A stretch of 64,000 bases of DNA from NCBI RefSeq assembly GCF_900188485.1, contig NZ_FZPH01000006.1, forward strand, positions 1 to 64,000, written 5' to 3'. The notes below the pieces were generated by a model. It was not told the DNA's origin and ran no database searches. It worked only from the letters and a program-made list of their open reading frames with translations. This stretch comes from Asanoa hainanensis. GTDB lineage: Bacteria; Actinomycetota; Actinomycetes; Mycobacteriales; Micromonosporaceae. Both the position numbers and the translations under genes were made by a program. Of the stretch, positions 1 to 64,000 are shown one piece after another (position 1 is the stretch's first letter; each line of letters begins with the position of its first letter).

Positions 1-1
1 G

Positions 2-454
2 CCGCGGCGGTTGCAGGAGCTGCGGCTGGCGATCTCGGAGGCCAACAGCTCGCTGCTGCAGACGCTGGGCCGCTCGCCGACGGTGGCGGACGTCGCCGCG
101 CACCTCAAGATCTCCGAGGAAGAGGTCCTGGAGGGCCTGGAGGGCGCCCGGGCGTACAACGCGGTGTCGCTCTCGACGCCGACGGGCGACAGTGAGCGGG
201 GCACGGAGCTCGGCGACCTGCTCGGGTCGGAGGACACCTCGTTCGAGCTGGCCGAGCTGCGCGTGGCGCTCGGGCCCGCGCTGGCGACGCTGGACGAGCG
301 CGAGCAGAAGATTTTGACGCTGCGCTTCTACGGCAACCTGACCCAGTCGCAGATCGCCGACCAGATCGGCGTCTCCCAGATGCACGTCTCCCGACTGCTG
401 GGGCGCGCCCTGACGAAACTGCGCGGCGAGCTGACCGAGAGCAGCTTCAGCTGA
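2..454 (+). CDS. SigB/SigF-family RNA polymerase sigma factor, C-terminal part
   Basis: The 5' end lies outside the window; about 150 C-terminal residues are visible. They read as sigma-70 region 3 (around SPTVADVAAHL) followed by region 4, whose helix-turn-helix (QIADQIGVSQMHVSRLL) binds the -35 element. The preceding LTLRFYGNLTQ segment is typical of group 3 sigma factors of the SigB/SigF/SigG type, which direct stress or developmental genes and are usually controlled by anti-sigma factors; no such partner is in view. The stop codon overlaps the convergent AfsR-like gene by 8 bp, so the two transcripts must be antisense at their ends. Family assignment is firm; the exact sigma type is not. 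Confidence 0.9.
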   Translation, partial: PRRLQELRLAISEANSSLLQTLGRSPTVADVAAHLKISEEEVLEGLEGARAYNAVSLSTPTGDSERGTELGDLLGSEDTSFELAELRVALGPALATLDEREQKILTLRFYGNLTQSQIADQIGVSQMHVSRLLGRALTKLRGELTESSFS

Positions 455-3413
455 GCGCTTCGAGCCGCCAGGCCACCTCGTGTCGGTCGGGTGACTCGGA
501 CTGGTCGAACAGGGCCAGGGCCAGCTTCAGCAACTGCCAGGCCCGATCCGGGTGGTCGTCGGTCAGGCAGATCGCCATCCCGAGGGCAGCTCGGGCGCGC
601 TCCCGCACGTATCCGATGGCGGCGGCCAACTGTGCCGCCTGCTCGTACGCCTCGAGCGCGCCCGGCTTCCCCGCGGCGATCAGCGTTTCGGCGAGGTCGC
701 TGAGGGCCGTTGCCCGCACGTGGTTGGTCCGGGTCGAGCTGGACGCGTCCAACGCCAGTCGGTGGTGCCGCTCGGCCTGGTCGTACCACCCGAGGCCCCG
801 ATAGGCACTGCCCAGGTCGTTGAGCACGTCCGCGGCGTCGAAGTTCCGCTGTCGCTGGTGCAGCGCCAGGCAGCTGCGCAGGATCCGGCGGGCCGGCTCG
901 AACTGGCCGAGGCGGAGTCGGGTTGCCCCGAGCGCGGCCAGCGCGGTGAGCACTCTGCGCACGTCGGTCGCCTGGCGGGCGACGAACAACGCGGTCCGGC
1001 CGGTGCGCAGGGCCGCTTCCGTGTGGCCAAGCTGCGCGTAGCACATCCCCAGAATCGTCAGCCAGCTCGACGTCATGTCCGGGGCGGGGTCCTGCGCGAT
1101 GGCGTCTTCCAACATGCGAGCCGCGGCCGAGACCCGCCCCTGCACCAGGAACACCGTCGCCAGGTTGCTTCGACTGACGTAGAAGCCGCTCTGATCGCCG
1201 ATGGCGCGCCGGATGTCGATGGCCTCCAGCAGGTGGCGCTCCGCCAACGCCACCTCGCCCATGGTGAAGTGCCCGGACGCCAGGTAGTTGTGGGCGGCGG
1301 CGGCCAGGCCGTCGTTGCCCAACGTCCGGGCGGCCTCCAGCGCGACCGTCTGGGTCTCCACGATCTCTTCGAGCGCGCTGTTGTTGAAGAGGTGTCGCCA
1401 GATCGCCGTCGCCAGCTGTGCGCCGCGTTGGTGGTGACCTGACGCCGAAGCCGAACGGATCAAGCTGAGCAGGTTCGCGTGCTCGGCGGCGAACCAACCG
1501 GGACCCGGGCTGCCCGGCGTTAGCTCGGGGCGAAGGGTCGGCGCCTGCTCGAAGTGGCGGAGAACCACCCCGGAAGCCTCGCCCGGAGCCAGGCTCAGCG
1601 CCGCCGCGGCCGCGTAGTAGTCGTAGCAGTTGGTCGTCCAACCCGCCCGGACCTCGGCGGCGTCGATCGCGCTCGCCAGGCTGGCCGCGAAGCTCTTCAT
1701 CAGGTCGTGCAGTCGGTAGCGCTCCACGTCGTGTTCGACCAGCAGGTTCGCGTCGGCCAGCGCGTCGAGGTCCTGCTGGGTGCGCTCCACGGCACCGCCC
1801 GTCGCGGCGGCGATCGACTGCGCCGACACGTCGTCGAGTGGCAGCGCGCCGATCGCGCGGAACGCGGTCTGCGCGCCAACGGTCAGCCGCTCGTACGAGG
1901 TGCTGAACGCGGCGGTCACCGTGCGGTCCTCGGCGGACAGGTACGCCAGCACCGCGCCCTCACCCAGCCGCTTCGCGAGGTCGGCGAGGGTCCAGGCGGT
2001 GCGGCGGCGCACCCGGGCGCCGGCCAACCGCAACGCCAACGGATGGCGACCGCAGAGTTCGACGATCCGGGCAGCCGCCTCGGGCTCGGCGTCGACCCGT
2101 TCCCGGCCGACGATCGCGGCCAGCAGCGCGACGCCCTCACCACCGCTGAGCACCGGCAACGACTCGGACCACGTGCCGGTCGTGTCGGTCAGCCGCCCCC
2201 GGCTGGTCACGATGACGAGGCTGCCGGGAGCGTCGGGCAGCAGCTGGGCGATCTGCTCCGAGCTCGCGGCGTTGTCGAGCACCACCACGCAGCGCCGGCG
2301 CGCGAGCTCGCCCCGCCACACCGCGGCCCGCCCGTCCGCGCCCGGCGGCCGGGCCGCGGCCGGATAACCGAGCTGGTCGAGCAGGATGCCCAGGGCCACG
2401 CTCGTCTTGCGGGCGGATCCCTCGGCGTGGCCCCGCAGGTCGACGAAGAGCTGACCGTCGGGATAGCGGTCCTTGACCAGGCGGGCCGTGTGTACGGCCA
2501 GGGTGGTCTTCCCGATCCCGGGCATCCCGTCGATCATCCAGACCAGGCTCTCGTCGGCCTCGGCCAGCTTGTCGACGGACGCGGTCAACCGCTCCACGAC
2601 GTCGTCGCGGCCGATGAATCCGTGCGGTGGCCGGGGAAGCCACGACCTCGGTGCCGGCCGCTCGGGCTCGACCTCGCCCGCGTCCCGCAGGATGTGCCGC
2701 TCGAGGTCGAGGAACTTCTGCGACGGATCCAGGCCCTGGTGCTCGCGCAGGTGGGCCCGGACCGCTCTCCCCACGGCGAGCGCCTCGGTGCGCCGGTCCG
2801 TGCGGTGCAGGGCGAGCATCAGCAACGCGGCCGGGCGCTCCCGCTCCGGATGGGTGGCGACGATCTCGCGCAGCACCGGGATCTGCTCGTCGGGGAATCC
2901 GATGTGGATGCGCGCCTCGGCCAGCCGCTCGGTCGCATCCAGCCGCTGTTCCTCCAGCGCCGCCCGAGCCGGGCCGGCGAAGGCCGCGACGACGTCGGCC
3001 AGGGCGCTGCCCCGCCACAGCGCCACGGCCTCGCCCAGCTTGCGGGAGGCGGCCGTCCAACTGCCACGGTCGGCGGCGTCGGCCGCCTCCGACACCCGGC
3101 GGCGGAACACCTGGTAGTCGAGCTGTTCCGCGGTGCTGACCAACAGGTAGCCACCGGTCGTGGTCACGATCGCCTCGGGATGGCCGGCAGCGAGCAACAC
3201 CTTGCGGATCGCGGCCACGTCGTTCTGGATCTGGCTGCGCGCGGTCGACGGCGGAAGCGCACCCCAGATCGCCTCGACCAACTCCGTGACCGTCACGGCA
3301 CGGTTCGGCGCGAGCAGCAGGTAGGCCAGCACCGCGCGGCGCCGGGGACGATCGAGGCGAACCCACCCTTGCCCGGCGCGAATATCGAGCGTGCCGAGCA
3401 CCCGAAAGCGCAT
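447..3413 (-). CDS. AfsR/SARP-family transcriptional regulator with NB-ARC and TPR domains
   Basis: A 988-residue regulator. Residues 1-95 form an OmpR-like winged helix, about 95-245 the bacterial transcriptional activation domain (BTAD), and about 265-560 an NB-ARC ATPase with Walker A GMPGIGKTT near residue 300 and a Walker B-like VVVLDNA. The remainder is helical TPR-like repeats. This is the AfsR layout, known for ATP-dependent activation of secondary-metabolite genes in Streptomyces, but no biosynthetic cluster lies nearby and the target is unknown. The open frame extends further upstream, but the ATG at 3413 begins the conserved MRFRVLGTLDI segment and follows a good GAGGAA ribosome site. 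It is separated from the upstream gene by a strong hairpin, so it probably has its own promoter. Confidence 0.9.
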   Translation of the reverse strand: MRFRVLGTLDIRAGQGWVRLDRPRRRAVLAYLLLAPNRAVTVTELVEAIWGALPPSTARSQIQNDVAAIRKVLLAAGHPEAIVTTTGGYLLVSTAEQLDYQVFRRRVSEAADAADRGSWTAASRKLGEAVALWRGSALADVVAAFAGPARAALEEQRLDATERLAEARIHIGFPDEQIPVLREIVATHPERERPAALLMLALHRTDRRTEALAVGRAVRAHLREHQGLDPSQKFLDLERHILRDAGEVEPERPAPRSWLPRPPHGFIGRDDVVERLTASVDKLAEADESLVWMIDGMPGIGKTTLAVHTARLVKDRYPDGQLFVDLRGHAEGSARKTSVALGILLDQLGYPAAARPPGADGRAAVWRGELARRRCVVVLDNAASSEQIAQLLPDAPGSLVIVTSRGRLTDTTGTWSESLPVLSGGEGVALLAAIVGRERVDAEPEAAARIVELCGRHPLALRLAGARVRRRTAWTLADLAKRLGEGAVLAYLSAEDRTVTAAFSTSYERLTVGAQTAFRAIGALPLDDVSAQSIAAATGGAVERTQQDLDALADANLLVEHDVERYRLHDLMKSFAASLASAIDAAEVRAGWTTNCYDYYAAAAALSLAPGEASGVVLRHFEQAPTLRPELTPGSPGPGWFAAEHANLLSLIRSASASGHHQRGAQLATAIWRHLFNNSALEEIVETQTVALEAARTLGNDGLAAAAHNYLASGHFTMGEVALAERHLLEAIDIRRAIGDQSGFYVSRSNLATVFLVQGRVSAAARMLEDAIAQDPAPDMTSSWLTILGMCYAQLGHTEAALRTGRTALFVARQATDVRRVLTALAALGATRLRLGQFEPARRILRSCLALHQRQRNFDAADVLNDLGSAYRGLGWYDQAERHHRLALDASSSTRTNHVRATALSDLAETLIAAGKPGALEAYEQAAQLAAAIGYVRERARAALGMAICLTDDHPDRAWQLLKLALALFDQSESPDRHEVAWRLEALS

Positions 3414-3448
3414 CTGTTCCTCACGCGTCGCGATCGCCCAAGCGTAGA

Positions 3449-3483
3449 GGACTGCCCGCGACCATGCGGGTCGCGGGCAGTCC
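3449..3483. terminator. Perfect 15-bp stem hairpin between two leftward genes
   Basis: GGACTGCCCGCGACC, loop ATGCG, then the exact complement. It lies just after the stop of the unknown gene at 3490 and before the AfsR-like gene, and probably ends transcription of the former. No T-run follows, which is usual in GC-rich actinobacteria. Confidence 0.7.
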
Positions 3484-3489
3484 CACCCG

Positions 3490-4422
3490 TCAGGCGGTCG
3501 GGCCGGTGAGCAGGTCGTGCATCTCGCGTACGACCGTGTCGGCGTCGATCTCGCCGCTGGCGTGCTTGTCGAGCAGGGTGCGCAGCCGACCGTCCAGGGA
3601 CACGTCGGCGGCGACCTCCTTGATCGTGGCGAGGGTGGCGTCCTGGTCGGCGTCGATGCGCTTGAAGTCGTCCTGGAGCCGCCGCTCCACGTCGGGTGCG
3701 ACGGACGCCACGGCCCGGCTGACGGCCTCCAGCTTGAGCGCCAGCGCCTCGAGCCGCGTGGTGGCGCCGATGGGTGCCTTCTTCGTCGGGCCACCGGCGA
3801 CGGCGGGCCGGCCCGCGGCCAGGCCTTCCACTCGCCAGATCAACGCGTCCCAGTCTTGTTGCTTCACGGTTGCCATGAAATCGCCCTCTTCGGAGATCGC
3901 CTGGTTGATCAGGCGCAGCAGGAGTTTCCGGTAGGCGCCGGCGCGGCGGCCTTCACTGTCGCGGAAGAAGCTGGTGTGGGTGTGCGTCCGATGGTTGGAA
4001 TCGCCGCCGCTCCTGATCTTCAGGACGTCGAAGGTCTTTACCTCGTCCCCATCGGGCGTATAGATGATTTCCCGGATGTCCTCCGTGCCCGGCACCTTGG
4101 CCTTGAGCGCCGCGACGTAGAGGTGGTTGAACCGCAGGAACGCCCGCTGCGCCCGCTTCTTGGCGGCCGTGTCGTTGGCCGCCTCGAAGCGCCACTCGTT
4201 GCCGAGGTCGAACGCGCTGGCCGCGTTGGTCGCGTGCTTGTCCCGGTTCGACTGGGTCAGCGAGTAGGCGTCGTCACGCAGTTGGTTCTTGCCGAGGTGG
4301 TAGCTGGTGCCGCCATCGGCGTGGTCGGTGTCGCCCAGGATGCCCAGGGCGTTGAACGGGATGTGGATCAGAGCTTTCACGTCGCGCTGAACCTCGACCA
4401 GATCAGCGGGATTGAACGTCAC
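3490..4422 (-). CDS. Conserved hypothetical protein, about 310 residues
   Basis: I do not recognise the family. The protein is soluble, without signal peptide or membrane segment. Residues 1-160 are rich in Asp, His and Arg (LGILGDTDHADGG, HTHTSFFRD), followed by a Gly/Ala linker near residues 200-215 and a charged C-terminal helical part (RLEALALKLEAVSRAVAS, then RLRTLLDKHASGEIDADTVVREM) that may form a coiled coil. The GTG at 4422 is chosen because a near-perfect GGGAGGAGG ribosome site sits 8 bases upstream; the open frame runs 10 codons further. The N-terminal half with a C-terminal coiled helix is reminiscent of phage-type lysin or tail-associated proteins of actinomycetes, but this is only an impression and no phage genes adjoin. 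Confidence 0.7.
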   Translation of the reverse strand: MTFNPADLVEVQRDVKALIHIPFNALGILGDTDHADGGTSYHLGKNQLRDDAYSLTQSNRDKHATNAASAFDLGNEWRFEAANDTAAKKRAQRAFLRFNHLYVAALKAKVPGTEDIREIIYTPDGDEVKTFDVLKIRSGGDSNHRTHTHTSFFRDSEGRRAGAYRKLLLRLINQAISEEGDFMATVKQQDWDALIWRVEGLAAGRPAVAGGPTKKAPIGATTRLEALALKLEAVSRAVASVAPDVERRLQDDFKRIDADQDATLATIKEVAADVSLDGRLRTLLDKHASGEIDADTVVREMHDLLTGPTA

Positions 4423-4543
4423 GTCGAGTACCTCCTCCCGGTGCGAACGCAAGCGTAGGACCGGGCATCCCGCCGACGGGACCGTCGATCAGCCGCATTC
4501 GCAGCGTCGCGCGCCCGACAACGGCCGCTGATCAGGCCTTTCT

Positions 4544-4571
4544 GGACCGGTCGCGTATCACCGACCGGTCC
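4544..4571. terminator. 10-bp stem hairpin downstream of the alpha/beta hydrolase gene
   Basis: GGACCGGTCG, loop CGTATCAC, CGACCGGTCC. It lies 18 bp past the stop of the leftward hydrolase gene, in the 166-bp gap before the next gene, and is a likely intrinsic terminator. Confidence 0.6.
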
Positions 4572-4588
4572 GGCACCTCCGTACTCCG

Positions 4589-5503
4589 TCAACGATCGCG
4601 GTACAGGTTCTCGGTGAAGAAGGCGGCTAGTTCCATGGCGGCCTGCGGGACGTACCGGTCGTAGAGGTCGACGTGGCTGGCGCCCTCGATCCAGTGGAGG
4701 CGTTTGGGCCCGCCGGCGTTCTCGAACGCGTGCTGGCTCATCCACGCGGTGACCGCGCGGGTGCCGACCACCATGAGCAGGGGGCGGGGCGCGATGAGCC
4801 CGATGTGCGTGAACGGGTCGAACGTCGCGATCCGGTCGATGCTGGAGACGGTGAACTGTTTCGCCGAGGCTGGGTGCTGTGCCCGATCAGTGCGGTAGTA
4901 CTCCCAGCCGTCGAAGACGTGCTGGCCCGCCGAACGGGCCTCCTCCTCGGTCGCCGGGAAGAGGTCGAACATGCGCGGCGCCGCGCCCGCCGCCTCCGCC
5001 GTCCGCGCCTCGGCGGCCGCGTCCAGCAGGGCCTGCAGCACCGCCGGATCCTGTGTGCCGTCGGCGCCGACGCGGAACTGCCGGCCGATGTCGGCGGCGC
5101 TGACGGTCGCGACCGCCCGGATCCGGTGGTCGGCCGCGGCCGCCGGGATGACGTACCCGCCGGACGCGCAGATCCCGAGCGCGCCGATGCGCTCGCGGTC
5201 GACCTCGGCGCGGGTGGTGAGGTACGACACGGCGGCCTTCAGGTCCTCGATCCGCTGGGCCGGATCCTCGAGCCCGCGCGGCTCGCCGCCGCTGGCACCC
5301 TGGTGGGCGGCGTCGAAGGTCAGCGCGACGAACCCGGCCTCGGCCAGCCGTACGGCGTACGCGCCGGCCGCCTGTTCCTTCACCCCGCTCGCGGGGTGCC
5401 CCACGACGATTCCCGCGCGGGGCCTGCCGGTGTCGCCGGAGGGTGTGTAAAGGTGTCCGGCGAGAGTGATGCCGGCGCTCTGGAAGGTCACATCGGTTCT
5501 CAT
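4589..5503 (-). CDS. Alpha/beta hydrolase (dienelactone hydrolase/YcjY-like)
   Basis: A 304-residue alpha/beta hydrolase. The oxyanion region VVGHPASG is followed by the nucleophile elbow GICASGGY, where Ser is the expected nucleophile. The conserved late strand PRPLLMVVGTRAVT and the terminal His in GASHVDLYDRY complete a Ser-Asp-His arrangement. The family includes esterases and dienelactone hydrolase relatives; the substrate cannot be deduced. No signal peptide is seen, so the enzyme is cytosolic. It is divergently transcribed from an MmyB-type regulator 104 bp away, a common pairing in actinobacteria in which the regulator controls a neighbouring oxidoreductase or hydrolase. ATG 5503 is kept as the start. 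Confidence 0.85.
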   Translation of the reverse strand: MRTDVTFQSAGITLAGHLYTPSGDTGRPRAGIVVGHPASGVKEQAAGAYAVRLAEAGFVALTFDAAHQGASGGEPRGLEDPAQRIEDLKAAVSYLTTRAEVDRERIGALGICASGGYVIPAAAADHRIRAVATVSAADIGRQFRVGADGTQDPAVLQALLDAAAEARTAEAAGAAPRMFDLFPATEEEARSAGQHVFDGWEYYRTDRAQHPASAKQFTVSSIDRIATFDPFTHIGLIAPRPLLMVVGTRAVTAWMSQHAFENAGGPKRLHWIEGASHVDLYDRYVPQAAMELAAFFTENLYRDR

Positions 5504-5553
5504 GGGTCGAGCGTCCGTCGCGGCACGCGAACCGTGCAGAGGCGAGTTCCAGC

Positions 5554-5577
5554 CTGGGAAGAATCCTTCCCTCCCAG
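5554..5577. promoter_or_regulatory. Nested inverted repeats between hydrolase and MmyB-type regulator
   Basis: GGGAAG-AATC-CTTCCC at 5556-5571 lies inside an outer pair CTGGGA/TCCCAG (5554-5577). The position in the divergent intergenic space, 31 bp before the regulator start, makes it a candidate operator for the regulator. This is inference from symmetry and position only. Confidence 0.4.
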
Positions 5578-5607
5578 CACCGGGACGGGCCGAGCAACAC
5601 TTGTCGC

Positions 5608-6498
5608 ATGCCCGAGATGCGCCGCTCCGAGCTCGGGGCGTTCCTCAAGGCCCGCCGTGCGGACCTCCGACCCGCGATGGTGGGACTGTCGGAGGACGGC
5701 ACGCCGCGCCGGGTGCCCGGGTTGCGGCGGGACGAGGTGGCCCGGTTGGCCTCGGTCAGCGTCGACTACTACACCCGGCTCGAACAGGGCCGGCTGCCGG
5801 CGTCCGCGACCGTCCTCGGATCGCTGTCCCGCGCGCTGCGGCTGGACGAGGCTCAGCGGGCCTACCTCTACGACCTGGCCGGCAAGCCGATGCCGAGCCG
5901 ACCGCACCGGCCCGAGCAGCGCGTGCGTCCCGCGATGCAACGCCTGCTCGACCGGCTCGACCAGGCCCCGGCCATGGTGCTGGGCCGATACAACGACATC
6001 CTCGCCTGGAACGCGGCCGCGGCCGCCCTCTACGAGGACTTCGCCCGGCTGACGCCCGCCGAGCGCAACTACACGCGGCTGGTGTTCCTCAGCCCGACCT
6101 TCCAGGCGCTGCACGTCGACTGGGAGGACGCCGCCCGGGTGGGCGCCGCGACGCTGCGGATGGAGGCGGCCCGCGACCCCGACGACCCGCGCCTCGCGGA
6201 CCTGGTCGACGAGCTGTCCCGGCGCAGCGCCGAGTTCCGGCAGTGGTGGTCGGGCTGGGTCGTCTCGACCGCCAGCTATGGCACCAAACGGTTCCGGCAT
6301 CCGCTCGTCGGCCCGCTGACCCTCGACTGTGACACCTGGGCCAACCCGGACGATCCCGAGCAGCGGCTCGTCGTGCTCACCGCCGAGGCGGGCAGCCCGT
6401 CCGACGAAGCCCTGCGCATCCTGACGTCGTGGAACGCCGAGCTGATCACCCCGTCAGGCGGCCGACCGCGGCCAGGACCAGCGCCTCGGCTTCGGTGA
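5608..6498 (+). CDS. HTH regulator with MmyB-like ligand-binding domain
   Basis: A 296-residue protein. Residues 1-90 are an XRE-type helix-turn-helix with the diagnostic VPGLRRDEVARLASVS and YYTRLEQGR segments; residues about 105-270 are the PAS-like MmyB ligand-binding domain (VLGRYNDILAWN, NYTRLVFL, TKRFRHPLVGPLTLD). Proteins of this family in streptomycetes bind fatty acids or other small hydrophobic ligands and repress or activate an adjacent divergent gene, here the alpha/beta hydrolase. A second in-frame ATG lies at 5617. Its 3' end overlaps the convergent membrane-protein gene by 53 bp, a long overlap that leaves the last 17 residues (Pro/Arg-rich) unusual. Confidence 0.9.
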   Translation: MPEMRRSELGAFLKARRADLRPAMVGLSEDGTPRRVPGLRRDEVARLASVSVDYYTRLEQGRLPASATVLGSLSRALRLDEAQRAYLYDLAGKPMPSRPHRPEQRVRPAMQRLLDRLDQAPAMVLGRYNDILAWNAAAAALYEDFARLTPAERNYTRLVFLSPTFQALHVDWEDAARVGAATLRMEAARDPDDPRLADLVDELSRRSAEFRQWWSGWVVSTASYGTKRFRHPLVGPLTLDCDTWANPDDPEQRLVVLTAEAGSPSDEALRILTSWNAELITPSGGRPRPGPAPRLR

Positions 6499-7951
6499 CG
6501 AGCAGCGGCGGCGCCTTTCGGCGGCGGCGGACCGCCCAGGTGTGGTTGAGGTCGTCGACGAACCGTTGCCGCTCGACCAGGAACGCCAGCTCGGGGTCGG
6601 CGCGGGCCTGGTCCCACATGAGGTCTTCGGTCGCCGCCAGCAGCGCGCGGCCGAGGTAGGACCACGCCTTCGGCAGGTAGGCGACCTTCTCGACGCGTTC
6701 GGCCGCGCACGAGTAGAGGCAGGCGATGGCGTAGAGGGTGCGGGCGTCGCCGGCGGCCGTCGGTGGCTGGTCGCGTAGCTCCTCGGCGGCGACCGCGGTG
6801 GCCGCCAGATCGCCCGAGAGGATCGCGCACTTCAACCGGCGTACGCGCTGCCGCTCCCGTTCGTCGGCCAGCTCGGTGGCCGTGCTCGACCGCACGTTGT
6901 CACCCGGGTTGGTGACCAGCCGCTGCTCGGCCTCGGCCCAGCTCTCGCTCGCGTCGAGGAACGCCCGGCGGGCCTTGGTCTCTACGTTTTCCGCACGGTA
7001 GGCGAAGCCGAGCCGCTCCTGGACGGCCCCGCGGATCGCCGCCGGACGGTGGTAGGCGCGCAGCGCGAACCCGACCTGGTCGAGGTCGTCGAGCGCCTCG
7101 GCACCGAAGGCCAGCGTGTGCCCCGCGTATTCCTTCATCGCGTCGAGGGTCAGCGCAGCCGCCAGCATCCGTTGGAGCTCGAGCCGGGTGGCCAGCGAGC
7201 GGCGGCGGCTCAGCCACGGCACCCGGAGCCCACCGGCCGGCATCGCCCGCAGGCGGCGGGCGACCAGCCGCAGCGCGACCCAGTGTGCGGCGGGCTCGAT
7301 CAGCGCGACGAGCCGCTCCTGCCACGACTGTCCAGAAGGGTCGGTGCCGAGGGGTTCCCATAGCGTCGTCGCGGCGATCGGCGAGCCGTCGAGCTCGTGC
7401 AGCTCGATCGCGAGCCCGAGCCGCTGGTTGCCGGCGTCACCCCGCAGCAACGGTGCGGTCTGCACCAGGCAGCCGCGCGGGCTGGGCAGCGCGGAGCTGA
7501 GGGCGCCGAGGATGCCGTCGGCCTGGCCCGGTGCGACGGCCCGCAGGCCGTTGGCCACCGTCGCCATCGTGTCCTTGGCGGCCGACGTGATCGGCTCGGT
7601 GTCGTCGGTGATCGCGATCTCGGTCGGCAGTCGCTGCAGCCGCACGTCGCGCTGGAACACGTCGTCGACGATGCCCCGCGCGGCCGCCGCCTCGTCGGCG
7701 AGTGCCGCCTGGACCCGTTGCCGCAACCAGGGCGACAGCGTCAACGCCTCGCCCTCGCTGCCGGCGATCGCCGCCGGCAGCGGGGCGGTGTCGTTGATGA
7801 CCAACTGCTGCCGCAGCCGTTCGCGGATCGCCCGGGTCAGCCCGACCAGGATCACCACGACCGCCACGACCGCGGCGGCGGCCAGCGTCGCCTTGCTGAT
7901 CGTGTCGGCCAGCGCGCCGACCTCGTCGATGCTGAACGCGGCGGGGGTCAT
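6446..7951 (-). CDS. Unknown membrane-anchored protein with TPR-like helical C-terminal region
   Basis: A 501-residue protein that I cannot assign. A single membrane helix is visible at about residues 18-38 (TLAAAAVVAVVVILVGL), with the bulk of the protein probably cytosolic. The C-terminal half (about 300-470) is Ala- and Leu-rich helix pairs such as ARTLYAIACLYSCAAERV and KAWSYLGRALLA, resembling TPR repeats. The start at 7951 overlaps the stop of the 83-residue upstream gene as ATGA, so the two are translationally coupled. The pair is divergent from the papain-like protein at 8282, and the three may act together, but this rests on position only. The 3' end overlaps the convergent regulator by 53 bp. 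Confidence 0.7.
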   Translation of the reverse strand: MTPAAFSIDEVGALADTISKATLAAAAVVAVVVILVGLTRAIRERLRQQLVINDTAPLPAAIAGSEGEALTLSPWLRQRVQAALADEAAAARGIVDDVFQRDVRLQRLPTEIAITDDTEPITSAAKDTMATVANGLRAVAPGQADGILGALSSALPSPRGCLVQTAPLLRGDAGNQRLGLAIELHELDGSPIAATTLWEPLGTDPSGQSWQERLVALIEPAAHWVALRLVARRLRAMPAGGLRVPWLSRRRSLATRLELQRMLAAALTLDAMKEYAGHTLAFGAEALDDLDQVGFALRAYHRPAAIRGAVQERLGFAYRAENVETKARRAFLDASESWAEAEQRLVTNPGDNVRSSTATELADERERQRVRRLKCAILSGDLAATAVAAEELRDQPPTAAGDARTLYAIACLYSCAAERVEKVAYLPKAWSYLGRALLAATEDLMWDQARADPELAFLVERQRFVDDLNHTWAVRRRRKAPPLLVTEAEALVLAAVGRLTG

Positions 7952-8199
7952 CGGGTCGGGTCGTCCCCTTGCGGCTCGCCGTCGTCTGCGAAGGTCGGCC
8001 CGATCCAGCCGCGCTCCGGACGCTCCTCGGTCGCGCCGGGCCACTGCTCGGGCTGCTCGGGCTGTTCGGGCTGCTCCGCGGCCAGGCCCTCGCGGACCAA
8101 CCGGACGAGGGTCTCGTCGTCGACCTCGACGACGCTGCCGGCCGGATGGTTGATGCCGTCGCCGTCTGTCCACTCCTGATCGAGTCGTGCCCGCGCCAT
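7948..8199 (-). CDS. Small acidic protein with Glu-Gln-Pro repeats
   Basis: An 83-residue acidic protein without recognised family. The first 35 residues (DQEWTDGDGINHPAGSVVEVDDETLVRLVREG) read like a short beta-hairpin domain; then comes a perfect EQP tripeptide repeat (EQPEQPEQPEQ) and a disordered acidic tail. Its stop overlaps the start of the membrane-anchored protein gene by four bases (ATGA), indicating co-translation. It may be an adaptor or a head-fibre-like small domain for its partner; the function is unknown. Confidence 0.65.
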   Translation of the reverse strand: MARARLDQEWTDGDGINHPAGSVVEVDDETLVRLVREGLAAEQPEQPEQPEQWPGATEERPERGWIGPTFADDGEPQGDDPTR

Positions 8200-8281
8200 T
8201 GCATCTCCAATCGTCCCGGCTCAATCTAGAGAAAGCGCCGCCGCTGAGCGACCCCTGTGGACAACCGTCGAGGGAGGGAAG

Positions 8282-8959
8282 ATGTCGGATAACTTCCTGC
8301 CGTCACGCCACGGGTTCACGTTCGACAACGTGTGGCCCGCCCAACCCGCCGTCGTCGTGCCCACCCCGTTCGGCGACGTGCCCTTCGGCAAGGCCAACGG
8401 CGGCCTCTGCGGCGGCATGGTGTTCGCCGCCCTCGACTACTGGAACGCCGGCCGGCAACCGCCCGCCAGCCGCCCGCCGCTGGGCACCCCGCTCTACTCG
8501 TTCATCGTGCGCCGGCTGCTGGAGTCGTGGCGGCTGCCGGGCGGGGTCGCCAAATACTACGAGTGGATGGGCATGCCCGACACCGACTCACCGACGTTCC
8601 AGCTCTTCGGGCGCCCGTTGCTGACCCGGCGCGGCATCGTCTACCGCACCGTCAGTGGCGAGTGGCCGAGCATCCGCACCGAGCTCGACCGTGGCTCGCC
8701 GGTGCCCCTCGGCGTGATCACCGTGTCGTCGCGACAACCCAAAGACCTGGCCCTCAACCACCAGGTCCTGGCGTACGCGTACGCCACCAACGGAAATGCC
8801 GTCACGGTTCGCGTCTACGACCCCAACCGGGGCAAGCGCGACGACATCGGGATCACGTTCCAGGCCGGTGCGTTCACCCACAACCTCGGCATCGGCGGGC
8901 GACCGGTGCGCGGGTTCTTCCGCACCGGCTACCGGGCGCAACGGCTACCGGGCGGCTGA
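8282..8959 (+). CDS. Putative papain-like cysteine hydrolase, unknown family
   Basis: A 225-residue protein without signal peptide. The pattern GLCGGMVFAALDYW (Cys43), LNHQVLAYAY (His160) and VRVYDPNRG (Asp180) has the order and spacing of a papain-like Cys-His-Asp/Asn triad, as in C39-like and related cysteine peptidases: a Cys at the start of a helix, a His at the start of a strand, an acidic residue at the end of the next strand. I infer a hydrolase or transferase of that fold; no specific family is recognised. It starts 82 bp from, and divergent to, the two-gene unit at 6446-8199. GGAGGGAAG immediately before ATG 8282 is the ribosome site. It overlaps the convergent GalT-like gene by 15 bp. 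Confidence 0.65.
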   Translation: MSDNFLPSRHGFTFDNVWPAQPAVVVPTPFGDVPFGKANGGLCGGMVFAALDYWNAGRQPPASRPPLGTPLYSFIVRRLLESWRLPGGVAKYYEWMGMPDTDSPTFQLFGRPLLTRRGIVYRTVSGEWPSIRTELDRGSPVPLGVITVSSRQPKDLALNHQVLAYAYATNGNAVTVRVYDPNRGKRDDIGITFQAGAFTHNLGIGGRPVRGFFRTGYRAQRLPGG

Positions 8960-9937
8960 CACGGCCTTGGCCAGCTCCGGCGCGGTCTCCTCGGGCCGGC
9001 TGGGGTTGACCAGCAGGCCGGTGGCCAGTTCCAGGCCGGCGAACGTGGTCGTCCGCGGGTGGATCTCGACGTGCCACTGCCACCACCGGGCCACCTCTTT
9101 GGCCTCCACATCGGATGGTCCGGCGTGGACGACCAGGTTGTAGGCCGGGTTGTCGAGCACCTCGGCGAGACCGCGCAGCAACGGCGGCAGGATCCGGGCG
9201 ACGGCCGCGAGCCCGTCGTCCGTGGCGTCCGCGAGGGTGCCGCGCCCGTCGCCGGGCACCAGGACCGTCTGGTGCGGCACCGCGGCGGCGTACGGCTGGT
9301 AGACCAGCACTCCGTTGTCGGCGACCACCCGTTCGGCCGCCGTGCGCTCGGCGGTGGCCAGGTCGTCGACCAGCCGGCGGCCGGTGTCGGTGTAGTGGCC
9401 GCGAGCCAGCCGCCACCGCCCCATCAGCCCCGGCGGGGCCTGGTCGAGCGCGACCAGTTGGCTGTGCGGGTGCCGCAACGACGCCCCGGCGGCGACACCG
9501 TAGTTCCGAAACACCACGACGGCGGCGGGTCGCGGCCCGCTCAGCGCCCGGGACCGCTCCCGAAGGGCCCCCAGGACGTCGAGCGCCTGCTCGTACGTGG
9601 CCGACTTGAGATCCCAGTCGTGGTCCGGCGACTCGACCAGCACCTCGTGGTCGCCGGTCGCCGGAAACCTCGGGAACAGCCCGGTCGCGCTCTCCAGGTC
9701 GGCGGCGGGGCTCACGATCGGGTATTTGTTGGCGAACGCCCGGACCCGCCAGGCCCCGTCGCCGGCGGCCGGCACCCGCAGCCGCTCGGGCGGCGTCTGC
9801 TCCTCGTGCCCCGGACAGAACGGGCAGCCCGTCGAGGCCCGCCGCGCGTCGTCCGGCCGCTCGGCCCGCTTCGGCGCGCTGAGGCGCCACTCGCCTGTCT
9901 CGGCGTCGACCCGTGTCTCGGTGATCACGATGTTCAA
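8945..9937 (-). CDS. galT: Galactose-1-phosphate uridylyltransferase-like protein
   Basis: A 330-residue HIT-superfamily nucleotidyltransferase of the GalT branch. Visible motifs are the zinc-binding CPFC pair (Cys38, Cys41), FRNYG, and the active-site HPHSQ (156-160), whose second His carries the UMP in GalT; HPHPQ is the usual form, so Ser replaces Pro. A late WWQWHVEIHPR segment supplies the other conserved histidines. GalT swaps UDP between glucose-1-phosphate and galactose-1-phosphate in the Leloir pathway, but neither galK nor galE adjoins, so a different sugar-1-phosphate is possible. The frame opens with TTG at 9937 and no clear Shine-Dalgarno; a GTG three codons later is an alternative. 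Confidence 0.8.
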   Translation of the reverse strand: MNIVITETRVDAETGEWRLSAPKRAERPDDARRASTGCPFCPGHEEQTPPERLRVPAAGDGAWRVRAFANKYPIVSPAADLESATGLFPRFPATGDHEVLVESPDHDWDLKSATYEQALDVLGALRERSRALSGPRPAAVVVFRNYGVAAGASLRHPHSQLVALDQAPPGLMGRWRLARGHYTDTGRRLVDDLATAERTAAERVVADNGVLVYQPYAAAVPHQTVLVPGDGRGTLADATDDGLAAVARILPPLLRGLAEVLDNPAYNLVVHAGPSDVEAKEVARWWQWHVEIHPRTTTFAGLELATGLLVNPSRPEETAPELAKAVSAAR

Positions 9938-9958
9938 CTTAATGGATCAAGCCACCCG

Positions 9959-9989
9959 TTAGCACTGTTGTGCTAAAGCGCGCTACGCT
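9959..9989. promoter_or_regulatory. Inverted repeat and probable leaderless promoter of the AlkB-like gene
   Basis: TTAGCAC-TGTT-GTGCTAA (9959-9976) is a perfect 7-bp inverted repeat in the 58-bp divergent spacer between galT and the AlkB gene. A TAnnnT-type -10 element, TACGCT (9984-9989), lies six bases before the ATG at 9996, with no ribosome site between them, which is the layout of a leaderless transcript. The repeat would cover the -35 region and is a candidate operator. Confidence 0.5.
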
Positions 9990-9995
9990 GCGGTT

Positions 9996-10631
9996 ATGCA
10001 CGGCATCGCACACCAGCCATCGATGTTCGACCTGGTCGAGGAGCCAACGCTCGGCCAGCTCGACGGGCGCGTCCAACGCACCCAGCTCACCCGGGGCGCC
10101 TGGGTCGACCACCTGCCCGGCTGGGTCGACGGCTCCGAGGTCATCCTCGAGACGCTGCTGGGAGACATCGGTTGGCGAGCCGAACGCCGCGAGATGTACG
10201 AGCGAGAGGTCGACGTGCCGCGCCTGCTGCGCTGGTACGACGCCGACGAGGAGCTGCCGCACCCGCTGCTCACGTCGGCGCGCGAGCACCTGACGTCCTA
10301 CTACCAGCAGGAGCTGGGCGAGCCGTTCGTGACGACGGGCATGTGCCTCTACCGAGACGGCCGCGACAGCGTCGCCTGGCACGGCGACACGACGGGCCGC
10401 TCGTCGAGCCAGGACACCCTGGTCGCGATCGTCTCGTTCGGCTCACCCCGCCCGCTGCTGCTCCGCCCCCGCGGCGGCGGCTCCGACAGCCTGAAGTTCC
10501 CCCTGGGCCACGGCGACCTGGTCGTGATGGGCGGCTCGTGCCAACGCACCTGGGAACACGCGATCCCGAAGACCGCCAAGAAGGTCGGCCCCCGGGTCAG
10601 CGTCCAGTTCCGCCCGGTCGGCGTCAGCTAG
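9996..10631 (+). CDS. AlkB-like Fe(II)/2-oxoglutarate dioxygenase
   Basis: A 211-residue dioxygenase of the AlkB family, which oxidatively removes alkyl groups from DNA or RNA bases. The double-stranded beta-helix ligands are visible as WHGD (His129, Asp131) and WEHAI (His188); Arg200 and Arg206 in GPRVSVQFRP match the 2-oxoglutarate-binding arginines. The substrate-facing RWYD at 80-83 is typical of the bacterial alpha-ketoglutarate-dependent AlkB subgroup. It shares a divergent promoter region with the galT-like gene and probably has a leaderless mRNA. The stop TAG lies on a CTAG shared with the stop of lipB. Confidence 0.9.
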   Translation: MHGIAHQPSMFDLVEEPTLGQLDGRVQRTQLTRGAWVDHLPGWVDGSEVILETLLGDIGWRAERREMYEREVDVPRLLRWYDADEELPHPLLTSAREHLTSYYQQELGEPFVTTGMCLYRDGRDSVAWHGDTTGRSSSQDTLVAIVSFGSPRPLLLRPRGGGSDSLKFPLGHGDLVVMGGSCQRTWEHAIPKTAKKVGPRVSVQFRPVGVS

Positions 10632-11356
10632 CAACCGAGGTGCCGCGCGACGACGTCGCGGATGGTGGCCTCGTCCGGCAGGGTGCCACCCTGCGCTTCC
10701 GCGATCTCGCGCAGGGAGGTCATACGTACGCCGTCGAGCCGACATGCCGTGAACCGCTCGAAGACGCTGAGGTCGGGGTCGATGTTGAGCGCGAACCCGT
10801 GGCTGGTGATGCCCCCACCGATCCGCATGCCGATCGAGGCGACCTTGGCGTGGTCCGGCGTCCACACCCCGACGAGGCTGTCCGAGCCCTTCGGCGTATC
10901 GCGCCGGATGGTGTCGAGACCAAGGTCGGCGATCGCGCCGATCAGTGCGTTCTCCACCCAGCGGACGATGTCGGCCGGGCCTCGTTCGCGCAAGTTCATG
11001 ACGAGGTATCCGATCAGTTGCCCGGGCCCGTGGTAGGTCGCGTACCCACCCCGGTCGACTGCCACCACGGGCAACCAGTCGCGATCCGCGGGCAGATCCT
11101 CCGTCGGCGTGTGCCGGCCGTAGGTGATCACCGGCGGGTGGCTGAGCAGGAACAGGCGGTCGGGAGCCGCGCTGCTCCGGCGCTGGTCGACCCACTCCCG
11201 CATGTCGCTGAGTGCTTCTTCGTAGGGCACTTCGCCAAGGTCGACCCGGCGCAGTCCCGTACGCGTCGCGTTCGTTGTCATCGCCTCCATACTGCTCGCC
11301 GGCCGGGCGTTGCTCGCCGTGACCGACGCCACGGCCATCAGTAGCCGGCGCTTCAT
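10628..11356 (-). CDS. lipB: Octanoyl-[acyl-carrier-protein]-protein N-octanoyltransferase LipB
   Basis: LipB moves octanoate from acyl-carrier protein onto lipoyl domains of 2-oxoacid dehydrogenases and the glycine cleavage system. The signature RGGYATYHGPGQ, the lysine-containing KVASIGMRI segment and the catalytic cysteine in FTACRLDG are present. The C-terminal lid region is normal in length. The frame allows a start at 11356, giving 22 extra residues of no conserved character; ATG 11290 or ATG 11281 (preceded closely by GGAGG) would give the usual LipB length and are equally plausible. lipA is not in the window. The 3' end meets the AlkB gene on a shared CTAG. Confidence 0.9.
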   Translation of the reverse strand: MKRRLLMAVASVTASNARPASSMEAMTTNATRTGLRRVDLGEVPYEEALSDMREWVDQRRSSAAPDRLFLLSHPPVITYGRHTPTEDLPADRDWLPVVAVDRGGYATYHGPGQLIGYLVMNLRERGPADIVRWVENALIGAIADLGLDTIRRDTPKGSDSLVGVWTPDHAKVASIGMRIGGGITSHGFALNIDPDLSVFERFTACRLDGVRMTSLREIAEAQGGTLPDEATIRDVVARHLGC

Positions 11357-11380
11357 CCGGCCTCTTGGCCATGCCTTTGG

Positions 11381-12028
11381 TCAGGCGCTGGCGGGCCTTG
11401 CGCGGCGGCGCCGGGCCGCGACAGCCGGCGCCCGGCGGATGGCCCACTCGGCGACCGCCGCGTTGATGACCCAGCCCATCGATATCGAGATGGCGGTGGT
11501 CAGGTCGCTCGTGCCGAACAAGCCCTCTCCGATGCTCCCGGTGAACGCCTGGGTGCCCGCGGCGACCGCCAGGGCGTAGGCGCGGATCATCCAGGCCCGG
11601 TGGGTGGCGATGTCGCGCCGCCGGATCGCGGCGAAACCCAGCACGATGGCCGCTCCCATGGCCGAACTGACCACAAGCCGGACGCCCCACAGCAGGTCGC
11701 CGCCCGGTGCGTCCGGGTAGAACAGCGTCATCCAGAGCCCGGAGCCGGCGACGAGCAGACCCGCCCCGACCAACACCCGGCCTGCCCTTCGGTGCCAGGC
11801 CGGCCGGCTCCGGCGCAGGCGGGCCGAGAACTGGAACGCGCCGAGGAAGGCGTAGACGATCGCCGCGAGCACGTGCACCACCACCGGCGCCGGAGAGGCG
11901 TCGACGCGCGGGTTGCCAGGCAGCAGCTGCGGGCCGCCGGCCAGTTCGAGTAGCCGCAGTGAACCGGCTACGGCCGGGACGAGGGTCAGGGCGACCAGCG
12001 CCACCGGGACGCGCCAGCCGCGGGTCAT
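11381..12028 (-). CDS. DUF2306 family membrane protein
   Basis: A 215-residue polytopic membrane protein with about six hydrophobic segments. The conserved core of the DUF2306 family is seen in HVLAAIVYAFLGAFQFS, HRRAGRVLVGAGL and RRRDIATHRAWMIRAYAL; the histidines in these segments suggest heme or metal binding, as in cytochrome-like membrane proteins, but the family's role is not established. Its ATG overlaps the stop of the upstream oxidoreductase (ATGA, 12025-12028), so the two form an operon controlled with the divergent TetR gene. It ends with an Arg-rich cytosolic tail. Confidence 0.85.
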   Translation of the reverse strand: MTRGWRVPVALVALTLVPAVAGSLRLLELAGGPQLLPGNPRVDASPAPVVVHVLAAIVYAFLGAFQFSARLRRSRPAWHRRAGRVLVGAGLLVAGSGLWMTLFYPDAPGGDLLWGVRLVVSSAMGAAIVLGFAAIRRRDIATHRAWMIRAYALAVAAGTQAFTGSIGEGLFGTSDLTTAISISMGWVINAAVAEWAIRRAPAVAARRRRARPASA

Positions 12029-13011
12029 GCGTCGGCGTCCGTGGTGATGACGACCTTGGCTCGGGCGTGTTCGGTCTCCAGATAGCGGATGGCGTCGGGG
12101 ACCGCGGCCAGTGGGTAGGTCCGGTCGATGACCGGGGTGAGGCGGCCGGCTTCAACGTGGGCGCGGAGCGTTTCGAGGTGCTCCCGGCCGGGGACGGCGG
12201 CTGGGATCTCGATGCGCTGGCGCACGAACGGCGCGAGCAGGCGGCCGCGGGCGAAGAGCAGGGCCGGGCCGATCAGGACGCCGCCCCGGTAGACACCGCC
12301 GCCGGACAGGATGAGAGTGCCGCGCGGGGTCAGGGCCCGCCGCAGCGCGGTCAGTGAGCGATTGCCCACCAGGTCGAGCACCACGTCGTGCCGGTCGACA
12401 ACTCGGGCGAAGTCGACGCGTGTGTAGTCGATGACGTCGTCGGCGCCGAGCGAAGCCACGAGGTCGACGTTGCGGGTGCTGCACACTCCGGTGACGGTCG
12501 CGCCGGACGCCTTGGCCAGTTGGACCGCCAGGGTGCCGACCCCGCCCGAGGCGCCGTTGATCAAGACGCTCTGGCCCGGCTCGATGTATCGCACGCACGC
12601 CAGCGCCGTGACACCGGCCAGCGGCAGCGCGGCCGCTTGCCCCGCCGTCAGGTTCTCCGGCGCCAAGCAGACCAGGGACTCCGGCACGCACACGTACTCG
12701 GCGAACGCGCCGTTGGCCTCGCCCAGGTCGCCGAAGACCGCGTCGCCCGGGCGCACCTGCTGGACATCGGCGCCGACGGCCGAGACCCGCCCGGCGAAGT
12801 CGCGGCCACGGATCCGTGCGCGCGGCCCGGAGCTGCCGAACGACAACCGCGCGAGCCGGGGGTCACCTCGCATGATGTGCCAGTCGTACGCGTTGAGCGC
12901 CGCGGCCTCGATCCGCACCAGCACCTCGTTGTCCGCCGGCGTCGGCGTCGCGACGTCCGCGAGCGCGAGGACGGATGGCGGACCGTATCGATCCTGCACG
13001 ATGGCTTTCAT
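12025..13011 (-). CDS. NAD(P)-dependent MDR oxidoreductase, quinone-reductase-like
   Basis: A 328-residue medium-chain dehydrogenase/reductase. The N-terminal GroES-like domain (NEVLVRIEAAALNAYDWHIMRGD, split by DFAGRVSAVG) lacks the catalytic zinc ligands of alcohol dehydrogenases, placing it with zeta-crystallin/quinone oxidoreductases. The Rossmann segment SVLINGASGGVGTLAVQLAK binds NAD(P)H, and the C-terminal TYPLAAVPDAIRYLETEHARAKVVIT is typical. The ATG at 13011 follows GGAGGG. The enzyme probably reduces quinones or enones under control of the divergent TetR regulator whose operators lie just upstream. Confidence 0.9.
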   Translation of the reverse strand: MKAIVQDRYGPPSVLALADVATPTPADNEVLVRIEAAALNAYDWHIMRGDPRLARLSFGSSGPRARIRGRDFAGRVSAVGADVQQVRPGDAVFGDLGEANGAFAEYVCVPESLVCLAPENLTAGQAAALPLAGVTALACVRYIEPGQSVLINGASGGVGTLAVQLAKASGATVTGVCSTRNVDLVASLGADDVIDYTRVDFARVVDRHDVVLDLVGNRSLTALRRALTPRGTLILSGGGVYRGGVLIGPALLFARGRLLAPFVRQRIEIPAAVPGREHLETLRAHVEAGRLTPVIDRTYPLAAVPDAIRYLETEHARAKVVITTDADA

Positions 13012-13024
13012 GACTCCCTCCCCG

Positions 13025-13077
13025 GGTGTACGGTGTACACCTCCTTGTAGAACAAGGTAGGTGTACGGCGTACACCT
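13025..13077. promoter_or_regulatory. Three tandem 6-3-6 palindromes, probable TetR operators
   Basis: In the 89-bp divergent spacer are GTGTAC-GGT-GTACAC (13026-13040), CCTTGT-AGA-ACAAGG (13043-13057) and GTGTAC-GGC-GTACAC (13061-13075). The outer two differ only in the central triplet; all have six-base arms around three bases, with centres 17 and 18 bp apart. The spacing places the sites on successive helical faces and is consistent with cooperative binding by the TetR protein encoded at 13101. Binding itself is inferred. Confidence 0.75.
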
Positions 13078-13100
13078 GTCAATGCGGTTAAGGTTTCGAA

Positions 13101-13808
13101 ATGGCTGAGCAGGTCGAGACGCTGCGCCGGACGCCGCTGAGCAGGGACCGGGTCCTGCGCGCGGCCGTCGCGCTGGCCGACGAGGCCGGCATCGAATCCC
13201 TCAGCATGCGCAAACTCGCGCAGGAGCTCGGCGTCGTGCCGATGGCCCTCTACAAGCACGTGGCCAACAAGGACGAGCTGCTCGACGGCATGATCGACGT
13301 GGTCGTCGGCGAGATCGACCCGCCGGTGGCCGGCGGCGGCTGGAAGCGCGTGCTCCGCCGGCGGATCCTCTCGGCGCGGCAGGCGCTGCTCCGGCACCCG
13401 TGGGCGCCGATCGCGATCGAGTCGCGGAACCAGGCGACGCCGGCCATCCTCGGCTACCTCAACTCGATGGTCGGGACGCTCCGCGACGAGGGCGGGTTCT
13501 CCACCGACCTCGCCCACCACGTGATGCACGCGATGGGCAGCCGGATCCTGGGCTTCAGCCAGGAGCTGTTCGACGACTCACGGCGCGCCGGCCGGTCCGG
13601 CCCCGCCGATCCCGAGCCACCGGTGGGCTTCCCGGCCGAGGCCGCCGCCGCGTTCCCGCACCTGGCGGCGATCGCGGGCGCGGCGTCCCACGACGACGCG
13701 TCGGTCGTCGGCCCGGGTTGCGACGACCAGTTCGAGTTCGAGTTCGCCCTGGACCTGCTGCTGGACGGCATCGAACGCCTGCGCCAGCAGGGCTGGACCT
13801 CTGTCTAG
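13101..13808 (+). CDS. TetR/AcrR-family transcriptional regulator
   Basis: A 235-residue regulator. The N-terminal helix-turn-helix is clear (RVLRAAVALADEAG, then LSMRKLAQELGVVPMALYKHVANKDELLD), followed by the TetR_C-type ligand domain. It is divergent from the oxidoreductase/DUF2306 operon and separated by the three palindromes, so it most likely represses that operon and itself. An AAGG ribosome site lies seven bases before the ATG. Its TAG stop shares the CTAG at 13805-13808 with the convergent gene. Confidence 0.92.
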   Translation: MAEQVETLRRTPLSRDRVLRAAVALADEAGIESLSMRKLAQELGVVPMALYKHVANKDELLDGMIDVVVGEIDPPVAGGGWKRVLRRRILSARQALLRHPWAPIAIESRNQATPAILGYLNSMVGTLRDEGGFSTDLAHHVMHAMGSRILGFSQELFDDSRRAGRSGPADPEPPVGFPAEAAAAFPHLAAIAGAASHDDASVVGPGCDDQFEFEFALDLLLDGIERLRQQGWTSV

Positions 13809-14446
13809 CGCAGCCAGCGGCGGAGCCGGTCGTAGCGGTCGCCCGGCGGCGTGGTGGGTGGAACGCGACGCAGCTCGGCCTCGGTCGCGGGGCGCGCGGC
13901 GAACACCGCGCGCCGCAGGAGCTCGCGGTCGACCGCGACACCGCCTTCGGCGCTGACGATCACGTCGCCGCGACGGAGGACGTAGCCGTGCACGTCGTCG
14001 CGCCGCAGGTATTTCAGGTCCGGGCCGTCCGGCGAGCACGTCGAGATCGAGCACTGGTCGCCGTTGTCGGCCCGCACGGCGAAGACGATGATCCGCACGC
14101 TTTCCTCCCCGGTGCGGTGATCGGCCCGCAGGTACTGCACACCGGATGGCATCGCGAGCGGGCCCGCGACCACCACGACCAGGTCCCTGACGGCGACCTG
14201 GTAGCCGTGCTCGACGACCCCGCGGCGGTAGACGAGCCCGGGTTCCGGAAAGCACTGCGCCGCACTCAACGGCGAGTCGAAGAGGGTCTCGCCGCAGCCG
14301 GGGCCGCCCGGGTGGCGCTGGTACTCGGGGCCGTAGCCGATGACGTTGACGTACTGCAGTGGGGGAATCGTGCTGCGGTCGCTCGGCATGAACTCGCCCG
14401 TGCCGAGCCGGTGACGCACGGGCACGTTTCGGACGAGGGCGCTCAT
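13805..14446 (-). CDS. Conserved hypothetical protein, 213 residues
   Basis: No family is recognised. The protein has no signal peptide or membrane helix. Hydrophobic beta-strands dominate the middle (YQVAVRDLVVVVAG, ESVRIIVFAVRAD), and four cysteines occur (GPGCGETLF, AAQCFPEPG, GDQCSISTCSPDG), of which the last pair could form a disulfide or metal site. The C-terminal part is charged and helical. The ATG at 14446 begins MSALVRNVPVRHR. It stands alone between a convergent TetR gene and the divergent ABC importer operon; context does not suggest a role. Confidence 0.65.
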   Translation of the reverse strand: MSALVRNVPVRHRLGTGEFMPSDRSTIPPLQYVNVIGYGPEYQRHPGGPGCGETLFDSPLSAAQCFPEPGLVYRRGVVEHGYQVAVRDLVVVVAGPLAMPSGVQYLRADHRTGEESVRIIVFAVRADNGDQCSISTCSPDGPDLKYLRRDDVHGYVLRRGDVIVSAEGGVAVDRELLRRAVFAARPATEAELRRVPPTTPPGDRYDRLRRWLR

Positions 14447-14558
14447 CCCGCCGGGCGGCGGCAGGCCTGGTCATCCAATCGCCACGGGGCCGCCTCTCGC
14501 CGTTGAGCTGCGCGCCACCACGGGCCGCGCATGATCATGCCGGCAAAAAATCTACGAG

Positions 14559-14580
14559 GCCGGTCCAGTGACGGACCGGC
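14559..14580 (+). promoter_or_regulatory. 5' leader hairpin before the ABC importer operon
   Basis: GCCGGTCC, loop AGTGAC, GGACCGGC. It ends five bases before the GAAGGGAGG ribosome site of the binding-protein gene, so it could affect translation start or mRNA stability. The rest of the 149-bp gap shows no recognisable riboswitch. Confidence 0.4.
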
Positions 14581-14595
14581 GAGAAGGGAGGATCC

Positions 14596-15726
14596 GTGCG
14601 ATTCTCGATAGCCCGCGGGACCGCCCTGGTCGCGGTCGCCGCCGCGATGGTCGGTGTCACCGCTTGTGCCCCGCCGTCGAGCAACAACGAGGCCGCCGCC
14701 AGTGACGCGGCGAAGGCCACGAGCGCCGCCGACCTGGGCGGCCTGGACAAGCTCGTCGAGGCCGCCAAGAAGGAAGGCGCGCTCAACGTCATCGCGTTGC
14801 CGCCGGACTGGGCCAACTACGGCGAGATCATCACCGCTTTCACCGCGAAGTACGGCATCAAGGTGAACTCGGCGCAGCCGGACGCATCCAGCCAGGACGA
14901 GATCAACGCCGCCAAGCAGCTCAAGGGGCAGGGCGGCGCGCCGGACGTGTTCGACCTCGGCTCGGCGGTCGCGCTGGCCAACACCGCGACGTTCGCGCCG
15001 TACAAGGTGACGGCCTGGGACGACATCCCGGCCGCGCTCAAGGACGCCAGCGGCACGTGGGTCAACGACTACGGCGGCTACATGTCGATCGGGTACGACT
15101 CGTCGAAGGTGCCGGCTCCCACCAGCATCGCGGACCTGCTCGGCTCGGCGTACAAGGGGAAGGTCGCCCTCAACGGTGACCCGACGCAGGCCGGTGCGGC
15201 GTTCAACGGCGTCGTCGCGGCTTCGCTGGGCAACGGCGGTTCCGCCGACGACATCGCCAAGGGCGTCGACTTCTTCGGTGCGCTGAAGAAGTCGGGCAAC
15301 TTCCTGCCCGTCGACCCGACCCCGGCGACGATCGAGTCTGGCCAGACTCCGGTCGTCTTCGACTGGGACTACCTCAACGTGGCCCAGGGCGCCAAGCTCA
15401 AGGGCAAGGTCGAGTGGAAGACCGTCGTTCCGGCGAACGCGGTGCTCGGCTCGTACTACGTGCAGGCCATCAGCGCCGACGCGCCGCACCCCGCGGCCGC
15501 CCGGCTCTGGCAGGAGTTCCTCTACAGCGACGAGGGCCAGAACCTGTGGCTCAAGGGTGGCGCCCGTCCCGTGCGGGCAGACGCCATGACGAAGGCCGGC
15601 ACGCTCGACAAGACCCTGTTCGACGCGCTGCCCCCGGTCAACGGCACCCCGGTCTTCCTGACCGACGCCCAGACCAAGTCGGCCAACGACTACCTCGCCG
15701 CCAACTGGGCCAAGGCCATCGGCTGA
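14596..15726 (+). CDS. ABC transporter extracellular substrate-binding lipoprotein
   Basis: A 376-residue periplasmic-binding-type protein attached to the membrane as a lipoprotein: the signal MRFSIARGTALVAVAAAMVG ends in the lipobox VTAC, with Cys24 the lipidated residue. The mature domain (LDKLVEAAKKEGALNVIALP, YKGKVALNGDPTQAG) belongs to the group that includes Fe(III), thiamine, polyamine and aminoethylphosphonate binders (clusters D/F of binding proteins). The substrate cannot be read from the sequence. GTG start at 14596 with GGGAGG four bases upstream. First gene of a four-gene importer operon; the next gene starts two bases after its stop. Confidence 0.9.
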   Translation: MRFSIARGTALVAVAAAMVGVTACAPPSSNNEAAASDAAKATSAADLGGLDKLVEAAKKEGALNVIALPPDWANYGEIITAFTAKYGIKVNSAQPDASSQDEINAAKQLKGQGGAPDVFDLGSAVALANTATFAPYKVTAWDDIPAALKDASGTWVNDYGGYMSIGYDSSKVPAPTSIADLLGSAYKGKVALNGDPTQAGAAFNGVVAASLGNGGSADDIAKGVDFFGALKKSGNFLPVDPTPATIESGQTPVVFDWDYLNVAQGAKLKGKVEWKTVVPANAVLGSYYVQAISADAPHPAAARLWQEFLYSDEGQNLWLKGGARPVRADAMTKAGTLDKTLFDALPPVNGTPVFLTDAQTKSANDYLAANWAKAIG

Positions 15727-15728
15727 CG

Positions 15729-16646
15729 ATGACCGCCCCCACCACGGGGACGCTCGGGGCGCCGACCACCACCGCTGTACGGGGTGGTCGGCGCCACCGG
15801 TCGCGGCTCCGCGACCTGCTGGGCGTCGTGCCGTTCTTCGTGTACGTCGTCATCTTCCTGTTCGTTCCGACGATCGTCGTGGTCGTCGGGGCCTTCGCCG
15901 GCGACGACGGCCGTCCCACGCTCGACAACATCTCGGCGCTGGCGGACGACTACATCGTCGAAGCCTTCGTCCGCAGCATCACGCTGTCGGCCGCGACGGC
16001 GGTCCTCGGCGCCGTCCTCGGCGCGGTGATCGCCTACGCCGTCGTGACCGCCGGACCGGACAGCCTGGTCCGCCGGCTCGTCACCTCGGCCTGCGGTGTG
16101 CTCGCCCAGTTCGGTGGCGTGACGTTGGCGTTCGCCTTCATCGCGACGATCGGGTTCAGCGGATTCGTCACGGTGTTCCTCAAGGACTCCCTCGGCATCG
16201 ACATCTTCTCGGGCGGCGTGTGGTTGTTCGAGCTGCCCGGCCTGGTCCTCGTCTACACGTACTTCCAGGTGCCGTTGATGGTCATCGTCTTCCTCCCGGC
16301 GCTCGACGGGATCCGTCCACAGTGGCGTGAGGCGACCGAGAGCCTCGGCGGGTCGACCTGGTACTACTGGCGCCGCGTGGCGGCACCCCTGCTCGCGCCC
16401 GCGTTCCTCGGCTCCACCCTGCTCCTGTTCGCCAACGCGTTCTCCGCGTACGCCACGGCGGCCGCGCTGGTCAGCCAGGGCGCCCCGATCGTGCCGCTGC
16501 AGATCCGCTCCGCGCTGACCAGCGAGGTGCTCCTCGGCCGGGAGAACCTGGGCAAGGCGATGGCGCTCGGCATGGTCCTCGTCGTCGCGCTCGTCATGTG
16601 GCTCTACGGCCTGCTACAGCGAAGGACAGCACGATGGCTGGATTGA
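15729..16646 (+). CDS. ABC transporter permease
   Basis: A 305-residue inner-membrane permease with about six transmembrane helices starting at residue 30. The EAA loop that contacts the ATPase is EATESLGGSTWYYWRRVAAPLL. The ATG at 15729 is two bases after the binding-protein stop; the open frame extends further upstream but only into the preceding gene. It resembles the first permease of polyamine/Fe(III)-type importers (PotB-like) and pairs with the next gene. Confidence 0.92.
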   Translation: MTAPTTGTLGAPTTTAVRGGRRHRSRLRDLLGVVPFFVYVVIFLFVPTIVVVVGAFAGDDGRPTLDNISALADDYIVEAFVRSITLSAATAVLGAVLGAVIAYAVVTAGPDSLVRRLVTSACGVLAQFGGVTLAFAFIATIGFSGFVTVFLKDSLGIDIFSGGVWLFELPGLVLVYTYFQVPLMVIVFLPALDGIRPQWREATESLGGSTWYYWRRVAAPLLAPAFLGSTLLLFANAFSAYATAAALVSQGAPIVPLQIRSALTSEVLLGRENLGKAMALGMVLVVALVMWLYGLLQRRTARWLD

Positions 16647-17437
16647 GACAGCGACGCGTCCGGCGCCAGCGGGCCCTCCGCTGGATCGTGGTAACGCTGT
16701 TCGCGGTGCTGACTCTGCTGCCGCTCGTCGCCATGTTCGAGTTCACCACCCGGGACGGGTGGGACACCTGGCGCGTCTTCTTCGACTGGAAGGCGCTCGG
16801 CGAGACGTACCCGATTCTCTGGACCGGCATGAAGGCCTCGTTCTGGCTCGTGCTGCTCTCGGTGGCGCTGACCCTGGTGCTGCTGGTGCCGACCGTGGTC
16901 TGGGTGCGCCTGCGGCTGCCCCGGCTGCGCCGGGTCGTCGAGTTCGTCAGCCTGCTGCCGTTGACGATCCCGGCCATCGTGCTCGTCGTCGGCCTCGCGC
17001 CCGTGTACGCGTGGGTCGTCTACTTCGTCGGCGGGTCCTCGGTGACGCTCTTCCTCGCGTACACCGTCCTCGCCCTGCCCTTCGCCTACCGCTCCATCGA
17101 CGCCGGCCTGTCGGCGATCGACGTGCGGACGCTGTCGGAGGCCGCGCGCAGCCTCGGCTCGAGCTGGGCGACGGTCATGTGGCGCGTGGTCCTGCCGAAC
17201 ATCCGCTCCGCCGTGCTCTCCGCCGCGTTCCTCACGGTGGCTCTGGTCCTCGGCGAGTTCACCATCGCGTCCCTGCTCAACCGCGCCAACATCCAGGTCG
17301 CCATCAACCAGCTCGGCAAGAGCAGCGCGACGATGTCGGTCGCGGTGTCCCTCGCGGCGCTGGTGCTCGCCTTCGTGCTGCTGTTCCTGCTCTCCTTCGC
17401 CGGTCGCAGGCGCAATCGGGAAAGGAAGACATCGTGA
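16634..17437 (+). CDS. ABC transporter permease
   Basis: A 267-residue second permease (PotC-like), six predicted membrane helices, EAA motif EAARSLGSSWATVMWRVVLPN. ATG 16634 is preferred over the open-frame start 36 bases earlier because GAAGGA lies seven bases upstream; it overlaps the first permease by 13 bases, implying translational coupling. Its TGA overlaps the GTG of the ATPase gene. Confidence 0.92.
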   Translation: MAGLRQRRVRRQRALRWIVVTLFAVLTLLPLVAMFEFTTRDGWDTWRVFFDWKALGETYPILWTGMKASFWLVLLSVALTLVLLVPTVVWVRLRLPRLRRVVEFVSLLPLTIPAIVLVVGLAPVYAWVVYFVGGSSVTLFLAYTVLALPFAYRSIDAGLSAIDVRTLSEAARSLGSSWATVMWRVVLPNIRSAVLSAAFLTVALVLGEFTIASLLNRANIQVAINQLGKSSATMSVAVSLAALVLAFVLLFLLSFAGRRRNRERKTS

Positions 17438-18468
17438 CGTCGTCCGGGGTACGCCTTTCGGCCTTACGCCGCAAGTTCGGAAACGTGCACGCCCTCGACG
17501 GGCTCGACCTCGACCTGGCGCCGGGCGAGCTCGTGGCTCTGCTCGGGCCGTCGGGTTGCGGCAAGACCACAGCCCTGCGCATCCTGGCCGGCCTGGAGGA
17601 CGCGGACTCGGGCCGCATCATCGTGGGCGACCGGGACATCGCGAACGTGCCAGCCAACAAGCGCGGCATGGGCATGGTGTTCCAGGCGTACAGCCTCTTC
17701 CCGCACCTGACCGCGATCGAGAACGTGGAGTTCGGCCTGCGGCTGCGCAAGCAGTCCTCGACCGTGCGGCGCCGGCGGGCGCAGGAGATGCTCGACCTGG
17801 TTGGCATCGGCGCCCACGCCGCGCGTTTCCCGCAGCAACTCTCGGGCGGCCAGCAGCAGCGGGTGGCCCTGGCGCGGGCGCTGGCGTTCGAGCCTTCGGT
17901 GCTGCTGTTGGACGAGCCGCTCTCGGCCCTCGACGCGAAGGTCCGGGTGCAGCTGCGCGAGGAGATCCGCCGCATCCAGCTCGAGGTCGGCACGACGACC
18001 CTGTTCGTGACGCACGACCAGGAGGAAGCGCTGGCCATCGCGGACCGCGTCGGGGTGATGCGCGCCGGCCAACTGGAGCAGATCGGTTCGCCGGAGGACA
18101 TCTACCGCACCCCGGCAACGCCGTTCGTGGCCGAGTTCGTCGGCCTGAGCAACCGCTTGGCGGGCCGCGTCACCGGCGATGTCGTCGAGGTGCTCGACAC
18201 GAAGCTGCCGCTGGTCGGCTCTGTCCAGGATGGACCCGCGACGGCGCTGGTCCGCCCAGAGTCGGTCGACGTGACGGCCGACCCCGCCGGGGCGGGGCGG
18301 GTGGTCGCGGTGAGCTTCCTCGGCCCCCTGGCCCGCGTGACGGTGGCGCTGCCGGACGACACGCTGGTGGTCGCTCAACTGGAGAGCGCCCGCCTGCCCG
18401 AGCTGCCGACCGGCACGGCGGTGCGGGTCGTCCTGCGCCCGGTCCCGGTGGTCGTCTCGGCCGGCTAG
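17434..18468 (+). CDS. ABC transporter ATP-binding protein with TOBE domain
   Basis: A 344-residue importer ATPase. Walker A GPSGCGKTT, Q-loop in FQAYSLFPH, signature LSGGQQQR, Walker B LLLDEPLSALD and switch His in VTHDQEEAL are all intact, followed from about residue 240 by a TOBE domain that often senses substrate or regulators in this PotA/FbpC/CysA group. GTG start at 17434 overlaps the previous stop as GTGA. It completes a full importer with the three upstream genes. Its TAG is immediately followed by the convergent metallo-hydrolase stop (CTAGCTA). Confidence 0.95.
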   Translation: MTSSGVRLSALRRKFGNVHALDGLDLDLAPGELVALLGPSGCGKTTALRILAGLEDADSGRIIVGDRDIANVPANKRGMGMVFQAYSLFPHLTAIENVEFGLRLRKQSSTVRRRRAQEMLDLVGIGAHAARFPQQLSGGQQQRVALARALAFEPSVLLLDEPLSALDAKVRVQLREEIRRIQLEVGTTTLFVTHDQEEALAIADRVGVMRAGQLEQIGSPEDIYRTPATPFVAEFVGLSNRLAGRVTGDVVEVLDTKLPLVGSVQDGPATALVRPESVDVTADPAGAGRVVAVSFLGPLARVTVALPDDTLVVAQLESARLPELPTGTAVRVVLRPVPVVVSAG

Positions 18469-19158
18469 CTAGGCGGTGGCTTGGCGGGCGGCCAGGGCGC
18501 GGAAGCGGTCCACCGCCCGGCCACGCACGGCCGAGCCGTGCCCGAACACGGCCACGTCGAAGTCGAGCTCGGCCAGGCGGGCGACGCTGGCCCGGGCCGC
18601 CGTCAGGTCGTCGGTCATCGCGCGCGGCGTGGCCCGCACCTTGCCCGCGGCGCTGCCGGCCGCGTCGCCGGTGAACAGCACACCCCCGCCGCGGTCGAGC
18701 AGGTAGGAGACGTGACCCGGGGTGTGGCCGGGCGTGTGGAACGCACGCATGCCGACGACGTCCAGTGGGCCGTCGGCGGTGAGCATCTCGTCGACGGGAG
18801 CCGGCTCAGGGTCCTTGACCACGAGCCCGGCGAGTCTCTGCACCGCGGTCAGCGCCGGCCGCCGTGCGCCCGTGATGACCGGGACGTCCAGCTCGTGTGC
18901 CACCACCCGCGCCCCGGAACGCCGCCGAAGCTCGGCCAAGCCACCGACGTGGTCCATGTGCTGATGGGTGACCAGGATGGTGGTGATGTCGCCGACCGCA
19001 CGCCGCGCGTGGGCCAACGCCCGTAAGACGGCCGGCGCCCGACCCGGCAGGCCGGTGTCCACCAGCACCAGCCCGTCATCCATCACGACCAGGTGCAGGT
19101 TGACGAACCCGGTGCGCAGCTCCAACACCCCTTCGGCCACCTCGCGCATGCCCATCAT
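18469..19158 (-). CDS. Metallo-beta-lactamase-fold hydrolase
   Basis: A 229-residue MBL-fold enzyme. The metal motif THQHMDHVGG, the HTPGHTPGHVSYLL His and FTGDAAG Asp supply a binuclear zinc (or iron) site; a final GHGSAVRG His completes it. The glyoxalase II-like subgroup hydrolyses thioesters or related esters; the exact substrate is unknown. Three Met codons stand near the 5' end (19158, 19155 and 19149); the first is used. It is convergent with the ABC operon and 15 bp downstream of the large membrane-protein gene on the same strand. Confidence 0.9.
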   Translation of the reverse strand: MMGMREVAEGVLELRTGFVNLHLVVMDDGLVLVDTGLPGRAPAVLRALAHARRAVGDITTILVTHQHMDHVGGLAELRRRSGARVVAHELDVPVITGARRPALTAVQRLAGLVVKDPEPAPVDEMLTADGPLDVVGMRAFHTPGHTPGHVSYLLDRGGGVLFTGDAAGSAAGKVRATPRAMTDDLTAARASVARLAELDFDVAVFGHGSAVRGRAVDRFRALAARQATA

Positions 19159-19173
19159 CGTCCCATCGAACGG

Positions 19174-20955
19174 CTACGGGTCCAGCAGGTAGACGACCGC
19201 CTCCGGGGTGTCGACCCGGGTCAGCGGCAGGCCGCTGGTCGTGCCCCAGATCGTTCCCTCGTACGGCGTGCCCACGACCTGGTCCCGCACCACCACGACG
19301 CTGCGTACCCCCGTCGCCCTCAGCAGGGCCACCGACGACGCGTCCGGGAAGTGGAGGGCGGCGGCACGGGCGGCGCCCTGCCGCGGCGGGGTGAACGCGG
19401 CCGCGCCGTTGACCATGGCCGGGAACCGGTCGGTCGCCCACAGCATCGGGATGCCGTCGATCGTCGCGCCGCTGGGCAGCACCAGCAGCGGTGCCTCGGC
19501 GGTGGCCAGCACCGGCGGGGCCGCGGGCACGGACGGGTGCGGGGTGGTGTTCAGGCCCTCGGCCATCGCGAGCAGCGGCAACAACGCCAGGGCCAGGGCG
19601 GCGGGCCGCCAGGCGATTCGTCTCGCCAGGGCGGTCACCGAGCCGGCGGCGAGGACCGCCAGCAGCAACGTCGTCCAGACGACCAGGCGACCGGGGGTAC
19701 GGATGCCGTCGAAGCCGGGAAGCACGTACGGCAGCCCGTACGTGAAGCGGCCGCCGCCGGGACCCTGGGTGCCCATCCCCAGCACGATGCTCGCGACCAC
19801 CGCGGCGGCGAGCAGCAGGCGCTGGCGCAGCGTCCAGACCGACAGCACGAGTCCGAGGGCGGCGAGCGCGTACAGCGTGTAGCCCGGCAGCAGCGACACC
19901 TCGCCCCGGTGGCCCAGGTCCGCGCGGGCGTCGGCGAACATGTCGCCCCAGACGATCGAGGTGCTGGGTGAGGTGAAGAAGCCGCGCAGGGGCGGCGAGG
20001 TCCAGGTCAGATCCTGCCAACTGCGGCGCACGTACGGGAACTGCTCGGCGACGCGCAGGTACGGGCTCGCCATGAACGCGGCCACAGCCAGGAAGACCGT
20101 CAACCCGACGCCGTCCGCGAGCAGCAGGCGGCGGGTCAGCGGCGGTCGGCGCCGCAGCCAACCGACGAGCGCGACGACGCAGACCAGGCCCAGCACGTAC
20201 CCGAACGGGACTCCGATCCCGAAGCCGAGCGAGAGCTGCCAGGCGGCGACGCACCACCCCGCGACGGCCCAGCCTGGGCGCACGCGATCAGGTCGGTAGC
20301 CGTGCCGCAGCGACCAGCCGTGCCCGCGGGCGAGCATGGCGAGCGCCAGCGCGATCCCGCCGGTCGAGAGCACCTGTAGGTGACCCGCCTGGGCCAGCCG
20401 CCACGGCGCACACGCGAACCCGGCCCCGGCCAGCGCGCCGGCCACCCGACCGGCGCCAAGCTGCCGGACCAACGCGTACGCGCCGACGAACGCGAGTGCG
20501 ACCGCCAGCACGAAGACGACGTTGTAGCGGACCAGGGCTGCGACGGGGCCGCTGCCGATCAGCCCCGCCGGCGCGTACCCCAGCAGGGTGTCGGTGAAGG
20601 CGAAGCTGTTCGCCTCGGGAAAGAACGCGTTGGCCTGCCACAGGCTCAGCGGATCGGTCCGCAGCGCATGGCCTGACCAGGCCATCTGCCAGGCCTGCAT
20701 GGTCGGGTCGCCAATGTCGGACGGGATCGTCGTGGCGGGATGCCGCAGCGTCGGCCAGGTCACCAGCGCGGCGAGGGCCAACCCGCCGAGCACGACCAGG
20801 GTCCACTCGTGCCAGAGCCGAGCCCACCACCGAGCCTTCGGCGCCGGCGGAGGAATCAACGCCGGTTCGACCTTTGTAGGTGCAATCCCCGTAACGACCA
20901 CGGTGGAGAGGATGTCATTGACCCCGGCGCGCGAGCGATCGGCCGAAGGGTGCAT
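19174..20955 (-). CDS. Large polytopic membrane protein, GT-C glycosyltransferase-like
   Basis: A protein of about 593 residues with roughly eleven to twelve hydrophobic segments. The first extracytoplasmic loop holds SDIGDPTMQAWQMAW, with acidic residues in the place where GT-C lipid-phosphosugar transferases carry their catalytic Asp; later comes a re-entrant loop (NAFFPEANSFAFTDTLLGYAP). The last 130 residues are a soluble extracytoplasmic domain. These features fit YfhO-like or similar integral-membrane glycosyltransferases that act on lipid-linked or cell-surface sugars. The start is uncertain: the open frame begins at 21207, ATG 20955 and GTG 20901 are both possible, and neither has a strong ribosome site. 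Confidence 0.75.
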   Translation of the reverse strand: MHPSADRSRAGVNDILSTVVVTGIAPTKVEPALIPPPAPKARWWARLWHEWTLVVLGGLALAALVTWPTLRHPATTIPSDIGDPTMQAWQMAWSGHALRTDPLSLWQANAFFPEANSFAFTDTLLGYAPAGLIGSGPVAALVRYNVVFVLAVALAFVGAYALVRQLGAGRVAGALAGAGFACAPWRLAQAGHLQVLSTGGIALALAMLARGHGWSLRHGYRPDRVRPGWAVAGWCVAAWQLSLGFGIGVPFGYVLGLVCVVALVGWLRRRPPLTRRLLLADGVGLTVFLAVAAFMASPYLRVAEQFPYVRRSWQDLTWTSPPLRGFFTSPSTSIVWGDMFADARADLGHRGEVSLLPGYTLYALAALGLVLSVWTLRQRLLLAAAVVASIVLGMGTQGPGGGRFTYGLPYVLPGFDGIRTPGRLVVWTTLLLAVLAAGSVTALARRIAWRPAALALALLPLLAMAEGLNTTPHPSVPAAPPVLATAEAPLLVLPSGATIDGIPMLWATDRFPAMVNGAAAFTPPRQGAARAAALHFPDASSVALLRATGVRSVVVVRDQVVGTPYEGTIWGTTSGLPLTRVDTPEAVVYLLDP

Positions 20956-21013
20956 TTCGGGTCTCGCCCACCACGGGGCAGCGCGATTGTGAGTTGTCCG
21001 ACACTCTTCTCGG

Positions 21014-22213
21014 ATGCGCTTTCGGAGCGGGGGCATCGTGGTCCTGGTGGTCTTGGGCCTTTCGTTCGCCGGCGGCCCGGCCACCGCCGTCCGCCCGACG
21101 CCGAACCCGTTGCCGCAGAACGGCATCGCCTCGACCACGGTGCGGTTCACGCGCTGGCCGCCGGCGCCAGCCCCGTTGCCGCCGCCGTGGTTGCCGCGGA
21201 CCATCACCGTGGTGGCCAGCGGCGACGTGCTGCTGCACGCTCCACTGTGGCAGGACGCGGCGCGGGCCGCGGGTGGTCGTGGCTACGACTTCGCGCCGTT
21301 GCTGAGCGACGTCGCCCCCGTCGTCCGGGACGCCGACCTCGCGATCTGCCACCTCGAGACGCCGGTCGGGCGGCCGGGCGGGCCGTTCACCGGCTATCCG
21401 ATCTTCAAGGTGCCGCCGCAGATCACTCGGGCGCTGAGCGCCACCGGCTACGACTCGTGCTCCACCGCCTCCAACCACAGTCTCGACGGCGGAGCGGTGG
21501 GGGTCAGGCGGACCCTCGACGCGCTCGATGGCGCGGGCCTCGGACACACCGGCACGGCCCGGAGCGCGGCGGAGGCGGCCCGCCCGACGGTCTACGAGGT
21601 CGACGGCGTGCGGGTGGGCCACGTCTCGTACACCTTCAGCTTCAACGGCTTGTCGGAGCCGAAAAACCAGCCGTGGCTGGCGAACCAGCTCTCCGCGGCC
21701 GCCCTGAAACGCGAGGCACGCCGGGTTCGCGCGGCCGGCGCCGAGTTCGTCATCGCGTCGATCCATTGGGGCACCGAGTACGCGCACCAGCCGGACGCGT
21801 TGCAGCGCCGGGTGGTCCGCGAGGTGCTCGGCTCGCCCGACGTCGACCTGGTCGTCGGCCACCACGCGCACGTCGTGCAGCCGTTCGAGCGGATCGGCAC
21901 GGAATGGGTCGCGTACGGCCTCGGCAACCACGTCTCCAGCCAGGGTTTCTCGAACGACACCCGGGACGGGGTGCTGGCGCGCTTCACGCTCACCGAGGTG
22001 GCACCCGGCAGGTTCCAGGTCGCCCGTGCGGAGGCGCTCCCGACGTGGATGCTGCTCGGCGGCGGGCGACCCGCGCGGGTGCTCGACGCGGCGCGCTGCG
22101 CCCAGAGCCCGCGGAACTCCGCCACGCTCCGCCGCGACTGCCTGGCATCGTGGCGGCGGACCGCCGGGCACGTATCCGGTCGGCGCGCCCCCGGTTTGGT
22201 CGTCGTGCGCTAG
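21014..22213 (+). CDS. CapA family protein (PGA_cap metallophosphoesterase-like)
   Basis: A 399-residue exported protein: a Sec signal covers the first ~26 residues. The CapA domain shows VVASGDVLLHA, AICHLETPVG, STASNHSLDGG, SIHWGTEY, VVGHHAHVVQPFE and YGLGNHV, the blocks that make up the calcineurin-like metal site of this family. CapA proteins take part in poly-gamma-glutamate capsule synthesis in Bacillus, but actinobacterial members without capBC, as here, have unknown roles at the cell surface. It is divergent from the GT-C-like protein, so both may serve envelope polymers. Its stop shares CTAG (22210-22213) with the convergent YCII gene. Confidence 0.9.
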   Translation: MRFRSGGIVVLVVLGLSFAGGPATAVRPTPNPLPQNGIASTTVRFTRWPPAPAPLPPPWLPRTITVVASGDVLLHAPLWQDAARAAGGRGYDFAPLLSDVAPVVRDADLAICHLETPVGRPGGPFTGYPIFKVPPQITRALSATGYDSCSTASNHSLDGGAVGVRRTLDALDGAGLGHTGTARSAAEAARPTVYEVDGVRVGHVSYTFSFNGLSEPKNQPWLANQLSAAALKREARRVRAAGAEFVIASIHWGTEYAHQPDALQRRVVREVLGSPDVDLVVGHHAHVVQPFERIGTEWVAYGLGNHVSSQGFSNDTRDGVLARFTLTEVAPGRFQVARAEALPTWMLLGGGRPARVLDAARCAQSPRNSATLRRDCLASWRRTAGHVSGRRAPGLVVVR

Positions 22214-22578
22214 GCGCTCCAGACCGGACGCACCTCGACCAACCCGAGGGCCGCCTCCGGGATCTTCGATGCCCATTCCATCGCGCGCTCCTGCGTCGGG
22301 CAGTCGACCAGGTAGAAGCCGGCCAGCTGCTCTTTGGACTCCGCGAACGGGCCGTCGGTCGGCAGGCCCAGGGCGGCCAGCGCCTCGGGCTGGGCTTTCA
22401 GGCGGTTGGCCGTCGACGGGTCGGCCAGGCGTTCGCTCAGCACGAGCTCGCCGGCGTCGGCCATCGCGGCGCCCACCGAGAGGTGTTCGGCCATGCCGGC
22501 GGCGCGCTGCTCGTCGGTGAAGCTCTCCCAGATCGCCCGGGACCGCGGGTTTCCGTACACCATGATCAGATATTTCAT
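22210..22578 (-). CDS. YCII-related domain protein
   Basis: A 122-residue single-domain protein of the YCII/DGPF family: MKYLIMVYG start, DGPFAESKEQLAGFYLVDC, and a terminal VEVRPVW. The family has a ferredoxin-like dimeric barrel and is often encoded beside ECF41 sigma factors, none of which is present here. Function unknown; an enzyme with His/Asp chemistry has been suggested for relatives. Convergent with the CapA gene and divergent from the acyl-CoA ligase gene. Confidence 0.88.
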   Translation of the reverse strand: MKYLIMVYGNPRSRAIWESFTDEQRAAGMAEHLSVGAAMADAGELVLSERLADPSTANRLKAQPEALAALGLPTDGPFAESKEQLAGFYLVDCPTQERAMEWASKIPEAALGLVEVRPVWSA

Positions 22579-22626
22579 GCCCCTCAGTGTCGCGCGGCTC
22601 GGGGAGATCAGGCGCAGACTGGGCCG

Positions 22627-24318
22627 GTGAGCCGAGAAGCCTTCAAAGCGGCGCGGGACTATCTCCTCGAGGTCGCCGACGACTACGAACGGGCATTCGC
22701 GGAGTTCCGGTGGCCGCGCCTGGACACCTTCAACTGGGCGTTGGACTGGTTCGACCCGATGGCCGAGGGCAACGACAACCCCGCTCTGTGGATCGTCGAA
22801 GAGGACGGTTCGGAGGCCAAACGATCATTCAGCGAGCTGGCCCGGCGGTCCAACCAGGTGGCCAACTGGCTGCGTTCCGAGGCTGGCGTCGAGCGCGGCG
22901 ACAAGGTCATCGTGATGCTGGGCAACCAGGTCGAGCTGTGGGAGACGATCCTCGCGTGCGCCAAGCTCGGCGCGGTGATCATCCCGGCTACGCCGCTGCT
23001 GGGGCCGGCCGACCTGCGCGACCGGCTCGACCGGGGTGGGGCGCGGCACGTGCTCACCACCAGCGCGTCGACCGGCAAGCTGTCGGACGTCGCGGGCTCG
23101 TACACCCGGGTCGCGGTGGGCGGCGACGCGCCGTCGGGATGGCTCGACTACTCGGCGAGCTCTGCTTCATCCGCTGCGTTCGAGCCGGACGGCGTGACGA
23201 ACGCCGCGGATCCGCTGCTGCTCTACTTCACCTCCGGGACCACGGCGCTGCCGAAGCTGGTGGAGCACACGCATGCCTCGTACCCGGTGGGTCATCTGTC
23301 GACCATGTATTGGATCGGCTTGCGGCCCGGCGACGTGCACCTCAACATCTCCTCGCCGGGCTGGGCCAAGCACGCCTGGAGCAACATCTTCGCGCCCTGG
23401 AACGCGCAGGCGTGCGTCTTCCTCTACAACTACAGCCGGTTCGACGCCGGCGCGTTGATGGCGCAGATGGATCGGTGCGGGATCACGACGTTCTGCGCAC
23501 CGCCGACCGTCTGGCGCATGCTGGTGCAGGCCGACCTGGGCAAGCTGACCAACCCGCCGCGGGAGGCGGTGGCCGCCGGCGAACCGCTCAACCCCGAGAT
23601 CATCGAGCAGGTACGCCGAGCGTGGCGGCTGACCATCCGCGACGGCTTCGGGCAGACCGAGACGACGGTGCAGATCGCCAACACGCCGGGGCAACCCGTG
23701 AAGCCCGGGTCGATGGGCCGAGCGCTTCCCGGGTACGCGGTCGCGCTCGTCGACCCGCTGACCGGCCAGCCGGGCGACGACGGCGAGATCTGTCTGGACC
23801 TGGCGGACCGGCCGCTCGGGTTGATGGTGGGCTATCACGGTGATCCCGAGCGCAACGCGGAGGCGATGGCGGGCGGCTACTACCACACGGGCGACGTCGG
23901 TTCCCGGGACGCGGACGGCTACATCACGTACGTCGGGCGGATGGACGACGTCTTCAAGGCCTCGGACTACCGGATCTCGCCGTTCGAGCTGGAGAGCGTC
24001 CTGATCGAACACCCGGCGGTCGCTGAGGCCGCCGTGGTGCCGTCGCCGGACCCGCTGCGGTTGGCCGTGCCGAAGGCGTTCGTGGTGCTGGCCGCGGGCT
24101 GGTCGCCGGACGCCTCGACGGCGGCGGCGATCTTCGCGCACTGTCGCGAGCACCTGGCGCCGTTCAAGCGGGTGCGGCGGCTGGAGTTCGCGCCGCTGCC
24201 CAAGACGCTCTCGGGGAAGATCCGCCGGGTCGAGCTCCGGACCGGCGACCACGAGGCCTATGCGGCCGGCGGCCGGCCCGCGACGGAGTTCCGCGAGGAG
24301 GACCTGCGGGCTAGTTGA
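22627..24318 (+). CDS. Acyl-CoA synthetase (AMP-binding, medium-chain type)
   Basis: A 563-residue adenylate-forming ligase activating a carboxylate as acyl-AMP and then acyl-CoA. Core motifs: YFTSGTTALPK (A3, near residue 200), DGFGQTETT (A5), YHTGDVG (A7), VGRMDDVFKASDYRISPFELE (A8 hinge) and PLPKTLSGKIRR with the catalytic Lys (A10). The layout and the N-terminal NWALDWFDPMAEG resemble ACSM-type medium-chain or aromatic acyl-CoA ligases. GTG 22627 is selected because homologues begin close to SREAFKAARDYLLE; no perfect ribosome site is seen. The frame is open far upstream only as a shadow of other genes. Confidence 0.9.
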   Translation: MSREAFKAARDYLLEVADDYERAFAEFRWPRLDTFNWALDWFDPMAEGNDNPALWIVEEDGSEAKRSFSELARRSNQVANWLRSEAGVERGDKVIVMLGNQVELWETILACAKLGAVIIPATPLLGPADLRDRLDRGGARHVLTTSASTGKLSDVAGSYTRVAVGGDAPSGWLDYSASSASSAAFEPDGVTNAADPLLLYFTSGTTALPKLVEHTHASYPVGHLSTMYWIGLRPGDVHLNISSPGWAKHAWSNIFAPWNAQACVFLYNYSRFDAGALMAQMDRCGITTFCAPPTVWRMLVQADLGKLTNPPREAVAAGEPLNPEIIEQVRRAWRLTIRDGFGQTETTVQIANTPGQPVKPGSMGRALPGYAVALVDPLTGQPGDDGEICLDLADRPLGLMVGYHGDPERNAEAMAGGYYHTGDVGSRDADGYITYVGRMDDVFKASDYRISPFELESVLIEHPAVAEAAVVPSPDPLRLAVPKAFVVLAAGWSPDASTAAAIFAHCREHLAPFKRVRRLEFAPLPKTLSGKIRRVELRTGDHEAYAAGGRPATEFREEDLRAS

Positions 24319-24384
24319 CCGTTTTATGCTGTATGCCCGATCCCCGGACGGCCCGGAAGGCCTGGATAGCCGAAGGGGCTGTGC

Positions 24385-26925
24385 ATGCACGCGTTCCTGG
24401 CCCGGCTCGGCCGCACCTGCGCCCGCCACCACTGGGTCGTCATCGTCTCGTGGCTGGTGCTCGTGGTCGGGCTGGCCCTCGGGAACGCGCGGTGGGGCGG
24501 CGACTACGTCAACAACTACACAGTGCCGGGCAGCCAGTCCGCGCAGGGCACCCAGGTGATCGCTGACGAGTTCCCGGGGCAGAGCACGTTCGTCGGCCAG
24601 TTGGTCTTCCAGGCGCCGCCGGGCACTTTGGTGACGTCGCAGCAGGCCGCGATCGACCAGTCGTTCGCCAACACCGCCGCGCTGCCGCACGTGGTCAGCG
24701 CGGTCAGCCCGTTCGCCATGTCACCGCCGACGGTGTCGGCTGACGGCACGATCGCGTACGGCAACGTCGACTACGACATCTCGACCGACACACTCGGGTA
24801 CTCGTACCTTCAGCAGCTCGACCAGGCGGTGGCACCGGCCCGGGCGGCGGGCCTGACCGTCGACTACGGCGCCGCCTCGGGCCAGATCGACAAGGGCACG
24901 AACGACATCCCGTCCGAGATCGTCGGCATCGTGGTGGCCTTCGTCCTGCTGTTCCTGATCTTCTTCTCCTTCGTGGCGGCGCTGATCCCGCTGGTCGCGG
25001 CGGTGTTCTCGGTGCTGGGCGCGCTGTCCATCATCGGGCTGTTGGCGGCCCTGTGGAACTTCCCGACGACCGGGCCGACGCTGGCCACGTTGTTGGGCCT
25101 GGGTGTCGCGATCGACTACGGGTTGTTCCAGGTGGCCCGACATCGAGAGGACCTCGGCGCCGGCAACGACTACGTGGGCGCGGCCGGGAGCGCGAACAAT
25201 CACTCCGGGATGGCGATCCTGGTCGCCGGCACCACGGTGATCATCGCGATGCTCGGGCTGTTCATCGCCGGGTTGCCGTTCATCAGCGCGCTCGGAGTCT
25301 CGGCGGCGCTCGGCGTCGCGATGACGATGCTGGCGGCGCTGACGTTGATTCCGGCTTTTCTCGGGTTGTCGGGGCGGACCGTTCGCGCGATGCGCCGCCA
25401 TCGCAAGGCTGCGGGTGGTACGCCGGGCGTGGCGGTCCCGCCGGCACCGCCGCACCCTCGACCCGGTGGCGACGAACCGGACCTGGAGGCGGGACACGGC
25501 AGCGCCCCAGGCTACGGGACCGGGCCGACCAACCGGGGTCAGGGATCCGGCTATCCAGCCGGCAGGGAACCCGGGGACACTTTTGGCACCGGGGCGGGAC
25601 CCGGCGGCACCGGTAGCGGCGAGGCCGGACCCGGCGGCTCTTATGGCACCGCCGCCGGACCCGGCGGCACGGGTGGCGGTGGGGCCGGACCCGGCGATTG
25701 GCACGGGGGCGAAGCACAAGAGTCAGGGTTCGGCGCCCGGCCCGGTCCCGGATCCCCGGCCGCGGGCGAAGCGCGGCCCGATCCGATCACCCACCCCGCG
25801 CACGAGCATGGTGCCTTCGCGCGCTGGGGTCGTTATGTCAGCAAGCACCCGTGGCCGTGGGCGGCGGCGGCCGTGGCGGTGCTGCTGGTGATCACGATTC
25901 CGTTGATCTGGATCGACTTCGGCCAGCTCGACCCCGGCACCGACCCGACCAGCGACACCGACCGCCGGGCGTACGACCTGATCGCCGAAGGTTTCGGTCC
26001 TGGCGCCAACGGGCCGTTGACCGTGGTGTTGACCTTCCCGGCCGGCACCGATCCGACAACGCTGCTCACCAGCACCCAGCTCACCCTCGAACAGCAGCCC
26101 GGCGTCGCGTCGGTGACACCGCCGCTGGTCAATCCGCAGGTCACCGCCGCGATCATCAACGTCATCCCGACCACCGGGCCGCGTGACTCGGCGACGAACG
26201 ACCTCGTGCATCACCTCCGCGACGACGTGCTGCCCACGATCCCGGCGACCAGCTACCTGACGGGGCAGACGGCCAGCTACGACGACTTCACCGCGCGCAC
26301 CGTCGAGCGCCTGCCGTGGCTGATCCTCGCCGTCGTGGTGCTGTCGCTGCTGTTGTTGACCACCGCCTTCCGCTCGCTGGTGATCGGCATCCAGGCCGCG
26401 CTGATGAACCTGCTCTCGGTCGGAGCCGCGTACGGCGTGATCGTCGCCGTCTTCCAATGGGGCTGGGGTGCGTCACTGATCGGCGTGGACATGTCGCTGT
26501 CCATTCCCGCGTACGTCCCGATGATCATGTTCGCCGTAGTTTTCGGGCTCTCGATGGACTACGAGGTCTTCCTGATGTCCCGCGTGCACGAGGCCTACGT
26601 GCGCACCCACGACACCCGGCGCAGCGTGGCACTCGGAATCGGCGCCACGGCCCGCGTGATCACCACCGCCGCACTGATCATGATCGTGGTGTTCATCAGC
26701 TTCGTCGCGGACCCGGACCCGACGATCAAGATGCTGGCCGTCGGCATGGCGGTATCAGTGCTGCTCGACGCCAGCATTGTCCGCATGATCCTCGTGCCGG
26801 CGATCCTGGCGCTGCTCGGCGACCGGGCATGGTGGATCCCGCGCTGGCTCGACCGCATCCTGCCCCGGCTCGACATCGAGGGCGAGCTGCCGCCCAAGCC
26901 GGAGCTCCAGGACGCGCACCGATGA
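24385..26925 (+). CDS. MMPL/RND-family transporter with Gly-rich insertion
   Basis: An 846-residue RND-type exporter of the MMPL family, proton-driven transporters of lipids or siderophores in actinobacteria. Each half has a leading helix, an extracytoplasmic domain and five helices; the key Asp-Tyr pairs are in VAIDYGLFQVARHRE and GLSMDYEVFLMSRVHE. Between the halves, about residues 335-475 form a cytoplasmic, disordered linker very rich in Gly and Pro with an imperfect GPGGTG repeat (25390-25810). ATG 24385 follows GAAGGGG. Its TGA overlaps the ligase ATG (ATGA). Pairing with the acyl-CoA ligase suggests a lipid substrate. Confidence 0.92.
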   Translation: MHAFLARLGRTCARHHWVVIVSWLVLVVGLALGNARWGGDYVNNYTVPGSQSAQGTQVIADEFPGQSTFVGQLVFQAPPGTLVTSQQAAIDQSFANTAALPHVVSAVSPFAMSPPTVSADGTIAYGNVDYDISTDTLGYSYLQQLDQAVAPARAAGLTVDYGAASGQIDKGTNDIPSEIVGIVVAFVLLFLIFFSFVAALIPLVAAVFSVLGALSIIGLLAALWNFPTTGPTLATLLGLGVAIDYGLFQVARHREDLGAGNDYVGAAGSANNHSGMAILVAGTTVIIAMLGLFIAGLPFISALGVSAALGVAMTMLAALTLIPAFLGLSGRTVRAMRRHRKAAGGTPGVAVPPAPPHPRPGGDEPDLEAGHGSAPGYGTGPTNRGQGSGYPAGREPGDTFGTGAGPGGTGSGEAGPGGSYGTAAGPGGTGGGGAGPGDWHGGEAQESGFGARPGPGSPAAGEARPDPITHPAHEHGAFARWGRYVSKHPWPWAAAAVAVLLVITIPLIWIDFGQLDPGTDPTSDTDRRAYDLIAEGFGPGANGPLTVVLTFPAGTDPTTLLTSTQLTLEQQPGVASVTPPLVNPQVTAAIINVIPTTGPRDSATNDLVHHLRDDVLPTIPATSYLTGQTASYDDFTARTVERLPWLILAVVVLSLLLLTTAFRSLVIGIQAALMNLLSVGAAYGVIVAVFQWGWGASLIGVDMSLSIPAYVPMIMFAVVFGLSMDYEVFLMSRVHEAYVRTHDTRRSVALGIGATARVITTAALIMIVVFISFVADPDPTIKMLAVGMAVSVLLDASIVRMILVPAILALLGDRAWWIPRWLDRILPRLDIEGELPPKPELQDAHR

Positions 26926-27917
26926 GCCCGGCCGCCCGCCGAAAGCCCCCGGGCCTGGGCTGGCCGGCGGTGATCGAGCCGATGCTGGCGGTCCCGGGCG
27001 AGATACCGACCAACCCCGGCTGGGCGTACGAGTTCAAGTGGGACGGCGTCCGCACCGTCGCCTACACCGACGGCCGAGGCGGCATCCGGCTGATGTCGCG
27101 CAACGACCTGGACGTGACGGCGAGCTACCCGGAACTCGGCGTAGTGGCCGACCTGCTGGGCCGCCGCCGCGCGGTCCTGGACGGCGAAATCGTCACCTTC
27201 GACAAGCGTGGCGTCTCCTCCTTCTCGTCGCTGCAACGCCGGATGCACGTGGTCAGCCCGAGCCCGAAGCTGGTCACGGACACCCCGGTCGTGTACGGAG
27301 TGTTCGACGTCCTCTTCCTCGACGAGCCACTGACGTCTCGCCCGTGGCACGAGCGCCGCGCCGTGCTCGACGACCTGGGCATCGACGAGCAGCCGGTGCT
27401 GGTAGCGCCCTACTTCGACAGCGACCCCGACGCCGTGATGGCGACCGCGCGCGAACGCGGCCTGGAGGGTGTGGTCTCGAAGCGGGTCGACGGCATCTAC
27501 CACCCGGGCCGGCGTTCGCCGGTCTGGCTCAAGACCCCCTTCATCCAGACCACCGAGGTGGTGATCGTCGGCTGGAAACCCGGCGCCGGCCGGCGCGCGG
27601 GAACGATCGGTTCGCTGGCCCTGGGCGCCTACAACGACCAAAACGAACTCACCTACTGCGGCGGAGTCGGCACCGGTTTCACCGACGACATGCTCGCCGA
27701 ACTGCTGGCCCTGCTCGGCCCGCTGGAAACCGACCGCTCACCGCTGGCGCAGCAGATCCCGGCGGCGGACCGGCGCGCGGTGCGCTGGGTGCGCCCCAAG
27801 GTGGTCGGCGAGGTGGTCTTCCGGTCGGTCACCCCGGACGGCCGACTGCGCCACCCAGCCTGGCGCGGCCTGCGCCCGGACCGCCGCCCGCGCGAGGCCC
27901 GCCTCCCACGCCCCTGA
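26922..27917 (+). CDS. ATP-dependent DNA ligase, LigD ligase-domain type
   Basis: A 331-residue ATP-dependent DNA ligase. The adenylation Lys39 is in EFKWDGVR; further nucleotidyltransferase motifs are LDGEIVTFD, YGVFDVLFLD, EGVVSKRVDG and WLKTPF, followed by an OB-fold domain ending EVVFRSVTPDGRLRHPAWRGLRPD. This matches the stand-alone ligase domain of bacterial non-homologous end joining (LigC/LigD group). No Ku, polymerase or nuclease domain is nearby. The ATGA overlap with the MMPL gene implies co-expression with an unrelated transporter. Confidence 0.92.
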   Translation: MSPAARRKPPGLGWPAVIEPMLAVPGEIPTNPGWAYEFKWDGVRTVAYTDGRGGIRLMSRNDLDVTASYPELGVVADLLGRRRAVLDGEIVTFDKRGVSSFSSLQRRMHVVSPSPKLVTDTPVVYGVFDVLFLDEPLTSRPWHERRAVLDDLGIDEQPVLVAPYFDSDPDAVMATARERGLEGVVSKRVDGIYHPGRRSPVWLKTPFIQTTEVVIVGWKPGAGRRAGTIGSLALGAYNDQNELTYCGGVGTGFTDDMLAELLALLGPLETDRSPLAQQIPAADRRAVRWVRPKVVGEVVFRSVTPDGRLRHPAWRGLRPDRRPREARLPRP

Positions 27918-28259
27918 CCACCGCGAGCACCCCACGACTCGGCCGCAGCCAGAGCCCATCGCTTGACCACGTCGGCGGTGGCGCAGCCCGCATGCGCGTC
28001 GCGGCTCGAACCCCAGGCGCATCTTGCTTGCTGCTCTCCCGGACGTGGCGCTCACGCTGCGCCGCGCGGCGGCCCCGTGGGGGCTCGTTGGATCGTCACG
28101 TAGCCCCTAAGGATCGCGGCGCAATCCACGCAGACCGCCCCACGACCCCGCTCAAGCCCCACGCGGACCGCAGCGCAAACCCCGCGCCCGTGCGGATTGC
28201 CGCGCGGACTTGTGGGCCCCTGTGCGGACCGCCGTGCGGCCTCGCGAACGTCCCGGGCA
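27918..28259. other. Non-coding gap with degenerate short repeats
   Basis: This 342-bp stretch between two convergent genes holds no supported gene. From about 28120 to 28250 a short motif close to GCGGACCGC recurs about six times in variable form at irregular spacing, and no clean terminator hairpin was found. The open frames crossing it lack ribosome sites and recognisable protein content. Confidence 0.5.
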
Positions 28260-29090
28260 TCAGTGGTTTGCTGTCATCGCGCCTCCCGGTGGGCCGGCGG
28301 CGATTCGGGTGCGGATCTCGGTCATTCGTTCCGCAGTGTGGTGTGGCATTTCCCAGCGCGACTCCAACCACCAAGTCGCCCCCGCGTCGACCCAAGGCGC
28401 GACGATGCCCGCCGCCGCGGCGCGGTCCGAAGACGGCGTCTCCCCTTCGGCGATCACGGCGTAGCCGGCCGGCATGCCCTGCTGCGCAAGCCAGGCCCGC
28501 ATCTCGCGCACTCCGTCAGGACCCCCCTCGCCGTCGAACTCGGGCACGACCCCGTCGCAGCGCAGGGCCCGGCGAAGAGAACGGGGGCGCGGCCAGCGCG
28601 CCACCACCCAGATCGGGATTCGTGCTTGAACGGGCCGCACCGCCTCAGAAAGATCAGAACGCGCGCAGGAGAAGTCGTAGAAATCCCCGTGGAAGCTGGT
28701 CGACCCCGACCAGAGCGCCCTGATCAGGTCGATGCCCTCGTCGAGGCGTAGGGCCCGGCCGCGCCGGTCGACCACCTCCCCCGTGTCGGGCAGGTCGGTC
28801 TCTATAGCGCCCAGGCCCACGGTCAGGATCGAACGCCCCGCGGACAGTTGGTCTAGGGTCGCCACCTGGCTGGCCACCGTCCACGGGCGGCGCCACGGCA
28901 GCGGCGTCAGCATCGTGCCCAGGCGAACCCGCGAGGTCGCCATCGCCATCGCAGCGAGCAACGACCACGCATCGACGCCGTAGGCCGCCTCCCACACGAA
29001 CACCGCGTCCCAACCGGCCTGCTCGGCCAGGACCGCCTGTGCGACCTGCTCGCCAGCCGGCCCGCCGGGCAGAATCACCCCGTACCTCAT
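28260..29090 (-). CDS. LLM-class flavin-dependent oxidoreductase
   Basis: A 276-residue luciferase-like monooxygenase (F420- or FMN-dependent). The beta-barrel pattern is clear: MRYGVILPGG, AEQAGWDAVFVWE, RVRLGTMLTPLPWRRPWTVA, LDQLSAGRSILTVGLGA and IPIWVVARWPRPRSLRRA. The substrate is unknown. The open frame extends 32 codons upstream, but ATG 29090 begins the first strand as in relatives. It is divergent from the MerR-clamp fusion gene, whose operator lies between them. Confidence 0.85.
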   Translation of the reverse strand: MRYGVILPGGPAGEQVAQAVLAEQAGWDAVFVWEAAYGVDAWSLLAAMAMATSRVRLGTMLTPLPWRRPWTVASQVATLDQLSAGRSILTVGLGAIETDLPDTGEVVDRRGRALRLDEGIDLIRALWSGSTSFHGDFYDFSCARSDLSEAVRPVQARIPIWVVARWPRPRSLRRALRCDGVVPEFDGEGGPDGVREMRAWLAQQGMPAGYAVIAEGETPSSDRAAAAGIVAPWVDAGATWWLESRWEMPHHTAERMTEIRTRIAAGPPGGAMTANH

Positions 29091-29125
29091 GGGGAAATGG
29101 ATACCAGGGCCCTCCGACAAGAAAC

Positions 29126-29156
29126 TTGACCCTCGACCTGGTCGAGGCACCACGGT
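29126..29156 (+). promoter_or_regulatory. MerR-type promoter and operator
   Basis: A -35 TTGACC (29126-29131) and a weak -10 CACGGT (29151-29156) are 19 bp apart, the stretched spacing of MerR-controlled promoters. Between them is a perfect palindrome CCTCGACC-T-GGTCGAGG (29131-29147). The regulator encoded just downstream is the obvious ligand, so autoregulation is likely. Confidence 0.7.
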
Positions 29157-29175
29157 GAGGGATGTGGAGAGCGAC

Positions 29176-30207
29176 ATGCGGAGCATCGGCGAGACCGCCC
29201 GGGCCAGCGGGCTGAGCGTGAGCGCGCTGCGGTTCTACGACCGCGAGGGCGTGCTCGTGCCGGCGCTGGTGGACCCGGAGAACGGCTACCGCTGGTACAC
29301 CGACCGGCAGATCCGCCAGGCCCGGCTCGTCGCCGGGTTGCGGCGGGTCGGCATGCCGGTCGCCGAGATCGCCGCGGTCTTGGGCACCGACGCGCCGACG
29401 GCGCACCGGTTGCTGGACCAGCACCTGCACCGGCTCGAGGCCGGCCTCGACGATGCCCGCCGTGAGCTCTCCCGCGTCCACGCCCTACTCGACACGCAGG
29501 AGCGACCCATGACCACCGTGACCCTGTCCCGCACCGCCCTGATCGCCGCGCTCGGCGACGTCCGCTTCGCCGCAGGCCAGGACCCCGAACTGCCGATGCT
29601 CTCCGGCGTCCTGGTCGAGGTCGAGTCCGTCGCCGTGATCTTCGTGGCCACCGACCGCTACCGGATGGCGATCCACCGGGAGGACGCCGTGGTCGACGGC
29701 CCAGCCATCAAGGTGATCGCGCCGCTCGATTGGGTCGACCGGGTCCGCGCGCACGAGAAGGAAGAGCCGATCACCCTGCACCTGGGCACCGAGACGATCG
29801 AGGCGTCCGGCGCCGGTTGGGCGATCAAGGACAAGCCGCTGGCGTACGACTACACCGACTGGCGCCGGGCCATCGAAGCACGCTCCGCCGGCGGCACCCC
29901 CCGCACCGCACCGGTCGACGCGACCGCACTGCGCGCGACCCTTACAGCAACCGACACCCCGCGGGTGTTCCGCCACGATCACGAGCTCGTCGTCCTGGCC
30001 ATCGGCAACAGCGGCGGGATCGACATCGTCGGCGAGCAGGAATCCGAGGGCGGCGTGGCCGTCAACCGCGAGTTCCTGCTGCAGGCGCTGGACGCGAGCG
30101 GCGACGGCCAGCTCCTGCTTGAGCTCGACGGCCCGATCCGCCCGCTCGCGATCCGCCGCCCGACCGACGACCGCGCCTACTCGCTCCTCATGCCGGTGAA
30201 ACTCTGA
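29176..30207 (+). CDS. MerR regulator fused to a DnaN (sliding-clamp)-like module
   Basis: A 343-residue two-part protein. Residues 1-70 are a MerR winged helix (SIGETARASGLSVSALRFYDREG, NGYRWYTDRQI); 75-110 form the dimer helix. From residue 112 the sequence follows DNA polymerase III beta subunit: LPMLSGVLVEVES and ATDRYRMAIHR resemble clamp domain II, and VAVNREFLLQALDA plus the terminal RPTDDRAYSLLMPVKL match domain III, ending as DnaN does. At 232 residues this is two of the three clamp domains. ATG 29176 is chosen over the longer frame because GGAGAG precedes it. An AGGAG site stands before an internal ATG at 29509, exactly at the domain junction. The clamp part may bind a ligand or peptide; its role is unknown. 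Confidence 0.85.
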   Translation: MRSIGETARASGLSVSALRFYDREGVLVPALVDPENGYRWYTDRQIRQARLVAGLRRVGMPVAEIAAVLGTDAPTAHRLLDQHLHRLEAGLDDARRELSRVHALLDTQERPMTTVTLSRTALIAALGDVRFAAGQDPELPMLSGVLVEVESVAVIFVATDRYRMAIHREDAVVDGPAIKVIAPLDWVDRVRAHEKEEPITLHLGTETIEASGAGWAIKDKPLAYDYTDWRRAIEARSAGGTPRTAPVDATALRATLTATDTPRVFRHDHELVVLAIGNSGGIDIVGEQESEGGVAVNREFLLQALDASGDGQLLLELDGPIRPLAIRRPTDDRAYSLLMPVKL

Positions 30208-30218
30208 GAGAAGGCGGC

Positions 30219-31715
30219 CTACAAACCGCGGGCGAGCCGGTGGTACGCCGCCGTCCAGCGCAGCTCTTGCACGAATCGCCGCACGGTGGTCTGGCCGTCG
30301 ATCAGGGCGAGCTCGGTGCCCGTCATCTCGGCCAGGTCGTGCAGCTCCGCCGAGCCGACCGCCTGTGACAGGGCGGTGTGGTGCGGCCCGCCCGCGGTCA
30401 GCCACGCCTCGGCCGAGGTGAGCAGGTCCGGACGCGGGATCCAGATCGCCCGCGCCACCGGCAGGTTCGGCAGCGGGTGGTCGGCCGGCACCACGTCGAC
30501 CTCGTTGGCTACCAGCCGGAACCGCTCGCCGAGGTCGGCGAGCCCGACCACCACCGCCGGGCCGGGTGCCGCGTCGAAGACCAGCCGGACCGGGTCTTCC
30601 CGGCCGCCGATCGACAGCGGGTGGATCTCGGCGCGCGGGGTCTCGCCGGCGATCGACGGGCAGACCTCCAGCATGTGCGCGCCCAGCGTGCGCTCGTGGC
30701 CGGGCGTCAGGTCGTACGTGTAGTCCTCCATGAACGACGTGCCGCCGGACTGCCCGGCCGACATCGCCTTGAGGGTGCGCACCAGCACCGCGGTCTTCCA
30801 GTCGCCCTCGCCGCCGAAGCCGTAGCCGTCGGCCATCAGCCGCTGCACCGCGAGGCCCGGCAACTGCCGCAACCCGCCCAGGTCTTCGAAGTTGGTGGTG
30901 AACGCCCGGAACCCGCCGGCCTCCAGGAACGACCGTAGCCCCAGCTCGATCCGCCCGGCGTAACGAAGCGACTCATGCCGCGCCCCACCCGAATGCAAGG
31001 CCGGGTCAAGGCGATAGAGCGAGTCGTACTCCGCGACCAATTTGTCTACATCGGACTCCGCAGCGGCGGCGACCGCGTCGACCAGCTCAGTCACCCCGTA
31101 CGTGTTGACGGATACCCCGAACCGGACCTGGGCCTCGACCTTGTCGCCCTCGGTGACCGCCACGTTGCGCATGTTGTCGCCGAACCGGGCCAGCCGCAGC
31201 GAACGCAGCTCGGCCCGTCCCAGCGCGGCGCGCGCCCAGGTGCCGATCCGGGCGGTCACCCGAGGGTCGCTGACGTGCCCGGCCACGGTCTTGCGAGGCA
31301 CGCCGAGCCGGGTCTGCATATAGCCGAACTCGCGGTCGCCGTGCGCCGCCTGGTTGAGGTTCATGAAGTCCATGTCGATGTCGGCCCACGGCAGCGCCAC
31401 ATTGGACTGAGTGTGCAGGTGCAGCAGCGGCACGTCGAGCGCGTCGAGCCCGGCGATCCACATCTTGGCGGGCGAGAACGTGTGCATCCAGGCGATCACC
31501 CCGACCACGCCCTCGGTGGTGGCCGCAGCCCGGCAGGCCCGCAGGATGGCCTCGGCCGAGGTGAGCACCGGCTGCCACTCCACCGCGGCCGGCACGGCGG
31601 CGGACGCGTCCAGCACGGCGGCGATCCGTTGTGACTGTTCAGCCACCTGGCGCAGCGTGTCCTCGCCGTAGAGCTCCTGGCTGCCAGTCAGAAACCACAA
31701 ACGCGGTGTGCTCAT
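30219..31715 (-). CDS. araA: L-arabinose isomerase
   Basis: A 498-residue isomerase converting L-arabinose to L-ribulose with a bound Mn(II). Family blocks [11 protein letters not shown] at the N-terminus, [39 protein letters not shown] and the metal ligands in [22 protein letters not shown] and GGPHHTALS are present and the length is normal. ATG 31715 has GGGGAGA six bases upstream. It is the last gene of the six-gene arabinose operon, 31 bp after araB, and is convergent with the MerR-clamp gene. Confidence 0.96.
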
Positions 31716-31746
31716 CCGGATCTCCCCATCGAGAGCGGTGCGGCGG

Positions 31747-33390
31747 TCAGGCGGCAAAGCGGCGGGCGTGCAGGCGGTGCAGCACTCGGGACGCACCCCG
31801 GCCGAAGTGGTCGTGAAGCTCGCGGTAGTCGGCGTAGATCGGGTCGTACGCGTCGGCACGCTCAGGCGAGGGGCGGTAGACCTCGGGCCCCCGGCTGCCC
31901 ATCACCGCGGCGGCCGCCCGGACGTCGGGATAGTGCCCGGCGGCCACGGCCGCGTGGATGGCCGAGCCGAGCGCCGGACCCTGCGCCGAGCCGATCACCG
32001 CGATGGGCCGGCGCAGGACGTCGGCGTACACCTGCATGAGGAAGGCGTTCTTGATCAGGCCACCCGCCGCGACGACCTCGGTGACCGGCACCCCGGCCGC
32101 CGAGAACGTCTCGACGATCATCCGGGTGCCGAACGCGGTCGCCTCGACCAACGCCCGGTACTGCTCCTCGGGGCGGGTGGCCAACGTCTGCCCCAGGATC
32201 ACTCCGGACAGCGCGTGGTCGACCAGCACCGAGCGGTTGCCGCTGTGCCAGTCGAGCGCGACCAGCCCGTGCGCACCGACCGGCTGGGCGGCGGCCAGCG
32301 CGCTGAGGTGGTCGTGCAGGTCGACACCGGCGGCGGCAGCGGCGGACACATAGGACGGTGGTACGCAGTTCGCAGCGAACCAGGCAAAAATGTCGCCGAC
32401 GCCGCTCTGGCCTGCTTCGTAGCCCCACAGCCCGCGCACGATGCCGTCAGCGACCACGCCGCACATCCCCGGCACCGCGGCCAGCCGCTCACCGGACAGC
32501 ACGTGGCACGTCGAGGTGCCCATGATGGCCACCAGTTGGCCGGGTTCGACAGCCCGGGCGGCCGGAGCGGTGACGTGCGCGTCGACGTTGCCGACCGCGA
32601 CCGCGATCCCCTCGGGCAGCCCGGTCAGCTCCGCCGCCCGCGCGGTGAGCGACCCGGCCCGATCGCCCAATGCGGACAGTGGGTGGCGCAGCTTGTCGAC
32701 GAAGCCGGCGAAGCGCGGGTCGAGCAGCGCGAGGTATTCCGGCGACGGGTAGGCGCCGTCCTGGTGGATGCCCTTGTAGCCGGCCGTGCAGACGTTGCGG
32801 GTCTCGACGCCGCACAGCTCCCAGACGATCCAGTCGGCCGCCTCGATCCAGCGCTCGGCGCGGTCGTAGAGCTCCGGATCCTCGTCGAGCAGCTGGAGGC
32901 CCTTGGCGAACTGCCACTCCGCCGAGATCCGCCCCCCGTAGCGCGGCAGCCACGGCTCATTACGGTCGGCGGCGAGCGCGTTGATCCGGTCGGCCTGGCC
33001 CTGTGCGGCATGGTGTTTCCAGAGCTTCGGGTACGCGTGGGGCCGGTCGGCCAGGCCGTCGACCTCGCACAGCGGCGTGCCGTCGGCCAGCGTCGGCAGC
33101 ACGGTGCAGGCGGTGAAGTCGGTGCCGATGCCGACCACCTCGGCCGGCTCGACACCGGCCACGGCGAGCGCCTTGCGCACCGCCTCGCGCAGCACGTCGC
33201 GCCAGTCCTGTGGCACCTGCAGCGCCCACGACGGAGGCAACCGGCGACCGCCGGGCAGGGTCTGTTCGACGGCGCCGTGCGCGTACTCGTGGACGGCGGA
33301 GCCGACCTCGGCACCGTCGGCCACCCGCACCACCACTGCCCGCCCGGAGAGCGTCCCGAAGTCGACGCCGACCACGTAAGGCACGGCCAC
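31747..33390 (-). CDS. araB: Ribulokinase
   Basis: A 547-residue FGGY-family kinase that phosphorylates L-ribulose to L-ribulose-5-phosphate. The N-terminal [40 protein letters not shown] and the C-terminal ATP-binding [19 protein letters not shown] are diagnostic. It begins three bases after the second permease gene stop, so it is clearly part of the transporter operon. The next enzyme of the route, AraD (ribulose-5-phosphate 4-epimerase), is not in the window. Confidence 0.95.
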
Positions 33391-33393
33391 CCC

Positions 33394-34398
33394 CTATCGA
33401 CGGCGCCGGGTGACGGCGCGCTGGAGGACGATGAAGACGAAGAGGAACATGCCGATGAAGATCTTGGTCCACCAGGAGCTGAGGTCGCCCTGGAACGTGA
33501 TGATGGTCTGGATCAGGCCCAACACGAGTACGCCGAGCACGGTGCCGAACAGGTAGCCGGAGCCGCCGGTGAGCAGCGTGCCGCCGATCACCACCGCGGC
33601 GATGGCGTCGAGCTCCATGCCCGAGGCGTGCAGCCCGTACCCGGAGAGCATGTAGAAGCTGAGCACCACGCCGCCGAGCGCCGAGCACAGCCCGCTGATC
33701 GTGTAGACGGCGATGCGGGTGCGGCCGACGCGCAGGCCCATCAGCATCGCGGACTGCGGGTTGCCGCCCACCGCGTAGACGTCCCGGCCGAAGGTCGTGT
33801 AGGCCAGCACGTACGCGGCGACCAGCACGACCACGAGGGCGATCAGCACGCTGATCGTGATGAAGAAGCCGCCGAACCAGAGTTGGGCGTTCGCGACCGA
33901 TACCCAGAACGGGTTGTCGATGGAGATCGAGTCGGTGCTGATCACGTAGCAGAGCCCGCGGGCCAGGAACATCCCGGCGAGCGTCGCGATGAACGGCTGC
34001 ACGTCGAAGTAATGGATCATCAGGCCCATCAGGAACCCGATCGTCGCGCCCATCAGCAGCGCGACCGGCAGCACGACGGCGGCCGGCCAGCCGTTCTCCA
34101 GCAGCAACGCGACGATCATCGTCGTCAGCGCGACAACCGAGCCCACCGACAGGTCGATGCCGCCGGTCAGGATCACGAACGTCATGCCGACCGCGACCAC
34201 GAGCAGGAACGCGTTGTCGACGAAGACGTTGAGCACGATCTGGGTGTCGGAGAACCCCGGGTAGTTGATCACCCCGAGGCCGTACATGAGAGCCAGCAGG
34301 ACCGCGGTGGCGGTGACGGGCAGGTATTTCTGTCTGACCGGAATCGCCCGTACGCGGTCGGCCACGTTAAGCGGCGGCCGAGTCTTCAAATCGATCAT
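33394..34398 (-). CDS. Sugar ABC transporter permease, YjfF-like
   Basis: A 334-residue permease of the CUT2 type with eight to ten membrane helices. The conserved VAVGMTFVILTGGIDLSVGSVVAL, PFIATLAGMFLARGL, YAVGGNPQSAMLMGLRVGRTR and AAVVIGGTLLTGGSG blocks define the RbsC-like family. ATG 34398 overlaps the stop of the other permease (ATGA). The frame runs further upstream only inside that gene. It pairs with the next permease to form a heterodimeric channel. Confidence 0.93.
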   Translation of the reverse strand: MIDLKTRPPLNVADRVRAIPVRQKYLPVTATAVLLALMYGLGVINYPGFSDTQIVLNVFVDNAFLLVVAVGMTFVILTGGIDLSVGSVVALTTMIVALLLENGWPAAVVLPVALLMGATIGFLMGLMIHYFDVQPFIATLAGMFLARGLCYVISTDSISIDNPFWVSVANAQLWFGGFFITISVLIALVVVLVAAYVLAYTTFGRDVYAVGGNPQSAMLMGLRVGRTRIAVYTISGLCSALGGVVLSFYMLSGYGLHASGMELDAIAAVVIGGTLLTGGSGYLFGTVLGVLVLGLIQTIITFQGDLSSWWTKIFIGMFLFVFIVLQRAVTRRRR

Positions 34399-35402
34399 GC
34401 CGTCACCTCCGCGGGCTGGCGCCGGGCAAACTTGGCGCGGAAGGCGGGCGACTGCACGAGGCAGAGGATCACCACGACCACCGCCTTGAAGAGCAGGGCC
34501 ACTTCGGGCGGGATGCCGATCGTGTAGACCGTCGTGTCGAGGGTCTTGATCAGCAGGGCGCCGATCACCGTGCCCGCGATGGAGAAGCGGCCGCCGAGCA
34601 GCGAGGTGCCGCCGATCACCACGGCGAGGATCGCGTCGAGCTCGATCAGCAGGCCGTTGTTGTTTCCGTCGGCGCTGGACACCGTCGAGCTGACCATCAG
34701 ACCGGCTACGCCGGCACAGACCGCGCAGACGACGTACGCGATGATGATCAGCCGCCGGGACCTGATGCCCGCCAGTCGGCTGGCGCCGGCGTTGCCGCCG
34801 ACCGACTCGAGCAGCATCCCGAACGCGCTGCGCCGGATGACCACCGCGACCAGCGCGACCACACCAGCGGCAATGATCACTGGCACCGGGATGCCGAACA
34901 GGAAGCCCGCGGCGATCGTCTTGTACGGCGGAGAGTTGACGTTGACGATCTGGCCGTCGGTGATCACCTGCGCGACGCCTCGGCCGGCGACCATCAGGAT
35001 CAGCGTCGCGATGATCGGCTGGATGCCGACCACGGAGACCAGGAAGCCGTTCCACGCACCGAGCCCGGCGCTGAGCGCCAGTGCCAGCGCCACGGCGACC
35101 AGGACGCCGCCGACCGCGCCCTGGTCGTCGAGGCCGGCAATCTGCTGGCACGCCATCGCACCCGAGATCGCCACGACGGCGCCGACCGACAGGTCAATCC
35201 CGCTCGTCGCGATGACCAGCGTCATGCCGAGCGCGACCAGCATCAACGGCGCGCCCTGCCGAAGGATGTCGATCAGGCTGCCGAACAGGTGACCGTCGCG
35301 GACCTCGATCGAGAAGAAGTCCGGCGTGAAGAACAGGTTGCTGAGCAGCAGCGCGACCAGCATCGCGACCGGCCAGAACAGTCGGTGCCGCACGACGTTC
35401 AT
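34395..35402 (-). CDS. Sugar ABC transporter permease, YtfT-like
   Basis: A 335-residue CUT2 permease with MLVALGMTLVIATSGIDLSVGAVVAI, ATLILMVAGRGVAQ and AVVIGGTSLLGGRFSIAGTVIGALL. The order binding protein, ATPase, YtfT-like, YjfF-like reproduces the E. coli ytfQRT-yjfF galactofuranose operon. Starts with ATG overlapping the ATPase stop (35399-35402). Confidence 0.93.
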   Translation of the reverse strand: MNVVRHRLFWPVAMLVALLLSNLFFTPDFFSIEVRDGHLFGSLIDILRQGAPLMLVALGMTLVIATSGIDLSVGAVVAISGAMACQQIAGLDDQGAVGGVLVAVALALALSAGLGAWNGFLVSVVGIQPIIATLILMVAGRGVAQVITDGQIVNVNSPPYKTIAAGFLFGIPVPVIIAAGVVALVAVVIRRSAFGMLLESVGGNAGASRLAGIRSRRLIIIAYVVCAVCAGVAGLMVSSTVSSADGNNNGLLIELDAILAVVIGGTSLLGGRFSIAGTVIGALLIKTLDTTVYTIGIPPEVALLFKAVVVVILCLVQSPAFRAKFARRQPAEVTA

Positions 35403-36919
35403 GCCACGCCTCCACTCGCGATGGCCGCCATGACCCGGTCGGTGTCGAGGCCGTCGGTGTTGTCGAGCTCGGCGACCAGCTTGCGGTCGCGCAACACGGC
35501 GACCTTGTGGCTGAGCCGCAGCACCTCTTCGAGCTCGGCGGAGATGAACAGCACCGCCATGCCGCCGTCGGACAGCTCGACCACGAGCTTCTGGATCTCG
35601 GCCTTGGCGCCGACGTCGATGCCGCGGGTGGGCTCGTCGAGGATCATCAGCTTCGGCTCGGTGATCAGCCAGCGGGCCAGCAGCACCTTCTGCTGGTTGC
35701 CGCCGCTGAGATTGCGCACGGGGATCTCCGGGTCGGCCGGACGGATGTCGAGCGCCTTGACGTAGCGGGCGACCAGCTCGTCCTGCCTGGTGCGGGGGAC
35801 CGGGCGCGCCCAGCCGCGGTCGGCCTGCAGTGCCAGGATGATGTTCTCGCGCACCGTCAGCTCTTCGACCAGCCCGTCGGTGCGTCGGTTCTCCGGGCAG
35901 TAGGCGATCTTCTGCCGCATCGCCGACTGCGGCCCGCGGAGCGCGACCGGCTCGCCGTCGACCGCGATCTTGCCCTGGTCCGCGTGGTCGGCGCCGAACA
36001 GCAGCCGGGCGACCTCGGTGCGACCGGAGCCGAGCAGGCCGGCCAGGCCGACGACCTCTCCTTTGTGGATGGCCAGCGAGAACGGCGCGATCGCCCCGTT
36101 GCGGCCGAGCCCGTCGGCGCTGACCACCGGTGTGCCCCGCTCCAGCGCCGCCACCTCGCGCCGCGGCGCCTCCTCGATGTCTTCGAGCGCGGCGAGCTCC
36201 TTGCCGATCATCGCCCCGACCAGGTCGAGCTGACTCAGGTCGGCGGTGCGGTATTCGCCCACCCGGCGGCCGTTGCGCAGCACCGTCATCCGGTCGGCGA
36301 TCTCGTAGACCTGGTCGAGGAAGTGGGTCACGAACAGGATCGCGATGCCCTCCTCCTTGAGCCCGCGCATGACGCCGAAGAGCTGGTCGACCTCGGAGGC
36401 GTCGAGGCTCGACGTGGGCTCGTCGAGCACCAGCACCTTCGCGTCGACGTCAAGGGCACGGGCGATGGCGACCATCTGTTGTACGGCGATCGAGTGCGTG
36501 CCGAGGTCGGAGCCGACGTCGATCTTCAGATGCAGCCGGTCGAGCAGCTCCTCGGCTCGGCGCCGCACGGCCGACCACCGGATGCGCCCGAACCGCGTCG
36601 GCGCGCGCCCGATGAGCACGTTCTCCGCGACGCTCAGGTTCGGACAGAGGTTGATCTCCTGGTAGACGGTGCTGATGCCGGCCTGCTGCGCCTGGTGCGG
36701 CCCGGCGAAGGCGACCGACTCGCCGCCGAGGGTGATCTCGCCCTGGTCGTGGTGGTACGCGCCGGTCAGCACCTTGATCAGGGTCGACTTGCCCGCGCCG
36801 TTCTCGCCCATCAGGGCGTGCACCTCGCCCGGGTACAGCCGCAGGTCGACGCCGTCGAGCGCGACGACGCCCGGGAACCGCTTGCCGATGCCGCGCATGA
36901 CGAGCAATGGCTCGCTCAT
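35399..36919 (-). CDS. Sugar ABC transporter ATP-binding protein, two ATPase domains
   Basis: A 506-residue tandem ATPase of the RbsA/AraG/YtfR type. The first domain has Walker A GENGAGKST and Walker B VLVLDEPTSSLD; the second has the usual degenerate P-loop GLLGSGRTEVARL, signature LSGGNQQKV and LMILDEPTRGID. ATG 36919 begins MSEPLLVMRG and follows GGAGAGG. The preceding hairpin at 36944 separates it from the binding-protein gene. Confidence 0.95.
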   Translation of the reverse strand: MSEPLLVMRGIGKRFPGVVALDGVDLRLYPGEVHALMGENGAGKSTLIKVLTGAYHHDQGEITLGGESVAFAGPHQAQQAGISTVYQEINLCPNLSVAENVLIGRAPTRFGRIRWSAVRRRAEELLDRLHLKIDVGSDLGTHSIAVQQMVAIARALDVDAKVLVLDEPTSSLDASEVDQLFGVMRGLKEEGIAILFVTHFLDQVYEIADRMTVLRNGRRVGEYRTADLSQLDLVGAMIGKELAALEDIEEAPRREVAALERGTPVVSADGLGRNGAIAPFSLAIHKGEVVGLAGLLGSGRTEVARLLFGADHADQGKIAVDGEPVALRGPQSAMRQKIAYCPENRRTDGLVEELTVRENIILALQADRGWARPVPRTRQDELVARYVKALDIRPADPEIPVRNLSGGNQQKVLLARWLITEPKLMILDEPTRGIDVGAKAEIQKLVVELSDGGMAVLFISAELEEVLRLSHKVAVLRDRKLVAELDNTDGLDTDRVMAAIASGGVA

Positions 36920-36943
36920 GGTGCCTCTCCTGTGGCGGGAAGG

Positions 36944-36969
36944 GCGGCCCCGGCGCGAACCGGGGCCGC
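36944..36969 (-). promoter_or_regulatory. Intercistronic hairpin after the arabinose-operon binding-protein gene
   Basis: GCGGCCCCGG, loop CGCGAA, CCGGGGCCGC in the 59-bp gap between binding protein and ATPase. Such stems protect the 3' end of the upstream message or terminate part of the transcripts, giving more binding protein than ATPase. Confidence 0.55.
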
Positions 36970-36978
36970 AGTCGACAC

Positions 36979-37977
36979 TCAGTACTTGCGGTCGGGCAGG
37001 GCAGCCTTCGCCTGCTCCTGGGTGAACGTGGTCTCCTCGGTCAGCACCCGCTCGGGCACCGTCTCTCCGGCGACCACCTTTTTCGCCAGCTCCATCAACT
37101 GTGGGCCAAGCAGCGGGCTGCACTCAACGATGAAGTTGATTTTCCCGTCGGCCAGCGCCTGCATGCCGTCCTTGACCGCGTCGACAGTCACGATCTTGAT
37201 GTCGACACCTGGCTTCTTGCCGGCCGCCTCGATCGCCTCGATCGCGCCGAGACCCATGTCGTCGTTGTGCGCGTAGAGCAGGTCGATGTCCTTGTTGGCG
37301 CGCAGGAACGCCTCCATGACCTCCTTGCCCTTGACCCGGGTGAAGTCGCCGGGCTGGGAGGCGAGCATCTTGAACTTCGGGTCGGAGCCGAGCACCGACG
37401 CGAAGCCCTCCTTGCGGTCGATCGCCGGAGCCGCACCGGTGTTGCCCTGGAGCTCCACCATGTTGACCGGGCCGGCGGCGCTGGCGAACTCCTTCTTGAC
37501 CCACTCGCCGGCCTTGGTGCCCTCGACGACGAAGTCGGAGCCGATGAACGTCTTGTAGAGCGTCTTGTCGGGCGAGTCGACCGCGCGGTCGGTCAGGATC
37601 ACCGGGATGCCGGCGTCCTTGGCCTCTTTGAGGACGGTGTCCCAGCCGGATTCGACCACCGGCGAGAAGGCGATGATGTCGACCTTCTGCGAGATGAAGG
37701 TCCGGATCGCCTTGATCTGGTTTTCCTGCTTCTGCTGTGCGTCGGAGAACTTGAGCTCGATCCCGGCTTCCCTCGCGGAATCCTGGACCGACTTGGTGTT
37801 GGCCGTCCGCCATCCACTTTCGGCGCCGACCTGGGAGAACCCCATAACGATCTTGCCGTCGTCCTTGCCGGCGGCCGCGCCGCCGCCGCTATTGCGGGAA
37901 CCCTCGCCACCGCAGGCGGCCAGTGTGGCGGCGACGAGCACGCCACCGAGCACCACCGCGGACATTTTCCTGAGCAC
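36979..37977 (-). CDS. YtfQ-like sugar ABC substrate-binding lipoprotein
   Basis: A 332-residue lipoprotein; signal peptide with lipobox LAAC (Cys22). The mature start VMGFSQVGAESGWRTANTKS, DAQQKQENQIKAI, SPVVESGWDTVLKEAK and IGSDFVVEGTKAGEW are hallmarks of the YtfQ (galactofuranose-binding) family within periplasmic-binding type 1. With araB and araA in the same operon the bound sugar is probably L-arabinose or another furanose; the binding site itself does not decide. GTG 37977 has GGAGGAAG upstream. First gene of the operon. Confidence 0.93.
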   Translation of the reverse strand: MLRKMSAVVLGGVLVAATLAACGGEGSRNSGGGAAAGKDDGKIVMGFSQVGAESGWRTANTKSVQDSAREAGIELKFSDAQQKQENQIKAIRTFISQKVDIIAFSPVVESGWDTVLKEAKDAGIPVILTDRAVDSPDKTLYKTFIGSDFVVEGTKAGEWVKKEFASAAGPVNMVELQGNTGAAPAIDRKEGFASVLGSDPKFKMLASQPGDFTRVKGKEVMEAFLRANKDIDLLYAHNDDMGLGAIEAIEAAGKKPGVDIKIVTVDAVKDGMQALADGKINFIVECSPLLGPQLMELAKKVVAGETVPERVLTEETTFTQEQAKAALPDRKY

Positions 37978-38015
37978 GGCTTCCTCCTCACGTACATCGA
38001 TGGCTCGCGTGTTGC

Positions 38016-38076
38016 GAGAATGTTAGCGTTCTCATAATCGACGTCAATAGCTCCGAAAGAACGATTGTTAACGTTC
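38016..38076 (-). promoter_or_regulatory. Arabinose operon promoter and two LacI-type operators
   Basis: Two imperfect 18-bp palindromes, GAGAATGTTAGCGTTCTC (38016-38033) and GAACGATTGTTAACGTTC (38059-38076), share TGTTARCGTTC and lie 45 bp apart. On the minus strand TTGACG (38042-38047) and AACATT (38019-38024) form a -35/-10 pair with a 17-bp spacer, so the first operator overlaps the -10. The LacI regulator encoded at 38129 is the likely binder and may also control itself through the second site. Confidence 0.72.
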
Positions 38077-38128
38077 ACAGCGCGGCTATGATCGACAAGG
38101 CGGGTAGAGTGTCGGCCGAGGAGTTGCC

Positions 38129-39163
38129 ATGGATCAGCCGTCTCCGCCACGACCGGCGGTGATGATCGACGTCGCGCGACTGGCCGGCGTCTCACACCAG
38201 ACCGTCTCGCGCGTGCTCAATGGACACCCGAGCGTCCGCGACGAGACGCGCGAACGCGTGCTGACCGCCGTGCGCCAGCTCAACTACCGCCCCAACGCGT
38301 TGGCCCGCGGGCTGGCCGGCCGGCGGTCCCGGGTGCTCGGCGTGGTCAGCTTCGACACCATCCTCTATGGACCAGCTGCCACCCTGCTCGGCGTCGAGCG
38401 CGCCGCCCGCGCCGCCGGCTACGGCGTCAGCATCGTGACGCTCGAGCAGCTCGACCACGACGGCGTCAGCGACGCGCTCAGCGCGCTGGCCGAGCAGTCG
38501 GTCGCGGGCGTCGTCATCATCGCGCCGTTCACCAACACCGCGGCCGCTCTGCGCAGCCTGCCGATGGGGATCCCGGCGGTGGTGGTCGAGGCGGGCGCCA
38601 GCGGTGGGTTGCCGGCCATCTCGGTCGACCAGATCGCCGGCGCCGAGCTCGCCGTGCGCCACCTGCTGGAGCAGGGCCACGAGACGGTCTGGCACGTACG
38701 CGGTCCGCAGAACTGGCTGGAGGCCAGAGATCGCGAGAGCGCCTGGCGGTCCACACTGGAGGCCGCCGGTCGGTCCGTGCCACCGGTCATCGACGGTGAC
38801 TGGAGCGCTGCCTCCGGCTACCAGGCCGGCTTGCGGCTGGCCGGCGACCCACGGGTCACGGCGGTGTTCTGCGCCAACGACCAGCAGGCCCTCGGATTGC
38901 TGCGGGCCTTCCACGAGCGTGGCGTCCGCGTGCCCGACAACGTGAGCGTGGTCGGCTTCGACGACATCCCGGAGGCGGAGTTCATGTCGCCGCCGCTCAC
39001 GACGATCCGCCAGGACTTCGACGAGGTCGGCCGGCGCTGCCTGGCGATGCTCCTCGACCTGCTCGACTCCCCCGTCGAGACGCCGGTTTATCCGCGGGTG
39101 ACGCCGGTGCTGGTGTCCCGGGCGAGCACGGGCATCCGCCAATCGGCCAATGCGAACTCGTAG
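38129..39163 (+). CDS. LacI-family regulator of the arabinose operon
   Basis: A 344-residue repressor. Helix-turn-helix at residues 12-35 (MIDVARLAGVSHQTVSRVLNGHPSVR) with the LacI hinge helix (PNALARGLAGRRS), then a sugar-binding domain (TAVFCANDQQALGLLRAFHERGVRVPDNVSVVGFDD, PLTTIRQDFDEVGRRC). It lies divergent from the araBA-transporter operon with operators between, and probably responds to L-arabinose or an L-arabinoside. ATG 38129 follows GAGGAG. Pathway-specific repressor is the default reading. Confidence 0.93.
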   Translation: MDQPSPPRPAVMIDVARLAGVSHQTVSRVLNGHPSVRDETRERVLTAVRQLNYRPNALARGLAGRRSRVLGVVSFDTILYGPAATLLGVERAARAAGYGVSIVTLEQLDHDGVSDALSALAEQSVAGVVIIAPFTNTAAALRSLPMGIPAVVVEAGASGGLPAISVDQIAGAELAVRHLLEQGHETVWHVRGPQNWLEARDRESAWRSTLEAAGRSVPPVIDGDWSAASGYQAGLRLAGDPRVTAVFCANDQQALGLLRAFHERGVRVPDNVSVVGFDDIPEAEFMSPPLTTIRQDFDEVGRRCLAMLLDLLDSPVETPVYPRVTPVLVSRASTGIRQSANANS

Positions 39164-39214
39164 ATCAACTAACTAAGATCATCCCCCCAATCGCAAGAAA
39201 GCGGGGGAAGCTCA

Positions 39215-41776
39215 ATGCGAATGCGTGGCACAACGCTGCTCGCTGTCAGCCTGCTCGTAGCTGCCGGTCTTCCGGCCGGCACCGCGGCGGCAGCCGAACC
39301 ACCAGCCAACATCTACGTCTCGACCGCCTGTGGCAGCGGCGGTGACGGCTCCGAACAGGCACCGTTCTGCACGATCTCGGCCGCAGCCGGAGTCGTCCAA
39401 CCTGGTCAGACCATCGTGGTCGCCGCAGGCGTCTACGACGAGCAGGTCTCGATCGTCCTGCCGTCCGGAGAGCCGGGCAAACCGGTCACGGTCAAGGGAT
39501 ACCGAGGTCCCGGCGGCAGCACGAAGGTGACCAATGACCAGGAGAAGATCCCGTTCGTCCTCTCCGGTGTGCACGACGTCGTGATCGACGGGATCGACGT
39601 CACCGCGCTGCGTACCCCGGCCATCTCGGTCGAGAGCTCGACCGACATCACGGTCACCAACGGCTGGGTCTACACCGTCCTGTCGACCGGCATCGACATC
39701 AAGGGCGACTCCCGCCGGGTGACCGTCAGCGACACTACGGGCGCGGCTGTGACGGGGTCGTTCGTCGCGGTCGGCGCGGGGAGCAGTGACACCCTGCTGG
39801 TGGGCAACAGCGTGCACGTGTACGGCGCCAACACCGGTTCAGACAAAGCGGCGATCGCGCTGTCCAACGCTCCTCGGACCACGATCACGAACAACACGAT
39901 CGTCACCGAATGCTTCGCGGGTGTCCGGGTCTCCGGCGAGTCAGCGGGCTTCGGCCTCTTCAACTCGATCGTGCGGACTGGGGAGCCCGGAACCCAGCCC
40001 TGTTTCCACCTTCCGCTCCCGGAACCCTCGAAATTTCCGGCCGTCTCCGTCGACGGCGCCGCCATCGCCGACAGCCACCTCGACTACAACGTGGTGAACC
40101 CAGTGCTGGGTGCACCGTCCTACTCCTGGGGCGGCACGGCCTACGCAACCCCAGCCGAGTTCACCGCAGCCAGCGGGCAGGGCGCACACGACATCGGTGC
40201 GGACGCGCGATTGGCGAACAACCTCGACGCCGGTGACTCCGGGTGGACCCTGGACTCGAACTCGCCGGCGATCGACTCGGCTTGGGTCGACGCACCAGGC
40301 CGACCCGCCACCGACCTGCGCGCCAACCCGCACGCGGACAAGCTCGAGACGCCCAACAGCGGCGGCGGGTTCGTCGACCGCGGCGCCGTCGAACTGGTGC
40401 CGACGCCGACCTACACGACCAACCTGTACCGCGTGCGCGGCGGCGGCGCGTTCGAGACGAACACGACGGTCACCACCCGGAGCAGTTGGGCGCTGGACGG
40501 GCCGATCGGATCGTTCGCGTTCGAGGTTCCCGGCCGCAAGACGATCGTCAACCGCACCGGCACGGCCCGGATCACCTTCGACCGGGCGGGACCGGCCTGC
40601 GTCGGCGTGCGGGCGAGTATGAACAACTTCCGCAGCGAGTACTCCCTGCACAGCGAGTCGCCGTGCGTGCTGGTGGGTGGCGCGTTCACCGCGGTCACAC
40701 CGGAGCGGGTGCTCAACACCAAGGCGGCGGTCGGCACCACCCGCAGGACGCCGCTGGCGCCGCACGAGACGATCGAGCTCGCGCTGCCCGGCCCGGCGGC
40801 CCAGAGCAGCGCGGTCGTGCTCAACGTGACGGTGACCAACCCGACCGTCAACGGCTACCTCAAGGTCTACCCGTCCAACGAGAACGAGCCGGTCGCCTCG
40901 AACATCAACTTCGCGGCGAACCAGACGATCCCTAACCTGGTCACCGTTCCGGTGGTCAACGGCCGGGTGAAGATCGTCAACGGCAGCGCCGGCACGGTGC
41001 ACGTGCTCGCCGACCTGGCGGGCTACTACGCCAACACCGGCCTCGGTCTGACCTCCGGCACGCCGGCGCGGGTGCTCGACACCCGCAACGCGATCGGGGT
41101 CCCGGGCACCACCCCGCTCGGCGCCAACGGGCGGGTGACGGTCGACCTGTCGGCCAAGGTCCCGGCCGGCACCACCGCGGTCGCGCTCAACGTCGCGGTC
41201 ACCAACCCGACCGTCGGCGGCCACCTGACCGCCTTCCCGCCGGGCGGCGCGGTTCCCGGCACGTCGAACCTCAACTTCGTCGCCGGGCAGACGGCCAACA
41301 ACATGGTCATCGCGCCGGTCGTCGACCGGAAGATCTCGTTCGCGTACGGCGGCAGCGGCAGCGTGCACGTCCTGGCCGAGCTCAACGGCTACTTCGCGCC
41401 CGGCGTCGCCGACACGTACGTGCCGGTCTCGCCCCGGCGGATCAAGGACACCCGCACGAACTCGACCGGAATCGGGCCGGGCCAGACCATCGAGGTCGCG
41501 GTGCCCGACGACTGCCAGGACCGTGAGTGCGGCGCCACCGCGCTCGTGGCCAACCTGACCGTCACCGGAGCCCAGTCGGCGGGGTACCTGACGGTCTACC
41601 CGTCGGGCCAGCCGCGGCCGACCGCGTCCGTCATCAACTTCGGCAAGAACCAGACCATCGCGAACCTCGTCACGGTGGGCCTGCACAGCAACTCGTTCAC
41701 GGTCTTCAACAGCAGCGCGGGCACCGTGCACGTCGTCGTGGACCAGGCCGGTTTCTACATCGCGCCGCCTGCCTGA
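39215..41776 (+). CDS. Secreted beta-helix protein with three C-terminal ~120-residue repeats (copy 1)
   Basis: An 853-residue exported protein: Sec signal to about residue 27 (ending TAAAA). Residues about 30-300 form a right-handed parallel beta-helix of the DUF1565/pectate-lyase-like kind (QTIVVAAGVYDEQV, ITVTNGWVYTV, TITNNTIVTECFAGVRV), then a linker, then three repeats at about 490-614, 615-739 and 740-853. Each repeat carries RVLDTR-type, LNVTVT, GYLTVYP, SNINF, NQTI-NLVTVPV and GTVHV-ADLAGYY blocks. These repeats occur on many actinobacterial surface proteins and are probably adhesive or wall-associated; no function is established. No catalytic residues are evident. ATG 39215 has GGGGGAAG upstream; the G run could pair with CCCCCC 20 bases before it. 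Confidence 0.8.
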   Translation: MRMRGTTLLAVSLLVAAGLPAGTAAAAEPPANIYVSTACGSGGDGSEQAPFCTISAAAGVVQPGQTIVVAAGVYDEQVSIVLPSGEPGKPVTVKGYRGPGGSTKVTNDQEKIPFVLSGVHDVVIDGIDVTALRTPAISVESSTDITVTNGWVYTVLSTGIDIKGDSRRVTVSDTTGAAVTGSFVAVGAGSSDTLLVGNSVHVYGANTGSDKAAIALSNAPRTTITNNTIVTECFAGVRVSGESAGFGLFNSIVRTGEPGTQPCFHLPLPEPSKFPAVSVDGAAIADSHLDYNVVNPVLGAPSYSWGGTAYATPAEFTAASGQGAHDIGADARLANNLDAGDSGWTLDSNSPAIDSAWVDAPGRPATDLRANPHADKLETPNSGGGFVDRGAVELVPTPTYTTNLYRVRGGGAFETNTTVTTRSSWALDGPIGSFAFEVPGRKTIVNRTGTARITFDRAGPACVGVRASMNNFRSEYSLHSESPCVLVGGAFTAVTPERVLNTKAAVGTTRRTPLAPHETIELALPGPAAQSSAVVLNVTVTNPTVNGYLKVYPSNENEPVASNINFAANQTIPNLVTVPVVNGRVKIVNGSAGTVHVLADLAGYYANTGLGLTSGTPARVLDTRNAIGVPGTTPLGANGRVTVDLSAKVPAGTTAVALNVAVTNPTVGGHLTAFPPGGAVPGTSNLNFVAGQTANNMVIAPVVDRKISFAYGGSGSVHVLAELNGYFAPGVADTYVPVSPRRIKDTRTNSTGIGPGQTIEVAVPDDCQDRECGATALVANLTVTGAQSAGYLTVYPSGQPRPTASVINFGKNQTIANLVTVGLHSNSFTVFNSSAGTVHVVVDQAGFYIAPPA

Positions 41777-41790
41777 TCCTGGCCGTTGTC

Positions 41791-41824
41791 GAAGCGGGCC
41801 CGGTGTCGTCACCGGGCCCGCTTC
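41791..41824. terminator. Perfect 15-bp stem hairpin, bidirectional terminator
   Basis: GAAGCGGGCCCGGTG, loop TCGT, then the exact complement. It lies 15 bp past the stop of copy 1 and includes the 3' end of the convergent membrane-protein gene, so it can serve both. Confidence 0.75.
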
Positions 41825-42228
41825 GCCATATAGGCGTTGGACGTCGGCAGGAACATGAGCACACAAGCGGTGAGCACCGCCGCGACGTGCACGACACGGC
41901 TGACCGCGAACGACACGTCGACGGCGTCCAGGTCCGTGACCGCCTGGCTGAGCGAGTTGCCGTCGGCCAACCACAGGATGGGATCGACCACCAACGACAA
42001 CGTGCCCAGGACGCCCAGGCCGATCGCCAGGACCCAGCGCGCCCAGTTCCGGCCCGCCCGCATCCGCACCGCTACCAGCACCGCCGCGACGAACACGGCG
42101 AGCCGGACGGTCACGCCGACGACCGCGCCGTCACCCGCCCGTCCACTGAGGACGACCAGGATCGTCTCGAAGGCTCCGGCGCCTACGGCGATGAGCCACA
42201 TCACAAAGGCCGCACGTATGGTTCGCAT
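41809..42228 (-). CDS. Small hypothetical membrane protein
   Basis: About 139 residues with four hydrophobic helices (AAFVMWLIAVGAGAF, VTVRLAVFVAAVLVAV, WVLAIGLGVLGTLSLVV, VVHVAAVLTACVLMFL) and a basic C-terminus. No family is recognised. The frame opens at a GTG at 42273 with GGAGG only one base before it; ATG 42228 is chosen since the first helix follows it directly, but the longer form is possible. It sits between beta-helix copies 1 and 2 on the opposite strand. Confidence 0.55.
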   Translation of the reverse strand: MRTIRAAFVMWLIAVGAGAFETILVVLSGRAGDGAVVGVTVRLAVFVAAVLVAVRMRAGRNWARWVLAIGLGVLGTLSLVVDPILWLADGNSLSQAVTDLDAVDVSFAVSRVVHVAAVLTACVLMFLPTSNAYMAKRAR

Positions 42229-42377
42229 GCCATAGAGCGTCCCGAAAACACCACCGCTCCCGACATCCCGCACACCTCCCGGTCCGCGGTAGGGCTCACC
42301 TCACCCGATGAGCCAATGGGAACCGGTCGACCGACCCGCTAACCTCACCCAAGATCACTCGATACGGGGAGAGCGAG

Positions 42378-44942
42378 ATGCGAGTGGCTCGCAGCGCGAC
42401 GCTGTTGGCAGTGGGCGTGTTGATGGCAGCCGGCCTTCCAGCCGGGAGCGCCGCCGCGACCGCGCCACCTGACACGATCTTCGTATCCAAGGGCTGCCAG
42501 GACGGCGCCGACGGCACGGAGCAGAAGCCTTTCTGCTCGATCTCCGCGGCCGCCACCGAGGCCGAGCCGGGCCAGACCATCGTCGTCGGTCCAGGCGTCT
42601 ATCAGGAGTCGGTTTCCCCGCCGTCCGGCGAGCCAGGCAGGCCGATCACCATCAAGGGATACTTCGGGCCGGGCCAGCGCACCACCGTGGCCACCGCGAA
42701 CGGCAATCCGTCCTTCGTCCTGAGCGATGCGCACGACATCGTGCTCGACCGGATCGACATCTCCGGAGCCAACAACCCCGCCCTGGTCATCGACAACTCC
42801 GCCGACGTCACGGTCACCGGCGGCTGGATCCGGTCGGTCAACGTCAACGCCGTCGACCTGCGGGGCGACTCGCGACGGGTGACGATCAGCGGCAACGCCG
42901 CTTCGGTGACACGGACCTCGTTCATGACGATCGGCGCCGGTGTCACCGACACCATGCTGGTCGGCAACAGCCTGATCGCGACCCTGTGGACCCAGCGACC
43001 CGCCGCGCTCGTCACGATTGCCGACGCGCCGCGGACCACCGCGACCAACAACACGATCGTCACCGACTGCAACGTCGGTATCGCCGTCACCGGTGCGTCG
43101 AGCGGCTTTCGCCTCTACAACACGATCGTGCGTACGCGGCCGGCCGGTAACGAGTACTGTTCCGGCCCGGCGGTCCCAGATCCGGCGACCGTGCCGGCGG
43201 TGACCGTCGACAGTGCGGCGACGCCGGACAGCCTCATCGACTACAACGTGATCGACCCGGTGCCGGGCGCCCCTGCGTACTCGTGGCGTGGCACCGCCTA
43301 TCCCACCCCGGCCGCGTTCCACTCGGCCACCGGACAGGGCGCTCACGATATCGGCGCCGACGCCAGGCTGTATCTCAGCGGGTTCACGACGGGCGCTGGG
43401 TGGGACCTCGAATGGGACTCGCCCGCGATCGACTCGGCCTGGACCGACGCGCCGGGTCTGCCGGCCACCGACCTGCGCCTCAACGGCCGCGCTGACAAGC
43501 CCGACATGCCGAACAGCGGCGGTGGATTCGTCGATCGCGGTGCGATCGAGCTCGTTCACCCCCCGGCGATGGGGTTCGTGACGGGTCGGGCGTACAGCGA
43601 CAACCCGCTAGAGACAGTCACAACAGTCGAGTCCTCGAACCCCTGGACCCCGGACGGTCAACCGCTCGGATACCTCGCCTTCTCGGTCGAGGGCCGGCCG
43701 ACGATCGTCGACCGCACGGGCCCCGCACGGCTCACCTTCGACCGCCCTGGCCGTGCCTGCGTCCAGGTCAGGCGCACCGTGACCGGTTTCCGAGAGTTCT
43801 CGTCTCCCGGGGCCCTGGATACCTGCACGTTCCTCGGCGCATCGTTCAACGCGGTCACCCCGCAGCGGGTGCTGAACACCAAGGCCGGGGTCGGCGTGCC
43901 CCGCACCACCGCGCTCGCCCCGCACGAGGAGATCGAGCTGCCGTTGCCCGCGCCGGCGGCGACCAGCAGCGCGGTGGTGCTGAACGTGACCGTGACCAAC
44001 CCGACCTCGAACGGCTACCTGAAGGTCTACCCCACCGCCGAGCCGGTCACGTCGAACATCAACTTCGTGGCGAACCAGACCGTCCCGAACCTGGTCACCG
44101 TGCCGGTGGCCAACGGCCGGGTGAAAATCAAGAACGGCAGCGCGGGCACCGTACACGTGCTCGCCGACCTCGCCGGCTATTACGCCGCCGCCGGCTTCGG
44201 TCTGACCAGCTTCGGCCCGGTCCGGGTGCTCGACACCCGATCCAGAGTCGGCGTCCCGGGCACCACTCCCGTCGGCGCCAACGGGCGCGTCACCGTCGAC
44301 CTGTCCTCGCGGGTCCCAGTCGGCACCACCGCGGTCGTCCTCAACGTCGCCGTCACCAAGCCCACTACAGGCGGCCATCTGACAGCGTTCCCGCCCGGCG
44401 GCGCGGTCCCAGCGACGTCGAACCTCAACTTCGTCGCTGGTCAGACGGCCAACAACATGGTCATCGCACCCGTCGTGGACCGCAAGATCGCCTTCGCGTA
44501 CGGCGGCAGCGGCACCGTGCACGTCCTCGCGGACCTCAGCGGCTACTTCGCGCCCGGCATCACCGACACCTACCTGCCGGTCGAGCCGAAGCGGATTCTG
44601 GACACCCGTCAGCCTGGCTCGACGGCCGTCGGACCGGGCCAGACGATCGACGTCCAGGTGGACCGGGGAGCTTGCCCGACATTCGGGTGCCGGACGTCCG
44701 CCCTGGTCGCCAACTTGACGGTCACCGGGGCGCAGTCGGCGGGCTACCTGACCGTCTACCCGAACGACGGGGCCCCCCGCCCGGCCGCCTCCGTCATCAA
44801 CTTCAACAAGGGCGAGACGATCGCCAACCTGATCACCGTCAATGCGGAGATCGGCGGCTTCTTGCTCTACAACAGCAGCGCGGGCACTGTCCACGTTGTC
44901 GTCGACCAAGCGGGCTACTACCTCCTGGCACCCACGGCCTGA
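42378..44942 (+). CDS. Secreted beta-helix protein with three C-terminal ~120-residue repeats (copy 2)
   Basis: An 854-residue paralogue of the gene at 39215 with the same layout: signal peptide to about residue 27, beta-helix (QTIVVGPGVYQESV, VTVTGGWIRSV, TATNNTIVTDCNVGIAV), linker with GGGFVDRGAIEL, and three repeats ending DQAGYYLLAPTA. The middle of the beta-helix is the most divergent part, while the repeats are most alike, which suggests selection or exchange acting differently on the two halves. Probably a wall-associated or released surface protein. GGGGAGAGCGAG precedes the ATG. Confidence 0.8.
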   Translation: MRVARSATLLAVGVLMAAGLPAGSAAATAPPDTIFVSKGCQDGADGTEQKPFCSISAAATEAEPGQTIVVGPGVYQESVSPPSGEPGRPITIKGYFGPGQRTTVATANGNPSFVLSDAHDIVLDRIDISGANNPALVIDNSADVTVTGGWIRSVNVNAVDLRGDSRRVTISGNAASVTRTSFMTIGAGVTDTMLVGNSLIATLWTQRPAALVTIADAPRTTATNNTIVTDCNVGIAVTGASSGFRLYNTIVRTRPAGNEYCSGPAVPDPATVPAVTVDSAATPDSLIDYNVIDPVPGAPAYSWRGTAYPTPAAFHSATGQGAHDIGADARLYLSGFTTGAGWDLEWDSPAIDSAWTDAPGLPATDLRLNGRADKPDMPNSGGGFVDRGAIELVHPPAMGFVTGRAYSDNPLETVTTVESSNPWTPDGQPLGYLAFSVEGRPTIVDRTGPARLTFDRPGRACVQVRRTVTGFREFSSPGALDTCTFLGASFNAVTPQRVLNTKAGVGVPRTTALAPHEEIELPLPAPAATSSAVVLNVTVTNPTSNGYLKVYPTAEPVTSNINFVANQTVPNLVTVPVANGRVKIKNGSAGTVHVLADLAGYYAAAGFGLTSFGPVRVLDTRSRVGVPGTTPVGANGRVTVDLSSRVPVGTTAVVLNVAVTKPTTGGHLTAFPPGGAVPATSNLNFVAGQTANNMVIAPVVDRKIAFAYGGSGTVHVLADLSGYFAPGITDTYLPVEPKRILDTRQPGSTAVGPGQTIDVQVDRGACPTFGCRTSALVANLTVTGAQSAGYLTVYPNDGAPRPAASVINFNKGETIANLITVNAEIGGFLLYNSSAGTVHVVVDQAGYYLLAPTA

Positions 44943-44962
44943 TCCGTAACGGGGAGAACGAG

Positions 44963-47205
44963 ATGCGAACAAGTCGTAGAACGGCGCTACTGGCGATCGG
45001 GGTGTTGGCGGCGACCGGTCTGTCTGCCGGCGCGGCCTCCGCCGCCCCGAGGGAACCAACTCCGCCGTCGCCATCCAGGACTCGACGGACATTGTCCTCA
45101 CCAACGGCTGGCTCACGTCGGTCAGAGGCCCGGGCGTCGACATCAAGGGCGACTCGCACCGAGTGCGGGTCAGCGGCATGGTCGGCCGGGCGGCCGTCGG
45201 GTCGTTCGTCAACGTCGGCGCCGGCGCCACTGACACCGTGGTGTCCGCCAACAGCGTCGAGGGAATCTGGTCCAGCGTAGGTCCGATCGTGCCGGCGATC
45301 GTGGTGACCGACGCGCCGCGGACCACTCTGACCAACAACACGATCGTCACCAACTGCGTCCCGGGCGTCACGGTGACCGGAGCGTCGACCGAGTTCGGGC
45401 TCTACAACACCATCGTGCGGACCAGGTTGGCTGACGTCGCCGGCTGCAGCGGCAACGCCGACCCGGCGACCGCGCCGGCGGTCTCCGTCGCCAGCGCGGC
45501 GACGACGGGCAGCCGCATCGACTACAACGTGATCGACCCGGTGCCGGGCGCGGCGGCCTACGTCTGGGACGACACGACCTACCCGGACCCGGCCGCGTTC
45601 CACACTGCCACCGGCCAAGGCGCCCACGACATCGGCGCGGACGCGAAGGTCAAGGGTGGCTACGAACTGGACGACGTCGGGTGGGGTCTGAACCTCGACT
45701 CACCCGCTATCGACTCCGCCTGGGCCGACGCGCCCGGGCTGCCCGCCACCGACCTCTTCGGCAACGCGCATGCCGACAAGCCCGACACCGCCAACAGCGG
45801 TGGCGGTTTCGTCGACCGCGGCGCGACCGAGCTCCTGCCCAGCCTGACGTTCACCAGCACCACCGCCCGCGTACGCGGTGGCGGCACGTTCGAGACCGAA
45901 ACGAAGGCCACGGTCACCTCCCCGTGGACGGTGGACGGGCCGGTCGGAGCCGTCGCTCTGCAGTCCGGGGGCAAAACCATCCTCGACCGCACCGGCCGGT
46001 TCACCTTCGCTCACGCCGGCCTGTCCTGCGTCTCGGTCAGGACCAGCGAAGACGGGTTCCGCCGCTATCCGGCTGAATACCTCAAGAGCAACTGTCTGAT
46101 GCTAGGCGCCGCGTTCACCGCGGTCACGCCGCAGCGGGTGCTCAACACCAAGGCCGCCGTCGGTGTGAACCGCACGACCCCGCTCAACCCGCACGAGGAG
46201 ATCGAGCTCGCGCTGCCCGCCCCGGCGGCCAACAGCGACGCGGTCGTGCTCAACGTGACCGTGACGAACCCGACCACCAACGGCTACCTCAAGGTCTACC
46301 CCACGACCGAGCCCATCGCGTCGAACATCAACTTCGCGGCGAACCAGACGATCCCCAACCTCGTCACCGTGCCCGTCGCCAACGGCAAGGTGAAGATCAA
46401 GAACGGCAGCGCCGGCACCGTGCACGTGCTCGCCGACCTCGCCGGCTACTACGGGAACGCAGGCCTGGGTCTGACGTCGAACACCCCGGCCCGGGTGCTC
46501 GACACCCGGTCGGCCCTCGGCGTGCCGGGCACCGCGCCGCTCGGCCCGAACGGCCGGGTGACGGTCGACCTCTCGTCCAAGGTCCCGGCCGGCACCACCG
46601 CGGTGCTGCTCAACGTCGCGGTCACCAAGCCCACCGCCGGCGGGTACCTCACCGCTTTCCCGCCGGGTGGAGCCGTTCCAGCGACGTCGAACCTCAACTT
46701 CGTCACCGGGCAGACGGCCAACAACATGGTCATCGCACCCGTCGTCGACCAGAAGATCTCGTTCGCGTACGGCGGCAGCGGCACCGTCCACGTCCTCGCC
46801 GAGCTCAGCGGCTACTTCGCGCCGGGCGTCGCCGACACCTACCTGCCGCTCACCCCGCGCCGGATCTTCGACACCCGGGAACGTGGCATCACCCTCGGCG
46901 CCGGCCAGGCGTACGAGATCTCCACCTACGACGACAGCTGCTACGAGTACGGCTGCCCGGCCACCGCCGTCGTGGCCAACCTGACCGTGACCGGCACGCA
47001 GTCGCCGGGCTACCTGACCGTCTACCCCGCCGGCCAGCCCCGCCCGACCGCCTCGGTCATCAACTTCGGCGTGAACGAGACGATCGCCAACCTGGTCACC
47101 GTCGGCCTGCACGACGGCGCGTTCATGGTCTACAACAGCAGCGCCAAGCCGGTGCACATCGTCGTCGACCAGGCCGGCTTCTACCTGTCGCCGCCGCCCG
47201 CCTAG
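44963..47205 (+). pseudogene. Third beta-helix paralogue, internal deletion and frameshift
   Basis: The signal peptide MRTSRRTALLAIGVLAATGL through ASAAPRE is read in one frame from ATG 44963, after GGGGAGAACGAG. Near 45050 the similarity to the two upstream paralogues jumps by about 100 codons to the segment NSAVAIQDSTDIVLTNGW, which is in another frame (+1 phase of the window) and continues intact to 47205 through the rest of the helix and all three repeats. The signal frame ends at a stop at 45280. Thus the mature protein has no in-frame export signal. The later frame alone gives 680 residues from GTG 45163. Either a real decay product or a sequencing/assembly fault in a repeated region. 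Confidence 0.8.
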
Positions 47206-47222
47206 CCACACCGACATGAACA

Positions 47223-47254
47223 AAGGCCGGTGCCCGTGATCGGGCGCCGGCCTT
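47223..47254. terminator. 14-bp stem hairpin after the third beta-helix copy
   Basis: AAGGCCGGTGCCCG, loop TGAT, CGGGCGCCGGCCTT, one G-T mismatch. It lies between two convergent transcription units and likely ends both. Confidence 0.7.
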
Positions 47255-47261
47255 CGTCGTG

Positions 47262-48752
47262 TCAGGCGACGAGCTCGAGCTCCTGCTCCGCCACGGAGGG
47301 AGCCGGCTTGCGGTCCCGCATGATCACGGTGGCGACCACCGCGGCGGCGAGCACACCGATCGCACTGATCGTGAAGGTGGTCGACATCGCCCCAGTGAAG
47401 GCCGCACGAGCGGTGTCCGCCAAACCCAGGCCGGGGTCGCCGAGGGCTCCTGCGATCGAGTGCAGCGCCTCCTCCGGCACGCCGGCCGGCATCCGGTTGG
47501 CGTAGCCGTTGGTCAGCAGCGAGCCCAGGATCGCGATGCCGAGCGCCGAGCCGGCCTGCTGGATCGTGTCGTTGAGCGCCGCACCGACACCCGCCTGCTC
47601 CGGCGGGATGACGCCCATGAGCGCGGTGACCGCGGCCGGCATCGCCAGGCCCGCACCCAGACCGAGCAAGCCCAGCGCGATGGCCGGGACGACGAACCCG
47701 GTGGTGGCCGAGACCGTGGTCAGCAACACGAACGAACCGGCCATGACGACCATCCCGACCAGCATCACGAAGCGCTCGCCGATCGCGGCGACCAGCTTCA
47801 CGCCAGCACCGTTGCCGGCCAGGGCCGCGACCGCCAGTGGCACGAAGGCCAGGCCGGCCTTCAGGGGCGAGTAGCCGAGGACGAACTGCAGGTACTGGGT
47901 CAGCACCAGCAGCAGCCCACCGTTGCCGATCTGCACGAGCGACAGCGACAGCGAGCCGCCGCTGAACCTGCGGTGCTTGAACAGGCCCAGGGGCACCATC
48001 GGAGCCGGCGTGATGTTCTCCCAGACCACGAAGCCGACCAGGCCGACCACCGCGACCGCCAGCGTGATGCCGGCGCGGTCGCCGAACGCGCCGTGCTTGG
48101 GCAGCTCGATGATCCACCAGACCAGGGCGGTCATGCCCACGGCCGACAGCACCGCGCCGATCGGATCCGGCTTCTGCCACGGGCCCTTCGACTCCGGCAT
48201 GAGGACGAGCGCGGCGACGATGGCGAGGGCGACGATCGGCACGTTGATCCAGAAGATCGACTGCCAGGCGAAGCGGTCGACCAGCAGGCCACCGAGCACC
48301 GGGCTGCCGACCAGGCCGAGCATCGACACCGAACCCCAGGCGGCCATGGCCTTGGGCCGTTCGGTCTCGTCGAAGACGGTGATCAGGATGGACAGCGTCG
48401 ACGGCATGATCAGCGCGCCGCCGATGCCCATCGCGACCCGGACCGCGATCATCTGCCCCGGGTCCGAGACGAACGTGGCGGCCAGTGACGCGGCCCCGAA
48501 GAGCACCAGGCCGATGATCATTACTTTGCGTCGGCCGAACCGGTCGCCGAGGCTGCCCGAGGTCAGCAGGAGCCCGGCGAACACCAGGATGTAGGAGTCG
48601 AGGATCCACTGCATGTCCTGCGCGGTGGCGCCAAGCTCGGCGGTCATGTGCGGCACCGCGACGGTCAGGGCCATGCTGTCGACCACCAGCACGAGGCTGC
48701 TCAGGCACAGCACCACGAGGATCCACCAGCGGTGCGGGTTGCGGTTTTCCAT
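47262..48752 (-). CDS. DHA2-family MFS multidrug exporter (EmrB/QacA type)
   Basis: A 496-residue transporter with 14 predicted helices. Family motifs: LVVDSMALTVAVPHM in helix 1, GSLGDRFGRRKVMIIG (motif A), the motif C-like GSPVLGGLLVDRFAWQSIFWINVP, and the long second half. It exports drugs or metabolites using the proton gradient. The ATG at 48752 has AGGA eight bases upstream. It is divergent from a TetR gene with almost no spacer, the usual repressor-pump pair. Confidence 0.93.
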   Translation of the reverse strand: MENRNPHRWWILVVLCLSSLVLVVDSMALTVAVPHMTAELGATAQDMQWILDSYILVFAGLLLTSGSLGDRFGRRKVMIIGLVLFGAASLAATFVSDPGQMIAVRVAMGIGGALIMPSTLSILITVFDETERPKAMAAWGSVSMLGLVGSPVLGGLLVDRFAWQSIFWINVPIVALAIVAALVLMPESKGPWQKPDPIGAVLSAVGMTALVWWIIELPKHGAFGDRAGITLAVAVVGLVGFVVWENITPAPMVPLGLFKHRRFSGGSLSLSLVQIGNGGLLLVLTQYLQFVLGYSPLKAGLAFVPLAVAALAGNGAGVKLVAAIGERFVMLVGMVVMAGSFVLLTTVSATTGFVVPAIALGLLGLGAGLAMPAAVTALMGVIPPEQAGVGAALNDTIQQAGSALGIAILGSLLTNGYANRMPAGVPEEALHSIAGALGDPGLGLADTARAAFTGAMSTTFTISAIGVLAAAVVATVIMRDRKPAPSVAEQELELVA

Positions 48753-48802
48753 GAGGGGCGTCCTACACCCTGAGCCGGGCCGCCATCGTCCGCGAGGCGA
48801 TC

Positions 48803-49360
48803 GTGATGCTCGACGCGGAGGGCGCGGACGCGCTGAGCATGCGCAAGCTCGGCGCCCGGCTCAACGCCGGCGCCACGTCGCTCTACCGGCACGTGGCGAC
48901 CAAGGACGAGCTGATCGAGCTCGCCGTCGACGAGGTGTTCGGCGAGATCACCGTGCAGCCTGCCGGCACCGACTGGCGGACCGCCGCGCGCGCGGCCGCC
49001 CAGTCGTTCCGCACGACGGCGCTGCGCCACGCCTGGCTGGGCGCGCTGCTCGGGCAGACCGGCATGGCCCAGCTCGGCCCCAACCTCGGCGCGTTCAGCA
49101 ACGGCCTGGTCGACCTGTTCACCGCCGCCGGCTATCCCGAGCCGACGGGCGCCCTCGACACGCTGCTGTCGTACGTCAACGGCATGACCACGGCCGAGGC
49201 GGCCTGGCTCACCTCCGTCGCCCGCGCGGGCCAGACGGAGGCCGAGTTCGTGGTCGCGCTCGGCGGCGAGCTGACGGAAGACCCCGCAGCGGTGCGCGAC
49301 GCGAAGTTCGCCTACGGCCTCGAGGTCGTCCTCGACGGCCTCGCCACCCGCCTGAAATAG
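48803..49360 (+). CDS. TetR-family regulator of the DHA2 exporter, 5' end uncertain
   Basis: A 185-residue form of a TetR regulator: LSMRKLGARLNAGATSLYRHVATKDELIELA is the helix-turn-helix, followed by a TetR_C domain. The conserved first helix (TLSRAAIVREAIVMLDAEGAD) is encoded in frame upstream to 48755, but no ATG, GTG or TTG exists between the in-frame TGA at 48752 and GTG 48800. A CTG lies at 48770. ATG 48751 in the next frame would need a one-base shift to join it. So the real product may start at CTG, or a frameshift exists, or the short form lacks part of helix 1. A GAGG site precedes 48800/48803. Confidence 0.75.
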   Translation: MMLDAEGADALSMRKLGARLNAGATSLYRHVATKDELIELAVDEVFGEITVQPAGTDWRTAARAAAQSFRTTALRHAWLGALLGQTGMAQLGPNLGAFSNGLVDLFTAAGYPEPTGALDTLLSYVNGMTTAEAAWLTSVARAGQTEAEFVVALGGELTEDPAAVRDAKFAYGLEVVLDGLATRLK

Positions 49361-49362
49361 CA

Positions 49363-49392
49363 GGGCGGACCCTCCCGAAGAAGGGCCCGCCC
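49363..49392. terminator. Hairpin between TetR gene and the glycosidase operon end
   Basis: Outer stem GGGCGG/CCGCCC with a partly paired interior (CCCTCCC facing AGGG). It lies between the stops of two convergent units and is a probable two-way terminator. Confidence 0.5.
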
Positions 49393-49402
49393 CAGGCACC
49401 GG

Positions 49403-52400
49403 CTAGCTGAACGCCTTCACTTCGAGCAGGCCGACCGAGCCCGCACCGCTGGTCAGCGCGACGCGCAACCGGGTGGTGCTCACCTGCCCGAAGGTCACGG
49501 TGTTGTAGGCGTTGAGCGCGACCGGATAGCCGCTCGCCGACGGAACGTTCACATAGGAGCTTCCGTTCCAATACTGCAGCGTCCACGACGCCGGCACGCG
49601 TACACCGCCGTTGTCGTCGAAGAAGTAGACCTGGGCCGACGACAGCGTCTGCGCCGACGACCAGGTCAGCTCCGCCCACTGGGCGCCCGTGTTGGGCCAG
49701 GTTCCCCAGCGGTCGTTCACGGTGTCGTTCGACGAGGGCGGGTCGATGCCGTCGTTGATGGCCGCGACGCTCTCCCACGACGAGGTGTACGACGCGGACG
49801 GCGTCGCCGACAGAGCGAGGTTCCCCCCAGGCTCGGGATCGGGATCCGGATCCGGGTTCGTGCCACCGCGGTTGTAGAGCTTCAGCTCGGTCAACCCGGT
49901 CTTGGCCGACCCCGAGGCGTGCGTGAACTGCACCCGCAGCCGGGTCGTGTTGACCGGCGTGAAGCTCACCTTGTTGTAGTTGGACTGCGGCGTGCCCGGC
50001 GTCTTCACCTGGTTGCCGGCCGCCACGAACGCGCTGCCGTTCCAGTACTGCACGGTGTACGACGCCGGCGGCCGGTACCGGTTGGTCGCCCGGTCGTTGC
50101 GGAAGTAGATCCGCGCCTCGTCCACCGCCCGGCTGGTCCCGAAGTTCACCTCGTACCAGTCCGAGCTGTTGGGGCTCCCGTACGCACCCCAGATCGGGGC
50201 GTTGGTCGGGAGGCCGTCGACGGCACCGGCCGTCGAGGTGCCCGACGCGGTGTACGAGGCCGAGACCGACGCACCCGACGCGAGGTTGGGCAGGGTGGAG
50301 GTCAGGTCGACGCCGGCCTTGGCCGCGATGTCGACCATCCGGGCGCTGTTCAGGTTGACGTTCTGCGGGGTCTGGAGGCCCGAGAACGAGGTGCTGAAGT
50401 TGACCACGCCAGAGCCGGACGGGAACGTGACCGCACCGGTGGCGGGGTTGTAGAGCACGCGGGTGAGCCGGTCGACGGTGGCCACCCGGGTGCCGTTGAG
50501 ATAGATGGAGTAGCCCTGCGGCACGCCGCTGTAGCGGGTCACGCCGTCGGCCGGGTCGTCCCAGACGACCGACAGGTTGGCGTTGCGGTAGCGCAGGTTG
50601 TTGACCGCGAAGTGCGTCCAGCCGATGTTGATCGGGGAGAGCTCGATCTGCGCGTCGGCGCGCGGCCGCAGCCCGGCGACGTCTTCGATGACGGTCCAGT
50701 TGCTGCTGCCCAGGATGTTGTGATGGATCCACGAGCGGTACTGGATGCTGCTGCCGTTCCAGTCGGCCCAGAACTCGTTGGCGTCCGGGTAGCGGGTGTC
50801 GCCGCCCGGATACTGCGCCCAGGCGTTCCAGTAGAGCAGCTTCTTGTAGTCGTCGTTGGTCATCCAGGAGTTCGGGTAGTTGCGCAGCGCCGACGAGTAG
50901 AGCCGGAACTGCACCGTCGAGTTGATGGTGGAGAAGTTGTTGCTGCCCGGCTGGCCCGCGGCCGCCGCGGCGGCCTTGTCCCGCTGGTTCGCGGTGTAGA
51001 ACGGGAAGATCGGGTAGTCCGCCGGGTCGGCGAACAGCCGCAGCGCCTCGCGATACTGCGCGGTGTTGGGCATCAGGCCCACGGAGTACGGGTAGTAGTT
51101 GTTGATTTCCTTCCACGGCACGAAGGCGTTCGTGCTGACGTGCTTGTGCTCGAGCAGCTGCCGGGACGGGTTCCACAGCGTGTTGATGACGCCGTTGCGG
51201 ATCCGGTCGGCCAGCGTCTGCAGCTCGGTGGCCTTGGCGGTGTTGCCGAGCATCGCGTACGCCTGCTGCGAAGCGACGGCACCGGCCCAGACGTAGGCCG
51301 TCTCGGCCCGGTCCAGGTTGCCGGACCGCCAGTGGAACGACACCGCGTCGGCGTCGTTGCCGGTCAACGCACCCCAGTTGTACTCGATGACACCGTTGTT
51401 GTTGGTGTCGTAATAGGAGAGCTGGCCCTTGGCGTCGCCCTCCGCGTAGCGCGCGAAGTTCTGGAGCAACGCCGGCTGTCCACCATGGATCTGGAAGGCC
51501 TTCCAGGCGGCCTCCGACACGTACTGCGTGTAGGAGTTGGACCAGTTCTCCGGGTCACCGGGGTTGTCGACGAACCGCCCGTTGGCCGAATATTGCCCGA
51601 TCGACAGCCAGGGACCGTACGAGTACTCGGGCGATCGCAGGTACTTCAGGTCGTCGATGTGCATCGGCTGGGTCAGCACGATCGCGTTGTTGTAGCCGGT
51701 GACGCCCTCGATCGACTGCGGGAACTGGTAGTCCTGGCCCGGGATGTCGACGTCGAGGTAGTTGTAACGCATCAACCACCAGCGGTAGTAGATGTTCTTC
51801 TTGATGGCGGCGTCGGGCACGTCGATGTACGGCAGGTTCGTCGCCCACCACTGGTTGTAGGCCCGCACGTGGGTGGCGTACGCCGTCGCCGGCGTGAAGC
51901 CCCGGTAGCTGTTGTACTCGGTCAGCGACGCCGGGATCTCGTTGGCCACCAGGCCGAGCTGCACCTTGGTGGTCACGGTCTGGCCAGCGCCGACGGTCAC
52001 CGAACGGGTGAGCCCGCCGCTGCTGACCGTGAACCCGTCACCGGAGAACCGCGGGAACAGGGTGGTCAGGTTGTTCTTGACCGCCCGCGTGCCGGTGAGC
52101 TCGGTGCCGCTGCCGGTCGCCGCGTACGGCGAGACGGCCCGCAGCGAGACGGTCGCCGACGCCGTGCCGGTGTTGGCGACGTCCAGGTTGGTGACCATCA
52201 CGTTGTTGTGCGTGATGAACTTCGTGACCGTGATCCGGATCGACCCGCTGGTGTGCACGCTACGCCAGTAGCTCGGCGCCTGGAACCGTTGCGCCGACTG
52301 CTCGGTGAATGTGCCGGGCGACGGCGTGATCGTGTAGGCGCCCTGGCTGCTGATGTTGTCCCAGTAGGCGGCGTTGCCACCGAACCCGATCACCGAGGGC

Positions 52401-52714
52401 GTGTGCGTGTTCATGTACGCGCCCCGGCCGCGGGTCATCAGCCAGGTGCCGGCCGGGTCGTTGCCGGAACGGCCGAGCAGCCGGTCCATCCAGAAGTCGG
52501 TGCCGGAGCTCTCGGCGTCGTAGATGGCCTGCATGGTGCTGCCGGTGTTGTAGCCGACCGGGGGCTGCGGAATCGAGCCGGTGTTGTTGAAGGTGGGGAA
52601 GCCGATGGTCTGTGCGGCGTGGGCGGGGGTAGCGGCGATGACGCTCAACAGGCTGCCGGTGAGAACGGCGACGAGGCCGGCGGCCAGTCGGGGACGGCGG
52701 GTACGCAGGGACAT
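49403..52714 (-). CDS. Large secreted (alpha/alpha)6-type glycoside hydrolase with two discoidin-like modules
   Basis: An 1103-residue exported protein; Sec signal ending ATPAHA (about residue 33). Residues 35-260 are a beta-sandwich, about 270-690 an (alpha/alpha)6-barrel of the MGH1/GH63-related kind (NIYYRWWLMRYNYLDVDIPG, AETAYVWAGAVASQQAYA, DANEFWADWNG), 700-790 a beta-domain, then two discoidin-like carbohydrate-binding modules (about 810-945 and 965-1103) joined by a DPDPDPEP linker. Asp and Glu in FWADWNG and GVIEYNWGALTGNDAD are possible catalytic residues. The family number is not certain; GH142-like beta-L-arabinofuranosidase is one option given the neighbours. Last gene of the operon, 13 bp after the GH43 gene; AGGAGGT precedes ATG 52714. 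Confidence 0.75.
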   Translation of the reverse strand: MSLRTRRPRLAAGLVAVLTGSLLSVIAATPAHAAQTIGFPTFNNTGSIPQPPVGYNTGSTMQAIYDAESSGTDFWMDRLLGRSGNDPAGTWLMTRGRGAYMNTHTPSVIGFGGNAAYWDNISSQGAYTITPSPGTFTEQSAQRFQAPSYWRSVHTSGSIRITVTKFITHNNVMVTNLDVANTGTASATVSLRAVSPYAATGSGTELTGTRAVKNNLTTLFPRFSGDGFTVSSGGLTRSVTVGAGQTVTTKVQLGLVANEIPASLTEYNSYRGFTPATAYATHVRAYNQWWATNLPYIDVPDAAIKKNIYYRWWLMRYNYLDVDIPGQDYQFPQSIEGVTGYNNAIVLTQPMHIDDLKYLRSPEYSYGPWLSIGQYSANGRFVDNPGDPENWSNSYTQYVSEAAWKAFQIHGGQPALLQNFARYAEGDAKGQLSYYDTNNNGVIEYNWGALTGNDADAVSFHWRSGNLDRAETAYVWAGAVASQQAYAMLGNTAKATELQTLADRIRNGVINTLWNPSRQLLEHKHVSTNAFVPWKEINNYYPYSVGLMPNTAQYREALRLFADPADYPIFPFYTANQRDKAAAAAAGQPGSNNFSTINSTVQFRLYSSALRNYPNSWMTNDDYKKLLYWNAWAQYPGGDTRYPDANEFWADWNGSSIQYRSWIHHNILGSSNWTVIEDVAGLRPRADAQIELSPINIGWTHFAVNNLRYRNANLSVVWDDPADGVTRYSGVPQGYSIYLNGTRVATVDRLTRVLYNPATGAVTFPSGSGVVNFSTSFSGLQTPQNVNLNSARMVDIAAKAGVDLTSTLPNLASGASVSASYTASGTSTAGAVDGLPTNAPIWGAYGSPNSSDWYEVNFGTSRAVDEARIYFRNDRATNRYRPPASYTVQYWNGSAFVAAGNQVKTPGTPQSNYNKVSFTPVNTTRLRVQFTHASGSAKTGLTELKLYNRGGTNPDPDPDPEPGGNLALSATPSASYTSSWESVAAINDGIDPPSSNDTVNDRWGTWPNTGAQWAELTWSSAQTLSSAQVYFFDDNGGVRVPASWTLQYWNGSSYVNVPSASGYPVALNAYNTVTFGQVSTTRLRVALTSGAGSVGLLEVKAFS

Positions 52715-52727
52715 TGGGGCTCACCTC

Positions 52728-54161
52728 CTAGGACTGAAATGCCTGCCATTCGAGGACTCCGGTGGACAGCCCGGAGCGAGACGTGATCGACAGCCGCAAC
52801 CTGGTCGTGCTGACCGTGTTGAAGGTCGTCGAGTTGAACGTGTTGCCGGCCACCCCGCAGGCCGACTGACCGGGTACGGCGACGTACGCGCTGCCGTTCC
52901 AGTACTGCACCTGGCACGACGCGGGCAGGTCGATGCCCTGGTTGTCGTCGAACCAGTACGTGGCCACCCGGTTGATCGACCGGGCCGACGGCCACTGGTA
53001 CTCGATCCACTGGGTGCCCTGCTGCGGCCAGTTCCCGTACGCCAGGTTCGACCGGTCCTGGGAGTTGGCCGGCGTGCCGCCGTTGTTGATGGCTGCCAGC
53101 GACTCCCAGGAGGACACATAGGACGTCGATGCCGCGGCGCTGGGCGCGATGTTCGTGCCAGACGTCGGCGGCGTGGTCGGGCCGCCTGGGTTGGACGGCG
53201 GGCCGGTGGTGGTCTGCACCACCCGCTGGATCGTGCCGTCGCTGTTGAAGTACATCCGGTCGACGGCCACCGAGCGGCGGAAGTTGCCGCCGCCGGGCGC
53301 GTTCGCGTTGTGGTAGACCATGTACCACTGGCCGTTGAACTCGACCACGCCCGCGTGGTTGGTGGTCGACGAGACCTGGCCGAGCACGATGCCACGGTGG
53401 GTCCACGGCCCCATGGGGTTGGTCGCCGTCGCGTACCGCTGGCAGGCGTAGCTCGACGACGTCACGCAACCGTTCGTGTCGTTCGCCGCGTAGATCATGT
53501 AGTACAGACCGTTGCGCTTGAACATGAACGGGGCTTCCCAATAGTTCGTGAGCCCGGTCGGGGTGACCACCGAGCCGACGGTGTCGATCATGTTGGACGC
53601 CAGCCGGACGGCCCGCGGTGCCCAGTAGCCGCCCCAGTACATGTAGGCCTGGCCGTCGTCGTCGACGAACACCGTCGGGTCGATGTTCAGACCGGACGAG
53701 TTGGCGGTGCTGTCGCTGATCAACGGGCCGCCCTTGGCGTCGGTGAACGGGCCCAGCGGGCTGTCACCGACCGCGACGCCGATGTTCATCCAGCCCGCGC
53801 CGTTGCCGTTGATGGAGGTGTACCAGTAGTAGCGGCCGTTGCGCGGCTCCACCTCGCTGGCCCACGCGTCGGCGCCGGCCCACGGGAACGTGGCGATGTT
53901 CGCCCGCACGCCGCGGTCGGTCCAGGTGGCGGCGTCCGTCGAGGAGAGCACGTGCCACTCGCGCATGACGAAGTTCTGCTGGCTGGTCGAGGCCTCGTCG
54001 CGGCCGGTGTAGATGTACATGGTGTCGCCGACGACCAGCGGCGCCGGGTCGGCGGTGTAGATGGCGGTGATGACCGGGTTGGCGGCCTGCGCGGCGACGC
54101 CGAACAGCACCGCGGCCGCCAGCGTCACCACCCCGCAGGCGATGGCCACTCGTTTGCGCAT
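52728..54161 (-). CDS. Secreted GH43 family glycosidase with discoidin-like module
   Basis: A 477-residue exported enzyme; signal ends AAQA near residue 26. The five-bladed GH43 propeller carries the three acidic residues: Asp in YTADPAPLVVGD (base), Asp in NIDPTVFVDDDG and Glu in NYWEAPFMFK (acid). GH43 enzymes release alpha-L-arabinofuranose or xylose from arabinan or arabinoxylan; which is not decided here. After a Pro/Gly/Thr linker (about 317-335) a discoidin-like module (52731-53153) follows. ATG 54161 is used because AAGGGAG precedes it; the frame opens 16 codons earlier. It lies 13 bp after the Tat-exported GH127 gene. Confidence 0.9.
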   Translation of the reverse strand: MRKRVAIACGVVTLAAAVLFGVAAQAANPVITAIYTADPAPLVVGDTMYIYTGRDEASTSQQNFVMREWHVLSSTDAATWTDRGVRANIATFPWAGADAWASEVEPRNGRYYWYTSINGNGAGWMNIGVAVGDSPLGPFTDAKGGPLISDSTANSSGLNIDPTVFVDDDGQAYMYWGGYWAPRAVRLASNMIDTVGSVVTPTGLTNYWEAPFMFKRNGLYYMIYAANDTNGCVTSSSYACQRYATATNPMGPWTHRGIVLGQVSSTTNHAGVVEFNGQWYMVYHNANAPGGGNFRRSVAVDRMYFNSDGTIQRVVQTTTGPPSNPGGPTTPPTSGTNIAPSAAASTSYVSSWESLAAINNGGTPANSQDRSNLAYGNWPQQGTQWIEYQWPSARSINRVATYWFDDNQGIDLPASCQVQYWNGSAYVAVPGQSACGVAGNTFNSTTFNTVSTTRLRLSITSRSGLSTGVLEWQAFQS

Positions 54162-54174
54162 GACAACAGCTCCC

Positions 54175-56658
54175 TTACGAACCGGAGGAGTTGAGGGAGG
54201 CGATCTCACTGGCCGACAGCGCGCGGCTGTAGACGCGGAAGCTGTCGACGGCCGCGTTGAGATACGGGTCGCCGCTGTACTGCGAGCGCCCGATCCAGTT
54301 CTGGGTCGTCGTGCCGAGGATCGAGGGCCGGTTGGTGAGCGCGGAGTTGCGCGCCACCTCGGCCCCGTTGACGTAGAGGATGCCGAGGTTGCCGGTGTGC
54401 GTGATGGCGACGTGCGTCCACACCCCGGCGGGCAGGGCGGCCGGCGCGTCGATGCGCTGCTCGCCGCCCGCCCCGCCCGCGGTGATGGCGTAGCGGGCGG
54501 TGCCGCTGCCGCTGCGCGGCACGAGGAACATGTTGGTGCCGGTGCCGCTGCCGAAGTCGAACAGCCGGGCCCAGGTGGCCAGGGTGGTGACCCGGACCCA
54601 GGTGGCGACGGTGAACGAGGTGGCGCCGGCCAGGATGCCCGACGGCAGCGTCACGTACTGGCTGGAGCCGCTGAGGTTGACCGCGTTGCCGGTGCGGCCG
54701 GTGGTCCGCCCGGCGCCGCTGGACAGGGTCGCCGTGCGCCCGTTGCCTGTCGCGTCGGACGCCGTGGTGCCGGACGACTCGTCGAACTGGTAGTGGGCGA
54801 CGAACGCCGGCAGCGTCGGCGTCGTGGTGACGTTCCAGTAGACGGTGTAGCGCACGCCGTGCGTCTTGTAGAACGGCAGCAGCGTGACCGACCCCGTCGA
54901 AGCGGTCGCGGTGTACTGCAACGGCGTGCTGGTGGCGGCCAGCGAGCTGGCACTGAGCGTGGGCAGTGCGGACAGGTTCGTCGTGCCGTACTGGCCGGCG
55001 AGCACGATCGGTCCGTGCTTGACGGCGCGGACGGCGGAGTTGTCGGGAGTCGGCTCGATCGCCAGCGACATCGGCAGGCTGATGTCGACCGTGTCGCCGC
55101 TGGCCCAGGTCCGGTTGATGGTCAGGTAGCTGCCGGGGGTCGGCGAGCCGGTCAGCGTGCCGTTGACCCGCACCTGCGCGCCCGAAGTCCAGGACGGAAT
55201 GCGCACCCGCAGGTCGATGGCGCCGGACCCGGTGATGGTGAGCCGGCTGGTCGACGTCTCGGGATAGGTCGTGTCCTGCCGGATCGTGATGCCGCGCCCG
55301 GGCCAGGTCAGCGTGGACGCGATGAACAGGTTCACGTACAACGTGTTGCCGTTGTAGAAGTAGATGCTCTCGCCGTACTTCGTGTTGGTCTCCATTCCCG
55401 TGCCGTGGCAACAGGTGAAGTTGTTGTAGTCGTTGCTGTACGTCTTGATGCCGCCCGCCCGCAGCGGCACGTAGTAGCAGTGGAAGCCGTGCGACGAGCT
55501 CGGGTTCTGGGCGCCGAGCAGGTGGTTGTAGAGCGCCTTCTCGTAGAAGTCCATGAGCTCGGCGGCCCGGTTCGGGAACGTGAAGAACAACTGCCGGGTC
55601 AGCTTGAGCATGTTGTACGAGTTGCAGCACTCACAGGTCGAGTCCGAGAGCTCGCTGGCGATGGCGTTCGGCGGCTGGAAATACTCTCCGTTGGAGTTGC
55701 CGCCGATCGCGTACGAGTGCTGGTTGACCACGAAGTTCCAGAAGTTCGACGCGATGTCGCGGTAACGGGTCGTGCCCGTGGCATGGAAACCGCGGATCGC
55801 CGCGAGCGCCTTGGGGATCTGCGTGTTGGCGTGGAACCCGTTGAGCTGGTCGCTGTTGTTGGCCAGCGGGTCGAAGATCTGGGCGTGGTCGAAATACTGC
55901 GCCGTGGTCAGGTGCGCGGCGTTCTCGCCGTACTGGTAGAGGTTGTAGAGGGTCTCGCCGACACCGCCGAACTCCGTGCGCAGCATCGCCTGGCGCTGCG
56001 CCAGCGTCAGCCGGCTGTTGCGGAACTGCACCCAGGCGGCCTTGCGGTTGAGGATCGTCAGCGCCTGGGCGTTGCCGGCCAGCAGATGCATGTCGAGCAG
56101 GCCAGCCATGATCTTGTGCAGCGTGTAGTAGGGCGCCCAGACCGCCTGGCCGGTCTCGACCCGGTCGATGAAGCTCTCCGGGTACGCCGAGAGGTAGCCG
56201 GTGTTGAAGCCGCGGGCGGTGGCCCGGTCCTGGCACAACCCGAGCTGGGTGACGATGTAGTCGCCCTTGGTCTTGTAGGACGTGTCACCGGTGCTGGCGT
56301 ACGCCTGGGCGAGCGCGGTGAGCACGTGCCCGATCGAGTGGCCGCGCAGTTCCGTGGTCGGCGACTCCCAACCGCCGCACGCGGTGGCCGACGAGGCCAG
56401 GCCGGCGTTGAGGCGGAACATGTGCAGGAGCCGGTCCGCGTCGAGGAACGTCAGGTAGGACATCGTCCGGCCGGCGTTGGCCTGGAAGGGTCCGGCGAGC
56501 AGCCGGACGGCGGAGAGCGGGAAGGCATACGCCGAGACACCGGAGTCGGGGCGGGCTGCCTGTGCGGTGGTGGGTAGCGCGACGGCGGCGGTGGTGGCCA
56601 CCGCCGTTGCCGCGCCGGCCTTGAGGACGGTCCGGCGCGACAGCGGGGGTCTGTGCAT
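54175..56658 (-). CDS. Tat-exported GH127 beta-L-arabinofuranosidase with LamG-like module
   Basis: An 827-residue enzyme. The N-terminus SRRTVLKAG followed by an Ala-rich stretch is a twin-arginine signal. The GH127 (former DUF1680) barrel shows SYLTFLDADRLLHMFRLNAG, GGWESPTTELRGHSIGH and APYYTLHKIMAGLLDMH. The zinc-cysteine site is intact: Glu343 and Cys345 in TCECCNSYNM and the Cys416-Cys417 pair in FTCCHGTGMETN, the first being the expected nucleophile; Glu325 in NSNGEYF is a likely acid/base. From about residue 645 a LamG/concanavalin-like module follows. Tat export suits a folded metal enzyme. ATG 56658 follows GAAAGG; GTG 56667 is possible. Confidence 0.92.
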   Translation of the reverse strand: MHRPPLSRRTVLKAGAATAVATTAAVALPTTAQAARPDSGVSAYAFPLSAVRLLAGPFQANAGRTMSYLTFLDADRLLHMFRLNAGLASSATACGGWESPTTELRGHSIGHVLTALAQAYASTGDTSYKTKGDYIVTQLGLCQDRATARGFNTGYLSAYPESFIDRVETGQAVWAPYYTLHKIMAGLLDMHLLAGNAQALTILNRKAAWVQFRNSRLTLAQRQAMLRTEFGGVGETLYNLYQYGENAAHLTTAQYFDHAQIFDPLANNSDQLNGFHANTQIPKALAAIRGFHATGTTRYRDIASNFWNFVVNQHSYAIGGNSNGEYFQPPNAIASELSDSTCECCNSYNMLKLTRQLFFTFPNRAAELMDFYEKALYNHLLGAQNPSSSHGFHCYYVPLRAGGIKTYSNDYNNFTCCHGTGMETNTKYGESIYFYNGNTLYVNLFIASTLTWPGRGITIRQDTTYPETSTSRLTITGSGAIDLRVRIPSWTSGAQVRVNGTLTGSPTPGSYLTINRTWASGDTVDISLPMSLAIEPTPDNSAVRAVKHGPIVLAGQYGTTNLSALPTLSASSLAATSTPLQYTATASTGSVTLLPFYKTHGVRYTVYWNVTTTPTLPAFVAHYQFDESSGTTASDATGNGRTATLSSGAGRTTGRTGNAVNLSGSSQYVTLPSGILAGATSFTVATWVRVTTLATWARLFDFGSGTGTNMFLVPRSGSGTARYAITAGGAGGEQRIDAPAALPAGVWTHVAITHTGNLGILYVNGAEVARNSALTNRPSILGTTTQNWIGRSQYSGDPYLNAAVDSFRVYSRALSASEIASLNSSGS

Positions 56659-56681
56659 GCGCGGCACCTTTCACAGAAGGG

Positions 56682-57971
56682 TTAATAGCCGTACCGGTTC
56701 TTCAGGTGGCGCCACCAGTCGCGCAGCATCCACCGGTCGAACTCGGTGATCGACGAAGCGCTGCCGGCGCGCATGATGAAGCCGCCGACACCGCTGGGCG
56801 TCCAGTCGTAGAAATCGTCGAGACCGTAGGTGTGCCCGATCTCGTGGAGGAGGATCGTCATGTTCTCGGCGTTGAGGTTGTTCATGAAGTACTCGCGGCC
56901 CATCCGCTGACCCCAGTCGCCGCCCGCGCCGCCGCCGAAGCCGTCGGTCAGCCAGAGCGAGTGGTCGTAGTGCCGCGCGGCACCACCCGGGCAGTTCGGG
57001 TACTGACCGCTCTGGTTGAAGAACCGCCCGCACGGCGCACCGCACTGGGGCGCGTTCTCGCGGATGTCGCCGACGTAGATGTCGACGGAGGTGTCGGACC
57101 ACTGGAGCTGGGCGCGGTCCCGCACGGCCCAACCGACCACCCGGACCGGCACGTCGCTGTACGGGAAACCGTTGTGCCCGAACATTTCGGCCATCCACTT
57201 GCGATACTGGCGGGCCAGGGCGGCGTGCACCTGGTCGCGCTGCGCGGCCGTGACCGACGCCGACGAGTCCCACCGCACGCAGTAGTTGATGTAGCCGCGG
57301 TTGGCGAACAGCTGGTCCCAGCCGTAGTTGCGGAACGCGTACAGGTTGCCGTTGTTGTAGGTCTGCTCCTGGTGCGTCCAGACCTGGCCCAGTGGGGTGA
57401 CGAGGTTGCTGGGCGGGTTCCAACCACTTGTCGGCGGCGGCGTCGTCGTCGCGCTGTGCGCTTTGACCTCCAACAGCCCGACCGACCCGGCTCCGCTTTG
57501 GAGCACGACGCGCAGCCGGGTGGTGCTGACCGCGGTGAAGGTGACGGAGTTGTAGCGGTCCGCGGCCACCGGGTAGCCGCTGGCGCCGGACACGTCGACG
57601 TAGGCGCTGCCGTTCCAGCTCTGCACCCGCCACGAGGACGGCAGGCGGACGCCGCCACCGTCGTCGAAGAAGTAGACCTCGGCGGCCCGGATGGTCTGCG
57701 CCGCCGTCCAGGTCAGGTCCACCCACTGCTGGCCCTGGTTGGGCCAGGTGCCCCAGCGCGGGTTCGCGGTGTCGTTGGACCGGGGCGGGTCGACGCCGTC
57801 GCGGATCGCGGCGACGCTCTCCCAGGGCGAGGTGTAGGAGGCGCTGGGCGTCGCCGTCCAGGCCAGGTTGTCGCCGGGCGCGGCGTGAGCCGGGGCGCCG
57901 CCCGTGACGAGAGCGAGCCCGGCCGTCACCAGGATGCTCGCTGTGCTGGCCAGGGCTTTTCGGGTGTTCAT
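56682..57971 (-). CDS. Secreted zinc metalloprotease with N-terminal discoidin-like module
   Basis: A 429-residue exported protein; signal ends APAHA (about residue 30). Residues about 34-172 are a discoidin-like module nearly the same as the last module of the large glycosidase. After a TTTPPPTSGW linker comes a domain with HEIGHTYGLDDFYD near residue 378: HExxHxxGxxD, in which the third zinc ligand is Asp as in snapalysin-type (M7) proteases, and a Met-turn-like FIMRAGS. Paired cysteines (PQCGAPCG, YPNCPGG) may be disulfides. A protease inside a glycosidase operon is notable: it could cut the protein core of an arabinosylated glycoprotein. ATG 57971 has GGAGT before it. Confidence 0.85.
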   Translation of the reverse strand: MNTRKALASTASILVTAGLALVTGGAPAHAAPGDNLAWTATPSASYTSPWESVAAIRDGVDPPRSNDTANPRWGTWPNQGQQWVDLTWTAAQTIRAAEVYFFDDGGGVRLPSSWRVQSWNGSAYVDVSGASGYPVAADRYNSVTFTAVSTTRLRVVLQSGAGSVGLLEVKAHSATTTPPPTSGWNPPSNLVTPLGQVWTHQEQTYNNGNLYAFRNYGWDQLFANRGYINYCVRWDSSASVTAAQRDQVHAALARQYRKWMAEMFGHNGFPYSDVPVRVVGWAVRDRAQLQWSDTSVDIYVGDIRENAPQCGAPCGRFFNQSGQYPNCPGGAARHYDHSLWLTDGFGGGAGGDWGQRMGREYFMNNLNAENMTILLHEIGHTYGLDDFYDWTPSGVGGFIMRAGSASSITEFDRWMLRDWWRHLKNRYGY

Positions 57972-58049
57972 GGGGACTCCTCTCCGTACATTGATGAAGA
58001 TCAATTTCTTGAACCGGAGTCCGCCCGTGGAGCCGGGGAGTCCGGGTTG

Positions 58050-58847
58050 TTACCCCTTGATGGCGCCCGAGGTGAAGCCTCGGACGTAGCTGCGCTGCAT
58101 GAACGCGAACAGGATCAGGCAGGGCACGGCCATGAAGACCACGCCGGCTTCGAGCGCCGCGTAGTCGATGGAGCCGTGGCTCGCCGTGCGCATGTTGACC
58201 ACGGCGAGCGTGGTGGTGAACTTGTCCGTCGAGTTGAGCAGGATGAGCGGCGCGAAGAACTCGCTCCACGAGGTGAGGAACGCGAACAGCCCGACGGTGA
58301 TCAGGCCCGGCTTGACCGCCGGCAGCATGATCCGGACCAGCGTGCCGACACTGGCACACCCGTCCATCTGGGCGGACTCCTCGAGCTCACGTGGCACGGC
58401 CTCGAACGAGTTGCGCATCATGAAGATCGAGAACGGGAGCTGGAACATCACGAGCACGAGGCTCAGGCCGACCAGCGAGTCTTCCAGGCCGATCCAGCCG
58501 AGCAGCACGTAGAGGGCGATCAGAATCGTCGCGTACGGGACCATCAGGATCGCCAGGGTGACCAGGAAGAGCACGTCGCGGCCGGGGAACTTGAACCGGC
58601 CGAAGGCGTAGCCGCCGAGGGTCGCGACGAACAGGGTGCCGCCGACGGTCAGCACGCTGACCACCAGGCTGTTGAGCACGTGCTGCGGCCGCACGCCGTT
58701 GTCGGACGTGAACAGCCGGTCGTAGTTCTCCAGGCCGAAACCGGAGCCGGTGCGCACCGAGGCCCACCCGCTCCACAGCAACGGGAACAGGAACAGGATG
58801 GCCAGCGCGCCACCGGTGACCGAGTATCCGATGCGGGAACGGTTCAT
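58050..58847 (-). CDS. Carbohydrate ABC transporter permease (MalG-like)
   Basis: A 265-residue CUT1 permease with six helices and the EAA loop ELEESAQMDGCASVGTLVRIMLPAVKPG. It is the second permease of the importer; CUT1 systems carry oligosaccharides. The ATPase is missing, as is common in actinobacteria, where a shared MsiK-type ATPase serves several importers. The gene starts ten bases after the other permease. Confidence 0.93.
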   Translation of the reverse strand: MNRSRIGYSVTGGALAILFLFPLLWSGWASVRTGSGFGLENYDRLFTSDNGVRPQHVLNSLVVSVLTVGGTLFVATLGGYAFGRFKFPGRDVLFLVTLAILMVPYATILIALYVLLGWIGLEDSLVGLSLVLVMFQLPFSIFMMRNSFEAVPRELEESAQMDGCASVGTLVRIMLPAVKPGLITVGLFAFLTSWSEFFAPLILLNSTDKFTTTLAVVNMRTASHGSIDYAALEAGVVFMAVPCLILFAFMQRSYVRGFTSGAIKG

Positions 58848-58857
58848 CGCGCTGCCC

Positions 58858-59808
58858 CTAGTTCGACCGGCGGCGCAGCACGCCGAGCTGGATGACGTTG
58901 AAGACGACCAGGACGACCAGCAGCACCACCGAGATGGCGGCCGCGGAGCCGAGGTCGAGGCGGATGAACGCCTCGCGGTAGATCACCATGACCAGCGACG
59001 TGGTGCTGTTGTCGGGACCGCCCCTGGTCAGGATCCAGAACTGGTCGAAGGCCAGCAGCGAGCCGGTCACCATGAGCGTGAGCACAAGGGCGATCGTCGG
59101 CCGCAGCAGCGGCAGGGTGATGCTGCGGAAGGTCTGCCACCGGCTGGCGCCGTCGACCCGGGCCGCCTCGTAGATCTCCGGCGGGATGGCCTGCAGGCCG
59201 GTCAACAGGATCAGCATGTTGAAGCCCGCGAACCGCCAGAGCACCAGCACGACCGCGGAGCCCAGCGCGGAGTTGGCGCTGCCGCTGGTCCACGAGACGT
59301 AGCCGTCGATCAGCCCGATGCCCCGCAACAGGTCGCTGACCGGCCCGATCTCGTCGCTGAGCAGGCCGAGGAAGAGCAGCGAGGCGCTCGCGAAGCCCAC
59401 CGCCATCGGCAGGAAGAACGCGGTGCGGAAGAACCCGACGCCGCGCCGGCGGTGCTGGACCAGCAGCGCCAGCCCCAGCGACACCGCGAAGAGCAGCACG
59501 GTGATGATCACCGTGTATTTGATGGTGAACCAGGTGGCGGACCGGACGAGCTCGTTGTCGCCGATGGTGGTGAAGTTGTCCGGCGCGTTGAGGGTCGGCG
59601 GGGCCAGCAGCGGCCAGCGATGCAGCGACATCCAGCCGACGAGCACCAGCGGGGTGAGGAAGAACAACGCGACCATGACGGCCGTCGGGCTGGCGTACGC
59701 GATGCCGAGCCAGGCACGACGGGTCTGGCGTCGGAAGCGGCGGCGAGCCGGCGGTGGGCCGGCCTGCTCGGCCCGCTGTGCCCGGCGCGGGGTGGTCACG
59801 ATGGTCAT
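58858..59808 (-). CDS. Carbohydrate ABC transporter permease (MalF-like)
   Basis: A 316-residue CUT1 permease; N-terminal basic cytosolic tail to about residue 32, then six helices. EAA motif EIYEAARVDGASRWQTFRSITLPLLRPT. It forms the channel with the MalG-like protein. ATG 59808 is preceded by GAAGGA. It is separated from the binding-protein gene by a strong hairpin. Confidence 0.93.
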   Translation of the reverse strand: MTIVTTPRRAQRAEQAGPPPARRRFRRQTRRAWLGIAYASPTAVMVALFFLTPLVLVGWMSLHRWPLLAPPTLNAPDNFTTIGDNELVRSATWFTIKYTVIITVLLFAVSLGLALLVQHRRRGVGFFRTAFFLPMAVGFASASLLFLGLLSDEIGPVSDLLRGIGLIDGYVSWTSGSANSALGSAVVLVLWRFAGFNMLILLTGLQAIPPEIYEAARVDGASRWQTFRSITLPLLRPTIALVLTLMVTGSLLAFDQFWILTRGGPDNSTTSLVMVIYREAFIRLDLGSAAAISVVLLVVLVVFNVIQLGVLRRRSN

Positions 59809-59830
59809 CTTCGTCCTTCTCGGTTGGGGA

Positions 59831-59860
59831 TGGGGGTCCGGACGGCCGACCGGACCCCCA
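59831..59860 (-). promoter_or_regulatory. Intercistronic hairpin after the oligosaccharide-binding-protein gene
   Basis: TGGGGGTCCGG, loop ACGGCCGA, CCGGACCCCCA in the 64-bp gap between binding protein and MalF-like gene. It probably stabilises the upstream message or ends part of the transcripts, as for the hairpin at 36944. Confidence 0.6.
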
Positions 59861-59872
59861 CCACGAGCAGGG

Positions 59873-61159
59873 TCAGCTCTGTTGCAGTGACTTGGTGATG
59901 GCGGTGTTGCCGCTGCTGAGCGCCGACGCCGCGTCCCCGAACAGGGCCCCTCGCACGGTCTGCAGCCACGGGCTCTGCGGGTCGTTGAAGGACGCGTTGA
60001 AGTTGCGGGCGTACGGCGTCTGGCCCTTGGCCATCAGGGAGTTGATCAGCACGATCCGCGGGTCGGCGGACGAGTACTTGTTCGACGCCAGGTCGGTGCG
60101 GGTCGGCACGCCCTTGTTCTTCGCGACGACCTCGACCTGCGCCTCGTCGGACATCGTCCAGGCCAGGAAGTCCCACGCCTGGGCCACCTTGGTGCTGGTG
60201 GCGCCGATGCCGATCGCGTCGCCGCCCACGAACGTGGACTCGCCCCCGTCCGGACCGGGAATCGGCGCCACGCCCATCTTCACGCCCTTCTCCTCGATCA
60301 GGCCGAGCCAGACCGAAGGACCGGGTGCGATGCCGACCTTGCCGCCCTGGAGCGCACCGAGCCAGGTCGGCCCGGCCTCGTCCTTCGACGCCGGAGCGGC
60401 GACGCCCTCGTCGTAGAGCGAGCGGTAGAGGGCGAAGACGTCGGCCATCTCCTTGGAGTCGACCTTCGCGTTGTTGCCCTCGGCGTCCAGGACGCCACCG
60501 CCCGCGGCCCAGACCGACGGCCAGAAGGTGAACTCGACACAGCCGCCGCAGTTGCCGCCGAAGTAGGTGCCGTTGATGTCGCCACCCAGCTTGTCGATCT
60601 TGCGAGCGTGGTCGGCGAACTCCTTGAGCGTGGTCGGCGGCTTCTCCGGGTCGAGGCCGGCCTTCGCGTAGAGGTCCTTGTTGTAGAGCATCACCGACAT
60701 GTCGATCGTGTGCGGGACCGCGTAGTTCTTGCCTTCCCAGGTGCCGGCCTTCACGTGCGCCGGAGCGACCTTGTCCTTGACGTCGAGCGCGCCGAACCGG
60801 TCGGTCAGGTCGACCCACAGGCCCTGCGAGGCGTACTGCGCGGCGAACACCACGTCGGAGGCGAACAGGTCCGGCAGCGACTTCGCGCCGGCGGCCGACG
60901 CCAGCTTGGCCGGGTACTCCTCGTTGGGGTACGCGGTCACCTCGACCTTGTTCTTGTGCGTGGCGTTGTACTTCTCCGCGTACGCCTTGGAGACCGACTC
61001 GGTGGCGGCCCTGGTCCACAGGGTCAGGGTGGCGCCGTCGTCGGCCGAGGCGGCAACCGTGCCGCCGCCGGCCGTGTCGTCGTTGCCGCAGGCCGCCACG
61101 GCCATCAGTAGCGCCGCCGCGGTGACAGCGAGGACGCGTCGTGCTCGATATCTAGCCAT
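59873..61159 (-). CDS. CUT1 extracellular solute-binding lipoprotein
   Basis: A 428-residue lipoprotein; signal with lipobox VAAC (Cys24). The mature domain is a family 1 solute-binding protein (TLTLWTRAATESVSKAYAEKYNA, VPHTIDMSVMLYNKDLYAKAGLD, FVGGDAIGIGATSTKVAQAWDFLAWTMSDEAQ). With GH127 genes on both sides the likely ligand is an arabinose-containing oligosaccharide. The ATG at 61159 overlaps the stop of the upstream GH127 gene by eight bases and follows AAGGAG, so the two are coupled. The frame extends 97 codons further only inside that gene. Confidence 0.93.
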   Translation of the reverse strand: MARYRARRVLAVTAAALLMAVAACGNDDTAGGGTVAASADDGATLTLWTRAATESVSKAYAEKYNATHKNKVEVTAYPNEEYPAKLASAAGAKSLPDLFASDVVFAAQYASQGLWVDLTDRFGALDVKDKVAPAHVKAGTWEGKNYAVPHTIDMSVMLYNKDLYAKAGLDPEKPPTTLKEFADHARKIDKLGGDINGTYFGGNCGGCVEFTFWPSVWAAGGGVLDAEGNNAKVDSKEMADVFALYRSLYDEGVAAPASKDEAGPTWLGALQGGKVGIAPGPSVWLGLIEEKGVKMGVAPIPGPDGGESTFVGGDAIGIGATSTKVAQAWDFLAWTMSDEAQVEVVAKNKGVPTRTDLASNKYSSADPRIVLINSLMAKGQTPYARNFNASFNDPQSPWLQTVRGALFGDAASALSSGNTAITKSLQQS

Positions 61160-63068
61160 CCGTGCTCCTTGCGCGAGGGGATTGGACAGTTGGCAGCCAG
61201 ACCCGCATCGTGGCGGGACCACGACGGGCCCAGCGGTGGTAAGGCAGCAGTCGAACCAACCCGAGCGGCGGGTCGTCGGCGGTGGCTCCTGCGTAGGGCC
61301 AGGCAGCGTCGGTCTCGGTGGCGAGCCCACCCCACACCTCGACGCCGTCGCCGTGGTCCGCCGGCGCCCGGCGCGGGTCGACCCGGAGTTGGTCGAGGTC
61401 GCCCAGCGGCTCGGCCACCGGCGACTCGGCGCAGTAGACGACAGGGCCACGCTCGACCGCGACGCAGCCGCGGACCGCGTCGATCCGCGGGTCGGGCGAG
61501 GTGAACCGGGGCGCCATCGGCAGGTGCAGCCGCACCTCGTCGCCCGCGACGAAGGCCCGCCGCACGGTCACGGTCGCACCGGCGGCTCGCGTCACCCCGT
61601 CGACGGTCGCGCCCTCGGCCCAGGCGGGGATCCGCAGGGTCAGCGGCCACTCGCCGCCGTCGGTGGCGGTGATCCGGATGGTCACGTCGCCGTCGACCGG
61701 GTACGCGGTGGAGGTCTCCAGCGCCACCCGGCGCCCGTCGGCCAGCGTCGTGTCGATCGTCGCGTCCGCGTACTGCATGATCCGGAGGCCCTCGTCGTCG
61801 GCGGCGGCGACGTAGGTGCTCAGCGCGGCCAACAGCCGGGACACGTTGGGCAGGCAGCAGGAGACCTCGAACCAGGGCGCCCGCGGGCCGCCGCCGAAGC
61901 CGAGCTGCTCCTCGTCGTCGGGCAACGCCCGGGTCGGCGTGCGCTGGTGCAGGCTGTGCGCGTAGAAGAAGGCGCGGCCGTCGTCGTCGATCGCGGTCGC
62001 GACCACGTTGTAGAGGATCCGCTCGATCACGTCGGCGTAGCGGGCCTCGCCGGTCGCCAGCAGCAGGCGCCAGGCCAGCATGACCGCGGCGACGCTGGCA
62101 CAGCTCTCCGAGTAGGCGCGATCCGACGGCAGCACGAAGTCGTCGCTGAACGCCTCGTCCATGTGCCGCGAGCCCATCCCGCCGGTCAGGTAGGTGCGCC
62201 TGGCCCAGGTGCGGTCGAACTGCGCGGCGACGGCCTCGAGCAGCTCGTCGTCGCCGGTCTCGACGGCGACGTCGACCACGCCGCAGGCCAGGTAGAGCGC
62301 GCGGACCGCGTGTCCACGCAGGACGGTGGCCGCGCGCACCGGGATGTCGTCACTGAAGTAGGACGCGCCGAACTGGTGCGGCGGCAGGCTCTGGTGCCCG
62401 CGCCGCTCCACGAACAGCGCGGCCTGGTCGAGGTAGCGGCGCTCCCCGGTGACCCGGTAGAGCTCGACCAGGGCAGGCTCGATCTCCGGGTGGCCGCAGA
62501 TCCCGCTGTTGCCGTCTTTTCCGAAGGTCGCGCAGATGTGGTCAGCTACCTTGCGGGCGATGTCGAGCAGCGGGCCCGGGCCGTGCACCCGGGTGTTGGC
62601 CACTGCGGCCTGCAGCAGGTGGCCCGCGCAGTAGAGCTCGTGGCCCCAACGCAGGTCACTCCAGCGCGGCTGTTGGCCGTCCCGGCCGTACGCGGTGTTG
62701 AGGTAGCCGTCGGGCTCCTGCGCGCCGCCGATCAGCGCGACCAGCTCGTCGATCTCCCGGACCCGAGCCGGGTCGGCGCGGCGGCCGGTCTCCCACGACA
62801 TCGCCTCGATCAGCTTGTAGACCTCGGAGTCGGCGAACTCCCGGCCCCGGTGTTCGACCGGCCCGGTGGCCGCGCCGATCGTGAAGTTGCCGGTCCAACC
62901 GACCTTGTCCATCCAGGCCCGGGCGTGGTCCAGGCTGCCCTCGCTGATGACGCGCTGCCGGTCGGCCCAGAACCCCGCCGTGATCCGCGCCTCGGCCAGG
63001 CCGAGCGGGCGCAACGCGCCGCGGGACGGGTCCACCGGCCGGCCGCCGGTGGGGTCGGAAGCTGCCAC
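61152..63068 (-). CDS. Cytosolic GH127 beta-L-arabinofuranosidase
   Basis: A 638-residue GH127 enzyme without signal peptide, similar in layout to HypBA1 of Bifidobacterium longum, which removes L-arabinose from beta-1,2-linked arabinofuranosyl disaccharide. The residues line up with the spacing known for HypBA1: acid/base Glu305 (MDEAF), zinc ligands Glu321 and Cys323 (YSESCAS) and the Cys404-Cys405 pair (EVSCCLPN), the first being the nucleophile. The N-terminal barrel GQQPRWSDLRWGHELYCAGHLLQAAVA and C-terminal beta-domains are complete. Start GTG 63068 with GGAGGT seven bases upstream. First gene of the operon; acts after import. Confidence 0.93.
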   Translation of the reverse strand: MAASDPTGGRPVDPSRGALRPLGLAEARITAGFWADRQRVISEGSLDHARAWMDKVGWTGNFTIGAATGPVEHRGREFADSEVYKLIEAMSWETGRRADPARVREIDELVALIGGAQEPDGYLNTAYGRDGQQPRWSDLRWGHELYCAGHLLQAAVANTRVHGPGPLLDIARKVADHICATFGKDGNSGICGHPEIEPALVELYRVTGERRYLDQAALFVERRGHQSLPPHQFGASYFSDDIPVRAATVLRGHAVRALYLACGVVDVAVETGDDELLEAVAAQFDRTWARRTYLTGGMGSRHMDEAFSDDFVLPSDRAYSESCASVAAVMLAWRLLLATGEARYADVIERILYNVVATAIDDDGRAFFYAHSLHQRTPTRALPDDEEQLGFGGGPRAPWFEVSCCLPNVSRLLAALSTYVAAADDEGLRIMQYADATIDTTLADGRRVALETSTAYPVDGDVTIRITATDGGEWPLTLRIPAWAEGATVDGVTRAAGATVTVRRAFVAGDEVRLHLPMAPRFTSPDPRIDAVRGCVAVERGPVVYCAESPVAEPLGDLDQLRVDPRRAPADHGDGVEVWGGLATETDAAWPYAGATADDPPLGLVRLLPYHRWARRGPATMRVWLPTVQSPRARSTDG

Positions 63069-63110
63069 CGTTGTTACCTCCAGGTTTCGTGATGGCGCTC
63101 ACTCTGGACT

Positions 63111-63205
63111 CCGAAAACCTTTTCGGCAAGATGCCAAATCGGCCATCCCGAAAACCCGCTGCTTGCTGATACGTTGCCCGCAGCAACAGAAAACGTTGGC
63201 GAAAG
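63111..63205. promoter_or_regulatory. Candidate LacI operators between the GH127 operon and its regulator
   Basis: CCGAAAA-CC-TTTTCGG (63111-63126) is a perfect 7-bp inverted repeat 43 bp before the GH127 start. A half site CCGAAAACC follows at 63148-63156, and near 63190-63200 AAAACGTTGGCG carries the AACGTT core favoured by LacI proteins. All lie in the 146-bp divergent spacer. Binding by the downstream LacI protein is inferred. Confidence 0.55.
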
Positions 63206-63214
63206 GTGTTTCTC

Positions 63215-64000
63215 ATGGGCCGGCACCGCACGCAGGCCGTGACGCTGTCCGACGTCGCGCGCCGGGCCGGTGTCTCGGTCGCCACGGCGTCGAAGGCGCT
63301 CAACGACCGGGCGCAGGTGGCCGCCGCGACCCGCCAGCGGGTCCTCGCGGCGGCGAGCGAGCTGTCGTTCCACCCCAACGCGCTGGCCCGCGGTCTGATC
63401 GTCGGCCGCACCCGGACCATCGGCCTGCTCACCGACGAGCTCGGCGGCCGGTTCTCCATCCCGATCCTGCTCGGCGCCGAGAACGCGCTCGGCAACGAGC
63501 AGATGTCGGTGCTCCTCTGCGACGCCCGCGGCGACGCCATCCGCCGGGCGCACTACATCCGCACGCTGCTGGCCCGCCGGGTCGACGGCTTCATCGTGCT
63601 CGGCGACAGCAACGACATCCGGCCGTCGCTCACCCGCGACATCCCGGTGCCGGTGGTCTACGTCTACGGCGAGTCCGCCGACCCGGGCGACTTCTCGCTG
63701 CTGGCCGACGACGAGGGTGGCGCGCGCCTGGCGGTGGAGCACCTGGTCGCCCTCGGCCGCCGGCGGATCGCCCACATCACCGGCCCGCACAGCTACCGGG
63801 CGGCCCGTGACCGGGTGACCGGCATGCGGGAGGTGCTGGCCGAACACGATCTCGCGCCGGCCGGCGACCCGCTCTACGGCGAGTGGTCGCAGCGCTGGGG
63901 CCGGCACGCCGCCCGCATGCTGCTCAGCGCCGAGCCCGAGACCGACGCCATCTTCTGCGGCAACGACCAGATCGCCACGGGCGTCTCGCAGACGCTGCTC
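63215..64000 (+). CDS. LacI-family regulator, 3' end outside the window
   Basis: The first 262 residues are visible. The helix-turn-helix (LSDVARRAGVSVATASKALNDRAQV) and hinge (HPNALARGLIVGRT) are followed by the sugar-binding domain (DGFIVLGDSN, HLVALGRRRIAHITGP, DAIFCGNDQIATG). It is divergent from the GH127 operon and is the likely repressor, released by an arabino-oligosaccharide or L-arabinose. ATG 63215 has GAAAGG eight bases upstream. The frame is open to the window edge. Confidence 0.92.
   Translation, partial: MGRHRTQAVTLSDVARRAGVSVATASKALNDRAQVAAATRQRVLAAASELSFHPNALARGLIVGRTRTIGLLTDELGGRFSIPILLGAENALGNEQMSVLLCDARGDAIRRAHYIRTLLARRVDGFIVLGDSNDIRPSLTRDIPVPVVYVYGESADPGDFSLLADDEGGARLAVEHLVALGRRRIAHITGPHSYRAARDRVTGMREVLAEHDLAPAGDPLYGEWSQRWGRHAARMLLSAEPETDAIFCGNDQIATGVSQTLL

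Follow-up and report, generated by a model that had tools for sequence, protein, structure and literature searches.

A hyp-type beta-arabinooligosaccharide operon of Asanoa hainanensis that includes a GH146-like enzyme and a putative secreted metalloprotease

The closest described relative of the locus reported here is the hyp/Bau beta-arabinooligosaccharide (beta-AOS) system of Bifidobacterium, which comprises BauR1, HypBA1 (GH127), BauABC, HypAA (GH43) and HypBA2 (GH121), and for which a LacI-type regulator of hypBA1, hypBA2 and BauABC has been predicted (PMC5928203). HypBA2 is reported to be strictly specific for Ara3-Hyp, and in Xanthomonas euvesicatoria the GH43, GH121 and GH127 enzymes of the XeHypBA1/AA/BA2 cluster together degrade Ara4-Hyp (PMC6085000). 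A putative peptidase gene adjoins the Xanthomonas cluster and has been proposed to act on hydroxyproline-rich proteins; it encodes a predicted prolyl oligopeptidase and is reported to be broken (PMC6085000). In the passages of PMC5928203 and PMC7263609 consulted here, no protease is mentioned for the bifidobacterial system.

We analysed bases 1 to 64,000 of contig NZ_FZPH01000006.1 from the soil actinobacterium Asanoa hainanensis (GCF_900188485.1), a stretch of 64,000 nucleotides referred to in full as the window (Table 1). A single leftward unit (49403-63068) with intergenic gaps of 10-78 bp, a cytosolic GH127, a CUT1 importer for which the unit holds no ATPase gene, a secreted zinc protease with a sugar-binding module, a GH43 and a divergent LacI gene, which the window covers in part, had been described in an original prediction made from the letters alone, and all of these are present, the protease as a secreted HExxH protein. 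Of the "several" gene overlaps that it listed only one exists, of 8 bp between the binding protein and GH127 genes, and two enzymes were misread. As the large enzyme is a GH121 and the Tat-exported enzyme is nearer to GH146, the operon is the known hyp/Bau system plus a GH146 and a secreted metalloprotease; by gene content (LacI, GH127, ABC importer and GH121) it is a member of that system. The original prediction saw no GH121 and proposed a different design from hyp. The first statement is wrong, since the 49403-52714 product is a GH121, and the second is unsupported because the gene set and LacI control match BauR1/hypBA1/hypBA2/BauABC (PMC5928203).

Table 1. Features of the operon and associated genes, in window coordinates
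Feature	Position	Strand	Basis
L-arabinose isomerase and FGGY-family sugar kinase	30219..33390	-	PF02610/PF24856/PF11762 and PF02782/PF00370
Secreted GH121 beta-L-arabinobiosidase-like enzyme	49403..52714	-	PDB 6m5a, aligned catalytic acids
Two C-terminal F5/8C-type modules of GH121	49874-50287 and 49406-49828	-	
Secreted GH43, C-terminal F5/8C-type module (52737-53159)	52728..54161	-	PF04616 E 6.2e-45
Tat-exported GH146-like beta-L-arabinofuranosidase, C-terminal laminin-G-like module	54175..56667	-	Nearest PDB 5opj
Secreted metzincin-like zinc metalloprotease	56682..57971	-	Signal peptide, F5/8C-type module and catalytic domain
Catalytic domain of protease, 248 aa	56685-57428	-	
F5/8C-type sugar-binding module of protease	57447..57875	-	73% identical to last module of operon's GH121
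CUT1-type ABC permease, MalG-like	58050..58847	-	PF00528 E 1.6e-16; NCBIfam MalG-type models below cut-off
CUT1-type ABC permease, UgpA/MalF-like	58858..59808	-	PF00528 E 2.1e-17; NCBIfam models below cut-off
Sugar-binding lipoprotein, AVAAC lipobox	59873..61159	-	PF13416 E 4.3e-36; start read from sequence
Cytosolic GH127 beta-L-arabinofuranosidase-like enzyme (HypBA1-like)	61152..63068	-	PDB 4qjy E 7.9e-104, 3wkw E 2.2e-77
Predicted LacI-type operator CCGAAAACCTTTTCGG, between divergent genes	63111..63126	.	7-bp perfect arms
Divergent LacI-family regulator	63206..64000	+	NCBIfam LacI-type models, E down to 7e-41

The large enzyme, previously described as an unspecified (alpha/alpha)6 glycosidase, matches the catalytic domain of HypBA2 (PDB 6m5a, 'Beta-L-arabinobiosidase'; phmmer E 6.3e-196, 656.5 bits). 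Its score with the NCBIfam HypBA2 model NF041578 (E 3.2e-259, 863.6 bits) lies under the cut-off of 3200, this model being a full-length HypBA2 equivalog of 1709 positions and the Asanoa protein having 1103 residues. The HypBA2 catalytic acids Glu383, Asp515 and Glu713 (PMC7263609) were transferred to the 6m5a chain by an offset of 31 derived in this analysis, whereby all three fall on Glu/Asp/Glu, and are aligned and identical in the operon's enzyme at residues 336 (SIEGV), 454 (GNDADAV) and 647 (NEFW). This protein is HypBA2-like and a predicted beta-L-arabinobiosidase.

The Tat-exported enzyme had been assigned to GH127. It is indeed a Tat-type PF07944 protein (E 2.3e-110; Laminin_G_3 E 5.8e-34), with a TAT_signal score of 20.1 bits that is below the cut-off of 22.7, but the family assignment is rejected, as it scores 346 bits with 5opj, presumed to be BT_0349 of GH146, against 65 bits with the GH127 structure 4qjy. 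It also scores 206/205 bits with 8k7y/8k7x, presumably the GH146 enzyme of PMC10850190. The catalytic domain and, in our alignment, the zinc-cysteine site are common to this protein, BT_0349 and Bll3HypBA1, from which it differs in its laminin-G-like module and its GH121 operon context. In the cytosolic enzyme no signal peptide was seen, and the acid/base Glu and Cys3-Glu zinc site align with 4qjy/3wkw (HypBA1 numbering), in keeping with GH127. Such a Cys3-Glu site is described in PMC10850190. The GH43, whose start was taken at an ATG within a frame opening at 54209, is assigned at family level (PF04616), with a putative HypAA-like role; its best PDB match is the xylosidase/arabinofuranosidase structure 3qed (gly43N, E 2.2e-73), and the Pfam F5/8C match of its module is below cut-off. 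A strong hairpin (59809-59872) lies 3' of the lipoprotein stop. Outside the operon, the isomerase and the adjacent kinase, probably a ribulokinase, could consume released arabinose.

The LacI protein, cytosolic GH127, ABC importer and surface or secreted GH43 and GH121 with F5/8C-type modules are thus common to Asanoa and Bifidobacterium, which belong to different bacterial orders; the Asanoa operon adds the GH146 and metalloprotease and has no membrane-anchored HypBA2 form. The GH43, GH121 and GH127 set for Ara4-Hyp is likewise shared with X. euvesicatoria, in contrast to which Asanoa possesses an importer and a LacI gene, and an open metzincin-like gene within the operon in place of the prolyl oligopeptidase (PMC6085000). 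The protease is the new part. We consider it likely that this is a hyp-type operon for hydroxyproline arabinosides in which the protease cuts the glycoprotein core.

Comparison of gene order across actinobacteria showed that the order in the window recurs in 10 of 80 named loci (8 exactly; in the other 2 the search divided one gene), and that GH121 is near the protease in 31/80, with several gene orders, in Micromonosporaceae, Pseudonocardiaceae and Streptosporangiaceae. In Pseudonocardiaceae the protease gene sits at the equivalent position of the operon, and in Streptosporangiaceae it adjoins GH121. Mapped onto the tree of the protease, proximity to GH121 requires 13 changes, and well-supported branches force at least 7 of them. 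Among 150 Micromonosporaceae genomes, 57 contain both genes, 9 the protease alone, 10 GH121 alone (10/67 GH121 genomes) and 74 neither (phi 0.74, from genome counts uncorrected for phylogeny). By comparison, snapalysin M7 gave a phi of 0.18 with GH121, and GH62 one of 0.44; as GH62 also co-occurs with the protease (0.47), part of the association reflects a general plant-biomass lifestyle. Two genomes of another family contain GH121 and no protease.

An alternative that we regard as unlikely is that the operon is of hyp type for its sugars and the protease is a general plant-wall enzyme, or has another wall-protein target, and is co-regulated for convenience. Two Asanoa genomes have the same operon without the protease, 9 of the 66 protease genomes lack GH121, and a cellulose-binding CBM2 is found in 8 of the 10 protease relatives chosen by hand for a module scan, which fits a plant-wall target under the favoured reading as well. 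The original prediction named as a refutation a protease found separately in unrelated contexts, and this is partly the case: 50 of 70 copies in the Micromonosporaceae sample have no GH121 within 20 kb on the same contig (many contigs being short), yet 57/66 protease genomes hold GH121 somewhere. The repeated GH121 linkage and the shared sugar-binding module argue against a general protease. This module matches only the GH121 and GH43 of the operon elsewhere in the genome, and in isolation is below the Pfam cut-offs.

The presence of the operator at some unlinked copies argues in the same direction. The LacI gene has candidate starts at 63206 and 63215 and extends beyond the window to contig base 64252, and its product is predicted to control the operon through the CCGAAAACCTTTTCGG palindrome, which also precedes LacI relatives in other genera and is the only such site in the genome, a figure qualified by a control. 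A LacI-type operator precedes 11 of 38 protease copies with no close hyp gene in the stretch, compared with 1.8% of 3042 random stretches, and is absent from the other 27/38. In an overlapping set it was found at 5/20 unlinked copies, two of which have GH127 or LacI beside them, and not at 15/20. Five genomes (G009, G042, G061, G080, G144) have an unlinked protease without the operator, and a GH121 locus that keeps both LacI and operator.

Sequence shows the enzyme families with their catalytic residues, the sharing of modules, the conserved position in the operon, the co-occurrence and the operator sites; the substrate, step order, repression and proteolysis in the following scheme are inferred. 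Outside the cell, GH43 would take the terminal alpha-1,3-arabinose off Ara4-Hyp, GH121 would free beta-1,2-arabinobiose from Ara3-Hyp, and GH146 would strip remaining or other beta-arabinofuranosides. The disaccharide would be taken up by the CUT1 importer with a shared ATPase and converted by cytosolic GH127 to L-arabinose, which would enter the isomerase/kinase route, with the LacI protein keeping the operon off until arabinosugar is present. The protease, tethered to the same material by its GH121-like module, would cut the protein core where it is exposed or still glycosylated, which would loosen the network of the wall and make further glycan accessible. That both glycan and core are attacked, as originally predicted, is consistent with the operon slot, co-occurrence, shared module and operator at some unlinked copies; cutting of the core is the part that we infer.

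Plant hydroxyproline-rich glycoproteins are supported as the substrate class, more strongly than could first be argued, because the operon holds the GH121, GH127 and GH43 that form the Ara4-Hyp set of X. euvesicatoria. This set, and the reported strict specificity of HypBA2, make it distinctly improbable that the operon is aimed at beta- or alpha-arabinofuranosides of arabinan, rhamnogalacturonan or arabinogalactan proteins, with extensin Hyp arabinosides as a minor target, although arabinogalactan protein and arabinan are both substrates of a GH146 enzyme, the locus that contains BT_0349 is one for rhamnogalacturonan-I (PMC10850190), and the 3qed match of the GH43 is compatible with such a role.

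The protease itself is metzincin-like and a putative peptidase outside any curated family. Metzincins are defined by HExxHxxGxx(H/D) and a Met-turn, and the protein carries both (HEIGHTYGLDD at residue 376, 56814-56846; FIM at 398); HExxHxxGxxD with its third zinc ligand and the Met of the Met-turn do not vary in either alignment (25/25 and 38/38 rows). None of the 38 aligned members scored above the cut-off of a Pfam family, and a sequence search of the PDB found no relative. Snapalysin M7 (PF02031) did not reach the cut-off, only 5/38 members matching at all (best E 0.055), M66 (PF10462) gave 12.6 bits for the window protein and 15.3 for the best member (cut-off 20.6), M12 (Reprolysin_5, PF13688) gave at best 24.8 bits among the 38 (cut-off 27), and M10 and M57 matches were below cut-off. 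The protease thus resembles these families in its motif, Met-turn and local profile match, the hhalign match to M7 (94.9%) covering only the 34 columns of the zinc-motif/Met-turn region, and is unlike them in the rest of the catalytic domain, which, including four invariant cysteines, matched nothing. The lack of a curated family or solved relative would suit an HExxH protein that is in practice a binding or inactive metzincin-like carrier aid for the glycosidases, but the invariant zinc and Met-turn residues and an M7 match over exactly the motif region make this highly improbable.

A bolder extension of the core-cutting reading, which we put forward speculatively and think rather doubtful, is that the protease is the first member of a new metzincin family, the arabinosyl-hydroxyproline glycoproteases, which would recognise Hyp-rich sequence that is arabinosylated or has just been trimmed and cut beside it, in step with GH121 through the shared module and LacI operator. 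If so, it would be to plant walls what the O-glycoproteases of gut bacteria are to mucin. Extensins and their relatives hold plant cell walls locked, and their arabinose coats are believed to protect them from ordinary proteases. In the literature that we found, the sugar-stripping half of extensin breakdown is known and the protein half has only been conjectured. A protease that recurs in an arabinobiosidase operon, and whose sugar-binding module is closely similar to that of the arabinobiosidase, offers a concrete candidate for the protein half and would provide a tool enzyme for plant-wall proteins.

The large secreted enzyme that closes the operon on its left belongs to GH121, its residues 84-804 matching the structure of beta-L-arabinobiosidase (6m5a) at E 6.3e-196, and the GH127 proper is the cytosolic enzyme. 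The Tat-exported enzyme scores 346 bits to 5opj, which we take to be BT_0349, and 206 bits to 8k7y, as against 65 bits to GH127 4qjy. The original prediction, that the operon contains two GH127 enzymes and no GH121, was therefore wrong on both counts. The NCBIfam HypBA2 model (1709 positions) matches the GH121 with E 3.2e-259, yet under its cut-off. The residues of this enzyme aligned with Glu383, Asp515 and Glu713, which the HypBA2 structure paper names as essential acids (PMC7263609), are Glu, Asp and Glu, the chain offset having been worked out in this analysis. A second GH121 subfamily (approximately 43% identity, with frames mostly of about 1600 aa) is found in genomes G037, G058, G078 and others of a 150-genome Micromonosporaceae sample; G065 and G137 possess this subfamily and lack the protease.

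Features of the window and their positions
Feature	Position	Strand or orientation
Arabinose island (isomerase, FGGY kinase, ABC importer, second LacI)	30219-39163, about 10 kb from operon end	
L-arabinose isomerase and FGGY kinase	16-19 kb from left end of operon	
Second ABC sugar importer with own LacI gene	30-39 kb region, adjoining isomerase and kinase	
Row of three long proteins that look secreted	39215-47205	+
Long open frame	39215-41776	
tRNA-Thr (ARAGORN)	40240-40333	opposite to open frame 39215-41776
Operon: cytosolic GH127, binding lipoprotein, two CUT1-type permeases, secreted HExxH protein, Tat-type GH146-like enzyme, GH43, large secreted enzyme	63068 to 49403	leftward
Protease gene (HExxH protein)	56682-57971	-
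GC-rich strong hairpin	59809-59872	
Palindrome CCGAAAACCTTTTCGG	63111-63126, between divergent genes	
LacI gene	right of operon	divergent

The genes of the operon are separated by gaps of 10-78 bp, and the start of the lipoprotein gene overlaps the GH127 stop. The unit encodes no ATPase; TOBE_2-type ATPases are present elsewhere in the 8.64 Mb genome, the best at C28. The hairpin lies directly 3' of the binding-protein gene, and hairpins are common between binding-protein and permease genes. Among the three secreted-looking proteins outside the operon, the first has a weak DUF1565 match and the other two match no Pfam family at E 1e-5; either the tRNA-Thr or the long open frame that it opposes is probably wrong.

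In Xanthomonas euvesicatoria, GH43, GH121 and GH127 enzymes jointly dismantle Ara4-Hyp (PMC6085000), and the bifidobacterial LacI protein BauR1 is predicted to regulate HypBA1, HypBA2 and BauABC, an importer (PMC5928203, where one sentence exchanges the two GH numbers). Every part of the Xanthomonas set, together with the bifidobacterial LacI and importer components, is present in the operon. The substrate originally proposed, hydroxyproline-rich glycoproteins, is thus well founded, and what had been considered a different design from the hyp system is the known design with additions.

One of these additions, the secreted protease, has a C-terminal domain of 248 residues, 182-429, that contains HEIGHTYGLDDFYDW and, downstream, a FIM Met-turn. 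The zinc ligands, the methionine of the Met-turn and four cysteines are invariant in alignments of 25 and 38 rows, which overlap in organisms. Assignment to M7, M66 or M12 was rejected, as none of the 38 aligned members attains a Pfam cut-off (the best match, to Reprolysin_5, being 24.8 bits against 27), although the commonest weak Pfam matches of these members are to metzincins or their kin (M12, M10, M66, M57 and M7). All 38 also give a weak match to NCBIfam TIGR03296 (M6), with E 3.5e-5 at best, the protein from the window scoring 18.2 bits against 110.8. No PDB chain was retrieved at E up to 10 with a profile built from 25 members. Comparison with a profile of 12 snapalysin domains from this genome and its relatives gave a probability of 94.9 over 34 columns holding the zinc motif and the Met-turn. 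The N-terminal module varies among relatives, being of the F5/8C type, CBM2 (eight of the ten chosen for the scan) or absent. Of the named relatives, Asanoa siamensis has the closest protease sequence (94%). An overlapping frame (56671-58359) was discarded as the protease gene, having no family.

Several lines of evidence link the protease to GH121. When the module of the protease was compared with the whole genome (E up to 0.001), the only matches were itself, the two modules of the operon GH121 (73% and 39%) and that of the GH43 (49%). This shared module is the most direct sign that the protease and the arabinobiosidase may be held on the same material.

Co-occurrence was assessed in the 150-genome sample, which includes the genome of the window. 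The protease is present in 66 genomes and GH121 in 67, with 57 encoding both, 9 the protease only, 10 GH121 only and 74 neither (phi 0.74; Fisher p 2.8e-21, a test that ignores kinship). The protease count comprises the 70 copies left after three partial matches with 31-32% identity (E about 4e-4) had been removed from an initial 73, and the GH121 counts take in fragments (G055, G021, G091 and G128, with L162 among the named loci) and the 42-48% subfamily; when GH121 is restricted to at least 55% identity the corresponding numbers are 57, 9, 7 and 77 (phi 0.78). Controls in the same genomes gave phi values of 0.18 for snapalysin and GH121, 0.44 for GH62 and GH121, and 0.47 for GH62 and the protease. 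Among the 99 of 150 genomes for which genus codes were entered, genus g29 has seven genomes with both genes, six with neither and none discordant, g32 has four with both and three with neither, and g24 two and one; the genera with discordant genomes are g1, g4, g7, g12, g39 and g44, plus g20, g21, g26 and g33, in each of which just one of the two genes was seen. A phylum-wide draw contained almost no carriers (protease in 1 and GH121 in 3 of 396 genomes, only two candidates per genome being scored in part of the scoring) and is therefore unusable as a second test. GH121 without the protease was found in two genomes of another family, and plasmid records gave one unannotated match.

Twenty of the 70 protease copies in the sample are located within 20 kb of GH121, although in one case (G055) the GH121 match is a fragment. 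Among the named loci, which are the best 80 of 296 relatives and many of which end at contig ends, partner genes at 45% identity or more were GH121 (31 loci), GH43 (28), LacI (26), GH127 (19), GH146 (17), each permease (16) and the binding protein (15). The gene order of the window recurs in 10 of these 80 loci, eight exactly and two with one gene split, and is found in Asanoa, Lentzea, Umezawaea, Saccharothrix and Crossiella. Other arrangements are GH43-GH121-protease (Herbidospora, Nonomuraea and Streptosporangium) and LacI-protease-(GH146)-GH43-GH121 (Actinoplanes and Paractinoplanes). On a protease tree of 81 rows nearness to GH121 changes 13 times, at least seven of these across well-supported branches. 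In the surroundings of 31 linked copies, where ORFs of 120 aa or longer were selected by their third-position GC, no further gene beyond the operon set is conserved in four or more loci, save one antisense frame. For unlinked copies (32 loci, five dropped as having no protease ORF; 160 neighbouring ORFs) the commonest shared cluster occurs in seven loci and the others in 5, 4, 4 and 3, largely from the same few genera.

The protease is nevertheless optional, since two loci from the same genus as the window (L098 and L201) contain the whole operon in the same order without it, and their permease and GH146 matches lie 77 and 82 bp apart; they represent a natural comparison with and without the protease. 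Conversely, Herpetosiphon (L150 and L157) and Kribbella (L171) encode the protease, and the stretches fetched from them contain no GH121. The Herpetosiphon (Chloroflexota) copies carry CBM2 and show 71% identity, and their sequences suggest transfer between phyla.

When 15 LacI relatives at other loci were inspected by eye, the palindrome between the divergent genes was seen, with small changes, upstream of nearly all of them. The CGAAAANNTTTTCG site occurs once in the genome, as does a reversed-pattern control, so that the genome count alone says nothing; it is the placement of the operator that is informative. A matrix built from nine LacI-upstream sites (eight different), with a threshold score of 16 or more, detected the operator upstream of 17 of 39 linked copies (linked here by any close hyp gene or LacI match in the stretch, and not just by GH121) and 11 of 38 unlinked copies, several of whose stretches end at contig ends, compared with 1.8% of 3042 random stretches; three of the 80 loci were omitted for too little upstream sequence. 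In a set overlapping in organisms, from which L044 was left out because its upstream sequence was insufficient, 5 of 20 copies have the operator against a background of 0.9%, two of the five with GH127 or LacI adjoining. A copy inside an operon does not require its own operator. Regulatory wiring is not universal, as five genomes (G009, G042, G061, G080 and G144) have a protease copy without the operator, though their GH121 locus has LacI and operator. The arabinose island contains no copy scoring 16 or more.

Hydroxyproline-rich proteins, once deglycosylated, are expected to be open to proteases according to the Xanthomonas paper, which also names actinomycetes with hypBA2 and hypAA homologues and reports a putative prolyl oligopeptidase adjoining XeHypAA as a pseudogene (PMC6085000); in Latescibacteria, glycoprotein breakdown is ascribed to general peptidases (PMC4454575). 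In contrast to the Xanthomonas pseudogene, the protease gene of the window is open, unrelated, unclassified and located inside the operon. Among the matches listed in searches of the open-access literature on GH121/HypBA2, extensin, hydroxyproline-rich glycoproteins and bacterial glycoproteases, none was a description of it. Within those searches, the novelty seems to lie in the incorporation of such a gene into the operon across several families of actinobacteria. We regard the operon as the known system in a new variant, one component of which, the protease, has a function worth testing.
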